From NCBI GenBank assembly GCA_017615635.1, contig JAFZZR010000002.1, forward strand, positions 1 to 64,000: a stretch of 64,000 nt of DNA. Direction: 5' to 3'. Of the stretch, positions 1 to 64,000 are shown one piece after another. The DNA comes from Lentisphaeria bacterium. Its GTDB lineage: Bacteria; Verrucomicrobiota; Lentisphaeria; Victivallales; UBA1829. Each line of letters opens with the position of its first letter. Position 1 is the stretch's first letter. Position numbers and translations under genes: made by a program. The notes below the pieces were generated by a model. It was not told the DNA's origin, searched no databases, and saw only the letters and a program-made list of their open reading frames with translations.

Positions 1-21
1 ATGAGGTATGAGGTATGAGGT
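1..21. repeat. heptanucleotide tandem repeat, ATGAGGT x3
   Basis: Three perfect copies of ATGAGGT open the window, and the array may continue to the left. A related five-copy array lies before pseudopilin P2 (6198-6232). In both places a second, 9-bp-period array follows before the pseudopilin gene. Confidence 0.85.
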
Positions 22-65
22 AAAAATCTGCTTGCTTGTCCCGCTGTAAGCGCGGAAACGCGAAG

Positions 66-98
66 GCGTATCCGGCCTATTTTGCCTATTCTGCCTAC
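66..98. repeat. 9-bp-period array, GCCTAT unit x4
   Basis: GCGTAT, GCCTAT, GCCTAT and GCCTAC begin at 66, 75, 84 and 93, each separated by three variable bases. The array sits in the 5' region of pseudopilin P1. A matching four-unit array precedes P2 at 6254-6286. Function unknown. Confidence 0.75.
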
Positions 99-136
99 AA
101 CAATTCACGATACAAACCTTTAAGGAGGAGAAAAAC

Positions 137-838
137 ATGAGTAAAAAAGAATTCACCCTGATTGAACTCTTGGTCGTGATCGCGATCATCGCGATCCTCG
201 CCGGGATGCTTCTGCCCGCCCTGGGCAATGCGAAAAACTACGCGAAAACCGCCACCTGTTCGAGCAATCAGCGGCAGCTGGGCATGTTCTTCGCCTCGTA
301 TGTCTCGGACTGGGGATTCTATCCTCCCCGCAGATGGATGCCGCCCTACGGCGGAAATTTCGACGGCAACGATACCTGGTTCCAGTATTTCCGGTACGTC
401 TATTACAACAACGACGTCGGGGCGCTCTCCTGTCCCACCGTGGCGGACCGCGGCATGGTCAGCCGCACTGTGTCTGGCAATGCCGGCTTTTTCGGGAATT
501 ACGGATACAACTACTACATCGGCGATCCGACCGCCACGGGCACGTACAAATGCAATCCGGCGAAGATACGGCGTCCCTCCGGCGTTTTGCTGGCGACGGA
601 CAGCATTCAGGACAAAAACAAGCCGTTCCCGCAGGCGCGGACGCTCTATTCTGTTTCCCAGGGCAGCGAGGTGGATTACCGTCACGGGCGTCAGGTGAAC
701 AATCCGAACGCGGGCGGCGGCCTGTTTCTGTACTGCGACGGGCATGTCCTTTCCAGGGAAGTCACCACGCCTTCCGCAGGAACGGATACGAGTCATCCGC
801 TGTACAATGCGCTGTCCTGTCCCGTGGAAGAGCGGTAA
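137..838 (+). CDS. prepilin-type H-x9-DG family protein (P1)
   Basis: A 233-residue secreted, membrane-tethered pseudopilin-like protein. Residues 6-25 hold the prepilin signature [20 protein letters not shown], with Glu at +5 of the predicted mature chain. The residue before the presumed cleavage site is Glu, not the usual Gly. The C-terminal region has the family's His...DGHV motif, but with a 17-residue insert instead of 9 between His and DG. AAGGAGGAG at 122-130 gives a strong ribosome-binding site for the ATG at 137. A GH42-like gene follows 39 bp downstream, so the two are probably co-transcribed. The family is greatly expanded in Lentisphaerota and Planctomycetes. Its molecular role is unproven; export or surface display of neighbouring enzymes is my inference. 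Confidence 0.9.
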
Positions 839-877
839 CGCTCCCTCTATTATCTGCACACTGAAACGGAGATTCCC

Positions 878-3748
878 ATGAAAATCGTTTGTTTTCTCGT
901 TCTGGCAGTGCTGGCCTTTACGGCAGGCGGAGCCGACAGCATCACGCCTGCTGCCAATCAGGAAGATTCATGCAGGATCGCGGACGGCGGCTTCGAAGAG
1001 GGGCTGACGCACTGGATCCTGAAGTGTCATGACGGAGCCGAAGGCAAAGCGGAGATCGTCGAAAACGGACGTCACGGGAAGGCGCTGAAGCTCACGAAGC
1101 TCAACGGCGAAGGATTCCTTCAGCTGGTTTCCCGCGAGCCCGTTCCGTTCCAGGCCGGCAGAAAAATGACGTTCCGAGGTTTCTACCGCTCGGAAAATTC
1201 CCCCCTGAGCACCCTGCTGCTCTTCCGCCTGACACCCTCGGCCGACGACGGACGGTGGGTGTACGACGACATCGACCGCTCCTTCGGATTCACCAGTCAG
1301 TCCATGCTGCTGAATGCGGCGCCGGGTGTCTGGAACAAACGGGTGATTAGCCGTCAGTCGGTCCTTCCGGAAAAACTTTACTGCAATATTCTGGTCGTGG
1401 GGAATCCGGTGGAGGTCGTGCTGGACGATCTGGAGCTGGAACCCTTCTCCAAATTCCGGCGTCCGCAGCCCGCGGATCTGGAAAAGCGGACGACCTTCCC
1501 CTATACGGAAGAACAGGTGTACGAGATCCTTGCGAAGCGGAAAGCGCCGGAAGCCTTTCTGGAAAAACGAGGGTCGAAGGTAGTCATGCTTCTGAACGGA
1601 GAGGAAGTGCCGCCCGTCCTGTACAAGTCCGAATCGTTCTACGATGACTACGTGTACAACCGCTACATTGAGTTCGGCGAGGCGGGCGTGCCCTTTGTGG
1701 GAAAGTCGGTGCCCCTTTCCCAGAGCCGTGCTCTGCCGGGCGTGGTGCTGGGCAAAGGGAAATACGACTTCAAGAAGCTGGATCAGCTGCTGATGTACGC
1801 TTTGCGGCAGAATCCGCAGGCGAACATCTGGCTGTGCTGGTACTGCCTCGAATCGTATCCGGGCTGGGGACTGGCCCACAAGGACGAGCTGTGGTACGAT
1901 CAGGAAGGACGCTTCGGCTACGGTATCTGGGGAAACTGCGAGGGTTTCACGGACGACATTTCGAAGGCGCGCATCTCCGACGTTTACCGGAAAATGGGGG
2001 TGAAGCCGTGGCCGTTCCCCTCCATGTCCAGCGACCTGTACCGGGCGGAGGTCGTGCAGATCCTCACCGACCTGACCGAATATGTGATGAAGTCGCCTTT
2101 CCGGAACGCGGTGGCCGGATTCCATATCGGTGGACTGCATGACGGACAGTTCCAGTACTTCAATCACGACTACGGACCGGCCGCGCGGAAAAAGTTCCGC
2201 AAATATCTCCAGAAAAAGTACGTGACGCTGGATGCTCTGAACAAGGTGTACGGCACGGCCTATGGCAGTTTCGAGGAAATCACCATCCCGGAACGGCCCC
2301 GGGGCGAAAAGGCGGTGAAAACTCCCTTTTCCGCCGAGTGCCTGCTGGCCGACTACCGGGATTTCCAGCTTTCCGAGACCTTCGGGATCAAACATCAGTT
2401 CGCCGATGCCGTCCGCCGCGCCGCCGGAAAGAAAGTGTTCGTTTCCGCCTACGGCCATCCCATGGAGTATCAGACGGAAACGTTCCTGAAGCATGATGAC
2501 GGCGGGATCGACATCTATGCCGTCCCCTCCTGGTATCCCTTCCGGCTCCCCGGATATCCCGTGGGCGCGAAGCCGGACGGCGGATTCGCCCTGCGCGGCA
2601 AGATCTGGCTCAACGAAATGGACATCCGCTCCTGGACCGAGGCGGCGAAAGGCGAAATGTACGATATGTGGATCGGCTCCATGATCACGCCGGAATGGTG
2701 GAAACAGGCCAACCGGAAGTTCGCCGGGATCTCCCTGGCCGCCCGGCAGGGATGGTGGTACTACTCCATGTACCGCTACTTCGACCGTCCGGAAGTCATG
2801 GCGGACATCAAACACCTGGTGGATTCGGCGAAGCGGGTCCTCCGGGCGAAGGAGATCCCGTTCCGTCCGGATGTCTGTGTGGTCCGGACCGAGCACAGCG
2901 ATTCCATCCGCAGCGTGAATATGCTTCACAATCACGTGGGATTCCCGATCTTCTACCAGATGCTGGAGATCAGCGGTGTGCCGTACGATCTGCACAATCT
3001 TTGCGACGTCCTCGAACGGAAGGAACTGCAGGATTACAAGATGTACATCTTTGCCGATGCGAACTACATTTCCTCCGCTGACCGCGAAAAACTGAACGCG
3101 CTGCTGAAAAACGGAAACCGCGTCCTCTTCTTCGTCGACGGGGCCGGATATGCCGATGAGACGGGCAAATCCGCGGAGCATATCCGCGATCTGACCTCCT
3201 TCGAGATTTCCACGAAAGAGGAATTCGGACGGGCGACCGCCATCGGCGTCCCCGGACATCCGCTCAACAAAGGTGTGCCGCCCTTCGTCTCCTGCGGCGA
3301 TCTTCTGTACAGCACCCAGGCCGTTCGCGGTCCTTCGCCCTTCTCGGCACGGTATCAGGTATTCAGCATCGAAAACGCGGGCGGGGATGAGATCCTCGCC
3401 AGATACCATGAGACGGGAAAAACGGCGGCCGCCATCCGTGAACATGGCACCTGGACCTCGGTCTACTCCGCCGGCCCCTATGCCGTCCTGCCTGAATTTC
3501 TCAACAATCTGGCCGCAAAATACAACTGCTTCCGCGTGGCTCCCGCCGCCCAGAGCATTCACATGAACGGGAATTTCATTTCCATTCACGGCGTCCGCAA
3601 CGGCGAACTTCCGCTGACCCTCCCGGCCGGCGTCTGCAAGGTCACCGATCTGGATTCCGGCCGCGTGTACGTCGTCCCGGAGAACGGGAAAATCACTGTG
3701 GATGTGATGTGCGGCCGGTCCATTTGGCTGCTGCTGGAAAAGGAGTAA
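878..3748 (+). CDS. secreted GH42-like beta-galactosidase-type protein, acid/base Glu apparently lost
   Basis: A 956-residue protein with a Sec signal peptide (residues 1-20). A jelly-roll carbohydrate-binding-like region (about 25-190) precedes a clan GH-A barrel (about 235-690). A Rossmann/glutamine-amidotransferase-like trimerisation region follows (about 700-870), then a small C-terminal beta domain. The barrel resembles GH42: the segment after AGFHI (residues 414-418) continues into a KKFRKYLQKKYVTLDALN stretch typical of that family. The paralogue at 11547 has NED at the putative acid/base site, but here the aligned residues are L-H-D, so the expected Glu is His421. The putative nucleophile Glu580 (LNEMDIRSW) is kept. 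It may be a binding protein or use a different mechanism. The substrate is unknown. It lies in a P1 - enzyme - transporter arrangement. Confidence 0.75.
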   Translation: MKIVCFLVLAVLAFTAGGADSITPAANQEDSCRIADGGFEEGLTHWILKCHDGAEGKAEIVENGRHGKALKLTKLNGEGFLQLVSREPVPFQAGRKMTFRGFYRSENSPLSTLLLFRLTPSADDGRWVYDDIDRSFGFTSQSMLLNAAPGVWNKRVISRQSVLPEKLYCNILVVGNPVEVVLDDLELEPFSKFRRPQPADLEKRTTFPYTEEQVYEILAKRKAPEAFLEKRGSKVVMLLNGEEVPPVLYKSESFYDDYVYNRYIEFGEAGVPFVGKSVPLSQSRALPGVVLGKGKYDFKKLDQLLMYALRQNPQANIWLCWYCLESYPGWGLAHKDELWYDQEGRFGYGIWGNCEGFTDDISKARISDVYRKMGVKPWPFPSMSSDLYRAEVVQILTDLTEYVMKSPFRNAVAGFHIGGLHDGQFQYFNHDYGPAARKKFRKYLQKKYVTLDALNKVYGTAYGSFEEITIPERPRGEKAVKTPFSAECLLADYRDFQLSETFGIKHQFADAVRRAAGKKVFVSAYGHPMEYQTETFLKHDDGGIDIYAVPSWYPFRLPGYPVGAKPDGGFALRGKIWLNEMDIRSWTEAAKGEMYDMWIGSMITPEWWKQANRKFAGISLAARQGWWYYSMYRYFDRPEVMADIKHLVDSAKRVLRAKEIPFRPDVCVVRTEHSDSIRSVNMLHNHVGFPIFYQMLEISGVPYDLHNLCDVLERKELQDYKMYIFADANYISSADREKLNALLKNGNRVLFFVDGAGYADETGKSAEHIRDLTSFEISTKEEFGRATAIGVPGHPLNKGVPPFVSCGDLLYSTQAVRGPSPFSARYQVFSIENAGGDEILARYHETGKTAAAIREHGTWTSVYSAGPYAVLPEFLNNLAAKYNCFRVAPAAQSIHMNGNFISIHGVRNGELPLTLPAGVCKVTDLDSGRVYVVPENGKITVDVMCGRSIWLLLEKE

Positions 3749-3769
3749 GGGCGATCCGCCCTCGGTTTT
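3748..3769 (+). terminator. weak intrinsic terminator after the GH42-like gene
   Basis: AGGGCG and CGCCCT form a 6-bp stem with a 3-nt loop, followed by CGGTTTT. The stem overlaps the last base of the stop codon at 3746-3748. The short stem and T run suggest partial termination. Confidence 0.45.
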
Positions 3770-3794
3770 GCCTGACCGATTTTTGTCCGTCCGC

Positions 3795-3823
3795 TTGAAA
3801 AAACGTCCGAATGCCGCTAATGT
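3795..3823 (+). promoter_or_regulatory. sigma70-type promoter for the MFS gene
   Basis: TTGAAA (3795-3800) and TAATGT (3818-3823) are separated by exactly 17 bp. The predicted transcript would begin near 3830, which rules out the in-frame ATG at 3824 and supports the start at 3875. Confidence 0.6.
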
Positions 3824-3874
3824 ATGGGGTTGTACAAAAGAGACGACCGAGAGACAGATCGGAGAACGGATAAA

Positions 3875-5080
3875 ATGGATGATAGACCGAAGATGAGTCA
3901 GGCAACCTGCAAAGAGGAAAACGCTCCGGCGGTCCGTACGCTGGTGCGATACCGTCTGGCGGCTTCGGCCTTCTACTTCATCCAGGGATTCGTCGTGACC
4001 TGCTGGGTCAGCCGTCTGCCGGACATCAAGGAGCGCCTTTCTCTTTCGGACGGCGTGCTGGGGCTGGTCCTGCTGGCGCCTCCGGCGGGACAGCTGGCGG
4101 CCATGGCTCTCTCCGGATGGCTGGTCCGGCGTTTCGGCAGCTTCCGGATCTTGTGCATCGCGGGCCTTCTTCTGCCCTGCTGGCTGCCGGTGCTTGGTCT
4201 GGTTTCCGCACGGGCCGGGCTGATCGCCGCACTTGTCTTTTTCGGCATGGCGACCAATCTCTCCAACATCTCCGTGAACACGCAGTGCGTCGGGATCGAG
4301 CATCTGTACGGAAAAAGCATCATGGCCACGTTCCACGGGATATGGAGCCTGGGCGGGATCGGCGCCATCCTGCTGAGTTCCTTCTGCGCCGTGCGCGGTA
4401 TTTCGCCCGCCGTGAATTTCCTTTTCTGCTCCGCCCTGATGATCCTCCTCTATCTCGCCAACTTCCGGCGTCTCCTCCCGCAGGACCGCCGGACGGCCGG
4501 AGACGGGGCGAACAAGGTCCGTCTCGCCTCGCTGCTGACCGATTCGCGGCTGTGGATCCTGGGGATCATTTCCCTGGGCTGTCTGGGATGCGAGGGCGTG
4601 ATGAACAACTGGATCGCCATCTTCTTCCAGAAATTCGTGACCGCAAAAGCCGAATTCATCCGCCTGGGCCTCTTCACCTATATGCTCTCCATCACATGCT
4701 GCCGGTTCACCGCCGACCGCTTCGTCCGCAAATGGGGCGGGCGGACCGTGATCCAGATTGCCGGGTGCCTGATCCTGGCGGGCATTTCTCTGATCGTCCT
4801 GATCCCCTCCCTGTTCACCGCCGCCGCAGGCTGCATCCTGACGGGCATGGGAACTTCGGTCATCGTGCCCGTCTGCTACGGGATCGCGGGAAAATACGAG
4901 TCCGTCCCGGTGGCGGTATCCATCACCATGGTGGCGACGGTCGGGTTCCTGGGATTCCTCTTCATGCCGGCGGCGGTGGGCGTCCTGTCCGAACTGGCCG
5001 GACTGAAAACGGCGCTGTTCCTGACGGGGCTCGTCTCATGCGCCGCCGCCCAGCTGATCTGGAAGGCGGGGAAGGCTTGA
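3875..5080 (+). CDS. MFS transporter, YbjJ-like
   Basis: A 401-residue inner-membrane transporter with about 12 hydrophobic helices. The segment NTQCVGIEHLYGKSIMATFH near the middle of the N-terminal half matches the YbjJ-type branch of the major facilitator superfamily, which has an Asn-rich helix and then a conserved H-G-x-W-S-L-G motif. GGAG at 3861-3864 supports the ATG at 3875 over the earlier in-frame ATG at 3824. The gene lies between a secreted GH42-like protein and a LacI-type regulator, so uptake or efflux of a sugar or sugar derivative is likely. The substrate cannot be read from the sequence. Confidence 0.8.
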   Translation: MDDRPKMSQATCKEENAPAVRTLVRYRLAASAFYFIQGFVVTCWVSRLPDIKERLSLSDGVLGLVLLAPPAGQLAAMALSGWLVRRFGSFRILCIAGLLLPCWLPVLGLVSARAGLIAALVFFGMATNLSNISVNTQCVGIEHLYGKSIMATFHGIWSLGGIGAILLSSFCAVRGISPAVNFLFCSALMILLYLANFRRLLPQDRRTAGDGANKVRLASLLTDSRLWILGIISLGCLGCEGVMNNWIAIFFQKFVTAKAEFIRLGLFTYMLSITCCRFTADRFVRKWGGRTVIQIAGCLILAGISLIVLIPSLFTAAAGCILTGMGTSVIVPVCYGIAGKYESVPVAVSITMVATVGFLGFLFMPAAVGVLSELAGLKTALFLTGLVSCAAAQLIWKAGKA

Positions 5081-5146
5081 AGGACGGATCCTGCATCGCT
5101 GCATAGGTCCGTTTCGGAAAAAAGGGAAAAAAAATAAAAAAGGTGC

Positions 5147-5174
5147 TTGATTTTCATGGAAAGGATGTTATCTT
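5147..5174 (+). promoter_or_regulatory. promoter for the LacI-family gene
   Basis: TTGATT (5147-5152) and TATCTT (5169-5174) are 16 bp apart. The imperfect inverted pair GTTATC / GGTAAC overlapping the -10 region could be an autoregulatory operator. The -35 to -10 stretch resembles the promoter at 20990-21017. Confidence 0.5.
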
Positions 5175-5223
5175 GAGAGAGAGGTAACACGAGTAACCAA
5201 TCGACCTCCGGGGACTGCGCAAC

Positions 5224-6201
5224 ATGATTCGAGGCAAAGATATCGCAGCTCTGGTCGGCGTTTCCCGTCCGGCCGTAACGGCTGTCCTCAACGGCAGCCG
5301 TCCCAACTGCGTTTCCAAAGAGAAGCGCGAGGCCATTCTCAGGATCGCATCCGAACATCAGTACCGGCCCAATCAGGCCGCCGTGGCCCTCAAAACCGGG
5401 AAAAGCCGCATGATCGGCGTGGTGATGCCGCCCTGGGGAAATCCCCATATCGCCGAACTCTGCATGGGGATCCAGCGCTGCCTGGCGGCCAGAAATTATA
5501 CCTCCGTCTTCACCATCGACAACAATTACAATCCCGTGCCCGGCAATCTGGATCAGTTCCTTTCCCTGCGTGTGGCGGGGATCATCACCGTGGCGTCCTC
5601 GCTGCTGCCGGACGATATCGGAGTTCCCGTGGTGAGCTATTATCACAACGATCCCCGCTTCGACAGCGTCTGTCCGGATCTCGCACGGGATGCCCGTCTG
5701 ATCGTGGAACATTTGAAGGAGTACGGACACAAAAACTTCGGATATCTCGGACTGCACGGGGACAAACGGATCCGCTATCTGGCCGCGGAGGCCGCCCGGT
5801 GCGGACTCGACTTCCCCGAGCGCTGGCAAAGCTGGAATCCGGGCGGAAAAACGGAAGGAACGGATCATTTTTCCCGGCTTCTGAAGGTAAACAAGGGGCG
5901 GGATCTGCCGGGTGCCCTGGTGGTGCTCAGCGACAACGTCGCTTTTCACGCATATCAGAGCATCCGCCGGCACAAGTTCCGCATTCCGGAAGATTTCAGC
6001 ATTGTCAGCCACGACAACATCGCCTACTGCGGCTGCCTTTCCCCGGCTCTGACAAGCCTGAGTTTCGGCTCGCCCGACGAGGTCGCCGGCGAAATGGTCC
6101 GTCTTCTGCTGGAACGGATAAAAAATCCCGGCAAGCCCCGGGAAGTGACGCGACTGAAGTCGGTGCTGATCGAACGGGAAAGCGTTGCAAATAAGGTATG
6201 A
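5224..6201 (+). CDS. LacI-family transcriptional regulator
   Basis: A 325-residue cytoplasmic DNA-binding repressor-type protein. Residues 3-50 form the LacI helix-turn-helix and hinge (KDIAALVGVSRPAVTAVLNG, then a YRPNQAAVALKTGKS hinge). Residues 60-320 are a periplasmic-binding-protein-like sensor domain for a sugar effector. It has its own promoter and sits 144 bp after the MFS gene. The neighbouring transporter, the GH42-like gene or the P2-MarC genes are the likely targets. The ribosome-binding site before the ATG at 5224 is poor. Its stop codon lies inside the heptamer repeat array upstream of P2. Confidence 0.92.
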   Translation: MIRGKDIAALVGVSRPAVTAVLNGSRPNCVSKEKREAILRIASEHQYRPNQAAVALKTGKSRMIGVVMPPWGNPHIAELCMGIQRCLAARNYTSVFTIDNNYNPVPGNLDQFLSLRVAGIITVASSLLPDDIGVPVVSYYHNDPRFDSVCPDLARDARLIVEHLKEYGHKNFGYLGLHGDKRIRYLAAEAARCGLDFPERWQSWNPGGKTEGTDHFSRLLKVNKGRDLPGALVVLSDNVAFHAYQSIRRHKFRIPEDFSIVSHDNIAYCGCLSPALTSLSFGSPDEVAGEMVRLLLERIKNPGKPREVTRLKSVLIERESVANKV

Positions 6202-6232
6202 GAGATGAGAGATGAAAGATGAGAGATGAAAC
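6198..6232. repeat. heptanucleotide tandem repeat, ATGARAN x5
   Basis: Five 7-bp units, ATGAGAG, ATGAGAG, ATGAAAG, ATGAGAG and ATGAAAC, overlap the LacI stop codon and lie upstream of P2. They match the ATGAGGT array upstream of P1 in period and sequence. Confidence 0.85.
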
Positions 6233-6253
6233 GGTATATAAAGGAGAGGTTTT

Positions 6254-6286
6254 TCCTATCCGGCCTATATGTCCTATTCAGCCTAT
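6254..6286. repeat. 9-bp-period array, KCCTAT unit x4
   Basis: TCCTAT, GCCTAT, TCCTAT and GCCTAT begin at 6254, 6263, 6272 and 6281. The array corresponds to 66-98 before P1, including the shared CCG spacer. Confidence 0.75.
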
Positions 6287-6322
6287 TTTTACATAAAAAA
6301 CTTTGAGGAAAGGAAAGAGAAG

Positions 6323-7063
6323 ATGAGAAAGAAAAGGTTTACTCTGATCGAGCTTTTGGTGGTCATCGCCATCATCGCCATCCTGTCTGGCATGCTGCTT
6401 CCGTCGCTGGGGTCGGCGAAAGCGAAAGCCCAGTCCGTAATCTGCCTCAACAATCAGAAGCAGACAGGCATGGGATTTCTCCAGTACACCAATGACAACG
6501 ATGAAAAACTCTGGTATTATGATCAAAACTCGGACAGGACCTATCTCGTCATTCTGGGCGGACTGGCCAAGTACAAGTACACAAACGAATACTCGCAGAG
6601 GTATATCGATCACCGGAGCGCATTCTGCCCGCTGACGGCGGATGACTCCGCGACCGGGGACGATCTTGTCGTGTTGAAGTTCCGCACCTATGCTTCTCAT
6701 TCGACGCACAAACATTACGGGACCAAGGACGAGTGGCGAGAGGAACTCGACACCGGAAGCGGCAAAAAACGGTTTTATCTCAAGCTCAAGGCGATCAAGG
6801 GAGCCGATCTGAAGCTGGCCTGGGGGCTGGCGGATTCCCGGGCCAGTCTGATCAAGCCGAATCAGGGATATTTCAAGATCTACATGACCGCGGACGGACA
6901 AATGTTTGCGGCACGCCACAGCGATCGTGTGAATATGTGGTATTTCGACGGGCACGGCGCCGCGGAAACGCCGGCCGACGTGGCCAAACTGTACAAGGAT
7001 ATTTCCGGGCTGACCACGTCCCGCATCTACATCGGAGACAGAGGCATGTGGGCCGAATTTTGA
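6323..7063 (+). CDS. prepilin-type H-x9-DG family protein (P2)
   Basis: A 246-residue pseudopilin. The start is the ATG at 6323, directly before [11 protein letters not shown], with purine-rich GAGGAAAGG upstream; the in-frame ATG at 6269 would add an 18-residue N-terminal extension. The residue before the presumed cleavage site is Arg. The C-terminus has an exact H-x9-DG motif (His in ARHSDRV, then YFDGHG). MarC begins 44 bp later on the same strand, followed by a barrel enzyme. Confidence 0.9.
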   Translation: MRKKRFTLIELLVVIAIIAILSGMLLPSLGSAKAKAQSVICLNNQKQTGMGFLQYTNDNDEKLWYYDQNSDRTYLVILGGLAKYKYTNEYSQRYIDHRSAFCPLTADDSATGDDLVVLKFRTYASHSTHKHYGTKDEWREELDTGSGKKRFYLKLKAIKGADLKLAWGLADSRASLIKPNQGYFKIYMTADGQMFAARHSDRVNMWYFDGHGAAETPADVAKLYKDISGLTTSRIYIGDRGMWAEF

Positions 7064-7107
7064 TTCCTTCCGGACGCCTGATCCCTCGCTGTACAAGAGG
7101 ATGAAGC

Positions 7108-7701
7108 ATGAATTTTCAGACAGTACTATCGGTGACGCTTCTGTTTTTGATGGTGATGGACCCTTTGGGGAATCTCCCGTTTTTCGTCCTCATCCTGAAA
7201 CGGAAATCCGCGGAGGAATACCGTCGCATCATCTTTCGCGAGTCTCTGTTTGCTCTTGCGGCGATGCTCGTCTCGCTGTTCGCAGGCGGCGTGTTTCTGA
7301 AGCTCCTGCACCTCTCCGAAGACAAACTGGGAGTCGCAGGCGGATTGATCCTCCTCATCATCGGGCTGAAAATGGTTTTTTCATCCTTTACGGAAACCAA
7401 TGTCTCGGAGGGAAAGGAACCCTATATTGTGCCGCTCGCCATTCCCCTGATCTGCGGCCCCGGTCTGATCGCGATGCTGATCACGCAGTCGGAACAAAAG
7501 GCGGAAAGCGTTATCGCACTGCTGGTTGCCTGGATGATCCAATTGCTGATTCTTCTCGTAGGGAAAACCATATCCGAAAAACTCGGGAAGAAACCGTTGG
7601 ACACGCTGGAATCTCTGATGGGGCTGCTGCTTTCCGTCGTGGCGGCAGGCATGATCATCGACAGCATCAATCAGATTTACGGGATCGGTCCGACAAAATG
7701 A
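7108..7701 (+). CDS. MarC-family (UPF0056) integral membrane protein
   Basis: A 197-residue protein with about six transmembrane helices across its length and the MarC/YhgN-family sequences DPLGNLPFF (residues 18-26) and PLAIPLICGPGLIA (about 111-124). GAGGA about 7 nt upstream supports the ATG at 7108. The family's transport function is not established; older links to antibiotic resistance have been disputed. Its place between P2 and a secreted sugar-enzyme gene is probably operonic but not obviously functional. Confidence 0.88.
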   Translation: MNFQTVLSVTLLFLMVMDPLGNLPFFVLILKRKSAEEYRRIIFRESLFALAAMLVSLFAGGVFLKLLHLSEDKLGVAGGLILLIIGLKMVFSSFTETNVSEGKEPYIVPLAIPLICGPGLIAMLITQSEQKAESVIALLVAWMIQLLILLVGKTISEKLGKKPLDTLESLMGLLLSVVAAGMIIDSINQIYGIGPTK

Positions 7702-7780
7702 AACGAATATAAAACAAAAAGGTTTTTGACGGACAAATCAAAAAACTTTTGAAGAAGGCTGAAAGATAATGGAGGATCTC

Positions 7781-10690
7781 ATGAACCTGAAAAAATCGAT
7801 TCTCGCAGGACTGCTCCTCTGTGCAGCAGGAGGGATGATCGCCGCCGCTGAAAACAAGCAGAGACAGGCACAATCCGCGCCGGAAACGGAGGTCTCCCTG
7901 ATCCGGAACCGCGATTTCTCCGAGATGGGCCTGAACGGCATACCGAAGTACTGGTCGTTCAGTTCGATCTCCGAGGTAAGAGCGGCGGACGATGCCGAGG
8001 GAGAATGTCTCGTCCTGACCTGCCTTCCGAACGGCAAGGTCGCGAACGCGGTGCAGCACGGGATCAAACTTGAGGCGAATAAGGATTATATCCTGACCGC
8101 ATACTGCAAAGGACCCGAGGGGAGTTTCTTCCGCGCGTATCTGGAGGCGAGCAAACCGACATGGCAGACCCGGTCGTCCGCGTGGCAGACATGCAACGGA
8201 AAATGGCAGAAGGTTTCATTCCTGATCAAATTCGAAGATTTTTCATCCGCGCCCTATCTGGTCCTCTCGGTGAAGGGAACCGGGGACGTATTCATCCGAG
8301 GCCTCGAACTCGCGGACGGATCTTTTCCCCTCAACGGGGATTTCACGAACGGAACGGAAAACTGGACGGTCCAAGGTGGCTCAATCATTCGTATCGGGGC
8401 GAACGGGGGAAATGTTCTGGAGCTGAACAGCGCCTCGAAACCGGCCAGTGCCGTGCAGACCGGGATCCCCGTCAAAAAGGGACAGTACTACGAATTGAGC
8501 TGGCGGGTCTGCGGCGGCACAGACAAGACCCACCGGGATTCCCAGAACGCCGTCTGGTTCCGCGTTTCCGCGATCATGGACGGCAAGCGTCTTTCCCCTG
8601 AAACATGGCAGGATTGCTTCAATGCGTGGCAGACGAAGTCGGTTCTTTTCGTCGCGCCCAAAAACGGAAATATCGACATCCTGCTGGAGGCGCAGTCTCC
8701 GTACTGCGTGGATTTTGACAAGATCAAACTGACGGCGGTGAAGCCGCCGGAGCCTCCGCTGGTCCTGCTGCCGAATCCGCCCTTCAATTTCCGGAACGGG
8801 GTCTATTCCTCCAACCGTCATGTGACGAAGGCAAAGTACACGATCCTCAACAACGTGGTCAAGGGTGTTGCGGCCTATGAAATCAGCTTCAACGGCGGCC
8901 GGTTCCGGATCCCCGTGGAACCGTCTGCGACCTTCGAGCTGGATCTTCCTTCGAAGCCGGGCTCGTATCCGATCCGGACGGATGCCGTGGATGCCGGAGG
9001 CAAGGTCCTTGCTTCGGTCACGCTCCCGCTCGAAGTGAATCCGCCGGCCGCCCGGGAAGTCTCGTTCCGCGAAGACCACGTCATGCTGATCGACGGGAAG
9101 CCGTTCTTCCCCCTGGGCGTCTGGTCCGTGGGCGGCGGTAAGAGCAATCAGGAAAAGGCGAAACGGATCGCCGAGGCGGGATTCAATATCGCGATGGCCG
9201 GATCCGCCGGCGCCGACAGGATCGACGATTATGCCGAACACGGCATGATGGTCATGCTTTCCGTGCTGGAGAAACTGCCTCAATTTAAGGATGCGGAGCA
9301 TTTTGCCAGATGGGATATGAAATACCGCAAAACGCTGCAGAAGTATCAGGCACATCCCTCTCTGGTCGCCTATTTCTCCATCGATGAACCCGCATGGATC
9401 GGCGCATCGAGCAAAGATATTCAGGCCGCCTGCGAATATATCCGGAAGATCGATCCGTATCGGCCGATCATGCTCAACGAGGCGCCCCGCGGCGAGATCC
9501 CGGCGATCCGTCATTTTGCCGTTGCCGCGGATGTCTACGGCGTGGATATCTACCCCGTACCGGAACCCAATCCGCATTCCGGGCTCGACGATAAATACAT
9601 GACCTGCGTCGGGAAATACGTCGACCGGAGCCGCGAGGTCGTCTACGATCGGAAACCGATCTGGATGACCCTTCAGGCGTTCGCCTGGAACAGACTCACG
9701 CGAAGCGGCAAGGAACAGCCGAACCATCCGACGGAGCACCAGAACCGGTTCATGGCCTACAACGCCATTGCCCACGGCGCCACCGGTCTTTTCTGGTGGG
9801 GCATCTGCCGCGGCAAGGAGGAAAACTGGGATTTCGTCGTGGAGCTCGGCAAAACCGTTTGGGAATTGAGAAAAATGAGCGCGATCCTCGTCGCGGAGAC
9901 CGTACGGCCCGCGGCCATGAAGTCTTCTGTGCCGGAAGTGAATATCCTGCACAAAAAACTGGACGGCACCGACTGGTTTATCGCCGTCAACGAAAGCAAT
10001 AAGGATGTGACGGCTGAACTCAGAGGCGCGGGAGACAAACCGCTCAACGTCTTCTTCGAAAACCGCAAAGTCGATCCCGCCGCCGGCGTTTTCCAGGATT
10101 CTTTCAAGGCGTATGACGTCCATATCTACAGCGCGGCGGAGAAATTGCCGCCTATGCTGGAAATACCGGAAACGCACCGCGTCACGCCGCGCCTCGATCT
10201 TCCCGAAGACTACCGGCACACCAACTGGATCTGGTATCCGGGAAAAAACAAAACCCTCTGGCACAAAACGTGGTTCAAGCGGGAAATCACGCTGGACTCA
10301 CAGCCGCAGAAGGCTCTTTTCTTCTGCGCCGGAGATGATTGCTTTCAGCTCTTTGTCAACAATCAGCTGGTCATGGAAGGATTCACCTGGAATCAACTCC
10401 GATTCCGCGACCTGGCGCCGTTTTTCAAACCCGGCAAAAACACGATCCTCATCAAGGCCGCGGATGGCGGCGCCATTCCCTGCGGTCTGCTTTACGCCGG
10501 GATCATCACGGAAAAGAACGGGAACGTGATCAAGGTCATGGCCGATTCCGAAACAATGGCTTCCGAGGACGGCAAGAACTGGGTTCCCGCAGAGGTGATC
10601 TGCAAATTCGGAACCAGTCCCTGGGGCACCATGGGCAATCCGGAACCCGTCAACGTGGAAGAACTCGGGACGGAAGAATTTCCATTCTGA
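7781..10690 (+). CDS. secreted multidomain glycoside hydrolase-like protein (GH-A barrel with CBM-like domains)
   Basis: A 969-residue protein. The start is the ATG at 7781 behind GGAGG (7771-7775). A Sec signal peptide (1-23) precedes two CenC-like jelly-roll regions (about 28-175 and 180-325) and an Ig-like linker (about 330-410). A TIM-barrel domain follows (about 420-720). A C-terminal beta-sandwich (about 800-935) resembles the accessory domain of alpha-L-rhamnosidases. In the barrel, Glu536 in SIDEP is a good acid/base candidate. The region where a nucleophile would be expected reads TLQAFAW with Gln632. The lipoprotein gene at 39995-42133 is a paralogue with the same Gln. No GH family can be named with confidence. 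Confidence 0.72.
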   Translation: MNLKKSILAGLLLCAAGGMIAAAENKQRQAQSAPETEVSLIRNRDFSEMGLNGIPKYWSFSSISEVRAADDAEGECLVLTCLPNGKVANAVQHGIKLEANKDYILTAYCKGPEGSFFRAYLEASKPTWQTRSSAWQTCNGKWQKVSFLIKFEDFSSAPYLVLSVKGTGDVFIRGLELADGSFPLNGDFTNGTENWTVQGGSIIRIGANGGNVLELNSASKPASAVQTGIPVKKGQYYELSWRVCGGTDKTHRDSQNAVWFRVSAIMDGKRLSPETWQDCFNAWQTKSVLFVAPKNGNIDILLEAQSPYCVDFDKIKLTAVKPPEPPLVLLPNPPFNFRNGVYSSNRHVTKAKYTILNNVVKGVAAYEISFNGGRFRIPVEPSATFELDLPSKPGSYPIRTDAVDAGGKVLASVTLPLEVNPPAAREVSFREDHVMLIDGKPFFPLGVWSVGGGKSNQEKAKRIAEAGFNIAMAGSAGADRIDDYAEHGMMVMLSVLEKLPQFKDAEHFARWDMKYRKTLQKYQAHPSLVAYFSIDEPAWIGASSKDIQAACEYIRKIDPYRPIMLNEAPRGEIPAIRHFAVAADVYGVDIYPVPEPNPHSGLDDKYMTCVGKYVDRSREVVYDRKPIWMTLQAFAWNRLTRSGKEQPNHPTEHQNRFMAYNAIAHGATGLFWWGICRGKEENWDFVVELGKTVWELRKMSAILVAETVRPAAMKSSVPEVNILHKKLDGTDWFIAVNESNKDVTAELRGAGDKPLNVFFENRKVDPAAGVFQDSFKAYDVHIYSAAEKLPPMLEIPETHRVTPRLDLPEDYRHTNWIWYPGKNKTLWHKTWFKREITLDSQPQKALFFCAGDDCFQLFVNNQLVMEGFTWNQLRFRDLAPFFKPGKNTILIKAADGGAIPCGLLYAGIITEKNGNVIKVMADSETMASEDGKNWVPAEVICKFGTSPWGTMGNPEPVNVEELGTEEFPF

Positions 10691-10769
10691 AAACGGAGAG
10701 AAAAAAACTCAACCTTGCAATTTTTTGATTTTACATAGACAAACACAAAAACACAGGAGGAAAGGAACC

Positions 10770-11528
10770 ATGAGTAAAAAGCGTTTTACCCTGATCGAAT
10801 TGCTGGTCGTGATCGCCATCATCGCCGTTTTAGCCGGAATGCTTCTCCCCGCGCTGAGCGATGTGAAGATGACAGCCCGGAGTTCACAATGCATCAGCCA
10901 GGAGAAGCAGATTCTCCTCTGCCTGCTCAATTACTCCGACAGCAACAACGGCTGGGGGCCCGTGGTAAAATACTCCGGCGGATACACCCGGTGGCCGGCC
11001 GTGATGTTTGTCGGCGGATATCTCACGGCTTTGGAACTTTACATCTGCCCGGAGGCTGCGCTGTACGATAAAGCGCAATACGTTTTTCATGCAAGAGGCT
11101 TGACTCCTGCGCAGCTGCTGACGGATTCGGGGAAAACGTATTTCAACTATACGCACTACTCCCTGAATAAGTTTTTCATCGGATCGACGGATTCCGCCGA
11201 CAGTGATCTGCGGACCATGAGCAAAGCATTTATGCCAAGCTCGAAAATCCTGGCCGCCGACAGCTGCGGTTCACCTTGTACTGTAGTCAACTACGGTGCC
11301 ACCCCGGTTTCGGAACGGCGCGGGCTCAGTTCCGGGTTTTTTTCAACATCTGCGGCTTTGAAGGAAGTCCAGCCCTTCATTCCTCTCCGGCACAAGAAAG
11401 CGGGAAACGTTACCTGGCTTGACGGGCACGTGACCACGGAAAAGGATGCGTGGCAGATCTATCAGGCACACACGAGTCCGGCAAAGAAGTATCACTGGGA
11501 TCCGCAAGTCAGCAATCCGAACAAGTAA
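10770..11528 (+). CDS. prepilin-type H-x9-DG family protein (P3)
   Basis: A 252-residue pseudopilin. AGGAGG at 10755-10760 fixes the start at 10770 rather than 10725. Arg precedes FTLIELL. The exact H-x9-DG motif is at RHKKAGNVTWLDGHV near the C-terminus. A possible weak promoter (TTGCAA near 10714) lies upstream. A GH42-like gene starts 18 bp after the stop, so co-transcription is very likely. Confidence 0.9.
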   Translation: MSKKRFTLIELLVVIAIIAVLAGMLLPALSDVKMTARSSQCISQEKQILLCLLNYSDSNNGWGPVVKYSGGYTRWPAVMFVGGYLTALELYICPEAALYDKAQYVFHARGLTPAQLLTDSGKTYFNYTHYSLNKFFIGSTDSADSDLRTMSKAFMPSSKILAADSCGSPCTVVNYGATPVSERRGLSSGFFSTSAALKEVQPFIPLRHKKAGNVTWLDGHVTTEKDAWQIYQAHTSPAKKYHWDPQVSNPNK

Positions 11529-11546
11529 CATCCGGAGGATGTCCGC

Positions 11547-14500
11547 ATGAAAAAAATGATTCTTCTGATCCCCGCAATGCTTGCGGTCTCCGCTCTGTCC
11601 GCGGAAACGATTCCGCTGTCCGAATGGAACCTTCCGGAAACCTCAAAGAAGACCAATACCGCCATCGAGGCCGTTTTCGGCGGGGAGAAATACGGAACAC
11701 TGTTCTGGGGTCCGTTCCGAAAGGCCGGCAATGCAAAGATCTGGCAGCTCACGGTGAAGCTGAACGGCTCGGGGGAGATCCAGGGCTCCCTGGGCTGCTA
11801 CAGCGAGGACAAAAAACGGTTTCTCACGAGGCATCCCTTTTCGTTCGAAACGAAAACGGTCCATGCGAGGGAGAAGAGCCGGGATCTGACCTGGTATCTC
11901 ACGCTGCCGAAAGATGCGGGCGCCGTCGGCTGGATCCGGCCGGTGCTCCGGATCGTTTCCGGAAAATTCACCATACATCAAATACAAATCGAGGAATTGG
12001 ATCAGATGCCGCCAAGAAAAAATTATCTTGACACGACCTGCCGGATGCCGGGGGAAGTCCTTCCGGATTACACCGAACCCAACCTGTTTGCCGGATTCAA
12101 GGGCCGGGATGGAGGTGAGCCCCTGGGGATCCAGCGGGAACTGAAGCTCGCTCTTGCGGAAAACGCGTCCAGCGTCTCGCTTGTTTCGGATCCGATCCGG
12201 GTGGAGCCCGGGGATAAATACATTCTGACGGGACTGTATCACAGCGCCGATCTTCATTTCGGGAATGCGGGCGGACTGGCCGTCCTGACCGAAGAAAAGG
12301 CGAAAAACTGGACCGGAGATCTGGAAGCGTTCCGTCCGTACAGTCCTCTTGCCGTGACGGAACTGGTCAACCGCAGGGAAGGCGAATGGGCGCGCAGGAC
12401 TATTCAGTATCAGGTCCCGGAAGGCGTGAAAAGCGTCCGGATCGGCGTCTTTCTGCGCGGTGATCCGGCCTCGGTCCGCTGGCGGAGCCTCTATTTCGGA
12501 CTGGGTCCGTGGCAGCAGGACACACGCTCGCAGGATTTCGATCTCTCCTGGCACTACGAAAAGAACACGGAGCCGCTGCCGGAGGAGGAAGTCAATGCCG
12601 TTCTGGCATCCCGTCCCGAGGCCTCGGCGGAGATATTGCCGGGCAACTCCCCGCGGGTACTGCTGAACGGGAACAAAGAGATACCGGTCATCTATTTCGG
12701 AGACGCCATCGATGCGGCGAGGAACAAGACGGCGGCGTTTCAGGAGGCGGGGATCGACCTGCAGATCATCCCCATTTTCCGGAAAGGGTATTACTGGACG
12801 GGATACCGGCAATACAATTTTGAGGCGATCGACCGGACCATCATGGAAAACATCCGGCGCAATCCGAGGGGAAATTTCATCATCGGGATCAGTGTCACGC
12901 CCTATCCGAGCTGGGCGGAAGAGTTTCCCGGCGAAACGGCCGTCAACCGCGTCGGGGCGCAGCAGACCAGCCGGGACGGACGGAAGAATCTGCCGTGCTA
13001 CTACAGCCGGGTATATCAGGAGCAGGTGCTGGAGTACATCCGTCAGGCGATCGAGCACATGCGTCAGCAGCCCTATTTCAAGGCCATTGCCGGATTCCAT
13101 ATCATCGGCAACGAGGACGGCCAGTTCTATTATCAGGTCAAGTACGGCCGGTATATGGATGAAGCCTATTCCCCCGCCGCGCGGGAACCCTTCCGCGCCT
13201 TCCTCCGGAAAAAATACGGAAACGATCCCGAAGCCCTGAAAAAATCCTGGAAACGGGAGGACGTCACCTTCGAGAACGCCGAACCGCCGCGCACGCCCCG
13301 TCCCCTGGACACCTTCTTCTGGGACCGCTCGGCGGATATGGCCTACTGGGATGTTTCCATCTTCATGAACGAAGCCATGGGCGAGTTCGCCGAGGCCATG
13401 TGCCAAGCAGCCAAGGAGGCCGCGGGCAAAAAGGTCATCGCTGTCATGTGGTGGGGACGCGGAGGCGAACAGTTCGTGCAGCCTCATTTCGCCCAGACTC
13501 ACGTGATCCTGCCGGCCGCAGGCATGGACCTGATGGGCGGTCAGCCCGGATATTTCGGAGAACGGAACAACGGCCTGACCAGCTACTATCCGTGGATTCC
13601 CGACTCCCTGCGCCTCCACGGCAAGATCCCCATGATCGAGGCCGATTTCCGGACCTGGACGACCGTATACAAATCCCTTCAGCAGGACAGCCATGTCGTC
13701 CGCTACTGGACGCCGGATTCGTTCCGGAACGCTCTGCTCCGGGAGGCCGGACGGCTCTTCAGCGTGGGCGGCGGGCTCTGGTTCTACGATATGACCGCCG
13801 GATGGTTCGACGATCCGAAGCTGATGGAGTCCGCGGCTCTTGTCAAGCGGATCGCCGCGAAGCTGGAGAAGAACGATACGCCCTTCTCCCCCGCGGAGAT
13901 CGTCTTTGTCGCCGATGAAGACAATTTCCTGGCGACCACGGAACAGCTTCACTGCTGGAACGGGCCGAACTTCCATTCCGTGCGCAAGACCCAGCGGGCC
14001 ATGATGCGGTCCGGCCTGAAATACGACTTTCTGTATCTTTCCGACCTCATTGCGCAGGAATCGACCCATTACAAGGTCTTCTGCTTCCTCAATCTGTATC
14101 ATGTCACGCCCGAAATCGAGGCCTGGCTGGACACCCTCCGCCGGGACGGCAGAACGCTGGTCTTCGTATACGCCCCGGGATACAGCACCGACAAAGGTCT
14201 GGACGTTGACAACATCAGCCGGATCACCGGGATCCGGACCGAAAAGATCGAAGCCGGGTCTCAGAAGTCCGTCTTTGTCGATTCTCCCTGCACCCAGGGC
14301 CTTGCCGGAAAAAACGCCGGACTCGAAAATGCTCTGGGCCTGGTCCGGTTCCGTATCGATGATCCCGATGCCGTGCCGATCTGCACGTACACGGATGGCA
14401 GCGGGGTTTCCGGAGCCATGAAAAAATTCCCGGATTACACTGTTATTTATCTGGCTCTGCCTTCGCCGTTCACTCCGGCATTTCTCTCGCGGCTCGCCGG

Positions 14501-14729
14501 TTACGCCGGGATCCCGGTGTTCAACCGGACGCCCGGAGATATGTTCGTGCACCGGCGGGACGACCTCATGGTGCTTCACGGTGTGGAGGCGAATACCAAC
14601 ATTCTCTGCCCGCCGCAAGGCAAAAAACTCTACGATATGACGACCGGCGAAGAGCTTCCCGCGAACAGCGATTCGACGGTCGAAATCACTCTTTCACCCG
14701 GTGAAACCCGTATTTTGGAGTGCCGCTGA
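11547..14729 (+). CDS. secreted GH42-like beta-galactosidase-type protein
   Basis: A 1060-residue paralogue of the 878-3748 protein. A Sec signal peptide (1-19) is followed by two beta-sandwich regions (about 20-150 and 165-335). A clan GH-A barrel (about 375-790), a Rossmann-like trimerisation region (about 800-960) and a short C-terminal domain complete it. Both predicted catalytic carboxylates are present: Glu523 in GNEDGQF (acid/base position) and Glu698 in MIEADFR (nucleophile position). It probably cleaves a terminal galactoside outside the cytoplasm, but GH42 membership is judged by eye and the substrate is open. Its stop codon is followed at once by a relic of a GH110 gene start. Confidence 0.78.
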   Translation: MKKMILLIPAMLAVSALSAETIPLSEWNLPETSKKTNTAIEAVFGGEKYGTLFWGPFRKAGNAKIWQLTVKLNGSGEIQGSLGCYSEDKKRFLTRHPFSFETKTVHAREKSRDLTWYLTLPKDAGAVGWIRPVLRIVSGKFTIHQIQIEELDQMPPRKNYLDTTCRMPGEVLPDYTEPNLFAGFKGRDGGEPLGIQRELKLALAENASSVSLVSDPIRVEPGDKYILTGLYHSADLHFGNAGGLAVLTEEKAKNWTGDLEAFRPYSPLAVTELVNRREGEWARRTIQYQVPEGVKSVRIGVFLRGDPASVRWRSLYFGLGPWQQDTRSQDFDLSWHYEKNTEPLPEEEVNAVLASRPEASAEILPGNSPRVLLNGNKEIPVIYFGDAIDAARNKTAAFQEAGIDLQIIPIFRKGYYWTGYRQYNFEAIDRTIMENIRRNPRGNFIIGISVTPYPSWAEEFPGETAVNRVGAQQTSRDGRKNLPCYYSRVYQEQVLEYIRQAIEHMRQQPYFKAIAGFHIIGNEDGQFYYQVKYGRYMDEAYSPAAREPFRAFLRKKYGNDPEALKKSWKREDVTFENAEPPRTPRPLDTFFWDRSADMAYWDVSIFMNEAMGEFAEAMCQAAKEAAGKKVIAVMWWGRGGEQFVQPHFAQTHVILPAAGMDLMGGQPGYFGERNNGLTSYYPWIPDSLRLHGKIPMIEADFRTWTTVYKSLQQDSHVVRYWTPDSFRNALLREAGRLFSVGGGLWFYDMTAGWFDDPKLMESAALVKRIAAKLEKNDTPFSPAEIVFVADEDNFLATTEQLHCWNGPNFHSVRKTQRAMMRSGLKYDFLYLSDLIAQESTHYKVFCFLNLYHVTPEIEAWLDTLRRDGRTLVFVYAPGYSTDKGLDVDNISRITGIRTEKIEAGSQKSVFVDSPCTQGLAGKNAGLENALGLVRFRIDDPDAVPICTYTDGSGVSGAMKKFPDYTVIYLALPSPFTPAFLSRLAGYAGIPVFNRTPGDMFVHRRDDLMVLHGVEANTNILCPPQGKKLYDMTTGEELPANSDSTVEITLSPGETRILECR

Positions 14730-14854
14730 CCATGATCTGCTTCACCGATTTTCAGTCTGGAGGCAACGCCTCGACCGCACCTGCACCGTTCTTCAAGTTT
14801 GAAAACGGATGGGAAAAGCCGCCGTGCGAAGAAAAGAAAGGTTCCGTTTCATGA
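14717..14854 (+). pseudogene. relic of a GH110 gene 5' end (RBS plus first ~20 codons)
   Basis: An open frame at 14732-14854 encodes 40 residues starting MICFTDFQSGGNASTAPAP. The intact GH110 gene at 19287 starts MTSFTDF and then has NASTALAP at the same place. Similarity extends upstream through the ribosome-binding site and stop-codon junction: GGAGT, 10 nt, then ATG in both, with the shared string GCTGACCATGA. After about 20 codons the match ends and the frame stops, overlapping the ATGATG of the next gene. It looks like the leftover start of a lost or recombined GH110 copy. It might still act as a coupling ORF for the next gene. Confidence 0.7.
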
Positions 14855-17800
14855 TGAAATCATTACGTCCGATTGCCGTATGTTTTGCCGCTGCGCTCAC
14901 GCTGGGCGCCGCCGAGATCCGGAATCCCGGTTTCGAACAGGGCCGGAAGTCTTTTGAGGGCGTAGGGGACTGGTGGTTTTCCACGGCGGATTCCTGCGAT
15001 TTCGACACGGAAACCGTTCATTCCGGGAAACGGGCCATCCGCCTTTCGGTAAACGATTCCACCAGCCAGAAAGCCAGTCAGCACTGGTCGCGCTACGCAT
15101 ACCTCACCGGACGGGTGAAAGACGTCAGGCCGGACACCATCTACACGATCCGCTGTTTTGTCAGGACGGATATGACGGCGGGCCAGGCGGGTATTGCCGT
15201 CTGCCTGCTGAAAGAGAAGATGACCATGCCGGACCGGATCCCGGTGAAATTCCTCCCCGTCCGGAAGACCGTGGACTGGACGGAGCTGGTTTACAGCTTC
15301 AAGACGGGGAAGGATACTACGGGCATAGCCCTCTATTGCGCCGTGGAAAACTTCACCGGCAGCGCCTGGTTCGATGATTTCAGCATCCGCGAGGGGATCG
15401 ACATTCCGGCGGTCCCGGAGTCGTCGGACTGGGATCAGGCGCTTGTCCTGAATGAGTTTATCCTGATCGGAGACGCCGCGCTCGAGAGAAAGCAGCCGAA
15501 GGCACAGACGGAGATCCGCCTTCTCTCCTGCGGGGACAAGCTGATGATCTGCGGCACCTGTTTCGAGCCCGACATGAAAAATCTGAAAGCCTCTGTATCC
15601 GGGCACGATGATCGGGGAGATGTCTGCAAAGACGATTGTGTGGAGCTGTTCCTCGATGCCCAGCGCAGCCGGTCGTCGTATTATCATCTCATTTTCAACG
15701 CAAACGGCGCATTGTACGATGCCTTCGGAAAAGACGCCTCGTGGAGTCCCCGCGATATTCAGCTGACGACGGCTAAAGAGTCGGACCGCTGGACCTTCGA
15801 ACTGATTCTTCCGTACACGGCCCTGGGCTACGGACAGGTGGAGGCCGCCCTCCCGGACAAACAGATGGCGCTCTCCGTATTCCGGAGTCGGAAGACCGTG
15901 TCGCCTTCGGAAGTTTCCGGCTGGCAGCCATGGTTCCAGCGATCCAATTTCCATGCGCCCATGCTGTTTCAGCCCATTCTGGCCGGTTCCGGAACGAAGG
16001 GGGAACAGGTGAATTCCATATATCGCGGGCATATGGGGAACTTCATGCGTCTTCCGCTGGCCTGGAAAGTACCGGATCCCCTGTATGAGGAACTGATGAC
16101 GGACGAACCCATGTTTCCGGAAACGGGCTCGATCCTCAATATCGGCTTCCGCGGATCCGATATCACGCCCAGGGAAACGGCCTTTGCTCTTCAGCATGGC
16201 ATGAGGAAACACTACGCGGAGACCAGCGCGCTCAAAAACGAGATGCGGAGCGTCTACAATATGATCACTCTTCATCGGGAGGACCGAGCGACCTGGGACC
16301 GGATACGGAAGTATGATCAGCGGATCGGGCTTATGCCGATGGTCCAGTGGGGCGGCGCATACTACGGATACGATTTCCGGTCCGATGCTCCGAAATTCAA
16401 GTTCTACTCGGGGGCATACTTTTATCCGGATTCCCGTGTGCGCGAGGGATTCGAAAAACATGTACTGGCGCTTTTCGAAAGCACGAAGGACGTAGTCGAT
16501 GAAATCACGCTGGGGCATGAAGGCCGTTACCTGTATTTTGCGCGGTACAATCAGGTCCGCGAAACCTACATGAAAAACGATCCGGCCGCCTGGAAAGCCA
16601 TGGAAGATCAGGCAAAGAAGGAGTTCGGACACGGCACGATCGGTTTCCCCGAATCGTACGAATCCGCCACACCGACGGAACGCATGGTCTACCAGAGATT
16701 CGTGTTTTCGGAATACAACAAGGGAATCCGGAAACTGGCTTCGGAACTCCGGAAGATCAAGCCCGGGATCCGGCTCATTTCGGAGCTTGACCCGGACGGC
16801 ATGAAGCCCTATTTTTACGAACAGATACCCGGAACATACGACTTCATCTGCCAGCAGATGCTCTGGGGGAACGGCGCTAACCGGCAGAGCGTCGCCTTCA
16901 ACTGCAAGTTCCTGGGGGATATTGCCGAAACGCCGGTCCGGGGCGGCCCCCACATCGAACACTACTTCGTCTCGCTGAACCCGGAGGAGACCAACGAGGT
17001 GATCTCCAGCGTGTTCCGCGTGGGCGGGGAATCTCTTCAACTGTGGCTCAACGACTGGTTCGGCAACACCCTGGGCGATTATTACGGTGCGCCCGAACGA
17101 TTCCACGAGATCCGCAGTCTCTGCAAACATATCGCCGCCATGCGCAAGCTCAAGTTCCCGGAACCGGACTCCGCCATCCTCTACTCCAATATCAATCAGA
17201 CGGCCAGCTGGGTGAAGGTCGGCGGGATCGGCGGCGGATATGAGGAGGCATTCACCGTCCTCGGACCGCGCGTTCGTTCCTGGTTCAAATTCATCAGCGA
17301 CACGCAGATGATGCTCGGACACATCGACTGCGCCCGGTTCAAGGTCCTGTATGATCCCGGTTCGCCGTATTTCGAGGATGACGCCTACCGGAAACTGGTT
17401 GAGTATGTGGAGAACGGAGGAACCCTTGTTGCGGCCGATCCGCGGAATTACTCGCTCCGGACCGACGGTTCGGCACGGGACACCTCGAAACTGCTCGGGG
17501 TGACGATTGGGGAAAAACCGGCGAGTCCGGCCGCGGGCGCAATAAAACTCCGGGAAAATCCGCAGTTCCCCGAACTCTCCGGAATCGCCGATGCCGCTGT
17601 CCTTCCCGCCAGCGGTGCGGCGAGCCTGATTCTGCAGCCCGGCACCGCGATCCTGGGCTCATATCCCGACGGCTCTCCCGCGATCGTCCTTAATAAATAT
17701 GGAAAGGGACAGGTCATCACCTTTGCGGCTTCGCCGTTCACCGGCACCCTCTTCAGTTCCGCCCCCTGGTGGAAATTCTTCCGTGCCCTCCAGCAGGATC

Positions 17801-18426
17801 TGGGCTGTGCGGTGGACCGCGATATCTGGCGGTTCCGTTTCCCCCGGGCGGCGGCGCCTCCGCCTCCGCAGGTCCCGGACGGCATGAACTGTCTCACAGG
17901 GAACTCCTGGTACTATGAGTGCGATGTGCCTGTGGAAGGGCCGAATGTCGCGATTCCCTATGCCGTTTCCTACGAAAACGAGCCTGACCTCATTCCGGAT
18001 AATGACCGGAAAGATAAGCTCTTCAATCGGAAACAGTCCATGAACGCCAGAATCGCCGCAAACCTTAAGGACGGTATCCTCCCCTGGGTTGTGGCCTGGA
18101 AGAAGAGCGGCGAGACCGCTGTGAAACTGGAGTTCGCGAGAGATGTTTCCGTCCGGAAAGTCCGGCTCTGGGCAAGCGGCGACATCCCGGAAATCGAATT
18201 CGGCCGGCTCGTCTCGGGCACATACCGGAAACTGGGCTCGGCTTTGGCTCCCGTTTCGGAAAAAGGCGATGTCCGGGAGATCGTGATCGACATTCCGCCC
18301 GCCTCCGGCAGAGACTTCATCCTGAAGTTCCGGAAGACAACGGGAGAGCCCTTTTATCTCGCCGAGCTGGAACTCTGGGGCGATACGGAAATCCAACGTA
18401 CGGTGCAAGCCGATTCGAAACCATAA
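14851..18426 (+). CDS. secreted GH42-like multidomain protein with CBM9-type domain
   Basis: A 1191-residue protein. The signal peptide (1-20) starts at the MM of 14851/14854, after an AAAGAAAGG ribosome-binding site. Domains in order: a CenC-like region (about 22-180), a CBM9/DOMON-like domain (about 195-385), and a GH-A barrel (about 440-790). A glutamine-amidotransferase-like region (about 800-960; [17 protein letters not shown]) and a C-terminal discoidin-like sandwich (about 1040-1180) follow. Glu557 in GHEGRYLY and Glu703 in PHIEHYF are plausible catalytic residues. The frame overlaps the GH110 relic by 4 nt. It is the second enzyme of the P3 cluster. Substrate unknown. Confidence 0.72.
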
Positions 18427-18448
18427 TTACAACAGAAAGACGGAAATC

Positions 18449-19180
18449 ATGAAAACGAAAGAAACACGTTTTACCCTCATTGAACTGCTGGTCGTCATTG
18501 CCATCATCGCGATCCTGGCGGGCATGCTGCTGCCTGCACTGAGCAAGGCCAAGGGATCGGCAAACATCATTCAGTGCGTCAACAATGAAAGACAGCTCGG
18601 GCTGGGCGTTTTTGCGTATCTGGATGCCAACAACGACTTCTATTTCCCGTTTAACATGATGAAGGAATCCTGGGGCTACGGCCTGGTCAACAGACACAGC
18701 GATGTCTGGCTCGGCCAGAAAAGGGACAGCATGAACCTGATCGATTATTCCGTCTGTTTCTGCCCGGCCTCCAAAGCCTCCATGGCCGAATGGCAGGCAA
18801 CATCCACCTTTTATACGGATTACGGCTACAACTACAGCATCCTCTCCATGAAAAAGAAAACCTGTCCGCTGGAAAGACTTACGCACTGCACTAAACCATC
18901 TGCCCAGTATGTGTTCATGGATTCCAGAAAAACGGTCGCGGAAGAAGACGGCAAATCGAAGGTATACGCTAAATCGGGAGGCTCGGACACGAACTTCGCG
19001 GGGATCCCCGATGCCATCCGCCACGGCGGAAAGGTAAATATCCTTCATGCGGACGGGCATGTGGAATCGACGCCGGTCCGGGACCGGGCGGATCCATACT
19101 CGACTCTGGGAATGGGGGACGACTATAAGCGGATCAGTTCGAACTGGTCCTGGAACCGTTTCTACAACTGCAGCAAATGA
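18449..19180 (+). CDS. prepilin-type H-x9-DG family protein (P4)
   Basis: A 243-residue pseudopilin, 22 bp downstream of the preceding enzyme gene. [11 protein letters not shown] gives Arg before the presumed cleavage site. It has an exact H-x9-DG motif ([16 protein letters not shown]). It could close the P3 cluster or open the GH110 cluster; the short gap upstream argues for co-transcription with the former. Confidence 0.9.
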
Positions 19181-19218
19181 TGATAAAGAGTAATAAAACA
19201 TCAATGGAGATGATTATC

Positions 19219-19284
19219 ATGACGATTTCATTCAGCAGACGGGGAGGGGCAGACGCCCCCCGTTTTTCAAAGGAGTATTGCTGA
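19219..19284 (+). CDS. possible 21-codon leader ORF before GH110
   Basis: ATG at 19219, preceded by GGAGA, opens a 21-codon frame (MTISFSRRGG...SKEYC) that stops at 19284, two bases before the GH110 ATG. The frame runs through a GC-rich hairpin with a T run (19239-19267). Translational coupling or attenuation is possible. No homologue is recognised and it may not be translated. Confidence 0.3.
   Translation: MTISFSRRGGADAPRFSKEYC
19239..19267 (+). terminator. terminator- or attenuator-like hairpin upstream of GH110
   Basis: ACGGGGAGGGGC pairs imperfectly, with a 3-nt bulge, to GCCCCCCGT across an AGAC loop. It is followed by five T. It lies between P4 and the GH110 ribosome-binding site. 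Confidence 0.4.
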
Positions 19285-19286
19285 CC

Positions 19287-20954
19287 ATGACCAGCTTTAC
19301 CGATTTTCTGCACGACAACAAAAACGCCTCAACCGCGCTGGCGCCGGCCATCCGGGCCGCCGCGGAAGGAGACCGGATCCTCTATTTTCCGGCAGGTGAA
19401 TACCATTTTTATCCGGAAGGATGCCGGGGAAAGTTCTGTTACTTCTCCAACAACGACGAAGGGGTCAAGACCATCGCCCTGCTGCTGGAGGATCTGGATG
19501 ACTTCACCGTGCGCGGCGAGAACGCTTTGCTGATCTTCCACGGGCGGATCTCCCCGCTCTGCGCCTTCAACTGCCGGAACATCACGGTGGAAGGACTGCG
19601 GATCGACTTCGAAGACTCGTTTGTTTCGGACGCCGATCTGGTGAAACGGGAAAACGGCGTGGCGTGGTTCCGTTTCTTCGGGAAATACCGCGTGGAAGAC
19701 GGAAAACTCGTCTTCACAGGTGATTTTTTCGACAATCTGAGCGGACGACTTCCGTTTTATCCCTACAACCGGGAAAGACGGGAACTTCCGCCCGATTTCC
19801 GCGTTATTTCGGTGAAAAACCGCGGCATCCGGTTCCGGGACGGTCTGGTGGGCGTGGAGGACCGCTTTGCCGATGCGAAAACCGACGCCTTCATGGTCAA
19901 GCACGAAATGAGACTTTGCCCGGGCATGGTGTTCGACGGCTGCGAAAACGTTCTGGTCCGGAACGTATTTCTTCACCACGCCGCGGGCATGGGCCTGCTG
20001 ATCCAGAACACGCAGGACTGCCGCGTGGACGGTTTGATCGTGGAACCCCGGGGCAGACGGGCGGCCGTCTCCGACGATGCGCTCCACATTACCGACTGCC
20101 GCGGGAAGATCCGGATCGAAAACTGCCGTCTGGCCGGAACGCTGGACGACTCCATCAACGTGCACGGCGTGTTCCGCAAGCTGAAATGCCGGATCCCCGG
20201 CGGAAAGATGTATTATCTGGAGGCCGGACACTACCAGCAGATGGGCGTATTCAACGTCAAGCCCGGCGATACCATGAGGCTGTTCGACCGGAAAAGCGGC
20301 CGTCCGACCGGAGATATCCGTCTGGATTCCGTCCGGCCGATCACCCGGGCGTTCGTCATTGTGGATTTCGATGAATCGAAGCTCCCGGAAGGATTCGTGC
20401 AGGGCGATCCGGCGCTGATCCTGGACACTATGGCGGAGCTGGATGTGGTCAACACCGAATGCCGCTCGATGAACGGACGCGGCGTGCTGGCCTCCGGCAT
20501 GAAGAAGGTCCGTATCTCCGGCTGTCATTTCCATACTGCCGGATCCGGGGTCTTCATCTCCGGCGACTGGAGCTTCTGGTACGAGTCGGGCCCGGTGGAA
20601 GAAGCGGTCATAGAAAATAACTTCTTCGACAACTGCAACTACGGGATCCACGGCGCCACGCAGGAGCCCATGGCGGTCTTTCCGGAACTGGCCGCGCTTA
20701 CGGAGGATTACTTCTATCACGGAACGATCCGGGTGCGGAACAACCGGTTCCGCTGTGCTCCCCGTCCGCTGGTTTCCATGATGTCGGTAACCGAGGCCGA
20801 AGTCACCGGCAACGTGTTCGAGCCGGATGATACATATCCCTTCGTCCCCTGCGCCAAACCAGGATACCATTTCACGAAGCCGGATTCTCCGGCGGCCGCC
20901 TTCCTGCATTGCGGAAAGGTCATCGAAAAGGAGAATCCCGGATTCCCTTCCTGA
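19287..20954 (+). CDS. GH110-type alpha-1,3-galactosidase (right-handed beta-helix)
   Basis: A 555-residue parallel beta-helix protein. Recognisable GH110 landmarks: FPAGEYHFYP near residue 35, FHGRISPLCAF near 90, HITDCRGKIRI near 270, DDSINVHG near 290 and WYESGPVEEAVIENNFF near 435. GH110 enzymes of gut Bacteroides remove alpha-1,3-linked galactose (blood group B or linear alpha-Gal) with inversion. The start is the ATG at 19287, 10 nt after AGGAGT; the in-frame TTG at 19278 is less likely. Unlike its neighbours, it shows no signal peptide, so it may act in the cytoplasm on imported oligosaccharide. A relic copy of its 5' end sits at 14717-14854. Confidence 0.82.
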   Translation: MTSFTDFLHDNKNASTALAPAIRAAAEGDRILYFPAGEYHFYPEGCRGKFCYFSNNDEGVKTIALLLEDLDDFTVRGENALLIFHGRISPLCAFNCRNITVEGLRIDFEDSFVSDADLVKRENGVAWFRFFGKYRVEDGKLVFTGDFFDNLSGRLPFYPYNRERRELPPDFRVISVKNRGIRFRDGLVGVEDRFADAKTDAFMVKHEMRLCPGMVFDGCENVLVRNVFLHHAAGMGLLIQNTQDCRVDGLIVEPRGRRAAVSDDALHITDCRGKIRIENCRLAGTLDDSINVHGVFRKLKCRIPGGKMYYLEAGHYQQMGVFNVKPGDTMRLFDRKSGRPTGDIRLDSVRPITRAFVIVDFDESKLPEGFVQGDPALILDTMAELDVVNTECRSMNGRGVLASGMKKVRISGCHFHTAGSGVFISGDWSFWYESGPVEEAVIENNFFDNCNYGIHGATQEPMAVFPELAALTEDYFYHGTIRVRNNRFRCAPRPLVSMMSVTEAEVTGNVFEPDDTYPFVPCAKPGYHFTKPDSPAAAFLHCGKVIEKENPGFPS

Positions 20955-20989
20955 GACGGCTCTGTACGCACGGATCTTTTTCCGAGTGC

Positions 20990-21017
20990 TTGATTTTTCG
21001 GGAAAGGACTGTATAGT
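20990..21017 (+). promoter_or_regulatory. promoter for the secreted 200-residue protein
   Basis: TTGATT (20990-20995), a 16-bp spacer and TATAGT (21012-21017). The spacer shares GGAAAGGA with the LacI promoter at 5147. Confidence 0.55.
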
Positions 21018-21100
21018 ATGGAGTTCTGCAAAGTTCCGCCGTGCGTTCCGCATGGCGGAAAGCTTTTTGCGGGATCGACATTCAACACGGGAGGTTTTCT

Positions 21101-21703
21101 ATGAAGGCAAATAGACTGGGCTTGACTTTGGTTCTTTCGGCGGCAATGGTTTCCGCCGCCGTTGCGGACGACGATGTGGATCTTCCCCTCAACGGCGATT
21201 TCCGGGGCGCCGCGGTCGGACGCACCTGTGCTCCGGGGTGGATCCTGAACGAACAGGAGGGGGAATCCCGGATCCTGGCGACAAACGACCGGGACGAATT
21301 CGCTCTGGAGCTGAAGGCGGCGCCGGACCGCGCGAAGACCGTGAGGTCCGAACTGCATCAGGTTCCCCTACTTCCAATCTTTTTTTCGTCATCGGTTCTT
21401 TCCGTTGGGAATCTTCTGACTCTCCAGCTCGAAGCGCGCGGGACCGGCCGGGCCGCTTTCGGTTTCGAAGCCTTCGATGACACCCGTGTGAAGCAGACGG
21501 GTTCCGGAAGTCAGGCCATCGCTCTTACCGGAAAGGAGCAGGAGCTCAAACACGCCTTTGCGCTGCCGCCGCAGACCCGGTTCGTCCGGATCCTTTTGAC
21601 TGCCGAAGCCGGATCCTCGGCCGTGTTTCAGGATGTGGAAGCAGAGGTTTCCATTACGCAGGTCACTCTTCCGTCCGGGACGGCGGAACCCGCTGCACGG
21701 TAA
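21101..21703 (+). CDS. secreted hypothetical protein, possible beta-sandwich binding domain
   Basis: A 200-residue protein with a signal peptide (1-21, ending AAVADD) and one predicted beta-rich domain. The pattern (PLNGDF, then a W, then a VFQDVEAEV end) resembles the N-terminal CenC-like regions of the large enzymes in this window. GGGAGG at 21089-21094 supports the ATG at 21101. It has its own promoter. It may be a free carbohydrate-binding protein, or the front piece of a lost enzyme; no catalytic domain is present. Function unassigned. Confidence 0.65.
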   Translation: MKANRLGLTLVLSAAMVSAAVADDDVDLPLNGDFRGAAVGRTCAPGWILNEQEGESRILATNDRDEFALELKAAPDRAKTVRSELHQVPLLPIFFSSSVLSVGNLLTLQLEARGTGRAAFGFEAFDDTRVKQTGSGSQAIALTGKEQELKHAFALPPQTRFVRILLTAEAGSSAVFQDVEAEVSITQVTLPSGTAEPAAR

Positions 21704-21722
21704 CGGCAAGATCAAAACGGGC

Positions 21723-21755
21723 GTCAAACCGATGTCAAACCGGTGAAAAACCGGG
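21723..21755. repeat. 11-bp tandem repeat upstream of rpsT
   Basis: Three units, GTCAAACCGAT, GTCAAACCGGT and GAAAAACCGGG, lie about 30 bp upstream of the rpsT -35 box. GGAATTTTT follows twice. It could be an activator or UP-type region, or chance. Confidence 0.5.
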
Positions 21756-21783
21756 AATTTTTGGAAAAGTTTCGGAATTTTTC

Positions 21784-21813
21784 TTGAAAACCCCCCCGGT
21801 GCGGTGCTATATT
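21784..21813 (+). promoter_or_regulatory. promoter for rpsT
   Basis: TTGAAA (21784-21789), an 18-bp spacer containing seven C, and TATATT (21808-21813). Confidence 0.6.
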
Positions 21814-21870
21814 ATACATTCGAACAGATTTTGAATTTTTTTTAGAAATTGCAACATCGAAAGGAGCATC

Positions 21871-22158
21871 ATGCCCAAGACAGAAATCAGAAAGTCGGCC
21901 GTCAAGACCCATCGCAAGAGCGAAGAAGCCCGGGTCAAGAACAAGGCGAAAAGAAACTCCCTCGCCACCGGCGAGAAGAAAGTCCGCGCCGCCGCGGCAG
22001 GCGATGACAAGACCGCCGCGCAGGAACTTTTCCGGAAGCAGTGCTCCGCTCTGGACAAGGCTGCGAAGGTCGGGATCATTCCGAAGAACCGTGCGAACCG
22101 GAAGAAAGCCCAGTTGGCCCGCGTAGTTGCGCCGAAGGCCGCCGCGAAAGCCGAATAA
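21871..22158 (+). CDS. rpsT: 30S ribosomal protein S20
   Basis: A 95-residue, very Lys/Ala-rich basic protein. It carries the S20 pattern: SAVKTHRKSEEARVKNKAKR near the N-terminus and GIIPKNRANRKKAQLA near the C-terminus. It binds 16S rRNA in the small subunit. AAAGGAG lies 7 nt before the ATG. It has its own promoter and a strong terminator, so it is a single-gene unit. Confidence 0.95.
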   Translation: MPKTEIRKSAVKTHRKSEEARVKNKAKRNSLATGEKKVRAAAAGDDKTAAQELFRKQCSALDKAAKVGIIPKNRANRKKAQLARVVAPKAAAKAE

Positions 22159-22175
22159 GCCGATTTTCGCATAAG

Positions 22176-22211
22176 AGCGTTCCATTCCCTCGGGAGCGGA
22201 ACGCTTTTTTT
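22176..22211 (+). terminator. intrinsic terminator of rpsT
   Basis: AGCGTTCC (22176-22183) pairs perfectly with GGAACGCT (22198-22205), followed by six or more T. Confidence 0.85.
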
Positions 22212-22218
22212 GTACACC

Positions 22219-23718
22219 ATGGGCAAAGGAAGTGAGAAAAAAAGAAACGGCGGATCCTCCTCTTCCGGACGTAAACCGGAGAAGAAAAAGGCCGAAAAAG
22301 GCCGGAAGGGAGAGAAAACTCCGCCGGCAGCGCAGGAGGAACGGCCGGTCATCCTGCCGGGCTCCGGACGTCGCTTTCTGCTGGGCTGCTGTCTGCCCGC
22401 TCTCCTGGTCCTTGTGCTTCTGTTCATCCTTTCTCTGCCCGCCGTCTGGTGCGTTCTGCGGGCGCGGATGCCGCAATACATCCCGCGTCCCCTCTCCGAC
22501 TCCGTGCATCTGCTCCGGTATGCCTCCTCCCTGTTCTACCACCTGACGGAAAAGGGATACGCGCTGGCCGGCGGGACGGAAGATCCGCTGGCTCTGGCGG
22601 AGGATTCGCTGTTTGCCCGCGTGGAAACGGAACGGACGGACGGGACCTCCCCGCTGGTCTGGAAGATCTCCGCCTACCGGGCGCAGCGGACGGGCGGCGG
22701 CGCGCCGCCGGAGGATTTCGTCTTTCAGGACCGCGCCGCGTTTCTGCGGACGCTTCGTATACGGGGTGAGTACCGGGACGATCTCCGTTTTGCCGCCAGT
22801 ACGCTGTACAAGGGAGGAAAGGCGTTCCGGATCCGGATGTGTCCGGCGGAAAACGGAAACTGGATTTTCGACTGCCGGTTCGTTCCGGACGGGACCTCCA
22901 TGATCCCCTGGGCCGGATGGCGGCTGAACGAAGAACCGGAGGCGGGCGGCCTCCCCGCGGACCGGGCGGAACTGTATCTTGCGGGCGTCCGGATCTTCGA
23001 CCGGGCCTTTTCCGTCTCCTGCTGTTTGCGGGGGGAGGAAGGACTGCTCCAGGTCAAGCCGGAGGAACGGATGTTCTATCAGTATGCGTTCTGCGGAAAC
23101 GGAGAACGGCTCCGGGCCGCGGTACGGAGCGGAAACCGCGGTTCGATCAGCGCGCTGATGCTGAAAAAACGGATGATCTTCGGGCCGGGCGGAGCAAGTC
23201 TGTTCCCGGATCCGCTGATCCGGATGGCGGTCTGGAACAGCGATCTCACGCTGCTGAACACGCTGCTGCGGGAAGAGGCGGCGCTGAATGAGATCACGGG
23301 GGAATCCGCGGGAGCCGCCTCCTTCACCACGCTGCACGCGGCGGCCATGCAGCCCGATCCCCGCGTACTGGCGAAAATCATTGCCCTGTATCCGAACGCC
23401 CATCCCGTGGAGCCGCTTTCCGGCGCTACGCCGTTTCTGGCGGCGGTCATGACGGACCGGCCGGAAAACGTTCTTCTTTTTCTTCGCCGGAAGGAGAAGG
23501 AACTGACCCGGACCCTGCCTGACGGATCCTCCGCCCTTCATCTGGCTGTCCGCAATCTCTCCCCGGCCGTCGCGGAGATGCTTCTGCTTCACGGGGCCGA
23601 CAAAGCCTGTAAGAACAGGGCAGGCGAAACGCCCTCCGATCTTTTGAAGCGGATCGTCCGGGAAAACGGCTGGGAGAACGATCCCGATGCGGAGGCGCTG
23701 AAGGCTCTTCTCCCGTAA
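22219..23718 (+). CDS. membrane-anchored ankyrin-repeat protein
   Basis: A 499-residue protein. A Lys/Ser-rich cytoplasmic N-terminus (1-50) precedes one transmembrane segment (about 53-80) and a unique region (about 90-320). Ankyrin-type repeats follow (about 325-490), seen in FTTLHAAAMQPDPRVLAKII, GATPFLAAV, GSSALHLAVRNLSPAVAEML and LLLHGADKACKNRAGETPSD. The inferred topology puts the repeats outside the cytoplasm. It probably mediates protein-protein contacts; no enzyme motif is visible. The start is odd: the ATG lies 7 nt after the rpsT terminator T run and has no Shine-Dalgarno sequence. Expression would need read-through or a promoter inside rpsT. Confidence 0.72.
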   Translation: MGKGSEKKRNGGSSSSGRKPEKKKAEKGRKGEKTPPAAQEERPVILPGSGRRFLLGCCLPALLVLVLLFILSLPAVWCVLRARMPQYIPRPLSDSVHLLRYASSLFYHLTEKGYALAGGTEDPLALAEDSLFARVETERTDGTSPLVWKISAYRAQRTGGGAPPEDFVFQDRAAFLRTLRIRGEYRDDLRFAASTLYKGGKAFRIRMCPAENGNWIFDCRFVPDGTSMIPWAGWRLNEEPEAGGLPADRAELYLAGVRIFDRAFSVSCCLRGEEGLLQVKPEERMFYQYAFCGNGERLRAAVRSGNRGSISALMLKKRMIFGPGGASLFPDPLIRMAVWNSDLTLLNTLLREEAALNEITGESAGAASFTTLHAAAMQPDPRVLAKIIALYPNAHPVEPLSGATPFLAAVMTDRPENVLLFLRRKEKELTRTLPDGSSALHLAVRNLSPAVAEMLLLHGADKACKNRAGETPSDLLKRIVRENGWENDPDAEALKALLP

Positions 23719-23728
23719 CGGAAGGACT

Positions 23729-25654
23729 TCAGCGTTCGAAGTAGGTGTAGCCGCGGAGCCCGCCTTCGTACAGCGCCATGATGTCGCGCCGTTCGGAGGG
23801 CGTGATCATCTTTTCCCGGACCGCGCGTTCGGCCACGATGCGGAACCGGTCGATCAGGTCGTGCGGAGTGTACTCCACATAGGAGAGAACATCGGCCACG
23901 GAATCGCCTTCCAGTTCCTTGACGATCTCGAAGCGGCCGTCGTCCGGTGAGATCCGGACGCTGACCACGTTGGTATCGCCCAGAAGGTTGTGCAGATCGC
24001 CCAGAGTCTCCTGATAGGCCCCCACCAGAAACGCGCCCAGATAGTACTCTTCATCGGGCCGCAGTTCGTGAAGCAGGATCGTGCGGCGGACATCGTGCAG
24101 ATCGGTGAAGTGGTCGATCTTTCCGTCGCAGTCGCAGGTGATATCCGAGAGAATGGCGTTGCGCGTGGGGCGCTCGTTGAGCCGGTGGACCGGCATGATG
24201 GGGAAAAGCTGTTTGATGGCCCAGGAGTCGGGCAGGGACTGGAAGACGCTGATATTGGCGTAGTAGACATCGGCCAGAGCCGCTTCCAGATTCTCAAATT
24301 CATCGGGCACGTACTTGAGTTTCTTCACTTCCTTGCTGACCGTGACCATGATATGCCAGAAGGCGCTTTCCGCCAAGGCCCGTTCCCGCAGGGGGATCCG
24401 TCCGTTCTTGAAGAGGATCCGGATCTCGTCCCGGTAGTAGATCGCGTCATGGAAGCATTCCTGGAGGTTCTTGGAATTGATATTGCCCAGAATGCCCACC
24501 AGGTCCTTCGTCATTTCACTGGCGTCCTCGGGGATCCGGTCGGGGATCCTCGAAGGTTCGAACTTGGTCACATCCAGAATGTTGAAGAGGAGCACCGAAT
24601 AGTAGGCGATCGTGGCGCGGCCCGATTCCGTAATGATGACGGGATGCTCAACGCCTTTGGCCGTCAGCGTTTCCGCCACGGTTTCGATGACGTCTACGCA
24701 GTATTCGTCCAGCGTGTAGTTCCGGCTGTGCATGTAGTTGGTATGGGATCCGTCATAGTCCACGGCCAGTCCGCCGCCCAGATCCAGATAGCCCATTTTC
24801 GCGCCTTCCTCCACCAGTCCGACGTAGACGCGGGAGGCTTCCAGCACGCCGGCGCGGATGTCGCGGATGTTCGGGATCTGCGAACCGATATGATAATGCA
24901 GAAGCCGCAGGCAGTCCAGCATGTTTTCCTGCCGCAGACGGTCCACCAGGGCCATGATGTCCGCCGTATTCAGCCCGAACACGCTCCGGTCGCCGCCGGA
25001 TTCCATCCACTGGCCGCCCGCCCGCGTGGAGAGTTTCATGCGGACGCCGATAAGGGGGTCGATCCGCATGGCGCGGGCGCGTTCGATGATGGTGTCCAGT
25101 TCGGACGGCATCTCCACCACGAGGATGCAGCGGAACCCGAGTTTGCAGGCGGAAAGGGCCAGATCGATGAACTCTTCATCTTTGTATCCGTTGCAGACGA
25201 TACAGGCTTCACGGTCGTCCAAAGTCCCCAGCGCCGCAATGAGTTCGGCTTTGCTGCCGGCTTCCAGCCCGTGATGGAAATCCTTCCCGAATTTCGTGAT
25301 CTCCTCCACCACCTGCTGCTGCTGATTGACCTTGATGGGAAAGACCCCTTTGTACTCGCCGCGGTAGTGTGTCTGGGCAATGGCTTTGCGGAAGGACGAG
25401 TGCAGAAGCCGGATCTGCGAATCCAGAATACTGCTCACACGCAGAAGAACCGGCATATTCATGCCGCGTTCCTTGATTCCCCGGATGATGTCCGGCAGGC
25501 TCGCGGACGCCGCACTCTTTCCCGGAAACGGCGAAACGCACAGCTCCCCCCGGTCGTTGACGCCGAAATAACCCGCTCCCCAGTCCTTCACGCCGTAGAG
25601 ATCCGCGGAATCCGCCGCGCTCCACCGCTCGAATGTATCCTTGTGAATGTTCAT
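23729..25654 (-). CDS. speA: biosynthetic arginine decarboxylase
   Basis: A 641-residue PLP enzyme of the alanine-racemase-fold decarboxylase family. It converts arginine to agmatine, the first step of putrescine/spermidine synthesis in the cytoplasm. The PLP-binding Lys is in GVFPIKVNQQ near residue 100. Other family landmarks are the DLGGGLAVDYDG loop and the ITESGRATIAYYSVL segment. GGAAAGG supports the ATG at 25654 rather than the upstream GTG. It has its own promoter (25732-25760) and a leader hairpin, and runs convergent to the ankyrin gene. The length is normal for SpeA. Confidence 0.95.
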   Translation of the reverse strand: MNIHKDTFERWSAADSADLYGVKDWGAGYFGVNDRGELCVSPFPGKSAASASLPDIIRGIKERGMNMPVLLRVSSILDSQIRLLHSSFRKAIAQTHYRGEYKGVFPIKVNQQQQVVEEITKFGKDFHHGLEAGSKAELIAALGTLDDREACIVCNGYKDEEFIDLALSACKLGFRCILVVEMPSELDTIIERARAMRIDPLIGVRMKLSTRAGGQWMESGGDRSVFGLNTADIMALVDRLRQENMLDCLRLLHYHIGSQIPNIRDIRAGVLEASRVYVGLVEEGAKMGYLDLGGGLAVDYDGSHTNYMHSRNYTLDEYCVDVIETVAETLTAKGVEHPVIITESGRATIAYYSVLLFNILDVTKFEPSRIPDRIPEDASEMTKDLVGILGNINSKNLQECFHDAIYYRDEIRILFKNGRIPLRERALAESAFWHIMVTVSKEVKKLKYVPDEFENLEAALADVYYANISVFQSLPDSWAIKQLFPIMPVHRLNERPTRNAILSDITCDCDGKIDHFTDLHDVRRTILLHELRPDEEYYLGAFLVGAYQETLGDLHNLLGDTNVVSVRISPDDGRFEIVKELEGDSVADVLSYVEYTPHDLIDRFRIVAERAVREKMITPSERRDIMALYEGGLRGYTYFER

Positions 25655-25698
25655 TTTTGCCCTTTCCACCGGTACATGGAATTCCGTTGAAGCCGAGA

Positions 25699-25717
25699 GT
25701 CCGCTGTTTCCGCGGAC
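25699..25717 (-). promoter_or_regulatory. hairpin in the speA 5' leader
   Basis: GTCCGC and GCGGAC form a perfect 6-bp stem around a 7-nt loop, between the predicted transcription start (about 25725) and the speA start codon. Its function is unknown. Confidence 0.35.
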
Positions 25718-25731
25718 AGACAGGGACCTTT

Positions 25732-25760
25732 ACTATATCACCGAAGACGGCTCTTTGCAA
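25732..25760 (-). promoter_or_regulatory. promoter for speA
   Basis: On the minus strand TTGCAA (25760-25755), a 17-bp spacer and TATAGT (25737-25732). Confidence 0.65.
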
Positions 25761-25817
25761 GTTTTTTCGAAGGAAAAGACGTTCGAAAAATGTTTGATGC
25801 GGCCGGCATGGTCCGTT

Positions 25818-27173
25818 TCAGCGCGTAATGTTGCGGACCCATTTGTAGCGGCGGTGATGGGCCAGGACCCACGGGACTTTGCCCACTTCATCCAGACACG
25901 TACAGGCATAGGCGACCAGCACGGGGAAGTGAAAGAAGAAGGCGCTGGCGAAGGCGCAGGGCAGCGCAATGCCCCACATGCAGACGATGAGGCTGTATAT
26001 ATCGAACAGCGTGTCGCCGCCCGCGGAGAAAATTCCGTTTATGACGATGGTGCAGATGGTACGTCCGATCATGTAGACGGAGAGGATGATGAACATGCCC
26101 TCCATATAGGTCCTGGCCTGATCCGTCAGGAGCAGACAGCGCGACACGACCGGGATGCAGGCCAGTACGCAGACCGTGCAGAAAAGGCCCAGCAGAATCG
26201 AGAAAACGACGAGCCGGTCTCCGTATTTCTTTCCCTGTATCAGCCGCCCGGCTCCCAGTTTGTTGCCGATGATGATGCCCGCCGCTCCCGAAAATCCGTT
26301 GCACAGACAGCACATCAGATCGCGGACCACCGCCGCCACGGAGTTGGCGGCCGCCGCATCGGGCCCCAGATGTCCCATGATCGCCGTGTAGGCGGTAAAT
26401 CCGGTCCCCCAGAGAAGACCGGCTCCCAGGATCGGCAGCATGTAGCGCAGAAAATCCAGTTCCAGCAGACGGTCGAAGGTCCGGAGATCCCGCAGCGTCA
26501 GACGGATGAACCCGCGGCGGAGGGAAATGCCGGTGCACCAGATCAGTTCCGCCGCCCGGGCCGCCACCGTGGCCAGCGCGGCGCCCTTGACGCCCATGGC
26601 GGGAAAACCGGCCAGCCCGAAGATGAAGACGGCATTCAGAATGATGTTCAGGATCACGGCGCCGGAACTGATCACGGCCGCGCAGGCCACATGATCGCTG
26701 ACTTTCATGATCCCGAGCGCGCACTGGGAGAGACCCGTCAAAAGATAGGACCAGGAGGCGATCTCCAGATACTCCGCGCCGATTCGGACAAGTTCGGGAT
26801 CGTGGGCGAACAGAAGCATGAGCCGGGAGGGGAAGAAACGGCATCCCAGGAAAAAAACGAGGCAGACGATCGACGCCTGGCGGGCGCTGATCGCGTAGAT
26901 CCGTCCCATTACCGCCCGGTCCCCTTTGCCCCAGTACTGAGCTCCCAGAACCGCAATGCCCGACACGATCGCCCAGAGCAGCATGTTCTGGACAAACTGG
27001 ATCTGCGTGGCCAGGGAGACCGCTGCCATGGAGATCTGATCCACCCGGCCCAGCATGAGCGCGTCGGCGGCGGCCACCAGCGCCAGCATCAGCGACTGCA
27101 GAGAGATGGGCAGAGTCAAACGGATGAGACGCCAGTTGAATGCGCGGTCGCGCAGGATGTCGTGCAGAATCAT
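25818..27173 (-). CDS. MATE-family multidrug/metabolite efflux transporter
   Basis: A 451-residue inner-membrane protein with about 12 helices in two repeated halves. MATE landmarks include LPISLQSLMLALVAAADALM near the start and GAQYWGKGD (about residues 96-104), with the matching GNKLGAG motif in the second half. MATE proteins exchange Na+ or H+ for cationic or organic substrates. It follows the aldolase by 86 bp and may be the last gene of the AraC-esterase-aldolase transcript, where export of a degradation product is conceivable. The substrate is unknown. Confidence 0.9.
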   Translation of the reverse strand: MILHDILRDRAFNWRLIRLTLPISLQSLMLALVAAADALMLGRVDQISMAAVSLATQIQFVQNMLLWAIVSGIAVLGAQYWGKGDRAVMGRIYAISARQASIVCLVFFLGCRFFPSRLMLLFAHDPELVRIGAEYLEIASWSYLLTGLSQCALGIMKVSDHVACAAVISSGAVILNIILNAVFIFGLAGFPAMGVKGAALATVAARAAELIWCTGISLRRGFIRLTLRDLRTFDRLLELDFLRYMLPILGAGLLWGTGFTAYTAIMGHLGPDAAAANSVAAVVRDLMCCLCNGFSGAAGIIIGNKLGAGRLIQGKKYGDRLVVFSILLGLFCTVCVLACIPVVSRCLLLTDQARTYMEGMFIILSVYMIGRTICTIVINGIFSAGGDTLFDIYSLIVCMWGIALPCAFASAFFFHFPVLVAYACTCLDEVGKVPWVLAHHRRYKWVRNITR

Positions 27174-27259
27174 AAAACGGGATCCTTTTTACTTTTTCCC
27201 GGAAGCACCGTTCCCCCTGCCGCATACCGCCGGGAGGCAGCCGAAGGCGTTTTCCTTTT

Positions 27260-28033
27260 TCAGCAGCTGCGGGACACCGTATCGATCATGTTCCGGAATC
27301 CGGTCATCAGTGCGCCCGTGTCGTTGATGCAGCCCAGATACTGGATCTTCCTTCTGCGGATCCATTCGTCCAGTCCGGTTTCCGCATAAGCGCCCAGCAG
27401 AAGCCCCGCCTCCCGGGTTTTCCGGCAGACTTCATCCAGCGAGGCGGAGACCTCCGGATCGTCCCATTCCCCGGGGTGCCCCAGACTGCAGCTGAGATCG
27501 TAGGGGCCGATCATGATGCTGTCGACGCCCGGCACCTTCAGGATCTCATCAAGGTTGCGGACGGCTTCGATGTGCTCGATCTGAAGGATCACCAGCGGAT
27601 CGTGGCGCGCATTCCGCCAGAACTCCTCCATGGGCATGGTCCCGTAACAGTGACAGCGGCGCATACCGCAGCCCCGGTTGCCCTCGACGGGATACCGGCA
27701 GGCGGCCACCGCGTACCGGGCGTCCGCCGCATTCATGATCATGGGAACGATGATCCCCGCGGGCGCCAGGTCGATGACTTTTTTGATTTCCGTATGATCG
27801 CAGGCCGGAACGCGGTAGAAGGGCGCGCAATCCGTTCCCTTCAGGGCCATGATGTGCATGAACGCGGTGTTCCGGTCCAGAATCCCGTGTTCGCCGTCGA
27901 TCCAGCAGAAATCGAAACCCGCCTCGGCCGCAATTTCCGTTACCGCCGGATCGGTAAAGGTGATGCAGCATCCTTTGCACAGTTTGCCGCGCCGGATGGA
28001 GTCCAGAAACTTTTCCAGATTGTTGTAACGCAT
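27260..28033 (-). CDS. HpcH/HpaI-family aldolase
   Basis: A 257-residue class II (metal-dependent) aldolase, a single TIM barrel of usual family length. Conserved features: the catalytic His49 in WIDGEHGILD, Arg in FYRVPA, the metal-ligand Glu in LQIEHIEAV and the metal-ligand Asp in IGPYDLSCSLG. Relatives split 2-keto-3-deoxyglucarate or related 4-hydroxy-2-oxoacids to pyruvate and an aldehyde. Downstream of a carbohydrate esterase and an AraC regulator, a sugar-acid (uronate-derived) substrate is plausible. The exact substrate cannot be told from sequence. Confidence 0.9.
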   Translation of the reverse strand: MRYNNLEKFLDSIRRGKLCKGCCITFTDPAVTEIAAEAGFDFCWIDGEHGILDRNTAFMHIMALKGTDCAPFYRVPACDHTEIKKVIDLAPAGIIVPMIMNAADARYAVAACRYPVEGNRGCGMRRCHCYGTMPMEEFWRNARHDPLVILQIEHIEAVRNLDEILKVPGVDSIMIGPYDLSCSLGHPGEWDDPEVSASLDEVCRKTREAGLLLGAYAETGLDEWIRRRKIQYLGCINDTGALMTGFRNMIDTVSRSC

Positions 28034-28087
28034 TTTTGCCTCTTTGTGAAGGTATCGGACCAGGGGCCAGGGTGCCCCGGTCCCATC

Positions 28088-30115
28088 TCAAACCAGCTTC
28101 GCCCGCACGGACCGGATCTCCTTCCGGAGTTTTTGGACCTCCGCCGGAGTGAGCTCGGTGCCGTCGGAGGTCCGGGGCGAAACAAAGTCCACGGACCCGT
28201 GTCCCAGCGCTGCGATCAGGGAGACGTCGCCCCACCGGAGGAATCCGGGAATGGAGAGTGCCAGCGAATAAATGGCGCCGGGCAGGAACGGGACGAACGG
28301 ACTGACCCCCGTGAAGGAAACGGTCCGGGCATCGAAGAGAAGGGATCCGGGCGACTGAACGGGTTCGGCGGAATCGAAGTCTGCCGAGAGCGCGTTGGCG
28401 CAGAGCGCGGCGAACCCTGCCTCTTTCAGACCTGTCACCCGGATGGACTTCGCCTTGAAATCCTTCCGGAGCATCTTCGCCAGCGCCAGCAGATCGAAGG
28501 TCCATTCTCCCAGCAGGGAGCGTCCGACCCAGAGAAGCTGACGGAAGAACTGATGGTGAAGTCCGATCGTGTGGTTCGGCTGCGCGGTTTCACCCGTCCC
28601 GAAAAGATCGGGCAGGATCAGCGTGGCTCCGTCTTTGGCCGCGAGCTTGAGCGTCTCCGCATCCAGCTGGGCCTTCCCTTCCGGGTGGAGCACGATCCGG
28701 AAGAGACCGGCCTTTTTCCCCGGCCGGATCAGGAAGGGGATCACATGGTCGGCGGCTTCCAGCGCGGCCCGGCCCGTACCCTCGGAATCGGCGTAACGGT
28801 GAAGCCGGAGACCGGACGGCAGATCGCGGAGCCGGAGCATTTTCCGCAGCTCCTTCGCCGCATCTTTCGCGGAAATGGTCTTTCTCGACAGATACTGACG
28901 GCGCAGTTCATCCCCGACGATCCGGCAATGCTCCGGGATCGAGCGTACCGAATTCTTCGCTCTCTGGTCCGGCGAGGCGAAAAGACGGAGTTCCTTTTCG
29001 GGAATGATCTCGTTGTCCGGTTCGGGCAACGCACCTCCGCAGCCCTCGCCTTTCAGCGTGGCGGCGAAGAAGCCCAGAACGGATTCCCGCTGACGGCTGG
29101 TCATGCCGTGCACCTGATTCGCCACATGGAAGGAGATGTTGTCGGGACAGCCGAGCTTCCAGTAGATCTGTTCGACGGGATGATAGGTCCGAAGCATCTG
29201 CGCCACGCTGAAGTCATGATTGCAGTCGTACAGCGCGTTGCCGAGGCGGAGCGGACGGGGCGCGATAAGCGCCAGAATGCCGGATTCCTCCGTCATGGTC
29301 AGTCCGTCGGGCAGCAGTTCGCACATGCAGTTCATGCCGTATACGTAGGATTCGAAGGATCCCACGCTCACCACGGGCATGGCGGCCGCAACACGCGTAT
29401 CCATGGCGCTCAGCCACATGGTCTGATTGCCGCCTCCGGACGCTCCCGTGGCCCCGATCTTATCCTTCCGTACATTGGGCAGACTCCGCAGCAGATCGAT
29501 CCCGCGCATGTTGTCCACCACCTGAGCGCCCATGAGGGTCTCTCCGATATTGAGGAGCGCTCCGCCCAGGATATTGCCGTGATTCTGCTTCTGGTACGTG
29601 TCGTGCGCACGCTCGAAGGTCCCGAACGCATCCACCGTCAGGCAGACGTATCCGTTTTTCACAAGATCCAGCGACATGGCCTGCGGATTGACTCCGAACT
29701 TCCCTTCCGGATTATGTCCGTGCATCTGCAGCACCGCCGGAAACGGTCCTTTCCCCGCAGGCTCGTAAAGCAGCGCCGTCACGAAAATGCCTGGCCGGCT
29801 CTGGTAGATCAGCTTCGTGATCGTGTATCCCTTTTCCTTCCTTTTTCCGAACGTCTTGACCGAAAGGGGCAGTTTTTCATCATAGCGGCAGCCGAATTTC
29901 TCCCACAGCCGGGCACGCAGATCCTTCTGGAATTTCTCCAGCGTTTTGCGGTCTTCCAGTATGTCCAGCTGATGCAGCTGCGCCAGACGGCCCGCCTCGA
30001 ACGTCAGAAGACGGTTGACCTGACAGTACGGCGACATATCCAGGTGAAACAGTCCTTCCCGGGGGAAGGGCGGCAGTTCGAAGTTCCAGACCTTGACGGC
30101 GGCAAAGTTTTTCAT
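28088..30115 (-). CDS. two-domain alpha/beta hydrolase, acetylxylan-esterase-like
   Basis: A 675-residue protein without a signal peptide. Residues about 60-370 form an alpha/beta hydrolase with the nucleophile elbow GASGGGNQ (Ser), an oxyanion-type QMHGHNPEG segment and a candidate catalytic His in NQVHGMT. Residues about 400-650 look like a second hydrolase fold, but the matching elbow reads GLKEAGF with no Ser, so it is likely inactive. Similar tandem proteins are annotated as acetylxylan esterases; deacylation of a sugar is the best guess. Its ATG overlaps the AraC stop codon (ATGA), so the two are translationally coupled. Confidence 0.75.
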   Translation of the reverse strand: MKNFAAVKVWNFELPPFPREGLFHLDMSPYCQVNRLLTFEAGRLAQLHQLDILEDRKTLEKFQKDLRARLWEKFGCRYDEKLPLSVKTFGKRKEKGYTITKLIYQSRPGIFVTALLYEPAGKGPFPAVLQMHGHNPEGKFGVNPQAMSLDLVKNGYVCLTVDAFGTFERAHDTYQKQNHGNILGGALLNIGETLMGAQVVDNMRGIDLLRSLPNVRKDKIGATGASGGGNQTMWLSAMDTRVAAAMPVVSVGSFESYVYGMNCMCELLPDGLTMTEESGILALIAPRPLRLGNALYDCNHDFSVAQMLRTYHPVEQIYWKLGCPDNISFHVANQVHGMTSRQRESVLGFFAATLKGEGCGGALPEPDNEIIPEKELRLFASPDQRAKNSVRSIPEHCRIVGDELRRQYLSRKTISAKDAAKELRKMLRLRDLPSGLRLHRYADSEGTGRAALEAADHVIPFLIRPGKKAGLFRIVLHPEGKAQLDAETLKLAAKDGATLILPDLFGTGETAQPNHTIGLHHQFFRQLLWVGRSLLGEWTFDLLALAKMLRKDFKAKSIRVTGLKEAGFAALCANALSADFDSAEPVQSPGSLLFDARTVSFTGVSPFVPFLPGAIYSLALSIPGFLRWGDVSLIAALGHGSVDFVSPRTSDGTELTPAEVQKLRKEIRSVRAKLV

Positions 30116-31089
30116 GATGTTTTCTCCCCGGAGGACCGTGTTGATTTTGCAGTTGACGATCTGCTACTATACACCCGCCCCGGTTTGTTTGCAAGAGGTG
30201 TGACCTTCGCTTTTGCCCGGCGCGGGGGATGGAATCGGACCATATCCTTATCGCGCGGCTTCATGACATCGCGGTAGACGGCGGGCGTCATCCCGAACTT
30301 CTCCTCGAAACGCCGGTAGAAGGCATATTCGCCGGAAAAGTTGACGCGTTCCACGATTTTCGAGACGGGCAACTGCGTAAGTTTCAGCAGTCCGGCGGCT
30401 GCATCCAGCCTCGAATTTATGATGTACTGCCGGGGCGTGATATCGATATAGCGCCTCCACTCCCGATAGAACTGCGTGTAGGTCAGATTGTGACACCGGG
30501 CCAGCGCATGAAAATCCGTATCCTCGGTGCAGTGGACTTTGAGCCATGACGCTATGGCGTTTATCTTCTGCTCCATCGACTGTTCGGCCGGCCGGCTTTT
30601 TCCCGTCAGCAGGATCTCCTTGATCAGGCTGAACCCCAGCCAGTCCAGCTGATCCGCAACGCCCGGGGAATAGAGATCGTTCACCAGGCGGATGAAGCGG
30701 TCCGCGAGATGGTTGATTTGGTCGTTCATGGAAAATGCGATGCAGCCTGTTTCGGGGATCAGATCCGCTTTTCTGAACAGCTCCACGCTCTCCGGCGGAT
30801 ACATCAGCGCCAGAACCTTCCGCGCGGAGTTGTCGCGGGCCGCCGCTTCCTGCATCGGCATCTTCCATACGGCGTGCGGGTACGCGGTCCGGATCGGTAC
30901 GCCGTTGACGATGTCGCGGCAGAGCCCGCCGTCGGATTCCAGGCGGATGCAGATTTCAAGCCAGTTGTTCCGGATGGGTTCTCTGTCCGCCCGGAGGCGC
31001 AGGCCGCGGCAGAAGAACACCTTCCACAGCCGGTAGGGGAATCCGCTCTCCCGTTTCCACTTCGCCATGTCCAAAATGAACTGATACAT
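30112..31089 (-). CDS. AraC-family transcriptional regulator
   Basis: A 325-residue regulator. Residues 1-200 are a sensor-type domain. Residues about 205-300 carry the two AraC helix-turn-helix motifs, ALARCHNLTYTQFYREWRRY and SKIVERVNFSGEYAFYRRFEEKFGMTPAVYR. GGGAG precedes the ATG at 31089. It leads the esterase-aldolase-MATE unit and probably regulates it. It may also act on the divergently transcribed P5 gene, whose upstream region has TTTGACA half-sites typical of AraC targets in spacing. Confidence 0.93.
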   Translation of the reverse strand: MYQFILDMAKWKRESGFPYRLWKVFFCRGLRLRADREPIRNNWLEICIRLESDGGLCRDIVNGVPIRTAYPHAVWKMPMQEAAARDNSARKVLALMYPPESVELFRKADLIPETGCIAFSMNDQINHLADRFIRLVNDLYSPGVADQLDWLGFSLIKEILLTGKSRPAEQSMEQKINAIASWLKVHCTEDTDFHALARCHNLTYTQFYREWRRYIDITPRQYIINSRLDAAAGLLKLTQLPVSKIVERVNFSGEYAFYRRFEEKFGMTPAVYRDVMKPRDKDMVRFHPPRRAKAKVTPLANKPGRVYSSRSSTAKSTRSSGEKTS

Positions 31090-31122
31090 TCCGCCGTCTC
31101 CCGCTTCTTTGCAGCATGAAAC

Positions 31123-31150
31123 AATATAACGGTTTTTTCCGCTTTTTCAA
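31123..31150 (-). promoter_or_regulatory. promoter for the AraC-esterase-aldolase unit
   Basis: On the minus strand TTGAAA (31150-31145), a 16-bp spacer and TATATT (31128-31123). Confidence 0.6.
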
Positions 31151-31190
31151 ATCCGGATCCCGCTTTTCGGAAAACAGGTATCTCCATGAT

Positions 31191-31296
31191 TGTCAAACAG
31201 GGAAAGACGATCCGACTGTCTTTTTTCATCTGATAGATTTTGACAGTAAAGAAAGTAGAATTTGACATTGTCCGTCCTTCTTTTCGCGGATACAGT
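31191..31296 (+). promoter_or_regulatory. AraC-type operator plus promoter for P5
   Basis: Direct repeats TTTGACA at 31239-31245 and 31261-31267 (22-bp period) abut a promoter: TTGTCC (31268-31273), a 17-bp spacer and TACAGT (31291-31296). A third, inverted copy (TGTCAAA) lies at 31191-31197, between the two divergent genes. Half-sites two helical turns apart touching the -35 box is the usual layout for AraC activators. Confidence 0.5.
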
Positions 31297-31358
31297 AAGG
31301 CATGCTTTCGGAGTTCCGCATCATGTCAATGAAAATAACTTCAGAAAGGGCAAAGATC

Positions 31359-32219
<861 letters not shown>

Positions 32220-32283
32220 CGTCTTCCGCCTTTTTGCCGGAGTTTCTTCCGGGAAACCGTAACTTGAACAGGACCATTCTCGA

Positions 32284-35031
32284 ATGAAAAGTTTCTTTGT
32301 CTCCTTTCTGCTTGCAGTCAGCCTTTCTCTCCATGCCGAAGTTTCGCGGGTCTTTGTCTTTCCTGCGGACTGGCAGGGGAAGTCATACCATTTCATTGAA
32401 GGATATCCGGCGGGCCTGGTCCTCTCGTTCGGATGCGACCGCGGGCCCATGCCTTCGCTTCTGCTGGAACTGCCGGATTTTCTGGAACTGAAGGCCGTTA
32501 CGACCCGGATCGGCTGGCCGAAAACCTTCCCTTTCCGGCAGGAGAGCTTCCTTGAGAACGGACGGGCCATGGTCCGGTACCGGGTCGATTTCCCTGCCGA
32601 AGCGAGGCCGCACCTTACGGGATGGCGGAACGGATTCCACTGTTTCATTGAGCCTGTGAAGGGGAATGCGGGCAAGGACGCCTCGTTCCGGATCGCGTTT
32701 CTGGAAAACGGGAAACGGACTTTCGAACAGGTCTACCGGGCCTCGCTTCTTCCCGAACCGGCGATGCCCGCCGAGCCCCTCCGGTACTTCAAGACGGGGA
32801 TCACCACGATCCGCAGCGCCGCCCTGGCCGATGACGCCCTGTTGAAGGAGGCTTCCGGGTTCTGGCACAAGCTGGATCCGAGGCCGTTTTTCAGCGTGGG
32901 CTGGTCGTACGAATCGTTCCCCGCGGATCGCAAGGCTTTTCTGGACGAAAATTTCACCATCATTACGGGTGTTGCCGCCTGCCGGTATCCCACGGTGAGG
33001 TTCCCCGCAACCAACTTCGAGGATCTGGGCTTCATGGTCCGGGGCGCCGTCACGCGGCCCGGCGTGCCGCCTTTCATCGGGAGCGATGGAAAGCCCGTCA
33101 GGGGGGCGATCTGTCCGGAGTATCTGATCGCCGATCCGGAAGGGCTTTACTGGGGCGAGTATTTCAAACGGGGCTTCGAAACGTACCTGAAGAATTTTCC
33201 GCGCTGCCGGGATCTGTGGCTCGATTTTGAACCCTTTGTCACGGAGGGCGTCTGCGACGACTGCCTGAAAAAGTTCGCCGCCTCCGCAAAACTGGAGGAT
33301 GTCCCGAAGCGCGAGGATATCCGAAACGGACAGCCCTTGAACCGGAAATGGCGGGAATTCAAAGCCGGTCAGTTCCGGACCATCCTGGAGAAATTCGTGG
33401 ATGCCGCGGAAAGACATTTTCCCGGTTTCCGGATCCATCTCTGCACGGAAACTCCGTCCCCCGACTATCTCTCGACCTGGAACGTCGTGGATTCCTCCAC
33501 CGTAGCCTCCCGGGTTTACGCGTTCGATCCGATGAACTACACCACGGGTCTGGCGTATTTCGACGCCGTGGCCGCCGACAAAAAGGTTCTGGGCAATACC
33601 CTGGATTTTTCGTGGGTGGATCCGGCGGAGGAGAGTGAACGGTTCTTCAACCGCTACAAGCCGGAAACGATCCTTCAGAACATCGTGGCGGCGGCCTCGC
33701 TGGGGATCGGCGGGATCGTCTTCTATCCCTCGGATTCGCTGGACGGACGGATGCTTGATTCCATTGCGGCCGGCTTTCGGGCCGTCAAGGAGGTGGAGGA
33801 GATCCTCGCAAACGGGGCCGATGCCGCTTCCCGCTTCACGGTCACGCCGCGCAACGGACTCAGTCTTCAGCTTCCGGATGAGCTGGGCGAACTCATAACG
33901 CTGATGATCCCCGATTTCAGCAAGGACCTGCGGACCGTTCTGAAGGAAAAGGATGGCGTATATGCGGCGGCGGTCCTGAACTATTCCGGCCGCGAGGTCT
34001 TCCTGCAGCTTGCCGTCGCCGGTTTCCCCGGAGACGGCGAGACGGTCGTGATCGATACCGTATCCGGAACCCGGTACGAAGGAATCACGGCGGAGAACGT
34101 GCGGAACGGTTTCCTGGTCCGGATCCCCGAGGATGGCGTTCTTCTGCTGCGGATCGGCGGCGGGGCCGGAGAAAATACCGCATCTCTTTCTCCTGAGACG
34201 CTAGAAAACACTCTCCAGACCGCATTGAAAACGCTTCAGGGCGGCGACTCCTTTCTGGAGCCCCGGGAGCAGGGCGAAGCTTCCCTTCGCCGGGTCATTC
34301 GGAACAATTCTCCGGTGATTTGCCTGGGCATGGGAAATCAGAACGTTATTATCGATCCTTCGGGCGCGGTGGTCACCCGATGGAAGCAGGAAAATGGTAC
34401 GCCGCTGGGCGGTCCGCGCACTTCCTTGGGCGAGGTCTGCTTCAATTCGCCGGAAAACCGGAAAAAACAGGAGTATCAGATCACCGGATTCGAGGCCAAT
34501 GACGATTCCGCACAAGTCACGCTCTCTCATACGGTGCCCCGCGACACCGGTTTCGGCGAGGAGGACCCGCTGGCCGATCTTCAGATCGTCAAGCGCATTA
34601 CCCTGAAAAACGGCGGGCCCGGAGCCGGTTCTCTGGAGTTCCTCGTCACCTTCCGCAATACGGGAACACGGACTCAGTCCTTCAATTTCCGGTTCCGCAA
34701 TATCCCCTTCTCCGAATGGAAGGCCGTCGAGCCCGTGCCCTCGACCTTTCTTGACGGCGTGGCGCTGGAGCCGAGCCGGTTCTACGGCCGGACCGACGGA
34801 CGGATCTCCTGGCACGCCGCTGCCCGGATCCTTCCCCACGACGGGCCGATGACGGCCGAGGTGCGGGCTCCGTGGTACACCTATACATTCCTCGCGCCCG
34901 GCTGCGCCGCCTTCTACAGCTGGAATGACGGTGTTCTGGTAACGGCCGAGGAGGTTTTCGAGGATGTGTCTCTTGCACCGGGCGAGGAAAAGAGCTTCAC
35001 GCAGATCGTCCGGTTCCGCAGGAAGGAGTGA
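32284..35031 (+). CDS. secreted barrel protein of unassigned family, possible glycoside hydrolase
   Basis: A 915-residue protein with a signal peptide (1-18). A beta-rich N-terminus (about 20-160) precedes a probable TIM barrel (about 170-520) and C-terminal beta-sandwich regions (about 530-910). In the barrel, LWLDFEPF (Asp314, Glu316) followed by a C-x2-C pair (GVCDDCLKKF) looks like an active-site strand. KKVLGNTLDFSW is a second acidic strand end. I do not recognise a named GH family. The gene starts 64 bp after P5 and probably shares its AraC-type control. It ends 17 bp before the convergent second AraC gene. Confidence 0.65.
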   Translation: MKSFFVSFLLAVSLSLHAEVSRVFVFPADWQGKSYHFIEGYPAGLVLSFGCDRGPMPSLLLELPDFLELKAVTTRIGWPKTFPFRQESFLENGRAMVRYRVDFPAEARPHLTGWRNGFHCFIEPVKGNAGKDASFRIAFLENGKRTFEQVYRASLLPEPAMPAEPLRYFKTGITTIRSAALADDALLKEASGFWHKLDPRPFFSVGWSYESFPADRKAFLDENFTIITGVAACRYPTVRFPATNFEDLGFMVRGAVTRPGVPPFIGSDGKPVRGAICPEYLIADPEGLYWGEYFKRGFETYLKNFPRCRDLWLDFEPFVTEGVCDDCLKKFAASAKLEDVPKREDIRNGQPLNRKWREFKAGQFRTILEKFVDAAERHFPGFRIHLCTETPSPDYLSTWNVVDSSTVASRVYAFDPMNYTTGLAYFDAVAADKKVLGNTLDFSWVDPAEESERFFNRYKPETILQNIVAAASLGIGGIVFYPSDSLDGRMLDSIAAGFRAVKEVEEILANGADAASRFTVTPRNGLSLQLPDELGELITLMIPDFSKDLRTVLKEKDGVYAAAVLNYSGREVFLQLAVAGFPGDGETVVIDTVSGTRYEGITAENVRNGFLVRIPEDGVLLLRIGGGAGENTASLSPETLENTLQTALKTLQGGDSFLEPREQGEASLRRVIRNNSPVICLGMGNQNVIIDPSGAVVTRWKQENGTPLGGPRTSLGEVCFNSPENRKKQEYQITGFEANDDSAQVTLSHTVPRDTGFGEEDPLADLQIVKRITLKNGGPGAGSLEFLVTFRNTGTRTQSFNFRFRNIPFSEWKAVEPVPSTFLDGVALEPSRFYGRTDGRISWHAAARILPHDGPMTAEVRAPWYTYTFLAPGCAAFYSWNDGVLVTAEEVFEDVSLAPGEEKSFTQIVRFRRKE

Positions 35032-35048
35032 CCCTTGCGGCTCGGCAC

Positions 35049-35891
35049 TCACTGTTCCCGCGAAAGATGGTCCAGATAATTCCGCCGGTATTCCCTCGGC
35101 GAAACGCCGAACATCTTCCGGAACCGCGCGGAAAGGTAGAACGGACTGTCGAAGCCGTGCATTTCCGCCAGCTCCTTCAGTGAGCTTATGCCGTTTTCCA
35201 GCTCCTGGCGAACGGCGTTGAGCTTCTGCTGTTCGCGGTACTCGCACGGCGGCATCCCGAAGGTCTTTTTGAATTTCCGGAAAAACACCGCCCTCGAAAG
35301 GGAACAGCGCTCCGCCAGCTCATCCATGGTGGCTGTCGAGGAGAAATCCTGAAGGATCCGTGCGGCAAAGTCAATGCTTTTCTGATCCAGTCCCTGCTCA
35401 TTCAGCATGTTCCCCCGAAGCAAAATCTCCTGGATCAGGCAGTATCCCAGACGGTACCAGCCCGCACGGCGCACCCGGCAGAGACTGGATATCTCGGAAA
35501 ACAGATGGATGAACTCAACTCGGTCGGATGCCGGCGGATGAAGCAGAAACACGCCCGGCCCCCGGGTCGGCCACTCCGGCGGATACTGAAGGTGCGCATC
35601 CAGGTTGAAATGGATCCAGTGGACCTTCAAAGGCTCCAGCACGATGAACTCCCGGGGCGGGCCCGGAGCCAGCAGGACCAGATCGCGAGGCCCGAACGTA
35701 TAACGGACGTCTTCGAAAACGGCACGGAACTTTCCTTCCTCGGGCAGTACCAGATTCCAGTTCCGGTTGTGCGCATAATACCGTCGGCCCGGTTTCTGAT
35801 TGTCCTCTCCCGCATAAAGCTCGCAGCCCGTCCGGTCCCATGAACCCGGCAGGACCGGCTCCGTTCTGTTTTTTCCTTTTCCGTTGCGCAT
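35049..35891 (-). CDS. AraC-family transcriptional regulator
   Basis: A 280-residue regulator. The cupin-like N-terminal sensor (about 20-150) carries the FNLDAHL segment usual in sugar-responsive AraC proteins. The C-terminal double helix-turn-helix (about 180-275) shows MDELAERCSLSRAVFFRKFK and ELAEMHGFDSPFYLSARFRK. CGGGAG with 7-nt spacing supports the ATG at 35891 over 35906. It is divergent from the WbsX/GH99-like gene, its most obvious target. It could also be the activator of the three-copy promoter family at 39845-50170. Confidence 0.93.
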   Translation of the reverse strand: MRNGKGKNRTEPVLPGSWDRTGCELYAGEDNQKPGRRYYAHNRNWNLVLPEEGKFRAVFEDVRYTFGPRDLVLLAPGPPREFIVLEPLKVHWIHFNLDAHLQYPPEWPTRGPGVFLLHPPASDRVEFIHLFSEISSLCRVRRAGWYRLGYCLIQEILLRGNMLNEQGLDQKSIDFAARILQDFSSTATMDELAERCSLSRAVFFRKFKKTFGMPPCEYREQQKLNAVRQELENGISSLKELAEMHGFDSPFYLSARFRKMFGVSPREYRRNYLDHLSREQ

Positions 35892-35920
35892 GACAGTCTC
35901 CCGCATGGATGTACGGCATT

Positions 35921-35948
35921 ACCATATCACGGGAACTGATTTTTTCAA
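35921..35948 (-). promoter_or_regulatory. promoter for the second AraC gene
   Basis: On the minus strand TTGAAA (35948-35943), a 16-bp spacer and TATGGT (35926-35921). Confidence 0.5.
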
Positions 35949-36011
35949 CAAAAAGTGTATTTTTTATGCTGATTTTCCTGTTTTTTTATTTTATGGAAAG
36001 TTGGAATCTTC

Positions 36012-36039
36012 TTGCAACTTCCGTTTCCGGATGTATATT
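36012..36039 (+). promoter_or_regulatory. promoter for the WbsX/GH99-like gene
   Basis: TTGCAA (36012-36017), a 16-bp spacer and TATATT (36034-36039). The preceding 70 bp are unusually T-rich for this window. Confidence 0.6.
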
Positions 36040-36115
36040 ATACACTGTGAAGAATGTGCCGTCCTGCACGTTTTTCTACGCAATCATTCACCGGAAAACG
36101 ATGAGGAGTATCATC

Positions 36116-37258
36116 ATGATGGATATCGGTTGTTATTATTTTCCGAATTACCACACGGGCGATCCCAGAAACGAAGATTTTCACGGATCCGGATGGAGCG
36201 AATGGCAGCTGGTGAAAAATGCGACGCCGCGTTTTCCCGGACACCATCAGCCGAACCTGCCTATGCGCGGATTCCTGGATGAAAAACAGCCGGAGGTCAT
36301 GACGGATAATATAAATCTCGCCGCTTCTCACGGAATCAGCACTTTTATCTTCGATTGGTACTATTATAATGACGGACCCTTTCTCAACCGGGCTTTGGAG
36401 GAAGGTTTTTTCCAGGCGGAAAACCCGCGCAATTTCAAGTTCTGCACCATGTGGGCGAATCATGACTGGATCGACATTCATCCGGCCACGAGATTCGGTG
36501 CAAAGAAACGGCTGTACGAGGGAATAATTACACGGCAGACTTTTGAAAAAGTCGCACAGATCCATATCGATAAGTATTTCTCGAGGCCGGATTACTTCAC
36601 TATCGATGGAAATCCCTATTTCTCTTTTTACGAACTGAACAAACTTCTGCAGAGCTTCGGTTCGGTTGCCGAAACTCGCGCCGCACTCGAGGATTTCCGG
36701 ACTGCATGCAAATCCGCCGGACTTCCGGGACTTCACCTGAACGGCGTGATCTGGGGCCGGCCCATTCTGCCCGGTGAATCGACTCCCTGCAACCTCCCGG
36801 ATCTGGTCGCCGACCTCGGTTTCGACAGCGTCACCAGTTATGTCTGGGTCCATCACGTTCCCCTTCCGGAACATCTGAACAAGTTCGACGACATCCTTTC
36901 CGGCTATATGGAATACTGGGATTCCGTTCGGAAGAACTTCAAAATCGAGTATTTCCCCAATGTCTCCATGGGCTGGGATCCTTCCCCACGCACGGTCCAG
37001 TCGGAAATTTGGGACTGGGATCCGAGGCTGGGTTATCCTTTCACCAACCTCATTTCAGGAAATACGCCGGATCGGTTCGAGCGTGCGGTCCGGTGTGTCG
37101 CGGAAAAGCTGCTGAGCCTTTCGCAGAAACATAAGTTCATGAATATCAACAGCTGGAACGAGTGGACGGAAGGCAGTTATCTGGAACCCGATCAGCGCCA
37201 CGGCTGTGCCTATCTGGAAGCGGTGAAGAACGCTCTCGATTCCCTCGCCGGAAAGTGA
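36116..37258 (+). CDS. WbsX-like / GH99-like domain protein
   Basis: A 380-residue cytoplasmic protein made of one TIM-barrel domain of the WbsX (PF14307) / GH99-like type. Landmarks: CYYFPNYHTGD and GSGWSEWQLV near the N-terminus, FDWYYYND near residue 80, a FYELNKLLQ segment, and the C-terminal INSWNEWTEGSYLEPD motif with its conserved Trp-Asn-Glu-Trp. Such proteins occur in O-antigen loci and, as here, in glycan-degradation clusters; endo-mannosidase-like activity is possible but unproven. GAGGAG at 36103-36108 places the start at 36116 or 36119. The frame extends to 35909 without support, and the promoter position excludes it. Confidence 0.85.
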   Translation: MMDIGCYYFPNYHTGDPRNEDFHGSGWSEWQLVKNATPRFPGHHQPNLPMRGFLDEKQPEVMTDNINLAASHGISTFIFDWYYYNDGPFLNRALEEGFFQAENPRNFKFCTMWANHDWIDIHPATRFGAKKRLYEGIITRQTFEKVAQIHIDKYFSRPDYFTIDGNPYFSFYELNKLLQSFGSVAETRAALEDFRTACKSAGLPGLHLNGVIWGRPILPGESTPCNLPDLVADLGFDSVTSYVWVHHVPLPEHLNKFDDILSGYMEYWDSVRKNFKIEYFPNVSMGWDPSPRTVQSEIWDWDPRLGYPFTNLISGNTPDRFERAVRCVAEKLLSLSQKHKFMNINSWNEWTEGSYLEPDQRHGCAYLEAVKNALDSLAGK

Positions 37259-37321
37259 TCCGCGAACCGCGGCCGGACAATCGGGCGGAGTCAGCGCTTC
37301 TTTTCTTGCGACGGCCCGTTC

Positions 37322-38050
37322 TTAATCCTTGAATTCACGGACATCGTTGTCTTTCCGTGCCTTTCCGCCGGCCCAGTAATAAAAGTATATGCTTTTGTAC
37401 TGGTTGTATTCGTAGTAGATATCACCGATATCCATCTGGGAAACATGTCCATCCAGCCAGAGCATATTGGTCTTTTTGTTATGACATCCCCAGATCGTAT
37501 TCCAGCGGGAAAGCACGGCATCATAATACGAATAATTATAGGTGCCTGCATTCTGATAGTATTGATAGTATCCGTTTTTCGTAAGCGAGCCTGCACTGTC
37601 CGCCAGCATGGATTGAGCACTGGGCGATTTCCTCAGTGTCGTGACTTTCCGGCCGTAGGACTGTGTATTGAACACGTAGTTGTTGTACACGACCTTGCCG
37701 TCCATTGCCTTCCTGGACCATGCATATTCCGCGGAGGAATTACCGATTTCCGGATATTTGGCTGCTCCTTCGGGGCAGACGGCTATCCCGTTTTTCGGCT
37801 GGCCTTTTTCGAAACAGAGGGTCCAGCAGACGGTCGAATAACTGTTCGTGTACATGGTGTATCCGTCGAAGGTGTCGGAATAGAGCGAGATCAGGAGTCC
37901 GATCTCCTTCATGTTGCTGCTGCACGAGGCCGTGTGCGCAAAACCTTTGGCCTTTCCCAGCGCAGGAAGAAGCATGCCCGACAGAATGGCGATGATGGCG
38001 ATGACGACAAGCAGCTCGATGAGCGTAAAGAAGCGTATGGTTTTCATCAT
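37322..38050 (-). CDS. prepilin-type H-x9-DG family protein (P6)
   Basis: A 242-residue pseudopilin, 16 bp downstream of the 39782 barrel gene in the same operon. Phe precedes FTLIELL. The exact H-x9-DG motif is [16 protein letters not shown]. It is the last gene of the operon and converges on the WbsX-like gene. Confidence 0.9.
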
Positions 38051-38066
38051 GATTTATCCCTTTCCT

Positions 38067-39782
38067 TCAGGGAAGATCTTCCGGAGTGATCAGATAGATT
38101 CCCGGATTGTCGAACCGGACGGTTTCTTCCGGCTTCAGCCCGGTCCCGATAAGCAGGTGGAGCCGGTTGGCTTCCGGCGGAACCTGGACAAAGCCGAACG
38201 CTCTCTGCCATCCCTGTTCGTCCGGCTCACCGCAAAACGGGATCGGAACATCATATTTGTAGGTGATGAGCCATTTTTTATCATGCATCCACCGGATCTT
38301 CATCCGGCTGTTTTCTCCGCCTTTTTTGAACGCTTCGCACGCATAAATTTCCCCCGGTTTCACGTCTATGCTGTGGATGAAGCAGCCTTCATCCACCCCG
38401 GATGCCTTGACGGAAAACGAGTCGCCCATTCCCGTTGTCGTATCCAGTCCGAAGCTGCCCTCATTGGGATTTTTGCGCCAGAACACCCAGCCCGGAGGAA
38501 GATTCTCGGAGGTCCAGTCCTGTGCTCCGCCTTCGGCATTCGCCTTTTTGCCGGGTGAACATTCCGGATTGGCGATGCGGTTCACCAGCTTTCCGGTTTT
38601 GACCAGATTCTCATACGCATCCCGGTATGCTGTTTCTCCCTCGGCAATGAACCGCAGGTTTTTGGTGAGGCCGGGCAGCATTTCCTCCCAGGTCTCCGGG
38701 CGGATCTTCATGTGCGGCGGCGATCCTCTCAGTACCTTCTCCTGACAGTCCCACTTGATCCAGCCGTATCTTTCGCCGTAGATCCAGCAGTACTCGTCGG
38801 CGCAGGTCATGGCCTGTGAGAAGTCATTGAAAAGTGTTTTCATCCGCGAGCCGTCGGTGGCGGGATGGGACCACTCGTGACTTTCGGGGGTGATGTACAT
38901 GTCGATGTACAGGCCGAACCCGACCTGACACTGACGAAGGAATTTCTCGTGGTTCTCGGGCGCGATGAGTTCGCGCGCCATTCTGTTGATGCTGAAAGCC
39001 AGATGGTAAAAATCGCTGTATGCGGCGGAACACACATATCCGGCCTCCGTCGCATCCACTATGCGGGCTCCGGGCGGAAGTTCATCCAAAATTCCGTTAT
39101 AAAACTGGATCCAGAGGTTCCCGTAGGAAAACCCCTTTTTCTCTGCCTCGGCTTTCATGTCCGCGAACTTCTTGAATGTGCCGCGCAGAAATCCGAAGCA
39201 GAGAATGACGATGTCCGGATTCTCCGAGGCCATGGCCTTCATGATCTGCGCGCCGCGTTTCCGGGCCAGGGCCGTGGTCTCCGCATAGGACGGATCGCCG
39301 GGCTGGAGATAGAACTGATTCGTCTTCGGGTAATCTTCCGGATCCACCATGATGCCCCGTGCTCCGCCCTCCTTCACGATCCAGGCCAGGACGGCGGCGT
39401 TGCCGGCCGCTTTTTCCCAGGCTGCGTCGTCGGTCCAGTCCAGTCTCTTTTCGGGGGCGAAATTAGTCAGCACGAAATTGTGTTTCAGCTTTCCCGACGA
39501 TATCTTTCGGATGTTCTGGATTTCCTCGGCGTATGATTCTTTTGTCCACACACCATCGGAAAGAACGTTTCTCGTATAGTTCCTGCGCTTTCCGTCGTCG
39601 CTTTTCACGGAAAGGGAAATGGAGATGCCGTCCAGCGGCAGTTTTTCCAGCTCCGCCAGATTCCGGACCAGGTCATCCGTATTGACTTTCAGCAGATCCC
39701 AGCTGTGTCCGATGAAATGTTTTTCGGCGGCGAAGGCGGCGGATGCGGCCATCAGCATCAGCAGAGCGAGTATCTTTTTCAT
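38067..39782 (-). CDS. secreted barrel protein with C-terminal CBM-like domain, unassigned family
   Basis: A 571-residue protein with a signal peptide (1-18, ending AAFAAE). A TIM-barrel-like region (about 20-400) and a C-terminal CenC-like sandwich (about 410-570) follow. The segment IMVDPEDYP (residues 145-153; Asp147, Glu149, Asp150) is a likely active-site strand. HSWDLLKVN near the N-terminus and an acidic ATEAGYVCSA segment may also line the pocket. I cannot assign a GH family. It is the first gene after promoter copy A, co-transcribed with P6. Confidence 0.65.
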   Translation of the reverse strand: MKKILALLMLMAASAAFAAEKHFIGHSWDLLKVNTDDLVRNLAELEKLPLDGISISLSVKSDDGKRRNYTRNVLSDGVWTKESYAEEIQNIRKISSGKLKHNFVLTNFAPEKRLDWTDDAAWEKAAGNAAVLAWIVKEGGARGIMVDPEDYPKTNQFYLQPGDPSYAETTALARKRGAQIMKAMASENPDIVILCFGFLRGTFKKFADMKAEAEKKGFSYGNLWIQFYNGILDELPPGARIVDATEAGYVCSAAYSDFYHLAFSINRMARELIAPENHEKFLRQCQVGFGLYIDMYITPESHEWSHPATDGSRMKTLFNDFSQAMTCADEYCWIYGERYGWIKWDCQEKVLRGSPPHMKIRPETWEEMLPGLTKNLRFIAEGETAYRDAYENLVKTGKLVNRIANPECSPGKKANAEGGAQDWTSENLPPGWVFWRKNPNEGSFGLDTTTGMGDSFSVKASGVDEGCFIHSIDVKPGEIYACEAFKKGGENSRMKIRWMHDKKWLITYKYDVPIPFCGEPDEQGWQRAFGFVQVPPEANRLHLLIGTGLKPEETVRFDNPGIYLITPEDLP

Positions 39783-39844
39783 CTTTGCTCCCGTCTGTTG
39801 GAAATACGACTGTTTTTACGGCGAAAGAACCTCTTTCCGGGCGT

Positions 39845-39928
39845 AATATATCATGGCCGATTTTGAAAACAACCGTTCATCCGGGCAAAAACATATAATA
39901 TCGTATCGTTTATATTCGATATCGTATC
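39845..39928 (-). promoter_or_regulatory. regulon promoter/operator, copy A
   Basis: Two direct ATATCGTATC half-sites at 39898-39907 and 39919-39928 (21-bp period). Then, on the minus strand, -35 TTGTTT (39872-39867), a 16-bp spacer and -10 TATATT (39850-39845). The proximal half-site lies 25 bp upstream of the -35 box, as in copies B and C. The leader to the 39782 ATG is about 55 nt. Confidence 0.75.
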
Positions 39929-39994
39929 ACTTTTCCCCCGCTGTACGCAGGTTTTCGGCGGACTCCGATCGCCGGGCGTCCGGGTGGGGACTTG

Positions 39995-42133
39995 TCAGTT
40001 CCCCGCCTCGTAGAGGACATCCGCGGTGAAGTAGCCGGAAACGAGACGGTATTTCCCGTTTTCCTGTCTTTCCGCTTTGCCGTATTCCGAATGGAAAACT
40101 TTTCCGTCCGGAACAGAGATTTCCGCATCGACGTTTCCCCACGCCACGATCAGGATCGCTGCCTTGCCGGAATCATCGAAAAACATCCGGGCCTGGATTT
40201 TTCCATCCTTCCCGTTTTTCACATTCAGCCATTGCGGCTCCTTATCCGAGGTGAGGAAGGGGGCCAGTCTGCGGAACCGGGGGATCATGGCGGCGATCTT
40301 GGCGAACATCCGCTCGGAATATCCCGGATCCCCGAATTTTGTGCTTGTCCGGATGTCATCATGGCGTATGGGACAGGTGTAAAACCAGTAATCGGAGGCG
40401 CCGTAGATCGCGAAACTCATGGCGCTTGCGAAGAGTTCGTTTTCGGAGGGATCCCGGAACAGACGGTATTCTTCCGGTGTCTTCGCATTGTAGAGGCCCC
40501 AGTTGAAAGCCTGCGGAATGGCGAAGAAGGGCAGCCCCGCCTGCGCGGTGTTCGCCATGACTTCCGGAATGGCTTCCGAGGATTTCGCGGAGAGTCCGGC
40601 ATTCTTTTTTCCGATGGGATAGCAGTCGAAACCTACGACATCTCCCGTTACGGAGATTTTCGGCAGGGTGCTGCGCAGATTGGTGCAGAGAAAGCAGGGA
40701 TGCCACGGATCGGCCAGATTGATCGCTTCATGCAGTTTTCGGACCATGGGCCAGTCCTTCTCCGTCAGTTCGTCCAGCAGATAGTAGCCAAGAATGGCGG
40801 GATGGTTCCGGACCATCTTCACCAGATTCACCGCCCCTTCGAGATTCAGCTTGTCCTCCCCGATGCGCGTTCCGTAGTAGCGGCCCATGTGGGGCGCCGT
40901 GTAGAAATGGCACAGATTGAGGCGGATCTTCAGTCCGTTCTTATGAAGAAAATCCAGTTTCTCAAGAAGTTTCTTCCCGTGTTCCGGATCGTCCCATTTG
41001 ACCAGATTGAAGGGGCCCGTATCGATAACGTTGAATCCGGCCTCTGCGTGGCGTTTCAGGTGTTCGTCGTTCGGCGGATAGGCGCACCCGAGGGAGAGTC
41101 CGAAGAACGGTTTTCCGTCCACTTGGATACGGTCTTTTTCATCGAAGGAGATATATCCTTTCGGCGGGACCGCGCCGACGGGGAGGACCGATACCGGGAA
41201 CACGTCGTTTTTCAGAAGCAGTTTTTCCTCTTCCGAGGCGAAAAAAGCGTGGATCTCGCCGATGCCTTCGGGCAGATCATACCCGAAGTCTCCGCGGAAA
41301 AAACCGTCTTCTCCGGGCCGCATGACAAGCGATTTGATTTTTCTGCCGTCTTTCCGGTATTCCGCCAGAAGAACGGACTTTTTGACTCCGTGAGACATCG
41401 CGTAAAACATCGCTTTTCCATTGCCGTCCTTGAACGCCTTCATCACGGGCTTCGCCATATTGATATGTGCGTCCCGGCCGCACTGATAAACCCGGAGATC
41501 ATCGAACCATACATCCCCTTCATACGGTCCGGCGATCATGAAGTAGAGGAAAGGATCCGCGCCTTCCTTCCCGGTGAACCGGTAGGAAAACTCCTTGAAC
41601 TCCGTGATGGAATCCGGATCATGAGGATAGGTCGTGAAGGGGAAGACGCCGAGAGACCAGTGAAGATCTTCGTTTTTCTCGCGGTCGCGGTACTGCGTTT
41701 GAATGAACCGGTACGAACCGTGCTTTTTGCCGTCAGTGGCATGGATATTGCCCCGCACGAAAACGCGGATCTCGTACTCCGCTCCGGGCTTGAATGCGTT
41801 TTTCGGCAGATTGAGCCGAACATGGACATCCTTTTCCCCTTTTTCCTTTTTCAGGTGAAGCGCCGTATTGCCCGTGTTTCCCGCGCCCTTCACGAAATAT
41901 TGCTCTTTCCCTTCCGTATAAAATGTGAATTCCTCTGCCGACGGATCCTCGAATCCGGTGCTGTACACAAGTTCGTTCCCGCTTGCTCCGGACCAGGAAA
42001 GGATCTCTTCCGCCGAAGGAAGCGCATCCGCCTTTGACATCGCTTCGTCAGATTCGTTTTTTGCGATGGAGTGCGTATTGCAGCCGGACCCGAGAACAAG
42101 AACGGACGCCAACAACAGGAATCTTTTTATCAT
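39995..42133 (-). CDS. lipoprotein with GH-A-like barrel, paralogue of the 7781 protein
   Basis: A 712-residue predicted lipoprotein. A hydrophobic leader ends LGSGC, with Cys18 as the likely lipid site. A CenC-like beta-sandwich (about 45-220) and an Ig-like linker (about 230-330) precede a TIM barrel (about 340-620) and a small C-terminal beta domain. Glu455 in YYLLDELTEKD is the acid/base candidate. The second catalytic position reads AIPQAFNWG with Gln541, as in the 7781-10690 paralogue (TLQAFAW). It is the last gene of the operon from promoter copy B, after P7. Probably cell-surface; substrate unknown. Confidence 0.72.
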   Translation of the reverse strand: MIKRFLLLASVLVLGSGCNTHSIAKNESDEAMSKADALPSAEEILSWSGASGNELVYSTGFEDPSAEEFTFYTEGKEQYFVKGAGNTGNTALHLKKEKGEKDVHVRLNLPKNAFKPGAEYEIRVFVRGNIHATDGKKHGSYRFIQTQYRDREKNEDLHWSLGVFPFTTYPHDPDSITEFKEFSYRFTGKEGADPFLYFMIAGPYEGDVWFDDLRVYQCGRDAHINMAKPVMKAFKDGNGKAMFYAMSHGVKKSVLLAEYRKDGRKIKSLVMRPGEDGFFRGDFGYDLPEGIGEIHAFFASEEEKLLLKNDVFPVSVLPVGAVPPKGYISFDEKDRIQVDGKPFFGLSLGCAYPPNDEHLKRHAEAGFNVIDTGPFNLVKWDDPEHGKKLLEKLDFLHKNGLKIRLNLCHFYTAPHMGRYYGTRIGEDKLNLEGAVNLVKMVRNHPAILGYYLLDELTEKDWPMVRKLHEAINLADPWHPCFLCTNLRSTLPKISVTGDVVGFDCYPIGKKNAGLSAKSSEAIPEVMANTAQAGLPFFAIPQAFNWGLYNAKTPEEYRLFRDPSENELFASAMSFAIYGASDYWFYTCPIRHDDIRTSTKFGDPGYSERMFAKIAAMIPRFRRLAPFLTSDKEPQWLNVKNGKDGKIQARMFFDDSGKAAILIVAWGNVDAEISVPDGKVFHSEYGKAERQENGKYRLVSGYFTADVLYEAGN

Positions 42134-42175
42134 GACAATGGACCTTTCATTTTTGAAGCTGTGAACGTTGCCGTA

Positions 42176-43012
42176 TCACCATTCGTAGAACGGGGTCCCC
42201 TGGTTCCGCCGGTAGCCGCAGTTTTCCGCCGTGGCCGAGGTCAGGCGTGCGGAGAGTTTTTCGCCGCTGGTGGAAAATCCGGCCGAAAGTTCCTGTGACT
42301 TGACGGAGGCGGCATGGCCGTCCATGTACACCAGATTGGTGCTGCCGGACACTTCCGGAGGGATCGCCGCATCAGTACGGAGATCTTTGCCGCCATGGCG
42401 GAAGGCGAAAAGAGACGTTTTTGAGGTCTGGACTTCGTTGAAAGCCAGATATGCCAGGGAATCTCCGGCAAAGATCACGCGCGCCGGAGAAATCATGCAG
42501 TTCGTTTTCCGTATGTAGTTCAGCGCCACATTGGCCGTACCGGCGGGGGCTATTGCTTTCGGCCCGATCGCGTTCATGATGTATTTCGCATGCCGGAACA
42601 GCCTTTTGCCGCTCTGGTAGCCGAACGGCGTGGGGTCGGAGGGACAGTCGAACGTCCCCCCGGGTACGATGTAGTCATTTTTCAATCTCAGATTGACTCC
42701 GTAATTGGTCTTGCCGCCCAGGCCGCCCAGCGTACCCCACCAGCTGGCGTGGGTGTTGGCCGCGGAACTGACGGCCCGCGTCGCATAAAGGATCCAGTCG
42801 TCATTGTCGTTCGTATATCCCGTCTGCGCGAGCCCGATGGTCTTCAGATTGTTCAGGCAGGATATTGCACTCCCCTTCTCCTTTGCCTTTCCCAGGGCGG
42901 GCAGGAGCATGCCCGCCAGAACGGCGATGATGGCGATGACGACCAGAAGCTCAATGAGGGTGAAATCCTTCCGGCAAAGGGCAATTCTTTTTTTGTGTGC
43001 GGTTTTCATCAT
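42176..43012 (-). CDS. prepilin-type H-x9-DG family protein (P7)
   Basis: A 278-residue pseudopilin. A 16-residue basic cytoplasmic stretch precedes FTLIELL, with Asp at the position before Phe. The His-to-DG distance is enlarged by an insert (FRHGGKDLR...LVYMDGHA). It lies 14 bp after the GH39-like gene and 42 bp before the lipoprotein gene, so it is internal to the operon. Confidence 0.9.
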
Positions 43013-43026
43013 AGCGATCCTTTCCG

Positions 43027-44454
43027 TTAATTCATGTATGAGTCGAAATCATCGAAAATCAGCATCAGCGGATAATCCCGGAGCGGCAGGTTCTTCAGGT
43101 AGAAAGTCGCCCGCCCGCTGGCTTCGATCATGCTCTCCGGCAGTTTGTAGACCTCTCCGGTTTTCAGATCGGCCAGCTTCAGTTTGGACGGTTCGGCGAT
43201 CACCTCCACGGTAAGCGTTCCCTCGTAGGACGTGGTCACGATATCCGCCGGTTTCCAGTAGATCCACACCGGGCAGTTGCCGGCGAGGCGGAATCCGCAG
43301 GAAAGAAGATCGCGCCATCCGTCTTCCGGCTGAAGCATCTGAGGAGAGTAGAAGAAAGATGTATCGAGAAACACCGGGATCTCGATCCGCTCCGGGCGTT
43401 CCCGGAAAATGGAGGCAAGCACCTGAAGCGTGCGGTACGAGGGCTTCGGCGTATAGTTGCCGGTGGCTATGCCGTTTTCATCGAAGTCCGCGCCCAGCAC
43501 GCCGAAATATCCGAAATCCATGTAACTGGCCTTGTCGCCCACCCGGCCCTTCAGTGCCTCCACCATATCCACGGACGTGAAATACGAGACCAGTTTCATT
43601 CCGGCGGCTACATGGGCCACCAGATGCCGGGCGGCGAATTTCGCCTGCTTTTCAGGAGACCAGCAGCCTTGCCGCAGAGCTCCGGCTCCATCCGGACGGG
43701 ACTGTGTCCCGACCTCGCCCTGGATGAGTTCCATGGCCGGATTGTACCGCCGGGCCAGCTCCCGGATCGTCCGGTACTTCTGCCCGAGAGAATAGGTTTC
43801 ATCGACCAGATAGCCGTGATAGCAGAGCGCATCCAGGTCGGCGGCGCAGCCGGTTTCGAACATGTCGTATATCCAGTCCATGTGCGTGGTGCAGAACGTT
43901 CCTCCGATCACCTTCGCCTCCGGACTGCCCTCGCGGATCGCCGCCGCGGTGGCTTTGGCGAATTCGCCGTACTCCGTCCCGTTGGGACCGTGCTTCCAGG
44001 CCCACGGACCGTCCGGCTCGTTCCAGATCTCGAACCATGTCACGCGTCCGCGGTAATGCCGGACCGTTTCCGCAACGTAGCGGCGCCAGGCTTTTTTCTG
44101 TTCGTCGGTCTTGATCGGCGGGCAGCCGACCGCCCCGAAAACCTTGGCTGCGTCTTCGTCGTAGAGGCCGTTCCCGTAGCAGAGACACATCCACGGTTCC
44201 AGACCGCGCCGGATCAGGTTGTCCACAATGTCGTCCAGCCAGCGGAAATCGTAGACTCCCGCCTGCTGTTCGGTTCTGGCCCAGCCGGATTGGATCCGTA
44301 CCCATTTCACGCCCAGGGCCGCGATCTTGTCGTAGGCGGGCGCCGGATCGAACACGCCCCGGTCCAGCTTTTCGAACCCGATCCCCAGCGGAGAGTCGGA
44401 TACCTCCGCGGCACTGACCGCTTTGATCTCTCCGCATTTCTTCAACGGATACAC
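43027..44454 (-). CDS. GH39-like cytoplasmic glycoside hydrolase
   Basis: A 475-residue clan GH-A enzyme without a signal peptide. The acid/base Glu146 is in FEIWNEPDG and the nucleophile Glu247 in IQGEVGT, at the ends of strands 4 and 7 as in GH39/GH5/GH51. The N-terminal [13 protein letters not shown] with [12 protein letters not shown] fits GH39 beta-xylosidase or alpha-L-iduronidase relatives. AAAGGAG (44468-44462) with a 7-nt spacer selects the GTG at 44454; the frame upstream to 44526 has no such site. It follows the ADP-ribosylglycohydrolase-family gene. It would act on imported oligosaccharide. Confidence 0.78.
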
Positions 44455-44536
44455 TTTTTTTCTCCTTTCGGACCGCGGGAAAGAAAAAGGACGACATCTT
44501 TCTGCAGCCCGATCTGCGTAAAACACTGCATTTCCA

Positions 44537-46042
44537 TCATGGTTTTCTTTCCTTATACTTTTGAGCTTTTTCTTGTGCGAGACGGATCATTTCTTCCAGT
44601 CTGGCCGATTCCTGATCCAGTTTGAAGCGGGGATGGATCACGGAATTGCGGAGGCGCAAGGGAACTATGACGTGCGAGGGGAATCTTCGGTCATCCGAGG
44701 TGATTTCCAGCGTTATGTAGCTCATGACGTCCGCCAGATCGTCCGGCGGCGTCAGATCCGTTTCCGCGGAAGTGGGACAGTAGATCTGCCCGGAAACACA
44801 AAACTCCGTCCGGGAAGAACGCCATCCTTCCGGGAGACGCCAGCGGAATCGGAATTCCGGCATGGAGGCGATGGGATCCAGGCGGATCCGAAGGGGGCAT
44901 CTCTTTCCCGGTTCCACCAGAGGACCGTCCGGATACTCCACCGCGATCTTCGCAAAGGAGATATCGAACTGCAGTTCGTAAGCCGGTTTGTTCCAGAGCG
45001 CGGCAGCGGCTTCGGCGGAGCACAGATCGGTTGGGCGCGGTCTCGGGAATTCCGAGGCTGTTCGGGCCTGCAGGGCCAGGACGCGGTCCGTCAGTTCCGT
45101 AACGGATCCCGGCGTTTTGAGCGGCAGATTGAAATGATTGAGGCTCTTGGTAAGGATCTTGTCGCCGATTGGTTTCTTCCATTCCTCGGGGATCCCTTCC
45201 GCACCGAGGAGAATGCCCATAACGGAGCCGGCCGTGGCCGCGGTGCAGTCCGTATCGTCGCCGCAGTTCACAGCCATACAAATGGTGCGTCCGAAATCGC
45301 CGCCGCCGTAGAGGAGGCCCAGAACGGTGAATGCCACATTGGCGGGAGCCTGGAACCAGCCGAGGTCCTCGGAGTCCGCCACCACCTTGTTCCGCGCATC
45401 GATCCAGCCCTCGCCCTTGTCGAAACAGTCGCATACCAGCCGAACGCTGCGGGCGATCCGGCAGTCTTCCGGGATTTTGGAAAGGCCGATGGCGATGAGT
45501 TTCCGCAGATCCTTTTCCGCAAACGCGGCCGATTCCAGCGCCGCGGTGAACATTTCCGCGTAGATTCCTTCTCCGGCATGGTCGCAGCAGGCATCGAGAC
45601 GGGCGAATTCGATAGCCGCATCCGGATCGCCGGGGAACAGGCACGCCCAGATCTCGCTGCGGATCCATGCCCCGTTGCTCCACTTCCATACATCGTTGTC
45701 CACCGCGCCGGAGAGCGGCGGATAGAATCCGGTCTGGCAGTTCCAGCGGCATACGGCATATTCGTTCCACGGTCCGATGACGGCGTTGATCCAGTATTCG
45801 CCCAGCAGGCGTGGCGTCAGCCGGTACAGTCCGTAGTATTCGGCCAGGACCAGCCAGGCCAGCTGCAGATCCAGGTCATCGTTTGGCTCCGGATTGCCGG
45901 CCAGATTTTTCTGAACGTAGAACGTAACATTCTGAAGCTGCCGCTGTCCTTCGAACGGAGCGCCCAGCGTGCCTCCGATATTTTTTCCGAGCCAGCACCC
46001 CCGGACGGAATCGGCGAACGTGATTTTCTTTTCCGGTATCAT
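44537..46042 (-). CDS. ADP-ribosylglycohydrolase-family protein
   Basis: A 501-residue cytoplasmic protein. The first metal-binding motif is NDDLDLQL (Asp55, Asp56, Asp58), in place of the usual DDT. The second is NCGDDTDCTAATAG near residues 256-269, followed by the family's GxEGIPEEW segment. About 150 extra C-terminal residues form a beta-rich tail. Classical members remove ADP-ribose from proteins. This one is first in an operon of glycan enzymes, and the altered first motif suggests a sugar-N- or O-glycoside role (inference). GGAAAG before the ATG at 46042 fixes the start; the frame runs on to 46114 but crosses the predicted promoter. Confidence 0.82.
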   Translation of the reverse strand: MIPEKKITFADSVRGCWLGKNIGGTLGAPFEGQRQLQNVTFYVQKNLAGNPEPNDDLDLQLAWLVLAEYYGLYRLTPRLLGEYWINAVIGPWNEYAVCRWNCQTGFYPPLSGAVDNDVWKWSNGAWIRSEIWACLFPGDPDAAIEFARLDACCDHAGEGIYAEMFTAALESAAFAEKDLRKLIAIGLSKIPEDCRIARSVRLVCDCFDKGEGWIDARNKVVADSEDLGWFQAPANVAFTVLGLLYGGGDFGRTICMAVNCGDDTDCTAATAGSVMGILLGAEGIPEEWKKPIGDKILTKSLNHFNLPLKTPGSVTELTDRVLALQARTASEFPRPRPTDLCSAEAAAALWNKPAYELQFDISFAKIAVEYPDGPLVEPGKRCPLRIRLDPIASMPEFRFRWRLPEGWRSSRTEFCVSGQIYCPTSAETDLTPPDDLADVMSYITLEITSDDRRFPSHVIVPLRLRNSVIHPRFKLDQESARLEEMIRLAQEKAQKYKERKP

Positions 46043-46085
46043 TTTTTTTCTTTCCGTATCGCTTGATTTGTTGTCTTTACAGCAT

Positions 46086-46170
46086 AATCTATCACAAATG
46101 AACCTGAAAAACAATCGTCTGTCCGGGCAAAAACATATAATATCGTATCGATTATATTCGATATCGTATC
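46086..46170 (-). promoter_or_regulatory. regulon promoter/operator, copy B
   Basis: Half-sites ATATCGTATC at 46140-46149 and 46161-46170 (21-bp period). On the minus strand -35 TTGTTT (46114-46109), a 17-bp spacer and -10 TAGATT (46091-46086), with a 25-bp gap from operator to -35. About 75 bp are nearly identical to copy C. Upstream of the half-sites it shares CGCTGTACGCA with copy A. Confidence 0.75.
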
Positions 46171-46253
46171 ACTTTTTCGCCGCTGTACGCACGATCCATG
46201 CGTTTCGTTTACAGACCTTCCGCATCGGATTTCACATTGAAGGAAGACCACAG

Positions 46254-49200
46254 CTATTTGCCGTACCGGATGACTTTCAGTTTCGTATCATCCGCGCCAT
46301 TGGCAATTCCGTCTGTGAAGGCCAGATAATACGGAGCGGCCACCTGCTCGGTCGGGAAGTCATTGTTGAAGACCACAAAACCAAACCGGACAGCCCTCCC
46401 GCCGATTGCGCTCCAAGGGACAGCCGCCTCGTAGAACGTGGTATCGCCCGAGCGCGTTACATTTGCCGGATACTCCTTGATGCCTCTGTCTTTCCCGAGA
46501 TATTTCACAAGCTGGATTTCCTGGGGAGTCAGCGCCAGACCGAAGCTGTTTTCCGATCTTGGTTTGCTGCTGCCGGGCCCTGTCAGGATTCCGCTTCCCG
46601 TTTCATGCGAAAGAACAAACTGGATGCTGTCGTCACGCCATATCCCGTATCCGGTATGCCGCTGCTGATGCACGGGATCATCCACCTTCACAGCCAGATA
46701 GAAATACTCGTCATCGTAGGCGGTCCAGAACTGAGCGGAAAGATTGTGCCCGTCAGGATTGAAGTTGGTGCGGAAATACCGCTTTTCCGGCTGCAGCGCT
46801 TCCGCTGGGCGTATGTTTTCCGGATATTTCAGCTCGCCCGAAGGAAGTCCTTCCAGCCATTTCCCGGAACCGTCGAACACGGGCTTTTCCCTGATCCGGG
46901 GGACGATGCAATAATCTTCCTTCACCATGGGGATCGCATAGTTTCGTCCGTCCTGCGCCAGAAGTCTGCCAGGACCGGCAACGTTTGCCGCGAATGTGTT
47001 TATCTTGCCCGGAAGAATCTTTACTTCGGTTTCCGGCTGACCGGGGAGCTGAAGCCATGCGGTCCTCGTTTCCGTTGCGTGACTAAAGATATATACATGA
47101 TTTTCATCGGCCGAACACTTGAACTCCGGTGTGCTGGCCGACACCGCTTTCTTCATCATTGCCGCGGCGTCTTCGGGAGGCATGTTCACCGTGATGTACA
47201 CGGGCGCCTGTCCGATGGTCAGATTTTTCAACGGAATCGAGCGCCCGTACATGTTGAGAGCCGAGGAGCCATCCGGGAAATCACAGACAAACGGCTGTTC
47301 CTTTGCAATATCCCAGAGCGTGATCAGCACGGAACCATCCGGTTTTTGGAACAGATAGCTGTAAATACTGCCTTTTTTCACCTCCGCCAGCGGCTTCGAG
47401 AAGGATAGTTCGGCGGCCGCCGCAGCATACATGGCTCCTCCCGGCAGCGGAACATGATACACATTTGCCAGCGGCAGGAGGCGGATCGGTTTCCAGCAGG
47501 TGGTCATGCAGCGCGCGTGATCCTGGAAGGCATCCGCTGTCTGCGGGATCCGTCCGGGCATGTGCAGTTCGAATCTGCTGACCGGCGCATATCGGGTAAT
47601 GATGATGGTCCGGGCGGTCAGGCAGGCTTGCTCCACGGCCAGACCCCGATCGAATCGGGCACCGTAATTGATCGCATACCCTGTCTCATCGTCCCGGATG
47701 ATTTTTCCCTTGCCCAGCAAAGCCGAAAGAGAGGACGCGTTTTTATAGAAATCCATCAGCTTGAGTTCGGGAATGGAGTACCCGCCCAGGCACAGATCCC
47801 AGTTTCCCGTATAGGCGTCAATGGCGTATATGTCGAAGTCGTTGACCAAATCGCCCATCACGATCCGTTCAACGGTATCCGTAAACTGCTGCTGATTGTT
47901 TCCGCCTGCTATGATGGTGATCTCCGGATCGACCGCTTTCAATGCACGGCTGACCATGCGCACACGCACCATCATGTTGAACATGGCTTCAGTCCAGGTC
48001 GCACACAGCATATTTGCCCTGCCTCCGTTCGCGTTGGAGGGGATTTCGCAGCTGATAACCCATTCCCGGACCCGATCCCGAGTCCGCTCGTGAATCAGTT
48101 TCACAAGATCCATCTGAAGCTTCAGTCTCTCATCGGTGACGAGAGGCCAGCCCGCTTTGAACTCTTCCGGGCTGCGGACCGAAGTGATAAAGAAACCGGG
48201 CACATAGTGGGTCAGCACGAAATCCGGGTCGTCCAAGAACGGCTTCTGGCTTTTCATGAACTGTTCGGCAAGCTCCTCCGCGCTCTTCCGAACCCTGTCT
48301 ACGATGCCCAGATTGGGTTCCCTCAAAACGATGGAGCCGACGCCGATCCGCTTGAGTCCGGGAATTAGGTCTGCATGAGCTCCGAATCCCATCTGAAAAA
48401 ATGGATCCAGTTTCTTCACCGGCACATTTACCACAAACGCACTCTGAACGGAATAGGCCTTTTCTCCATCCGCAAAAAACTCCGTGTCCAGGATATAGTA
48501 TCCGCATTCCTGTCCGGGGATCCGGATATTTTCCTCCATTTTTCGCCGAGGGATACGGCATATTTCCCGGCCGGACTCGTCCTTTACCACTGCTGCGAAT
48601 TCCAAATTCTTCGCCGCACTGTCCACCAGAATCCGGAACGTGATATCCTGCCCCGGATCGAAAAAACCGAGCACGCCTTCCGGAATCACTGCGGCTTGTT
48701 TGATCGATGGAAGGTACTGCTTCCGGAAGTGTTTTTCATCGGGCTGCACGGACTGCAATCTCGTGATTTTCAGCTCGTCAAACCAGACCGTGCCTGTTCC
48801 AGTCAGGATCAGTTCCAGCCGGATCCGGTTATCCGGAAGGCGGGCGGTGTCGATAATGCCCCGGGCCTGCCTCCAGTCAAAGGTGCCCGTGTCCGGCTGG
48901 TTGTTCCAGCTGGCGGTGATGCGTTCCCAATGGTTCCCCGCATTAAGCGCGAGCCTTGCTCCCAGATCGGGGCCGGACTGGATATCCTTTCCCTTTACGT
49001 AAAAAGACACATCGTATCGTGTATCCGGTTCCAGCACCAGCACCCGCGCAGCGGAAAGCCGGTTTTCTTCCCGGTTTTCCAGCCGGATTGACCGTTTTCC
49101 TGTTCTGATTTCCGTATCCGTTGTGATCTTCTTTCGATCGGAACATTGCCAGGAGGTCAAATTTTCATCAAAACCGAGATCCTCCGCCGTGACTGCCGAA

Positions 49201-49310
49201 ACGGCAAAAAGCATGGCGAGGAAAAGCATACCGGACTTCATGCCGGAAAAATATCCTGTTTTCACGGTCCGCACAATGCACCTTGTCTCGGGAACGAACA
49301 GTTTTTTCAT
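46254..49310 (-). CDS. secreted multidomain glycoside hydrolase-like protein with CBM9-type C-terminus
   Basis: A protein of about 1018 residues if started at the ATG at 49310, 27 bp after P8; the ATG at 49241 (MKSGMLFLAML) would give a tidier signal peptide. A CenC-like domain (about 45-205) and an Ig-like linker (about 220-330) precede a GH-A-type barrel (about 335-640) and beta domains (about 650-810). A CBM9/DOMON-like domain ends it (about 830-1015; YDDEYFYLAVKVDD, DDSIQFVLS). Glu422 (SCEIPSNANGG) and Glu542 (RDDETGY), 120 residues apart, fit acid/base and nucleophile. No GH family is named with confidence. Confidence 0.72.
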   Translation of the reverse strand: MKKLFVPETRCIVRTVKTGYFSGMKSGMLFLAMLFAVSAVTAEDLGFDENLTSWQCSDRKKITTDTEIRTGKRSIRLENREENRLSAARVLVLEPDTRYDVSFYVKGKDIQSGPDLGARLALNAGNHWERITASWNNQPDTGTFDWRQARGIIDTARLPDNRIRLELILTGTGTVWFDELKITRLQSVQPDEKHFRKQYLPSIKQAAVIPEGVLGFFDPGQDITFRILVDSAAKNLEFAAVVKDESGREICRIPRRKMEENIRIPGQECGYYILDTEFFADGEKAYSVQSAFVVNVPVKKLDPFFQMGFGAHADLIPGLKRIGVGSIVLREPNLGIVDRVRKSAEELAEQFMKSQKPFLDDPDFVLTHYVPGFFITSVRSPEEFKAGWPLVTDERLKLQMDLVKLIHERTRDRVREWVISCEIPSNANGGRANMLCATWTEAMFNMMVRVRMVSRALKAVDPEITIIAGGNNQQQFTDTVERIVMGDLVNDFDIYAIDAYTGNWDLCLGGYSIPELKLMDFYKNASSLSALLGKGKIIRDDETGYAINYGARFDRGLAVEQACLTARTIIITRYAPVSRFELHMPGRIPQTADAFQDHARCMTTCWKPIRLLPLANVYHVPLPGGAMYAAAAAELSFSKPLAEVKKGSIYSYLFQKPDGSVLITLWDIAKEQPFVCDFPDGSSALNMYGRSIPLKNLTIGQAPVYITVNMPPEDAAAMMKKAVSASTPEFKCSADENHVYIFSHATETRTAWLQLPGQPETEVKILPGKINTFAANVAGPGRLLAQDGRNYAIPMVKEDYCIVPRIREKPVFDGSGKWLEGLPSGELKYPENIRPAEALQPEKRYFRTNFNPDGHNLSAQFWTAYDDEYFYLAVKVDDPVHQQRHTGYGIWRDDSIQFVLSHETGSGILTGPGSSKPRSENSFGLALTPQEIQLVKYLGKDRGIKEYPANVTRSGDTTFYEAAVPWSAIGGRAVRFGFVVFNNDFPTEQVAAPYYLAFTDGIANGADDTKLKVIRYGK

Positions 49311-49336
49311 TTCTTCTTGCCTGGTCCCTGCGCAAA

Positions 49337-50026
49337 TTACGGCGCTGACGACACGGAGATCGATCCGCCTCCGGCAGTGAAGACTTTCGTGATTTCGTCC
49401 AGGGTGTTGCAATTCAGAAGGCGAAGGTCCATTCCGGGCTTGTATGCTTCCACGTGCCCGTCCTTCTGCAAATTATTTGCTTTACCGTTATGAGCCAGGG
49501 AAACGAGAGACGTGCCTTCTTCCTGCTTGATATAACACCACTGATTTCCATCTCTCGCTGAATTGGCGCAGTCGATCAGCAGAGCGAACGGATGAGGGTC
49601 GGAATTCGCGATTTTCGTTACTCTTTGGACGCCTACACCTGTCGACATCGCATAACTCCAAAAGAAATAGTGTCCGATTTTGTCTCCCGGAATGTCAGCG
49701 ACCTGATTTACAAGAGGCTTGTTCACGGGACAGCGATAGGTCGCCGGTTCCAGCGGCATAATACCCGCAGCATAAAGCTTGCCTGCCCACGGACGATTGT
49801 TTTGCGTCGTATCGATCTGGCCGTAATCCCGCTCATTGAAAAGACAGCCGTTGTAGGCGTCCATGTAGGCCTGAAGCGAGAAGAAGTTCTGGCGGAGATT
49901 GTTCATGCAGGTGATGGATTTCGCCATACTCTTGACCTTGCTTAAAGAGGGCAGGAGCATCCCTGCAAGGATGGCGATGATGGCGATCACGACGAGCAGT
50001 TCGATGAGCGTAAAAAATCTCTTCAT
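49337..50026 (-). CDS. prepilin-type H-x9-DG family protein (P8)
   Basis: A 229-residue pseudopilin, first gene of the operon from promoter copy C. AAGGAAAGG upstream supports the ATG at 50026 rather than 50059, giving a minimal MKRF leader with Phe before FTLIELL. It has an exact H-x9-DG motif (LAHNGKANNLQKDGHV). The large enzyme gene follows 26 bp downstream. Confidence 0.9.
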   Translation of the reverse strand: MKRFFTLIELLVVIAIIAILAGMLLPSLSKVKSMAKSITCMNNLRQNFFSLQAYMDAYNGCLFNERDYGQIDTTQNNRPWAGKLYAAGIMPLEPATYRCPVNKPLVNQVADIPGDKIGHYFFWSYAMSTGVGVQRVTKIANSDPHPFALLIDCANSARDGNQWCYIKQEEGTSLVSLAHNGKANNLQKDGHVEAYKPGMDLRLLNCNTLDEITKVFTAGGGSISVSSAP

Positions 50027-50085
50027 TATGGAATTCCTTTCCTTGATGAAATTGCACACGCGGAGTCTCTCTTTTTACACGCAGC

Positions 50086-50170
50086 AATATATCACGAATG
50101 AACCTGAAAAACAATCGTCTGTCCGGGCAAAAACATATAATATCGTATCGATTATATTCGATATCGTATC
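50086..50170 (-). promoter_or_regulatory. regulon promoter/operator, copy C
   Basis: Half-sites ATATCGTATC at 50140-50149 and 50161-50170. On the minus strand -35 TTGTTT (50114-50109), a 17-bp spacer and -10 TATATT (50091-50086), with the same 25-bp operator gap as copies A and B. Identity with copy B stops at about 50171, where the leader region of the divergent DUF362 gene begins. Confidence 0.75.
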
Positions 50171-50293
50171 ATCGGGGCGGGAGAAACTTTTTTTATGCGG
50201 GAGGACTTGATTTGCGGGGAAATCCGTATATGGTATCCGGAAAGGAAACAGGGAAACGGGAGCGTGAGCACGGCAACCGAAGGAGAAGGCGGA

Positions 50294-51415
50294 ATGCGCG
50301 AAGAACAGAAGAAAGCGAAGGTCTATTTCACAAATTTCCGGTCCACCGCGTACGGCGAGAGCATACCGGAAAAGATGGTGCGTCTGATCCGGAAGGCGGG
50401 GATCGAGACGCTCGATTTCAGGGATAAGTTCACGGCGATCAAGATGCACTTCGGGGAGGCGGGAAATATGGCGTATCTGCGTCCTCAGTACGCGCGGGCG
50501 CTGGCGGAGCTGATCCGGTCCCTGGGGGGCTTCCCATTCCTGACGGACTGCAATACGCTGTACGCGGGAAGCCGGAAAAACGCGCTGGAACATCTGGAGA
50601 CGGCGGAGCTGAACGGATTCAATGCGCTTTCCGCGGGCTGCCGGATCCTGATCGGCGACGGGCTCAAGGGAAATGACGAAGTGGAAGTGCCCGTGCCCAA
50701 CGGAGTGCACTGCCGCACTGCCAAGATCGGCCGGGCCGTCATGGATGCGGATATCCTGATCAGCCTGACCCATTTCAAAGGACACGAGAAAATGGGCATA
50801 GGCGGCGCCGTCAAAAACGTGGGGATGGGCTGCGGTTCCCGGGCGGGGAAGATGGAAATGCACAGCGACGGGAAGCCGATCCTGAATTCGGAGCGGTGCG
50901 TCGGATGCGGTCTCTGCCGGAAGCACTGCGCGCATGGCGCTCTTACGCTCAACGGCCGGAAAATGGAGATCGATCATGCCCGCTGCGCCGGATGCGGCAG
51001 CTGTATCAGCGTCTGTCCCCGGGACGCGCTGTCGCCGCGCTGGGGCCAAAGCAACCGTCTGCTGGACGAGAAAACGGCGGAATACGCGGCGGCGGTGCTG
51101 CAGGGACGTCCCCACTTCCATATCAGTTTCCTGTGCGATATTTCGCCGAACTGCGACTGTCACGGCGAAAACGATACGCCCATCCTGCCCGATATCGGCA
51201 TGGCGGCTTCATTCGATCCCGTGGCCCTGGACGCGGCCTCCGTGGATCTGTGCAACAAAACCGGACGTTTGCGCGGGACCTGGATGGATGAATGCGGGCA
51301 CGGGAAGGATATTTTCGACGACGCGCATCCGGATACACGCTGGCGCGATACGCTCGATCACGCGGTGCGGCTCGGCCTGGGGACTGACCGGTACGAACTG
51401 ATCACCATGGAGTAA
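50294..51415 (+). CDS. DUF362 protein with 2x[4Fe-4S] ferredoxin domain
   Basis: A 373-residue cytoplasmic protein. The DUF362 core (about 10-190) has the conserved ISLTHFKGHEKMGIGGAVKN segment. Two ferredoxin-type Cys clusters follow (about 195-260): CVGCGLCRKHC and CAGCGSCISVC, each with the usual downstream Cys-Pro or Cys-Ala context. DUF362 returns at the C-terminus (FDPVALDAASVDLCNK). Likely an electron-transfer or Fe-S redox protein; no substrate is known. GGAG-rich sequence before the ATG at 50294 argues against the start at 50195. It ends 14 bp before the CoA-disulfide-reductase-like gene, so the two are probably co-transcribed. Confidence 0.85.
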   Translation: MREEQKKAKVYFTNFRSTAYGESIPEKMVRLIRKAGIETLDFRDKFTAIKMHFGEAGNMAYLRPQYARALAELIRSLGGFPFLTDCNTLYAGSRKNALEHLETAELNGFNALSAGCRILIGDGLKGNDEVEVPVPNGVHCRTAKIGRAVMDADILISLTHFKGHEKMGIGGAVKNVGMGCGSRAGKMEMHSDGKPILNSERCVGCGLCRKHCAHGALTLNGRKMEIDHARCAGCGSCISVCPRDALSPRWGQSNRLLDEKTAEYAAAVLQGRPHFHISFLCDISPNCDCHGENDTPILPDIGMAASFDPVALDAASVDLCNKTGRLRGTWMDECGHGKDIFDDAHPDTRWRDTLDHAVRLGLGTDRYELITME

Positions 51416-51429
51416 AAAAGGGGAAGATC

Positions 51430-53043
51430 ATGAATTTTGTCATCATCGGGGGCGTGGCGGCGGGTGCGAGCGCGGCAGCGAGGCTGCGCCGACTGAACGA
51501 GTCCTGCCGGATCGTGCTGCTGGAAAAAGGCGAAAACATCTCCTACGCCAACTGCGGACTGCCGTATCATCTGGGCGGCGTGATCCCGGATCGCGATGAT
51601 CTGCTGGTCATGTCGCCCGAAAGATTCACCGCCTGGATGAACGTGGACGTGCTCACCCGGACCGAGGCTGTAGCCATCGACCGGGAAAAGAAGCTGGTAG
51701 TCCTCCGGACGCCGGACGGCATGAAGACTGAACCCTACGACAAACTTCTTCTGGCTACGGGAGCCACGCCCGCAGGAGCCGGAAAAACGGGGGAACGTCT
51801 TCTGCATCTCTGGACTCTGGCGGATATGGACAAGGTTTGTCTCCGGCTCAGGGATGCGAAGAAGGTCATTATTGCGGGGGCAGGCTTCATCGGACTGGAG
51901 ACGGCGGAGAATCTGCGGGAACGCGGGCTCGACGTCACGCTGATCCAGCGGGGCGGTCATGTGCTGCCCACACTGGACGGGGAAATGGCCGGAGTCCTGG
52001 CCGATGAGCTGAGGTCGCTGGGCGTCGATCTGCGCCTCGGCGTCACGGTGGACGGATTCGACGAGAGCGGGAACGGCATCTCGGTCCGGCTGAACAGCGG
52101 AGAAACCCTTCAGGCGGACTTCATGATCGAATGCATCGGGGTCCGGCCCAATACCTCCCTGGCCGAAAACGCAGGTCTGGCGCTGGGCCCGAAAGGCCAT
52201 ATTCTGGTGAACGAATTTCTGGAAACTTCCGATCCCGATATTTACGCGGCGGGCGACGCAATCGAGGTGAAGGATCCCATATTCGGCGGAAAAACCGCGG
52301 TGCCTCTCGCCGGTCCGGCCAACAAGCAGGGACGGATCGCAGCGGGCAATATGCTGGGCGGCCGCACGGCGTATCCGGGCAGTCTCGGGACCAGCGTCGT
52401 GAAGGTGGGCCGTCTGACCGCCGCCTCGGTGGGCTATACGGAGAAACGTCTTTCCGCCGCCGGAACGCCGTACCGGAAAATCTATCTTCATCCTTCCTCC
52501 GGAGCCTCGTATTATCCCGGAGCGGCCCGGCTTTCCATGAAGCTGATGTTCGGGGATGACGGAACGATCTACGGAGCGCAGATCACGGGTACGAAGGGCG
52601 TGGATAAACGGATCAATTCCATTGCGCAGGCCATGAAAAACGGATTGAAGGCGCCGGATCTGGGCACGCTGGAGCTGGCCTATGCGCCTCCTTTCAACTC
52701 GGCCAAGGATCCTGTCAACTTCGCCGGATTCATCGCGGAGAACGTCCTTTCCGGACTCAGCGACGTGGTTCATTCCGATTCGATCCCCGAAGACGTGCGG
52801 ATTTTGGATGTCCGCGAGCCCGAAGAGTTCGCATCGGGCGCGATCCCCGGTGCGGTCAACGTTCCTCTGGGACAGCTGCGGAGCCGTCTGGGCGAACTGG
52901 ACAAGGCAAAATTCACGGTCTGCTATTGTCAGGTGGGGCTTCGCGGCTACCTGGCGGAACGGATCCTCAAGCAGAACGGATTTCGTGCGGCCAATCTTTC
53001 CGGAGGCTGGACCACCTGGAAAATGTTCCATCCCGGGGGATGA
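51430..53043 (+). CDS. CoA-disulfide reductase-like flavoprotein fused to rhodanese
   Basis: A 537-residue protein. An FAD-binding GGVAAGASAAARLRR motif opens a pyridine-nucleotide-disulfide oxidoreductase (1-440). It has the single redox Cys42 in YANCGLPYHLGG typical of CoA-disulfide/persulfide reductases, plus the NAD(P)-binding IIAGAGFIGLETAENL segment. The C-terminal rhodanese domain (about 450-537) has active-site Cys500 in CQVGLRG. Such fusions reduce CoA-disulfides, polysulfide or persulfide in the cytoplasm, serving redox balance or sulfur handling. It sits after the DUF362 ferredoxin gene and converges on putP. Confidence 0.9.
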   Translation: MNFVIIGGVAAGASAAARLRRLNESCRIVLLEKGENISYANCGLPYHLGGVIPDRDDLLVMSPERFTAWMNVDVLTRTEAVAIDREKKLVVLRTPDGMKTEPYDKLLLATGATPAGAGKTGERLLHLWTLADMDKVCLRLRDAKKVIIAGAGFIGLETAENLRERGLDVTLIQRGGHVLPTLDGEMAGVLADELRSLGVDLRLGVTVDGFDESGNGISVRLNSGETLQADFMIECIGVRPNTSLAENAGLALGPKGHILVNEFLETSDPDIYAAGDAIEVKDPIFGGKTAVPLAGPANKQGRIAAGNMLGGRTAYPGSLGTSVVKVGRLTAASVGYTEKRLSAAGTPYRKIYLHPSSGASYYPGAARLSMKLMFGDDGTIYGAQITGTKGVDKRINSIAQAMKNGLKAPDLGTLELAYAPPFNSAKDPVNFAGFIAENVLSGLSDVVHSDSIPEDVRILDVREPEEFASGAIPGAVNVPLGQLRSRLGELDKAKFTVCYCQVGLRGYLAERILKQNGFRAANLSGGWTTWKMFHPGG

Positions 53044-53133
53044 GTTCAAAAGTCATGGTGCACAAGGCTTGGTCGTATGGTTATGATCATACGGCTGCCG
53101 GTGGAAAATGACTGATCGCCGAAAAACGTACCG

Positions 53134-54591
53134 TTATCTTGAGATCCTTCTCCGGAAGGCTTTGTCGTAGAGCCGGAGAACGTCGTCGGAAGGCATTCCC
53201 GAGGCCAGCGAGACCAGCAGCGCCACGAGGAACCCGATGATGAAGCCGGGCAGGAGTTCGTAGATCCCCCATTTGGCGCAGAACACGGACCAGAGAATGT
53301 CCGCCGCCGCGCCTCCGATAATGCCTGCCGCCGCCCCCGCGAATGTGAATCTCCGCCAGAAAAGGGAGAGCAGGATCACCGGTCCGAATGCCGCGCCGAA
53401 CACGCCCCATGCCTGGGAGACCAGTCCCATGATGGAGCCCGCCTCCGGATTGGCCGCCAGAACGAACGCCGCTCCGGCGATGATCAGCACCACGATCCGG
53501 CCCACCCACAGAAGTTCGCGGTCGCTTGCGCGGTTTTTCCGGAAAATCGGCTTGTACACGTCGCTGGCCAGGGCCGACGAGGCGGAAAGCAGCTGACTGT
53601 CCGCCGTGCTCATGGCGGCGGCCAGGATTGCCGAGAGCAGCAATCCCGAAAACGCGCCGGGGAAGATCATGCGCACCATCTGCAGGAAAACCAGTTCGTT
53701 GCTGTGGATGTCTTCCGAGTATCCCAGCTTCAGCCGCCCGATTATGCCGATCAGCGCCGCAAAAAGAAGGATCAGCACCGTCCAGGCGATCCCGATCTTC
53801 GCCGACTTCCGGAGCGTCCGCTGCGACGAGATGGACATGAACCGGATGATGATGTGAGGCATCCCGAAATAACCGAGCCCCCAGGCGAATCCGGAGACGA
53901 TCGACTTCCAGTCCGCGAACGGATCCCAGAAGTTCGCCGTTTCTATGGTCTGCGTCGAAGTATCCAGCATGAACAGCGCGAAGATCGGTGCGGCGAACAT
54001 GGCGGCCAGGATCAGCAGTCCCTGGAAGAAGTCCGTCCAGCAGACGGCCGAAAAGCCGCCCAGGAACGTGTAGCCTACGATGATCAGCACGGCCAGGATC
54101 ATCGCGTGAAATTCATTCATTCCAATCACTTTGTGGAAGAGAATCCCGCAGGCTTTGATGCTCGCCGCCGCATAGATCGTATAGGCAATGAAGAACACCG
54201 CCGCACAGAGCGTCTGAAGCCATTTCGACTTCGCCAGAAAACGGTTCGAGAGATACTGCGGGATCGTTATGGAATCGTTCGCCATCACGGAGAAATGACG
54301 CAGACGCGGCGCCTCGAAGATCCAGCTCGCCGTGTAGCCGAGCGCCAGTCCCGCCGCGATCCAGATCTCTCCGACTCCCGCCGCATAGACGGCGGTCGGC
54401 AGTCCCATCAGCACCCACGCGCTCATATCCGATGATCCGGCCGAAAGCGCCGCCACCCACGGCCCCATCTTCCGCTCTCCCAGGAAGAACGTCTTTTCTC
54501 CGCCGTGCCGGTCCCGGATAAAGAAAAAGATTCCGATTCCGACCATGAACACAAGATACACGATGAATACGATGATTTCCGCTGCCTTCAT
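53134..54591 (-). CDS. putP: sodium/proline symporter (SSS family)
   Basis: A 485-residue sodium:solute symporter with about 13 helices. The Na+-site features match PutP: LSAGSSDMSAWVLMGLPTAV in helix 2 and AAAMSTADSQLLSASSALA in helix 8. The FGMPHIIIRFMS and LGGFSAVCWTDFFQ motifs are also PutP-like. It imports proline with Na+. AGGAAAGG supports the ATG at 54591; the frame to 54681 overlaps the promoter. It has a strong own promoter and no proline dehydrogenase gene nearby. Confidence 0.9.
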   Translation of the reverse strand: MKAAEIIVFIVYLVFMVGIGIFFFIRDRHGGEKTFFLGERKMGPWVAALSAGSSDMSAWVLMGLPTAVYAAGVGEIWIAAGLALGYTASWIFEAPRLRHFSVMANDSITIPQYLSNRFLAKSKWLQTLCAAVFFIAYTIYAAASIKACGILFHKVIGMNEFHAMILAVLIIVGYTFLGGFSAVCWTDFFQGLLILAAMFAAPIFALFMLDTSTQTIETANFWDPFADWKSIVSGFAWGLGYFGMPHIIIRFMSISSQRTLRKSAKIGIAWTVLILLFAALIGIIGRLKLGYSEDIHSNELVFLQMVRMIFPGAFSGLLLSAILAAAMSTADSQLLSASSALASDVYKPIFRKNRASDRELLWVGRIVVLIIAGAAFVLAANPEAGSIMGLVSQAWGVFGAAFGPVILLSLFWRRFTFAGAAAGIIGGAAADILWSVFCAKWGIYELLPGFIIGFLVALLVSLASGMPSDDVLRLYDKAFRRRISR

Positions 54592-54677
54592 TCCGTCCGG
54601 CCTTTCCTGTAAGATCCTCTGCTGCTGATCATTCCTCTTTCCCGCACGGAGCTTGATCCGGCGGATTTTTATCCGGT

Positions 54678-54706
54678 ACAATAGAACCTCTTTCTTTTTT
54701 TGTCAA
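54678..54706 (-). promoter_or_regulatory. promoter for putP
   Basis: On the minus strand a consensus TTGACA (54706-54701), a 17-bp A-rich spacer and TATTGT (54683-54678). Confidence 0.7.
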
Positions 54707-54931
54707 CTCGGTTTCGTCTCCCGGCTGCCCGTTTCTGCTCATGGATCCTGTTTTTTGTTCCGCATCGACGGAAAAAATCCCGCAAACCACCGGACAAAAA
54801 GGCCGCAAATCACCGAATTGCGCTTTCTTTTGAGGCTTGCATACGGACTTTCCCGGCGGGCACGGTGATCGGCTATCGGTGATTCCGGCTGAGACGATGA
54901 AAAAATCTTGCTTTCTGTCCGCATTTCTTTC

Positions 54932-54959
54932 TTGAAAGTGGACGATTTTGTGCTATAAT
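54932..54959 (+). promoter_or_regulatory. promoter for the Pmp3-like gene
   Basis: TTGAAA (54932-54937), a 16-bp spacer and a perfect TATAAT (54954-54959). Confidence 0.75.
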
Positions 54960-55009
54960 CCGCGTAGACGCGATAAAACAAGCAACCGGAACAGGGGAGA
55001 AAAAGAATC

Positions 55010-55204
55010 ATGACACCATCGGAACTGATATTTCGCATCATACTGGCACTGCTTTTTCCGCCGCTGGGCATTATCGGACTGCCGAATGTCGGATGCGGCA
55101 CGCTTCTGCTGCTGTTGCTGCTGACCTGTCTGTTTTTCATCCCGGGGCAGATCGTGGCGATCATCCTGATCGCGCAGGAGTACAGCCGGAGTCAGCCGGG
55201 CTGA
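55010..55204 (+). CDS. Pmp3/YqaE-family (UPF0057) small membrane protein
   Basis: A 64-residue hydrophobic peptide with two transmembrane helices. The Pmp3 pattern is visible: IILALLFPPLGIIGL in helix 1, a Gly-rich turn, then LLLLLLTCLFFIPGQIVAII in helix 2 and a polar tail. Relatives are stress-induced proteolipids that affect membrane potential and salt tolerance. GGGGAGAAAAAG precedes the ATG. It has its own near-consensus promoter. Confidence 0.82.
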   Translation: MTPSELIFRIILALLFPPLGIIGLPNVGCGTLLLLLLLTCLFFIPGQIVAIILIAQEYSRSQPG

Positions 55205-55259
55205 CGAGCGTGCGGACGTCGTTCACCCCGTTTTTTCCGGGGATTTACGGGATCCGTGC

Positions 55260-55287
55260 TTGAAAATCCGGGGAGAACGGATAGAGT
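55260..55287 (+). promoter_or_regulatory. promoter for the desulfoferrodoxin gene
   Basis: TTGAAA (55260-55265), a 16-bp spacer and TAGAGT (55282-55287). A CCCCG / CGGGG hairpin with an internal T6 loop lies just upstream at 55226-55242. Confidence 0.45.
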
Positions 55288-55353
55288 ACGGGAGAGAGGC
55301 CCGGTCGAAGTCCGGCCGGGGAGACACAAATCAAAAAAAGGAGGGACTGGACC

Positions 55354-55743
55354 ATGAGAAGGTCGGAAATCTATCAGTGCAAGGAGTGCGGGCTCACGTT
55401 CGAGGTGACCACGGGATGCAGCTGTCCGGTGACGTGCTGCGGGAGCGAAGTGAAGCTCATGGAGGCGCAGACGTCGGACTGGAAGACGGAGAAGCATGTG
55501 CCGTATCCGCTTTCGTCCGAAAAAGGAGGGATGCGTGTGGTCGTGGGACGCGATATGCCGCATCCCATGACGGAGCAGCATCACATCGAGTGGATCGAGG
55601 TCATCAACGGACCGTATGTGAACCGGCGGTATCTGAAGGCGGGCGAGGAGCCCCGGGCGGACTTCTACGTTCCGCTGCAGAAGGGGATGGTGATCCGCGA
55701 GTTCTGCAATATCCACGGACTGTGGGAATACACGGTGGAATAA
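55354..55743 (+). CDS. desulfoferrodoxin (superoxide reductase)
   Basis: A 129-residue iron protein that reduces superoxide to peroxide in anaerobes. The N-terminal desulforedoxin-type centre has Cys9, Cys12, Cys28 and Cys29, with extra Cys22 and Cys24. The catalytic centre has His48 in the EKHVP motif (Glu46-Lys47), His69 (MPHPM), a His at 75/76 (EQHHIEW), and Cys117 and His120 (FCNIHGLW). AGGAGG about 12 nt before the ATG supports this start. It is a monocistronic unit ending in a bidirectional terminator. It implies an anaerobe that meets oxygen. Confidence 0.95.
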   Translation: MRRSEIYQCKECGLTFEVTTGCSCPVTCCGSEVKLMEAQTSDWKTEKHVPYPLSSEKGGMRVVVGRDMPHPMTEQHHIEWIEVINGPYVNRRYLKAGEEPRADFYVPLQKGMVIREFCNIHGLWEYTVE

Positions 55744-55791
55744 GGCATGAATCCGTCTGACTGACCGTCCGGCGGACCGTTTCGCCGGGCA

Positions 55792-55839
55792 AAAAAAACC
55801 GTTCCGGGATCCAGTTCGGATCTCCGGAACGGTTTTTTT
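55792..55839. terminator. bidirectional terminator between dfx and argG
   Basis: A run of A plus CCGTTCCGG (55799-55807) pairs with CCGGAACGG plus seven T (55824-55839). The inner GGATCC / GGATC adds to the stem. It works for the convergent desulfoferrodoxin and argG genes. Confidence 0.9.
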
Positions 55840-55855
55840 CGTCAACAGGGCCGGA

Positions 55856-57058
55856 TCAATACCGGTGCTGAGCGCTCCGGGCGAGAGTGCGGAGACGCAG
55901 GGAGTTCAGCTTGATGAATCCGGAGGCGTCCTTCTGATCGTATACGTCGTCCTTCTCGAAGGTAGAGAGGTTGACGTCGTACAGGGAGTACGGGGACTTC
56001 CGGCCGGTGACATGGCAGGCGCCCTTGAAGAGCTTGACGCGGACGTCGCCGGTGACGAACTTCTGGCTTTCGGTGATGGCGGCCTGAAGCATTTCGCGTT
56101 CGGGAGCGAACCAGAAGCCGTTGTAGATCATCCGCGCGTACGTGGGGATGAAGGAGTCGCGGAGGAACATGACCTCGCGGTCCATGGTGATCTCTTCGAG
56201 GCCGCGGTGCGCGTAGTAGAGAATGGTGCCGGCAGGCGTTTCGTACACGCCGCGGGACTTCATGCCGACGAAACGGTTTTCCACGATATCCACGCGGCCG
56301 ACGGCGTGCTTGGAACCGATCTCATTGAGGGTGCGCATGATGTTGGCGGGGGAGAGTTCCTTGCCGTTGACGGAAACGGGGATGCCCTTTTCGAAGTGGA
56401 TGATCACATCTTCGGGCTGATCGGCGGCCTGAGAGAGGGGCTTGGTCATGACGTGGATCTCTTCCGGGCACTCGTTCCAGGGATCTTCCAGGATTCCGCC
56501 CTCGAAGGAGATATGGAGCAGGTTGCGGTCCATGGAATAGGGCTTCTTGATGGACTGGGAGATGGGAATGCCGTTCTTGGCGGCGTATTCCATCATTTCG
56601 GTCCGGGAGGTGAACTTCCAGTTGGGATCACGCCAGGCAGCGATGACTTTGATGGAGGGATCCAGAGCGTACATGGTCAGCTCGAAACGGACCTGATCGT
56701 TGCCTTTTCCGGTGGCGCCGTGGCAGATGGCGTCGGCGCCTTCGGCCTTGGCGATCTCCACGAGTCTCTTGCCGATGAGGGGCCGGGCGATGGAGGTTCC
56801 GAGAAGATAGTTCTCCTCGTAGATGGCGTTGGCCTGCATCATGGGGAAGATGAAGTCGCGTGCGAATTCTTCGGTAAGGTCTTCCACGTAACACTTGCTG
56901 GCGCCGGTCTTGACGGCTTTTTCCTTGAGTCCGGAGGTTTCCTCGGCCTGGCCCACATCGGCACAGTACGCAATGACTTCCGCGTTATAGGTGTCTTTCG
57001 CCCATTTGACGATCACGGAGGTGTCGAGGCCGCCGGAATACGCAACAACGATTTTCAT
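55856..57058 (-). CDS. argG: argininosuccinate synthase
   Basis: A 400-residue cytoplasmic enzyme that joins citrulline and aspartate with ATP to argininosuccinate in arginine synthesis. The ATP-binding PP-loop AYSGGLDTS is at residues 6-14. [11 protein letters not shown] (about 118-128) binds citrulline/aspartate, and the C-terminal [17 protein letters not shown] segment is typical. AGGAGA lies upstream of the ATG at 57058. It has a strong promoter overlapping the divergent Minf_1886 promoter. Full length. Confidence 0.97.
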
Positions 57059-57115
57059 CTGATTCTCCTGTTAGGTTGCCGGATTTTTCAAGCATCCGGA
57101 TTTTTTTCTGCTCAT

Positions 57116-57144
57116 ATTATACCATTCCGGATTGAAAAAATCAA
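57116..57144 (-). promoter_or_regulatory. promoter for argG
   Basis: On the minus strand TTGATT (57144-57139), a 17-bp spacer and a perfect TATAAT (57121-57116). Confidence 0.75.
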
Positions 57145-57159
57145 ATGGGAAAGTATAAT
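57132..57159 (+). promoter_or_regulatory. promoter for the Minf_1886-family gene
   Basis: TTGAAA (57132-57137), a 16-bp spacer and a perfect TATAAT (57154-57159). Its -35 lies within the argG promoter spacer, 1 bp from the argG -35, so the two promoters should compete. Confidence 0.7.
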
Positions 57160-57197
57160 ATCGTGCAAATAAAAAAACAAGGAAAGAGTTTACGACC

Positions 57198-57632
57198 ATG
57201 GACGACGAAAAAATCAAGGACGCCATCCTTTCCCTGGCTTCGGATAACGACGACTACGACTCGCATGCCTACTTCTTCGTCAACGGCGCCGTGTCCCACA
57301 CGGTGGAGCAGATCTCCCGTGCGCCGGACGGACAGGGGGCCCGCCACGTCACCGGGAAGGAACTCATAGAGGGCGCGCTGGACTTCGCACTGCGGAAATA
57401 CGACTTTCTGGCGCCGCAGGTGTTCGAATACTGGGGACTGCGGTCCGGATCGGATCTGGGGGCCATCGTCTACCGCATGATCGGCGCGGGGATCCTCTCC
57501 GCCGGGAAAAATGACCGGCTCGAGGATTTCAACGGACCGGAAGATCTGCCGGCCCAGCTCCGGGAACGGCTTTACGCCTCGAAGACAGCGCGCCGCGAGG
57601 CGGAATTCCGGCCTCTGCCGCCGATCGCATGA
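57198..57632 (+). CDS. Minf_1886-family protein (PVC-restricted)
   Basis: A 144-residue cytoplasmic protein. The family pattern is clear: SHAYFFVNGAVSHTVEQIS near residues 22-40, HVTGKELIEGALDFALRKY (about 50-68), FEYWGLRSGSDLGAIVYRMI (about 75-94), then a DRLEDFNG tail. The family is known only from Planctomycetes, Verrucomicrobia, Lentisphaerae and relatives, and has no assigned function. It is a useful lineage marker. The stop codon overlaps the upstream ATG of the M16 peptidase frame, so the two are probably coupled. Confidence 0.85.
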   Translation: MDDEKIKDAILSLASDNDDYDSHAYFFVNGAVSHTVEQISRAPDGQGARHVTGKELIEGALDFALRKYDFLAPQVFEYWGLRSGSDLGAIVYRMIGAGILSAGKNDRLEDFNGPEDLPAQLRERLYASKTARREAEFRPLPPIA

Positions 57633-57649
57633 CAGGGGAGGCTTTGTAC

Positions 57650-60241
57650 ATGAACGGAAAAACGGATTTGCCCGGAACGAAGAGACGGCTTTCGGACCGG
57701 ATTCGAAGTTTCACCCTTCCCAACGGCCTGGAGATCCATGTGATCCCGGTCCGGCGTGCGCCTGTCTTTGCCGCACAGTTCTGGATCAGCACCGGAAGCA
57801 TCCACGAGGAGCAGGATCTGGGGCGCGGCCTCTCTCACTTTCTGGAACACATGGTCTTCAACGGAACAAGCCGCTGGCCGGATGCCCGGACCATGCGCGA
57901 AAAAGTGACGGAGCTGGGGCTTTACAGCAACGCCTGGACCTCCCACGAGGAAACCGTATATGTTCAGTCCGGACCCTCCGGGGCGCTCTTCGATGCGCTG
58001 GAACTGCTCTCCTCCATGGTCAGCGAACCCCTGTTTCCCCGGGATGCCTTCCTCAAGGAAAAGGACGTGATCCTGCGGGAATGCGACATGACCGCCGACG
58101 ATCCGGATCGGGTGCTGTCCCGGGCCATGTTCCGGGATCTCTTTCAGGTTTCGCCTCTGCGTGTACCCGTCATCGGGACCCGGGACGGGATCGGGAGTGT
58201 GGACCGGGATATTATGACCGCCTACTACGAAAGGCGGTATTCGCCTCACCGGTGCCGCGTCGTCGTTGCCGGAGACGCCGTTCCCGAAAAGGTTTTCGAG
58301 TTTCTTGCCAAACGTCTGTCCGGCTGGAAGCGCCGTCCGGGGGCTGAGCCCGTGATCCCGGTGGAGGCGCCGCATCCCTTCCCGATCCGCAGCGTCAGCT
58401 GTCTGTCCGATCCTCTGGCGCGTTGCGGGCTGTCCTTTCTGCTGCCTGGGTACGGTACCCGGTATGAATCGGTGGCGGTGGATGTGCTGGTGAACATTCT
58501 TGGCGGACAGGATTCCTCGCGTCTGCCGGCCGAGCTGAAAACGAAGCTGGGCCTCGTGACGGACATAAATGCCGACCAGTTCGCCATCCGGGAAAACGGG
58601 ATGATCCGCCTGGTTTTCGATGCCCCGCCCGAAAATGTGGAAAAGGCGCTGGATACGGTTCGCGGCGTTCTGCGGTCTGTCTGCGAAAAAGGCGTCAGCC
58701 GGGAAGAACTCGACCGGTCCGTTCATCGTGTCCGCAGCGCCTCGCTGGCTTTTCTGCGAAGCAGTTCGTCTTTGGCCCGCGTAGTGGGCGGATTCCTGAG
58801 AAACTACGGATCCTGTCTGCCGCTGGATCTCTACGCGGACCGGGTCGCCGCGCTCACCCCGGACGATATCCGGGCCGCCGCCGAAAAATATCTGGCGAAA
58901 TCCGAAGAAACGCTGACCATGGTCCTGCCGGAAAAGAAACGTCCGGCGAAACCGGTGCCGCCCCTTCCGCCGCCCCGTGCACGGAAGGTGAAAGTCTCCC
59001 CCGAAAAGGATTTGGTGTTCGTGCCGGACCCCGAAAGTCCCTTCGCCGGGATCACGCTGCTCTTGTGCGGCGGTCCGGCCTGGGAGGATGCCGTAGAAAG
59101 CGGTTGTTCCAAACTGCTGCCCGAATGTCTTTTCTGCGGATGCGAAGGATTTTCCGAAACGGAATTCCGGCGGAAACTGGACGATCTCTCCATTCAGCTT
59201 ACGGTCAATATGACCACCGAGGGCGGGATCCTGATCTCCCTGGAGTCGCTGAAGGAGGATTTTCCTGCCGCGCTGGATCTGCTGATTTCCATGCTCCGGG
59301 CTCCGGCGTTCCCCGAAGCGGCCGTGTCTCGGGAAAAAAAGCGGGTTGCGGATCTGTGCCGGGATGCGGATGCCCAGCCGCTTCAGACGGCCGTCCTCGA
59401 GGCGGGACGTCTCGTCTTCGGAAAAAATTCTCCTTATGCCCGGCCCATGAAGGATCGGGTGGACGCGGTTCGGAAACTGGGGCCGAAGCAGCTCCGTTCC
59501 TTTTTCTGCAAAAAGGTCCTGCTTCTCCGGCACGCCGTTTTCGGCGCCTGCGGCTCCCTTTCGGAGCAGGAAGCCGTCCGGTCTTTCCGGCGGATCCTCC
59601 GGGAAATTCACTGGAATCGAAGCGACATACCCATGCCCGCACCCCGGGCCGTCCGATCCGCAGTCAAAGGCAAGGCGCTGATCCGTCCGAAGAATCAGAC
59701 GGTGGCCGTCTACGCGCTTCCGGCGCCGTCCGCCGGGGATACCGCAAGCGTTTTTCCCATGCAGCTGTGTCTTTCGGCACTGGAGCATTCGGGCTCGGTG
59801 ATTTTCGACGAGATCCGGGAAAAGCGGGGCCTGGCCTATTTTGCCTCGCTGTTTCACTTTGCCTGTCTCGGTGACGGCTGCCTCATGTTTTACGCAGGAA
59901 TACGGAACGATGGCGTCGAGGAGACGTTCCGCGTTTTCGAGGCGATCCGGAGCCGGCTTGCCCGGAAAGGCCTCACGGACGCGGAGTTCCATTCCGCCAG
60001 GACGCGGCTTCAGGCGACCGTCATGAAAAGAATGGAAGACAGCGCGGATATCTGCACAATTTGCGTCAGGAGCCAGTTCCTGGGGCTGGGGATGAACTAC
60101 TACGGGAAACTTCTCGAACTCCTGAAAAAAGCGGATCCGGAAGCGGTCAACCGGGTCGTCCGGACCGTTTTTTCCTCCCCGGTCAGGAAGTGGGTGGTGG
60201 TCTCTCCGGAAAAATTTGCGAAAAAATCGCCTTTTTCCTGA
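57650..60241 (+). CDS. M16-family zinc metallopeptidase
   Basis: A protein of about 863 residues with two M16 repeats (residues about 20-430 and 450-860). The inverted zinc motif HFLEH has His63, Glu66 and His67, with a third Glu ligand expected in VILREC about 75 residues on. The second repeat lacks the motif, as usual for the M16B/processing-peptidase type. GGGGAGG upstream fixes the ATG at 57650; the frame also opens at 57629, overlapping the previous stop codon. No signal peptide is visible. It probably degrades small peptides or processes a precursor. Confidence 0.92.
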   Translation: MNGKTDLPGTKRRLSDRIRSFTLPNGLEIHVIPVRRAPVFAAQFWISTGSIHEEQDLGRGLSHFLEHMVFNGTSRWPDARTMREKVTELGLYSNAWTSHEETVYVQSGPSGALFDALELLSSMVSEPLFPRDAFLKEKDVILRECDMTADDPDRVLSRAMFRDLFQVSPLRVPVIGTRDGIGSVDRDIMTAYYERRYSPHRCRVVVAGDAVPEKVFEFLAKRLSGWKRRPGAEPVIPVEAPHPFPIRSVSCLSDPLARCGLSFLLPGYGTRYESVAVDVLVNILGGQDSSRLPAELKTKLGLVTDINADQFAIRENGMIRLVFDAPPENVEKALDTVRGVLRSVCEKGVSREELDRSVHRVRSASLAFLRSSSSLARVVGGFLRNYGSCLPLDLYADRVAALTPDDIRAAAEKYLAKSEETLTMVLPEKKRPAKPVPPLPPPRARKVKVSPEKDLVFVPDPESPFAGITLLLCGGPAWEDAVESGCSKLLPECLFCGCEGFSETEFRRKLDDLSIQLTVNMTTEGGILISLESLKEDFPAALDLLISMLRAPAFPEAAVSREKKRVADLCRDADAQPLQTAVLEAGRLVFGKNSPYARPMKDRVDAVRKLGPKQLRSFFCKKVLLLRHAVFGACGSLSEQEAVRSFRRILREIHWNRSDIPMPAPRAVRSAVKGKALIRPKNQTVAVYALPAPSAGDTASVFPMQLCLSALEHSGSVIFDEIREKRGLAYFASLFHFACLGDGCLMFYAGIRNDGVEETFRVFEAIRSRLARKGLTDAEFHSARTRLQATVMKRMEDSADICTICVRSQFLGLGMNYYGKLLELLKKADPEAVNRVVRTVFSSPVRKWVVVSPEKFAKKSPFS

Positions 60242-60249
60242 TTTTTCGT

Positions 60250-60277
60250 TTGCAATCCGACAGGATCGGGTTACAAT
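60250..60277 (+). promoter_or_regulatory. promoter for the LysM lipoprotein gene
   Basis: TTGCAA (60250-60255), a 16-bp spacer and TACAAT (60272-60277). Confidence 0.65.
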
Positions 60278-60318
60278 ACTACGATGTCATTTACATTACT
60301 TTTTTGGAGGCTTTTTTT

Positions 60319-61539
60319 ATGGAACTCAAATCTGTCCTTCGGTTTGCAGGCCTGGTCCTTTCCCCTGCCTGCGCATGTCTCATAATCACGGCCGGATGTA
60401 CTACCGAATCCGAGCTCCCGCTGCCGCCCGGCGCATACGTGGCGCCTCCGGAAAAGCCGATCCCGCTGGAAAATTCCGCGCTGTCCACGGACCCGGAGGT
60501 TGCACCTGCCGGAGAAACGGCTGCCTTCCCCACCGATTCGGATGAACAGACGTTCACACTGGAAGATCTTGCGGCGGAAGATGCGCCGGCGGAACCGGAA
60601 CCTGTGAAGAAGGCGGAAGATGCGAAGACAACCGCCTCCGAGTTCGGCAAGGACGATATCATTTACACGATCCGCAAGAATGACACGCTGGGCGGAATCG
60701 CCCGCCGTCACGGGATGTCTGCCGCCACTCTGGCCAACTACAATGGACTTACCCTGAAAAGCAAGATTTATGCGGGCAAGACCCTGCGCATTCCCGCCAC
60801 GGTGAAAACCACCTCCGTCGCGAAGACGTCCGCCGCTCCTGCCGACGGGTCCGTCTACGTGGTGAAGTCCGGCGATACGCTGGGCGGCATCGCGCAGAAG
60901 CACGGCGTCCGGACGGCGGATCTGGCGGCGGCGAACAACCTGGATGTCCGCAAGCCCATTCTGGTCGGGCAGAAGCTGGTCATTCCGGCCGGCGCAGGAA
61001 AGAAAGCGGGGACTGCCGCCGCTTCTTCTTCCGCCGCCAAGCCCGCTGCCTCGACGAAAAAGACCGCCGCACCCGCCGCAAAATCGTCCTCGAAGACTAC
61101 GGCCGCCAAGACTTCGACCACGGCCGCCAAGGCCCCGGCTGCCAAAACCACGGCTGCCGCTTCTTCGAGTGCCGCCGCGAAGGAATCTGCGCCCGCCGGA
61201 AAAGAGGAGCCTGCGACTGCAGCAGCCTCTTCTGCCGGACAGAATTCCGCGGACGATCTGCTGAATAACATCGGATCCGAGTCGGAGACGGCGTCTTCGG
61301 AAGCCGCTGCTCCCGCGCCATCCGCCGATACCGGTTCCGTTTCCGTGGCTCCTGCCGCCGGAGAGGAAGTTTTCGATGCGGATAACACCATCGAGATCAA
61401 CATCGAGCGGGAAATGACTCTGGAGGAGACGGCGAGAGCGTTCGACCGTTCCTATGCAACGGTAAAGAAGCTGAATCCCAACATTCAGCCGGATGTCCGC
61501 CTGAAGGCGGGAACTGCGGTGAAAATCCCCATTTTCTGA
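60319..61539 (+). CDS. LysM-repeat lipoprotein
   Basis: A 406-residue cell-envelope lipoprotein with lipobox ITAGC (Cys27). An acidic linker (about 30-110) precedes two clear LysM domains, YTIRKNDTLGGIARRHGM (about 114-158) and YVVKSGDTLGGIAQKHGV (about 178-223). A low-complexity Ala/Lys/Ser/Thr linker (about 225-350) and a divergent third LysM at the end (about 358-406) follow. LysM domains bind peptidoglycan, so the protein tethers the membrane to the wall. GGAGG at 60306-60310 fixes the ATG at 60319; the frame runs back into the M16 gene but has no support there. Confidence 0.9.
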   Translation: MELKSVLRFAGLVLSPACACLIITAGCTTESELPLPPGAYVAPPEKPIPLENSALSTDPEVAPAGETAAFPTDSDEQTFTLEDLAAEDAPAEPEPVKKAEDAKTTASEFGKDDIIYTIRKNDTLGGIARRHGMSAATLANYNGLTLKSKIYAGKTLRIPATVKTTSVAKTSAAPADGSVYVVKSGDTLGGIAQKHGVRTADLAAANNLDVRKPILVGQKLVIPAGAGKKAGTAAASSSAAKPAASTKKTAAPAAKSSSKTTAAKTSTTAAKAPAAKTTAAASSSAAAKESAPAGKEEPATAAASSAGQNSADDLLNNIGSESETASSEAAAPAPSADTGSVSVAPAAGEEVFDADNTIEINIEREMTLEETARAFDRSYATVKKLNPNIQPDVRLKAGTAVKIPIF

Positions 61540-61540
61540 A

Positions 61541-63496
61541 TTGAAAAGTCACGAAGAATTTTTTCAGAAATGCGCCGTTCTGTTCCGGAACGGCGCTGTC
61601 TTTTTTTCTACGGCGCTGATCGTTCGCTCTCTGATCGCCGTCTCTTCCCGTTTCACGGAGCAGTACGGAGACGGATACGAACCGCTTTTCTTCCTGTTCC
61701 TTGCAGGTTTTCTGGTCCTTGCCGCCGCACTGTGCTTCATGGGTGAGGCCCGGACAACGGAGGATGCGAAGCCCGATCCCGTCGGCGCCCTGTTTCTGCT
61801 TCTCTTCGTCCTGCTTCCCGGTGACGGACCTGTCCTCGTTACGGGACTCTCTCTCCTGACGGCGGGTATCGCGCTGATCCGGATCCCCCGTCTCTTCCGG
61901 GACGTTCCGCCTTCGGCCGTCATGGCGGGTTGTGCGGGAGCGGGCATTCCCGGCGCCCTGTTTCAGCCTGCGGAACTCTTCATCCTTCTTCTGACGGTCC
62001 TGTTTCTTCTGTCTCTCTTTCCCCGAAAACTCCGGATCCCGGCGGCTCTTTTTGCCTCGCTTATGCTGGCGGTCCGCCTGTTTCTGCCCGTCTTTCCCGC
62101 CGGAGAAAGCACTTCGGGAGAGGATGGACAAAAGAAGATTCCGGACTCCGAAACGCTTCAATATCTGTACCATCTGACGCTTCTGGCCTGTTCGGAGGCG
62201 GGCGAAGTGCCCCAGACCTACCAGTGCGTCACGAAAGAGGGGGGAACCATCGGTTCGCCCGGACGTCTCTCCCTTGCCGTGCTGGTGGAAAATACGGGCG
62301 GACAGGATCCGAAACAGTTTCTGGAAAGCGATGTCCTGCGCCGTGAGACGCTCTCCGGGACAACGCATGAGGAATCCGCTTCAGCGCCGTCTTCGGGTGG
62401 TGAAACCTCTTCCGATAAAAATGTTTCCGCCGATCCAGGCTGTGTCTTTCTGTACGATCCGGGCCGGCCGGTGAATTTCCGGACGAACTACCGGTGCACG
62501 GAAAATTACTTTCAACGGATCAAGGAATCGCTGCCCGGGAATGCCATTGCGGGATTTCTTCTTCCGGAGGGACCGGGAACCTGCGCGGCGGAGACTCTCT
62601 CCGCCCTTCGAAACACATTTCCGAACACGGCGCTGTTCTTTTTCCCGAAACCCATGGTCCTGGCTTCTGCGGAGCGTCCGCTTTCCCGGGATCCGGAAGA
62701 GCTTGACCGCCGTGCCGTTCAAGGGCATGTCTACGAAAAGCTCTTCACGCCCTATCACATTCTGAGTCTGGCACTTCCGCATTTTCAGGATCCGGTGGCT
62801 GTCTCATCTCTTCTGGATGCGGCCTCCCGTGCGAAGCCGAACCGGACGGACCGTCTGATATCGTTTCGGGAACCGGCTGCGAAAAAGGAGATATGGTTTG
62901 CCGAAGCGGTGAAATACGCTCTTCCTTTGACGGGGATCGTTTTCCTGCTGTATGCGGTCCTTCGCTATTTCACAAGCTGGAAACCGGTACGGAAAAGCTC
63001 TTTTCGCGCCGCAGAGGCCGGATTCCTCTTTGCCGGATCGGCATTCTTTCTGGCCGTGCCCTTTCTCCGGTCCGTCGAACCCGATCCCTCCAAATGGTTT
63101 CCCGTCTGTTTGTCAGTTACGGCGCTGGGGACCGCCTGGGCGTTCAGCTATACCAAAGGACCCCGGAGCACGAAGCTGATCCCGCGCGTGATCCTGCCGC
63201 TTCTTTCGCTGGCGGGCCTGGTGATTTTCGAACCGCATGAGGTGTGGAGTCTGTTCTTCGCCGCCATATTCATGGGGACAGCCTGGAAAAACGCTCTGGC
63301 AGATGCCGCGGCGCCTCTGACGAACGGTCCGGCGGAATCCGGCGCCGTCTTTCCTCTTTCCGCCGTTGTTCTGGGGAGCGCGGCGGCGCTGCTTCTGCTT
63401 CCGCCCCTTTTCTTTACTCCGGGCGGTCTGTACGGCGGAGCGGCACTTCTCGCCGCGATCCTCGTCACGCGGCATCCGTCCGTTGTCAGCCGCTGA
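61541..63496 (+). CDS. polytopic membrane protein of unknown function
   Basis: A 651-residue protein. About six helices in the N-terminal 185 residues precede a soluble domain (about 190-440) and about six more helices (about 450-645). A TTG at 61541, 1 bp after the LysM stop codon, is the only early start; an in-frame stop lies just upstream and no in-frame ATG occurs for about 65 codons. The soluble part has no catalytic motif I recognise. The layout loosely recalls membrane proteins with a central enzyme-like domain. It is probably in an operon with the LysM gene, which suggests an envelope role. It overlaps the convergent ketosynthase gene by 11 bp. Confidence 0.6.
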   Translation: MKSHEEFFQKCAVLFRNGAVFFSTALIVRSLIAVSSRFTEQYGDGYEPLFFLFLAGFLVLAAALCFMGEARTTEDAKPDPVGALFLLLFVLLPGDGPVLVTGLSLLTAGIALIRIPRLFRDVPPSAVMAGCAGAGIPGALFQPAELFILLLTVLFLLSLFPRKLRIPAALFASLMLAVRLFLPVFPAGESTSGEDGQKKIPDSETLQYLYHLTLLACSEAGEVPQTYQCVTKEGGTIGSPGRLSLAVLVENTGGQDPKQFLESDVLRRETLSGTTHEESASAPSSGGETSSDKNVSADPGCVFLYDPGRPVNFRTNYRCTENYFQRIKESLPGNAIAGFLLPEGPGTCAAETLSALRNTFPNTALFFFPKPMVLASAERPLSRDPEELDRRAVQGHVYEKLFTPYHILSLALPHFQDPVAVSSLLDAASRAKPNRTDRLISFREPAAKKEIWFAEAVKYALPLTGIVFLLYAVLRYFTSWKPVRKSSFRAAEAGFLFAGSAFFLAVPFLRSVEPDPSKWFPVCLSVTALGTAWAFSYTKGPRSTKLIPRVILPLLSLAGLVIFEPHEVWSLFFAAIFMGTAWKNALADAAAPLTNGPAESGAVFPLSAVVLGSAAALLLLPPLFFTPGGLYGGAALLAAILVTRHPSVVSR

Positions 63497-64000
63497 TACG
63501 CCCGATCACCACGGCGGCATTGGAACCGCCGAAAGCCAGAGACGTGGAAAGCGCGTATTCAGGTCCGTCCAGCGTCAAAACGGAGGAAACGGGCGGGACG
63601 GGGATCTCCGGATCCGGATTTTCGAAGCCCCGGCTGGGCGGCACGGCACCCCGGAGAAGCATTTCGATGGTGAACACGGCCTCCAGAGCGCCGGCTGCGC
63701 CCAGGGTGTGCCCGGTCCATCCTTTTGTGGAGATGTATTTGACGTCCGGTCCGAAAATTTTCGGGAAGAGTGTTCCTTCGCATTTATCGTTGGCCAGCGT
63801 GGACGTCCCGTGGGCGTTGATGAATGCGATACGGTCCGGCGTGATCCCCGCCGACTGAAGCGCCGATTCCACCGCGGTACGCAGGCCGCGTCCCTCCGGA
63901 TGAGGACTGGTGATATGCCAGGCGTCGCATGCGTTGCCGTATCCGGCCAGGGAGATGCGCGGAGTCATGCCGCGTTCCCGGACCAGGGAGGTCTCTTCCA
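63486..64000 (-). CDS. beta-ketoacyl-ACP synthase II-like, C-terminal part (runs off the window)
   Basis: The frame is open from the stop at 63486 to the window edge; the ATG at 63968 is internal, because VRERGMTPRISLAGYGN matches the middle of FabF proteins. Two catalytic His residues are visible, in INAHGTSTLANDK and in WTGHTLGAAGALEA. The C-terminal SLAFGGSNAAVVIG segment is standard. The active-site Cys lies outside the window. It acts in fatty acid or polyketide elongation; FabF itself or an operon-specific ketosynthase cannot be told apart here. Confidence 0.88.
   Translation of the reverse strand, partial: EETSLVRERGMTPRISLAGYGNACDAWHITSPHPEGRGLRTAVESALQSAGITPDRIAFINAHGTSTLANDKCEGTLFPKIFGPDVKYISTKGWTGHTLGAAGALEAVFTIEMLLRGAVPPSRGFENPDPEIPVPPVSSVLTLDGPEYALSTSLAFGGSNAAVVIGRISG

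Follow-up and report, generated by a model that had tools for sequence, protein, structure and literature searches.

A GH110-start-like open frame as a likely scar of gene loss in a Lentisphaeria carbohydrate-active gene cluster

Sequence comparison confirms that a 40-codon open frame in the window, a 64,000-nucleotide stretch of a Lentisphaeria genome, begins with ~20 codons homologous to those that open a GH110 gene further downstream in the same cluster. This frame, referred to here as the relic, most probably remains from the copying and loss of a gene: the homology at its start is real and its peptide finds no good counterpart in 60 other genomes, which makes a scar the best reading. We assign a probability of about 0.5 to a more specific history, in which an old GH110 paralog stood behind a GH42-like gene and was mostly deleted, leaving the relic. 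The history of the locus is resolved in part, and the scar is ordinary in kind. No title among the papers listed in our literature searches concerns this locus.

Layout of the cluster

The overall arrangement on the forward strand is a GH42-like gene, the 40-codon frame, a large gene (g2), a pilin-like gene and GH110. The host assembly (G000) is a fragmented draft; it comprises 204 contigs, with a completeness of 88.7% and a contamination of 4.45%. The GH42-like gene (11547..14729; 1060 aa) matches Pfam PF02449 at E = 1.1e-8 and has orthologs of 71, 66 and 65% identity in the genomes G105, G095 and G113, respectively. The relic (14732..14854) fills the space between this gene and g2, starting two bases past the GH42 stop and ending over the ATGATG of g2. 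Its GH110-start-like part of ~20 codons (14732..14791), delimited by DNA, start-context, profile and codon comparisons, is followed by a tail (14792..14854) that carries AAAGG, a Shine-Dalgarno-like site for g2, and whose TGA overlaps the g2 start. The g2 gene (14851..18426) encodes a large GH42M/CBM-like protein that is probably secreted, as judged from its N-terminus. The earlier note placed the relic between two GH42-like genes, which holds for the gene at 11547; g2 itself is weakly GH42-like, its match to the trimerisation domain (GH42M, E = 2.2e-5) and that to CBM9_2 (E = 7e-4) both falling below the Pfam cut-off, and it has no match in the PDB at E 0.01.

Downstream of g2, the pilin-like gene (18449..19180) has a prepilin N-terminus and an H-X9-DG C-terminus. 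Pilin-like genes with prepilin N-termini recur along the window, at 6269, 10725 and 18449, with further matches near 137, 31401, 38029, 42964 and 50014; some of them stand directly before large carbohydrate-active genes. The order regulator (which we take to be of the LacI type), pilin-like gene and GH42 is found in relatives. Between the pilin-like gene and GH110, directly 5′ of the GH110 ribosome-binding site, a pattern match alone identifies a terminator-like hairpin with a T-run (19246..19267) that could limit read-through into GH110; the scanned region holds 14 terminator-like sites against 10.3 expected. The GH110 gene (19287..20954; 555 aa) begins MTSFTDFLHDNKNASTALAPAI and is firmly assigned by its matches to the GH110 structures 7jw4 (E = 3.6e-50) and 7jwf (1.8e-49) in the PDB and to the GLAA-B beta-barrel PF23764 (29.3 bits, cut-off 28).

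Homology of the relic to GH110 starts

Aligned by codon with one hand-placed gap, the relic and the GH110 start share 12 of 20 residues and differ at 20 of 60 bases. The local DNA alignment of the two start regions scores 44, compared with a maximum of 29 among 2514 other 170-bp pieces of the window (overlapping, both strands). All 3379 start contexts of the window, defined as ATG, GTG or TTG followed by an open frame of at least 15 codons, were scored against the GH110 start. The two in-frame starts of GH110 itself reach 112 and 97, against 47 and 40 for those of the relic (14732 and 14720); no unrelated context exceeds 28, which places the relic directly after the GH110 gene. With the cluster gene left out, the relic has a mean score of 45.7 against seven GH110 starts from other contigs or genomes, where the mean over all 3379 contexts is 13.1 (sd 2.2). 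These comparisons bear out the earlier proposal that about 20 codons match the GH110 start, with a similarity far above that of unrelated starts, and the abrupt end it described is also found, the homology running out at about codon 19–20 (~14788).

A profile built from eight intact GH110 starts, the relic being left out, was searched in 137 genomes of the order with E-values calculated per genome. It recovers its eight source genes at E = 1.2e-12 or lower, followed by the relic at 2.8e-4. The following match (E = 3.7e-4) falls on a stretch in the interior of an unrelated protein of 279 aa, so that the profile test by itself is not conclusive. This stretch (G105:C2:49006-49053) was considered as a second relic and rejected because of its position inside the protein, away from any start.

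The relic resembles one subclass of GH110. Among 28 GH110 homologs, the eight belonging to the subclass of the cluster gene score 29–64 against the relic, and the other 20 score 15–33, the top two at 33 and 25. In hand-gapped alignments the relic differs from the seven other subclass genes at 22 to 31 of 60 bases, and comparisons between intact members give 16 to 35 differences in 60–63 bases. Free gapped DNA alignment gives 43 of 60 identical bases with the cluster GH110 and 33 to 42 with the others. The nearest gene is the cluster's own GH110, though not decisively. As the distance from the relic to GH110 is about that among intact genes, the relic is no recent copy. Its differences from the cluster gene are distributed over codon positions 1, 2 and 3 as 5, 7 and 8, with a mild preference for the third, and the divergence pattern fits an old paralog with some relaxed evolution rather than a recent partial copy. 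The first ~20 residues of the relic are like those of this subclass of GH110 alpha-1,3-galactosidases (CAZy), but the relic has neither catalytic domain nor beta-helix and is no enzyme.

No further GH110 sequence, from the body or the C-terminus, was found in the relic in any frame. Compared with the GH110 body in six readings, the tail gives no match, 24–94% of 600 random pieces at least equalling its mean score depending on the reading; an origin from the body in another frame or strand was rejected on these scores. By eye the tail has an ..EN.GF..-like pattern that recalls a GH110 C-terminus, as an internal in-frame deletion would leave, but it scores no better than controls, its mean score being attained by 84% of 2000 shuffles and its score by 381 of 1208 other ORF ends, and this origin was likewise discarded.

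Flanking sequences and the history of the locus

The bases in front of the relic belong to the GH42-like gene. Both the GGAG and the TGA come from its conserved last codons, ..ETRILECR*, and the segment 14717..14731, GGAGTGCCGCTGACC, comprises the GH42 3′ end and a CC spacer. The closest GH42 ortholog (L155, in G105) ends ..ctggagtgccgctga with no relic behind it; GGAG and TGA are therefore GH42's own. The ribosome-binding site, which had been counted as part of the copied GH110 start, is as such native GH42 coding sequence. Nor is the same stop-CC-ATG junction kept at both places, as had been claimed: the stop of the pilin-like gene lies at 19180, and what the TGA found at 19282-19284 closes is just a 21-codon frame that starts at 19219.

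The leader of the intact GH110, GGAGTATTGCTGACC, nevertheless resembles the GH42 end at 12 of 15 bases, a likeness that none of 1925 ATG contexts matches besides the GH110 gene itself. The pattern GGAGTNNNGCTGACCATGA occurs in the 3.7 Mb genome at two sites alone, the relic and GH110 (reversed control, 0), and none of seven other compared GH110 genes has GCTGACC at the leader position. The argument from this leader is weakened because GCTGACCATG is common by itself, with seven copies in the window (454, 14725, 19280, 47949, 56672, 58015 and 58912; 0.09 expected from dinucleotide shuffles) and 31 in the genome, where the reversed pattern occurs 9 times; the five window copies beyond the relic and GH110 lie inside longer open frames. 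The GH42-like leader may mean either that the intact GH110 formerly stood behind GH42 or that a chance likeness served as a place for template switching.

The favoured history would begin with an old GH110 paralog behind GH42 in the operon, its start two bases past the GH42 stop. Most of this paralog would then have been deleted, joining its start to the g2 leader; the intact GH110 lies downstream of g2. We infer both the former presence of a whole GH110 at this place and the order of these events. Such an old paralog accounts for the presence of a proper gene start where two operon genes meet, for the match in subclass, for the age and, in part, for the arrangement in another genome described below. 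The start-anchored similarity, far above controls, counts for it, as do the rank of the relic directly after the eight source genes in the profile search and the poor best match of the peptide in other genomes. The relic resembles the cluster's subclass and has diverged about as far as intact members have, as a separate old paralog should, and the likeness of the 15 bases before the intact GH110 to the GH42 3′ end would follow if that copy had formerly been placed behind GH42. Bacterial gene remnants and truncated pseudogenes arise by duplication and deletion. The relic resembles them in being a short piece of a gene start, out of context, with no conserved product found; it differs in being very short, still open and fitted between its neighbours by stop-CC-ATG and the ATGA overlap.

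Neighbourhoods in relatives provide both support and opposition. A g2 match at 1e-80 is present in 4 of 137 genomes, the window's own included. In one of them (G080:C8, reversed, 2835-8920; L187), a pilin-like gene, GH110 and a g2 ortholog of 49% identity stand in a row, with 36 bp between GH110 and g2. An intact GH110 directly 5′ of g2 counts partly for loss of a paralog; against it, this GH110 is of a different subclass (35% identical to the window's gene; relic score 18, at background) and G080 has no GH42 ortholog at E 1e-60. No GH110 was found at E 1e-8 at any of eight GH42-ortholog loci (L155-L161, L167), of which L157 and L159 hold ~3 and ~2 kb downstream of GH42. A second set gave 0 of 13, with a best GH110 match of E = 0.39; eight of these loci apparently repeat genomes already counted, L176 breaks off at the gene and the remaining four are distant (23–26%). 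In the loci examined no intact GH110 stands after GH42, and the one before g2 in G080 is of another subclass. These absences count against loss of a paralog, as do the missing trace of a GH110 C-terminus and the fragmented, partly contaminated draft assembly. The earlier note read the locus as a scar of gene duplication and replacement; a scar of a GH110 start stands, and duplication followed by replacement of a whole gene is not borne out by these loci.

Two other arrangements were set aside. GH110 genes occur within a few kb of distant GH42-like genes at L163 and L164 (27% and 23% identity), but at L163 the GH42-like stretch follows GH110 with two open frames between and at L164 it is on the opposite strand; neither was counted as the same arrangement. 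Pilin and GH110 were considered as an ancestral pair, as a GH110 paralog on contig C48 of the host assembly is likewise preceded by a gene of the pilin type; against this, the identity between the two pilins is only 30%, and the window has many pilin-like genes. The stretch in front of this second GH110 gene, at 6088-6280 (L093, G000:C48), has one frame that resembles the 3′ part of a lost gene (..YKFNGLNIDSDVLELN*) and is perhaps another scar.

The strongest competitor to loss of a paralog, a serious one though the less probable of the two, is that nothing more than a short fragment of ~60–90 bp around a GH110 start was copied in. Template switching or gene conversion would have set in at the GGAGTNNNGCTGA bases, where the GH42 end and the GH110 leader are similar, and would then have returned to the 3′ flank of GH42 itself. 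The absence of GH110 behind GH42 in every ortholog examined is consistent with this. So is the tail, which from 14793 matches the sequence directly behind the GH42 stop in L159, where 20 of 25 columns agree and 3 are gapped, and shares an 11-mer with L155. The L159 match starts at base 1 past the stop and the L155 match at base 2, and the GH110 likeness ends four bases before 14793. A score of 22 is reached in 2 of 8 GH42 orthologs and in 4 of 754 control post-stop regions, a likeness that fits insertion of a fragment better than loss of a paralog. However, the test was devised after the match had been noticed, the L159 and L155 matches cover different parts of the tail, and six of the eight orthologs have no match, including the next-closest, L156 and L157 (scores 16 and 14). 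The L159 gene is ~43% identical, which makes a conserved neutral spacer unlikely, and among 800 other pre-ATG pieces 3 have two such hits and 28 have at least one. The tail likeness is retained as a rival but not accepted. Insertion of g2 and the pilin-like gene with a flanking duplication of ~90 bp, and a tandem duplication ending inside GH42, are each compatible with the GH42-like bases that precede the intact GH110, which favour neither over the other; the terminator-like hairpin overlaps those bases. Neither scenario was adopted.

Possible function and meaning

The relic is probably a fragment without useful product. A role for the 40-codon frame as a functional leader or small peptide that couples translation of GH42 to that of g2 seems improbable to us. 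Its 40 open codons, the stop-CC-ATG behind GH42, the ATGA overlap with g2 and the AAAGG before g2 all suit such a role, but a short open frame and an overlap in one frame of three are expected by chance, so the overlap is no evidence of selection. The conserved 40-residue peptide in relatives that the earlier note had weighed against a scar did not appear: in 61 genomes the search returned the relic's own match and then, among the 60 others, a best E of 0.0756. The frame was not seen behind GH42 in the orthologs examined. The relic may relay ribosomes from GH42 to g2 through TGA-CC-ATG and the ATGA overlap; g2 has its own AAAGG site, and we found no sign of selection on the frame. It is quite unlikely that the remnant was kept as a translational bridge, the start of a lost enzyme gene being reused. 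Chance likeness between two gene starts, which the shortness of the match, the frequency of GCTGACCATG and the unrelated protein in the profile search would allow, is the least credible reading of all given the rank of the relic next to GH110, its DNA score above every control, and its position at a start codon in the same cluster as GH110.

The relic opens no new mechanism, and it cautions that a 40-codon open frame between tightly packed genes need not be a gene. Read as the likely scar of a lost GH110 gene, it is a small trace of reshuffling in the polysaccharide-degradation clusters of gut Lentisphaeria.
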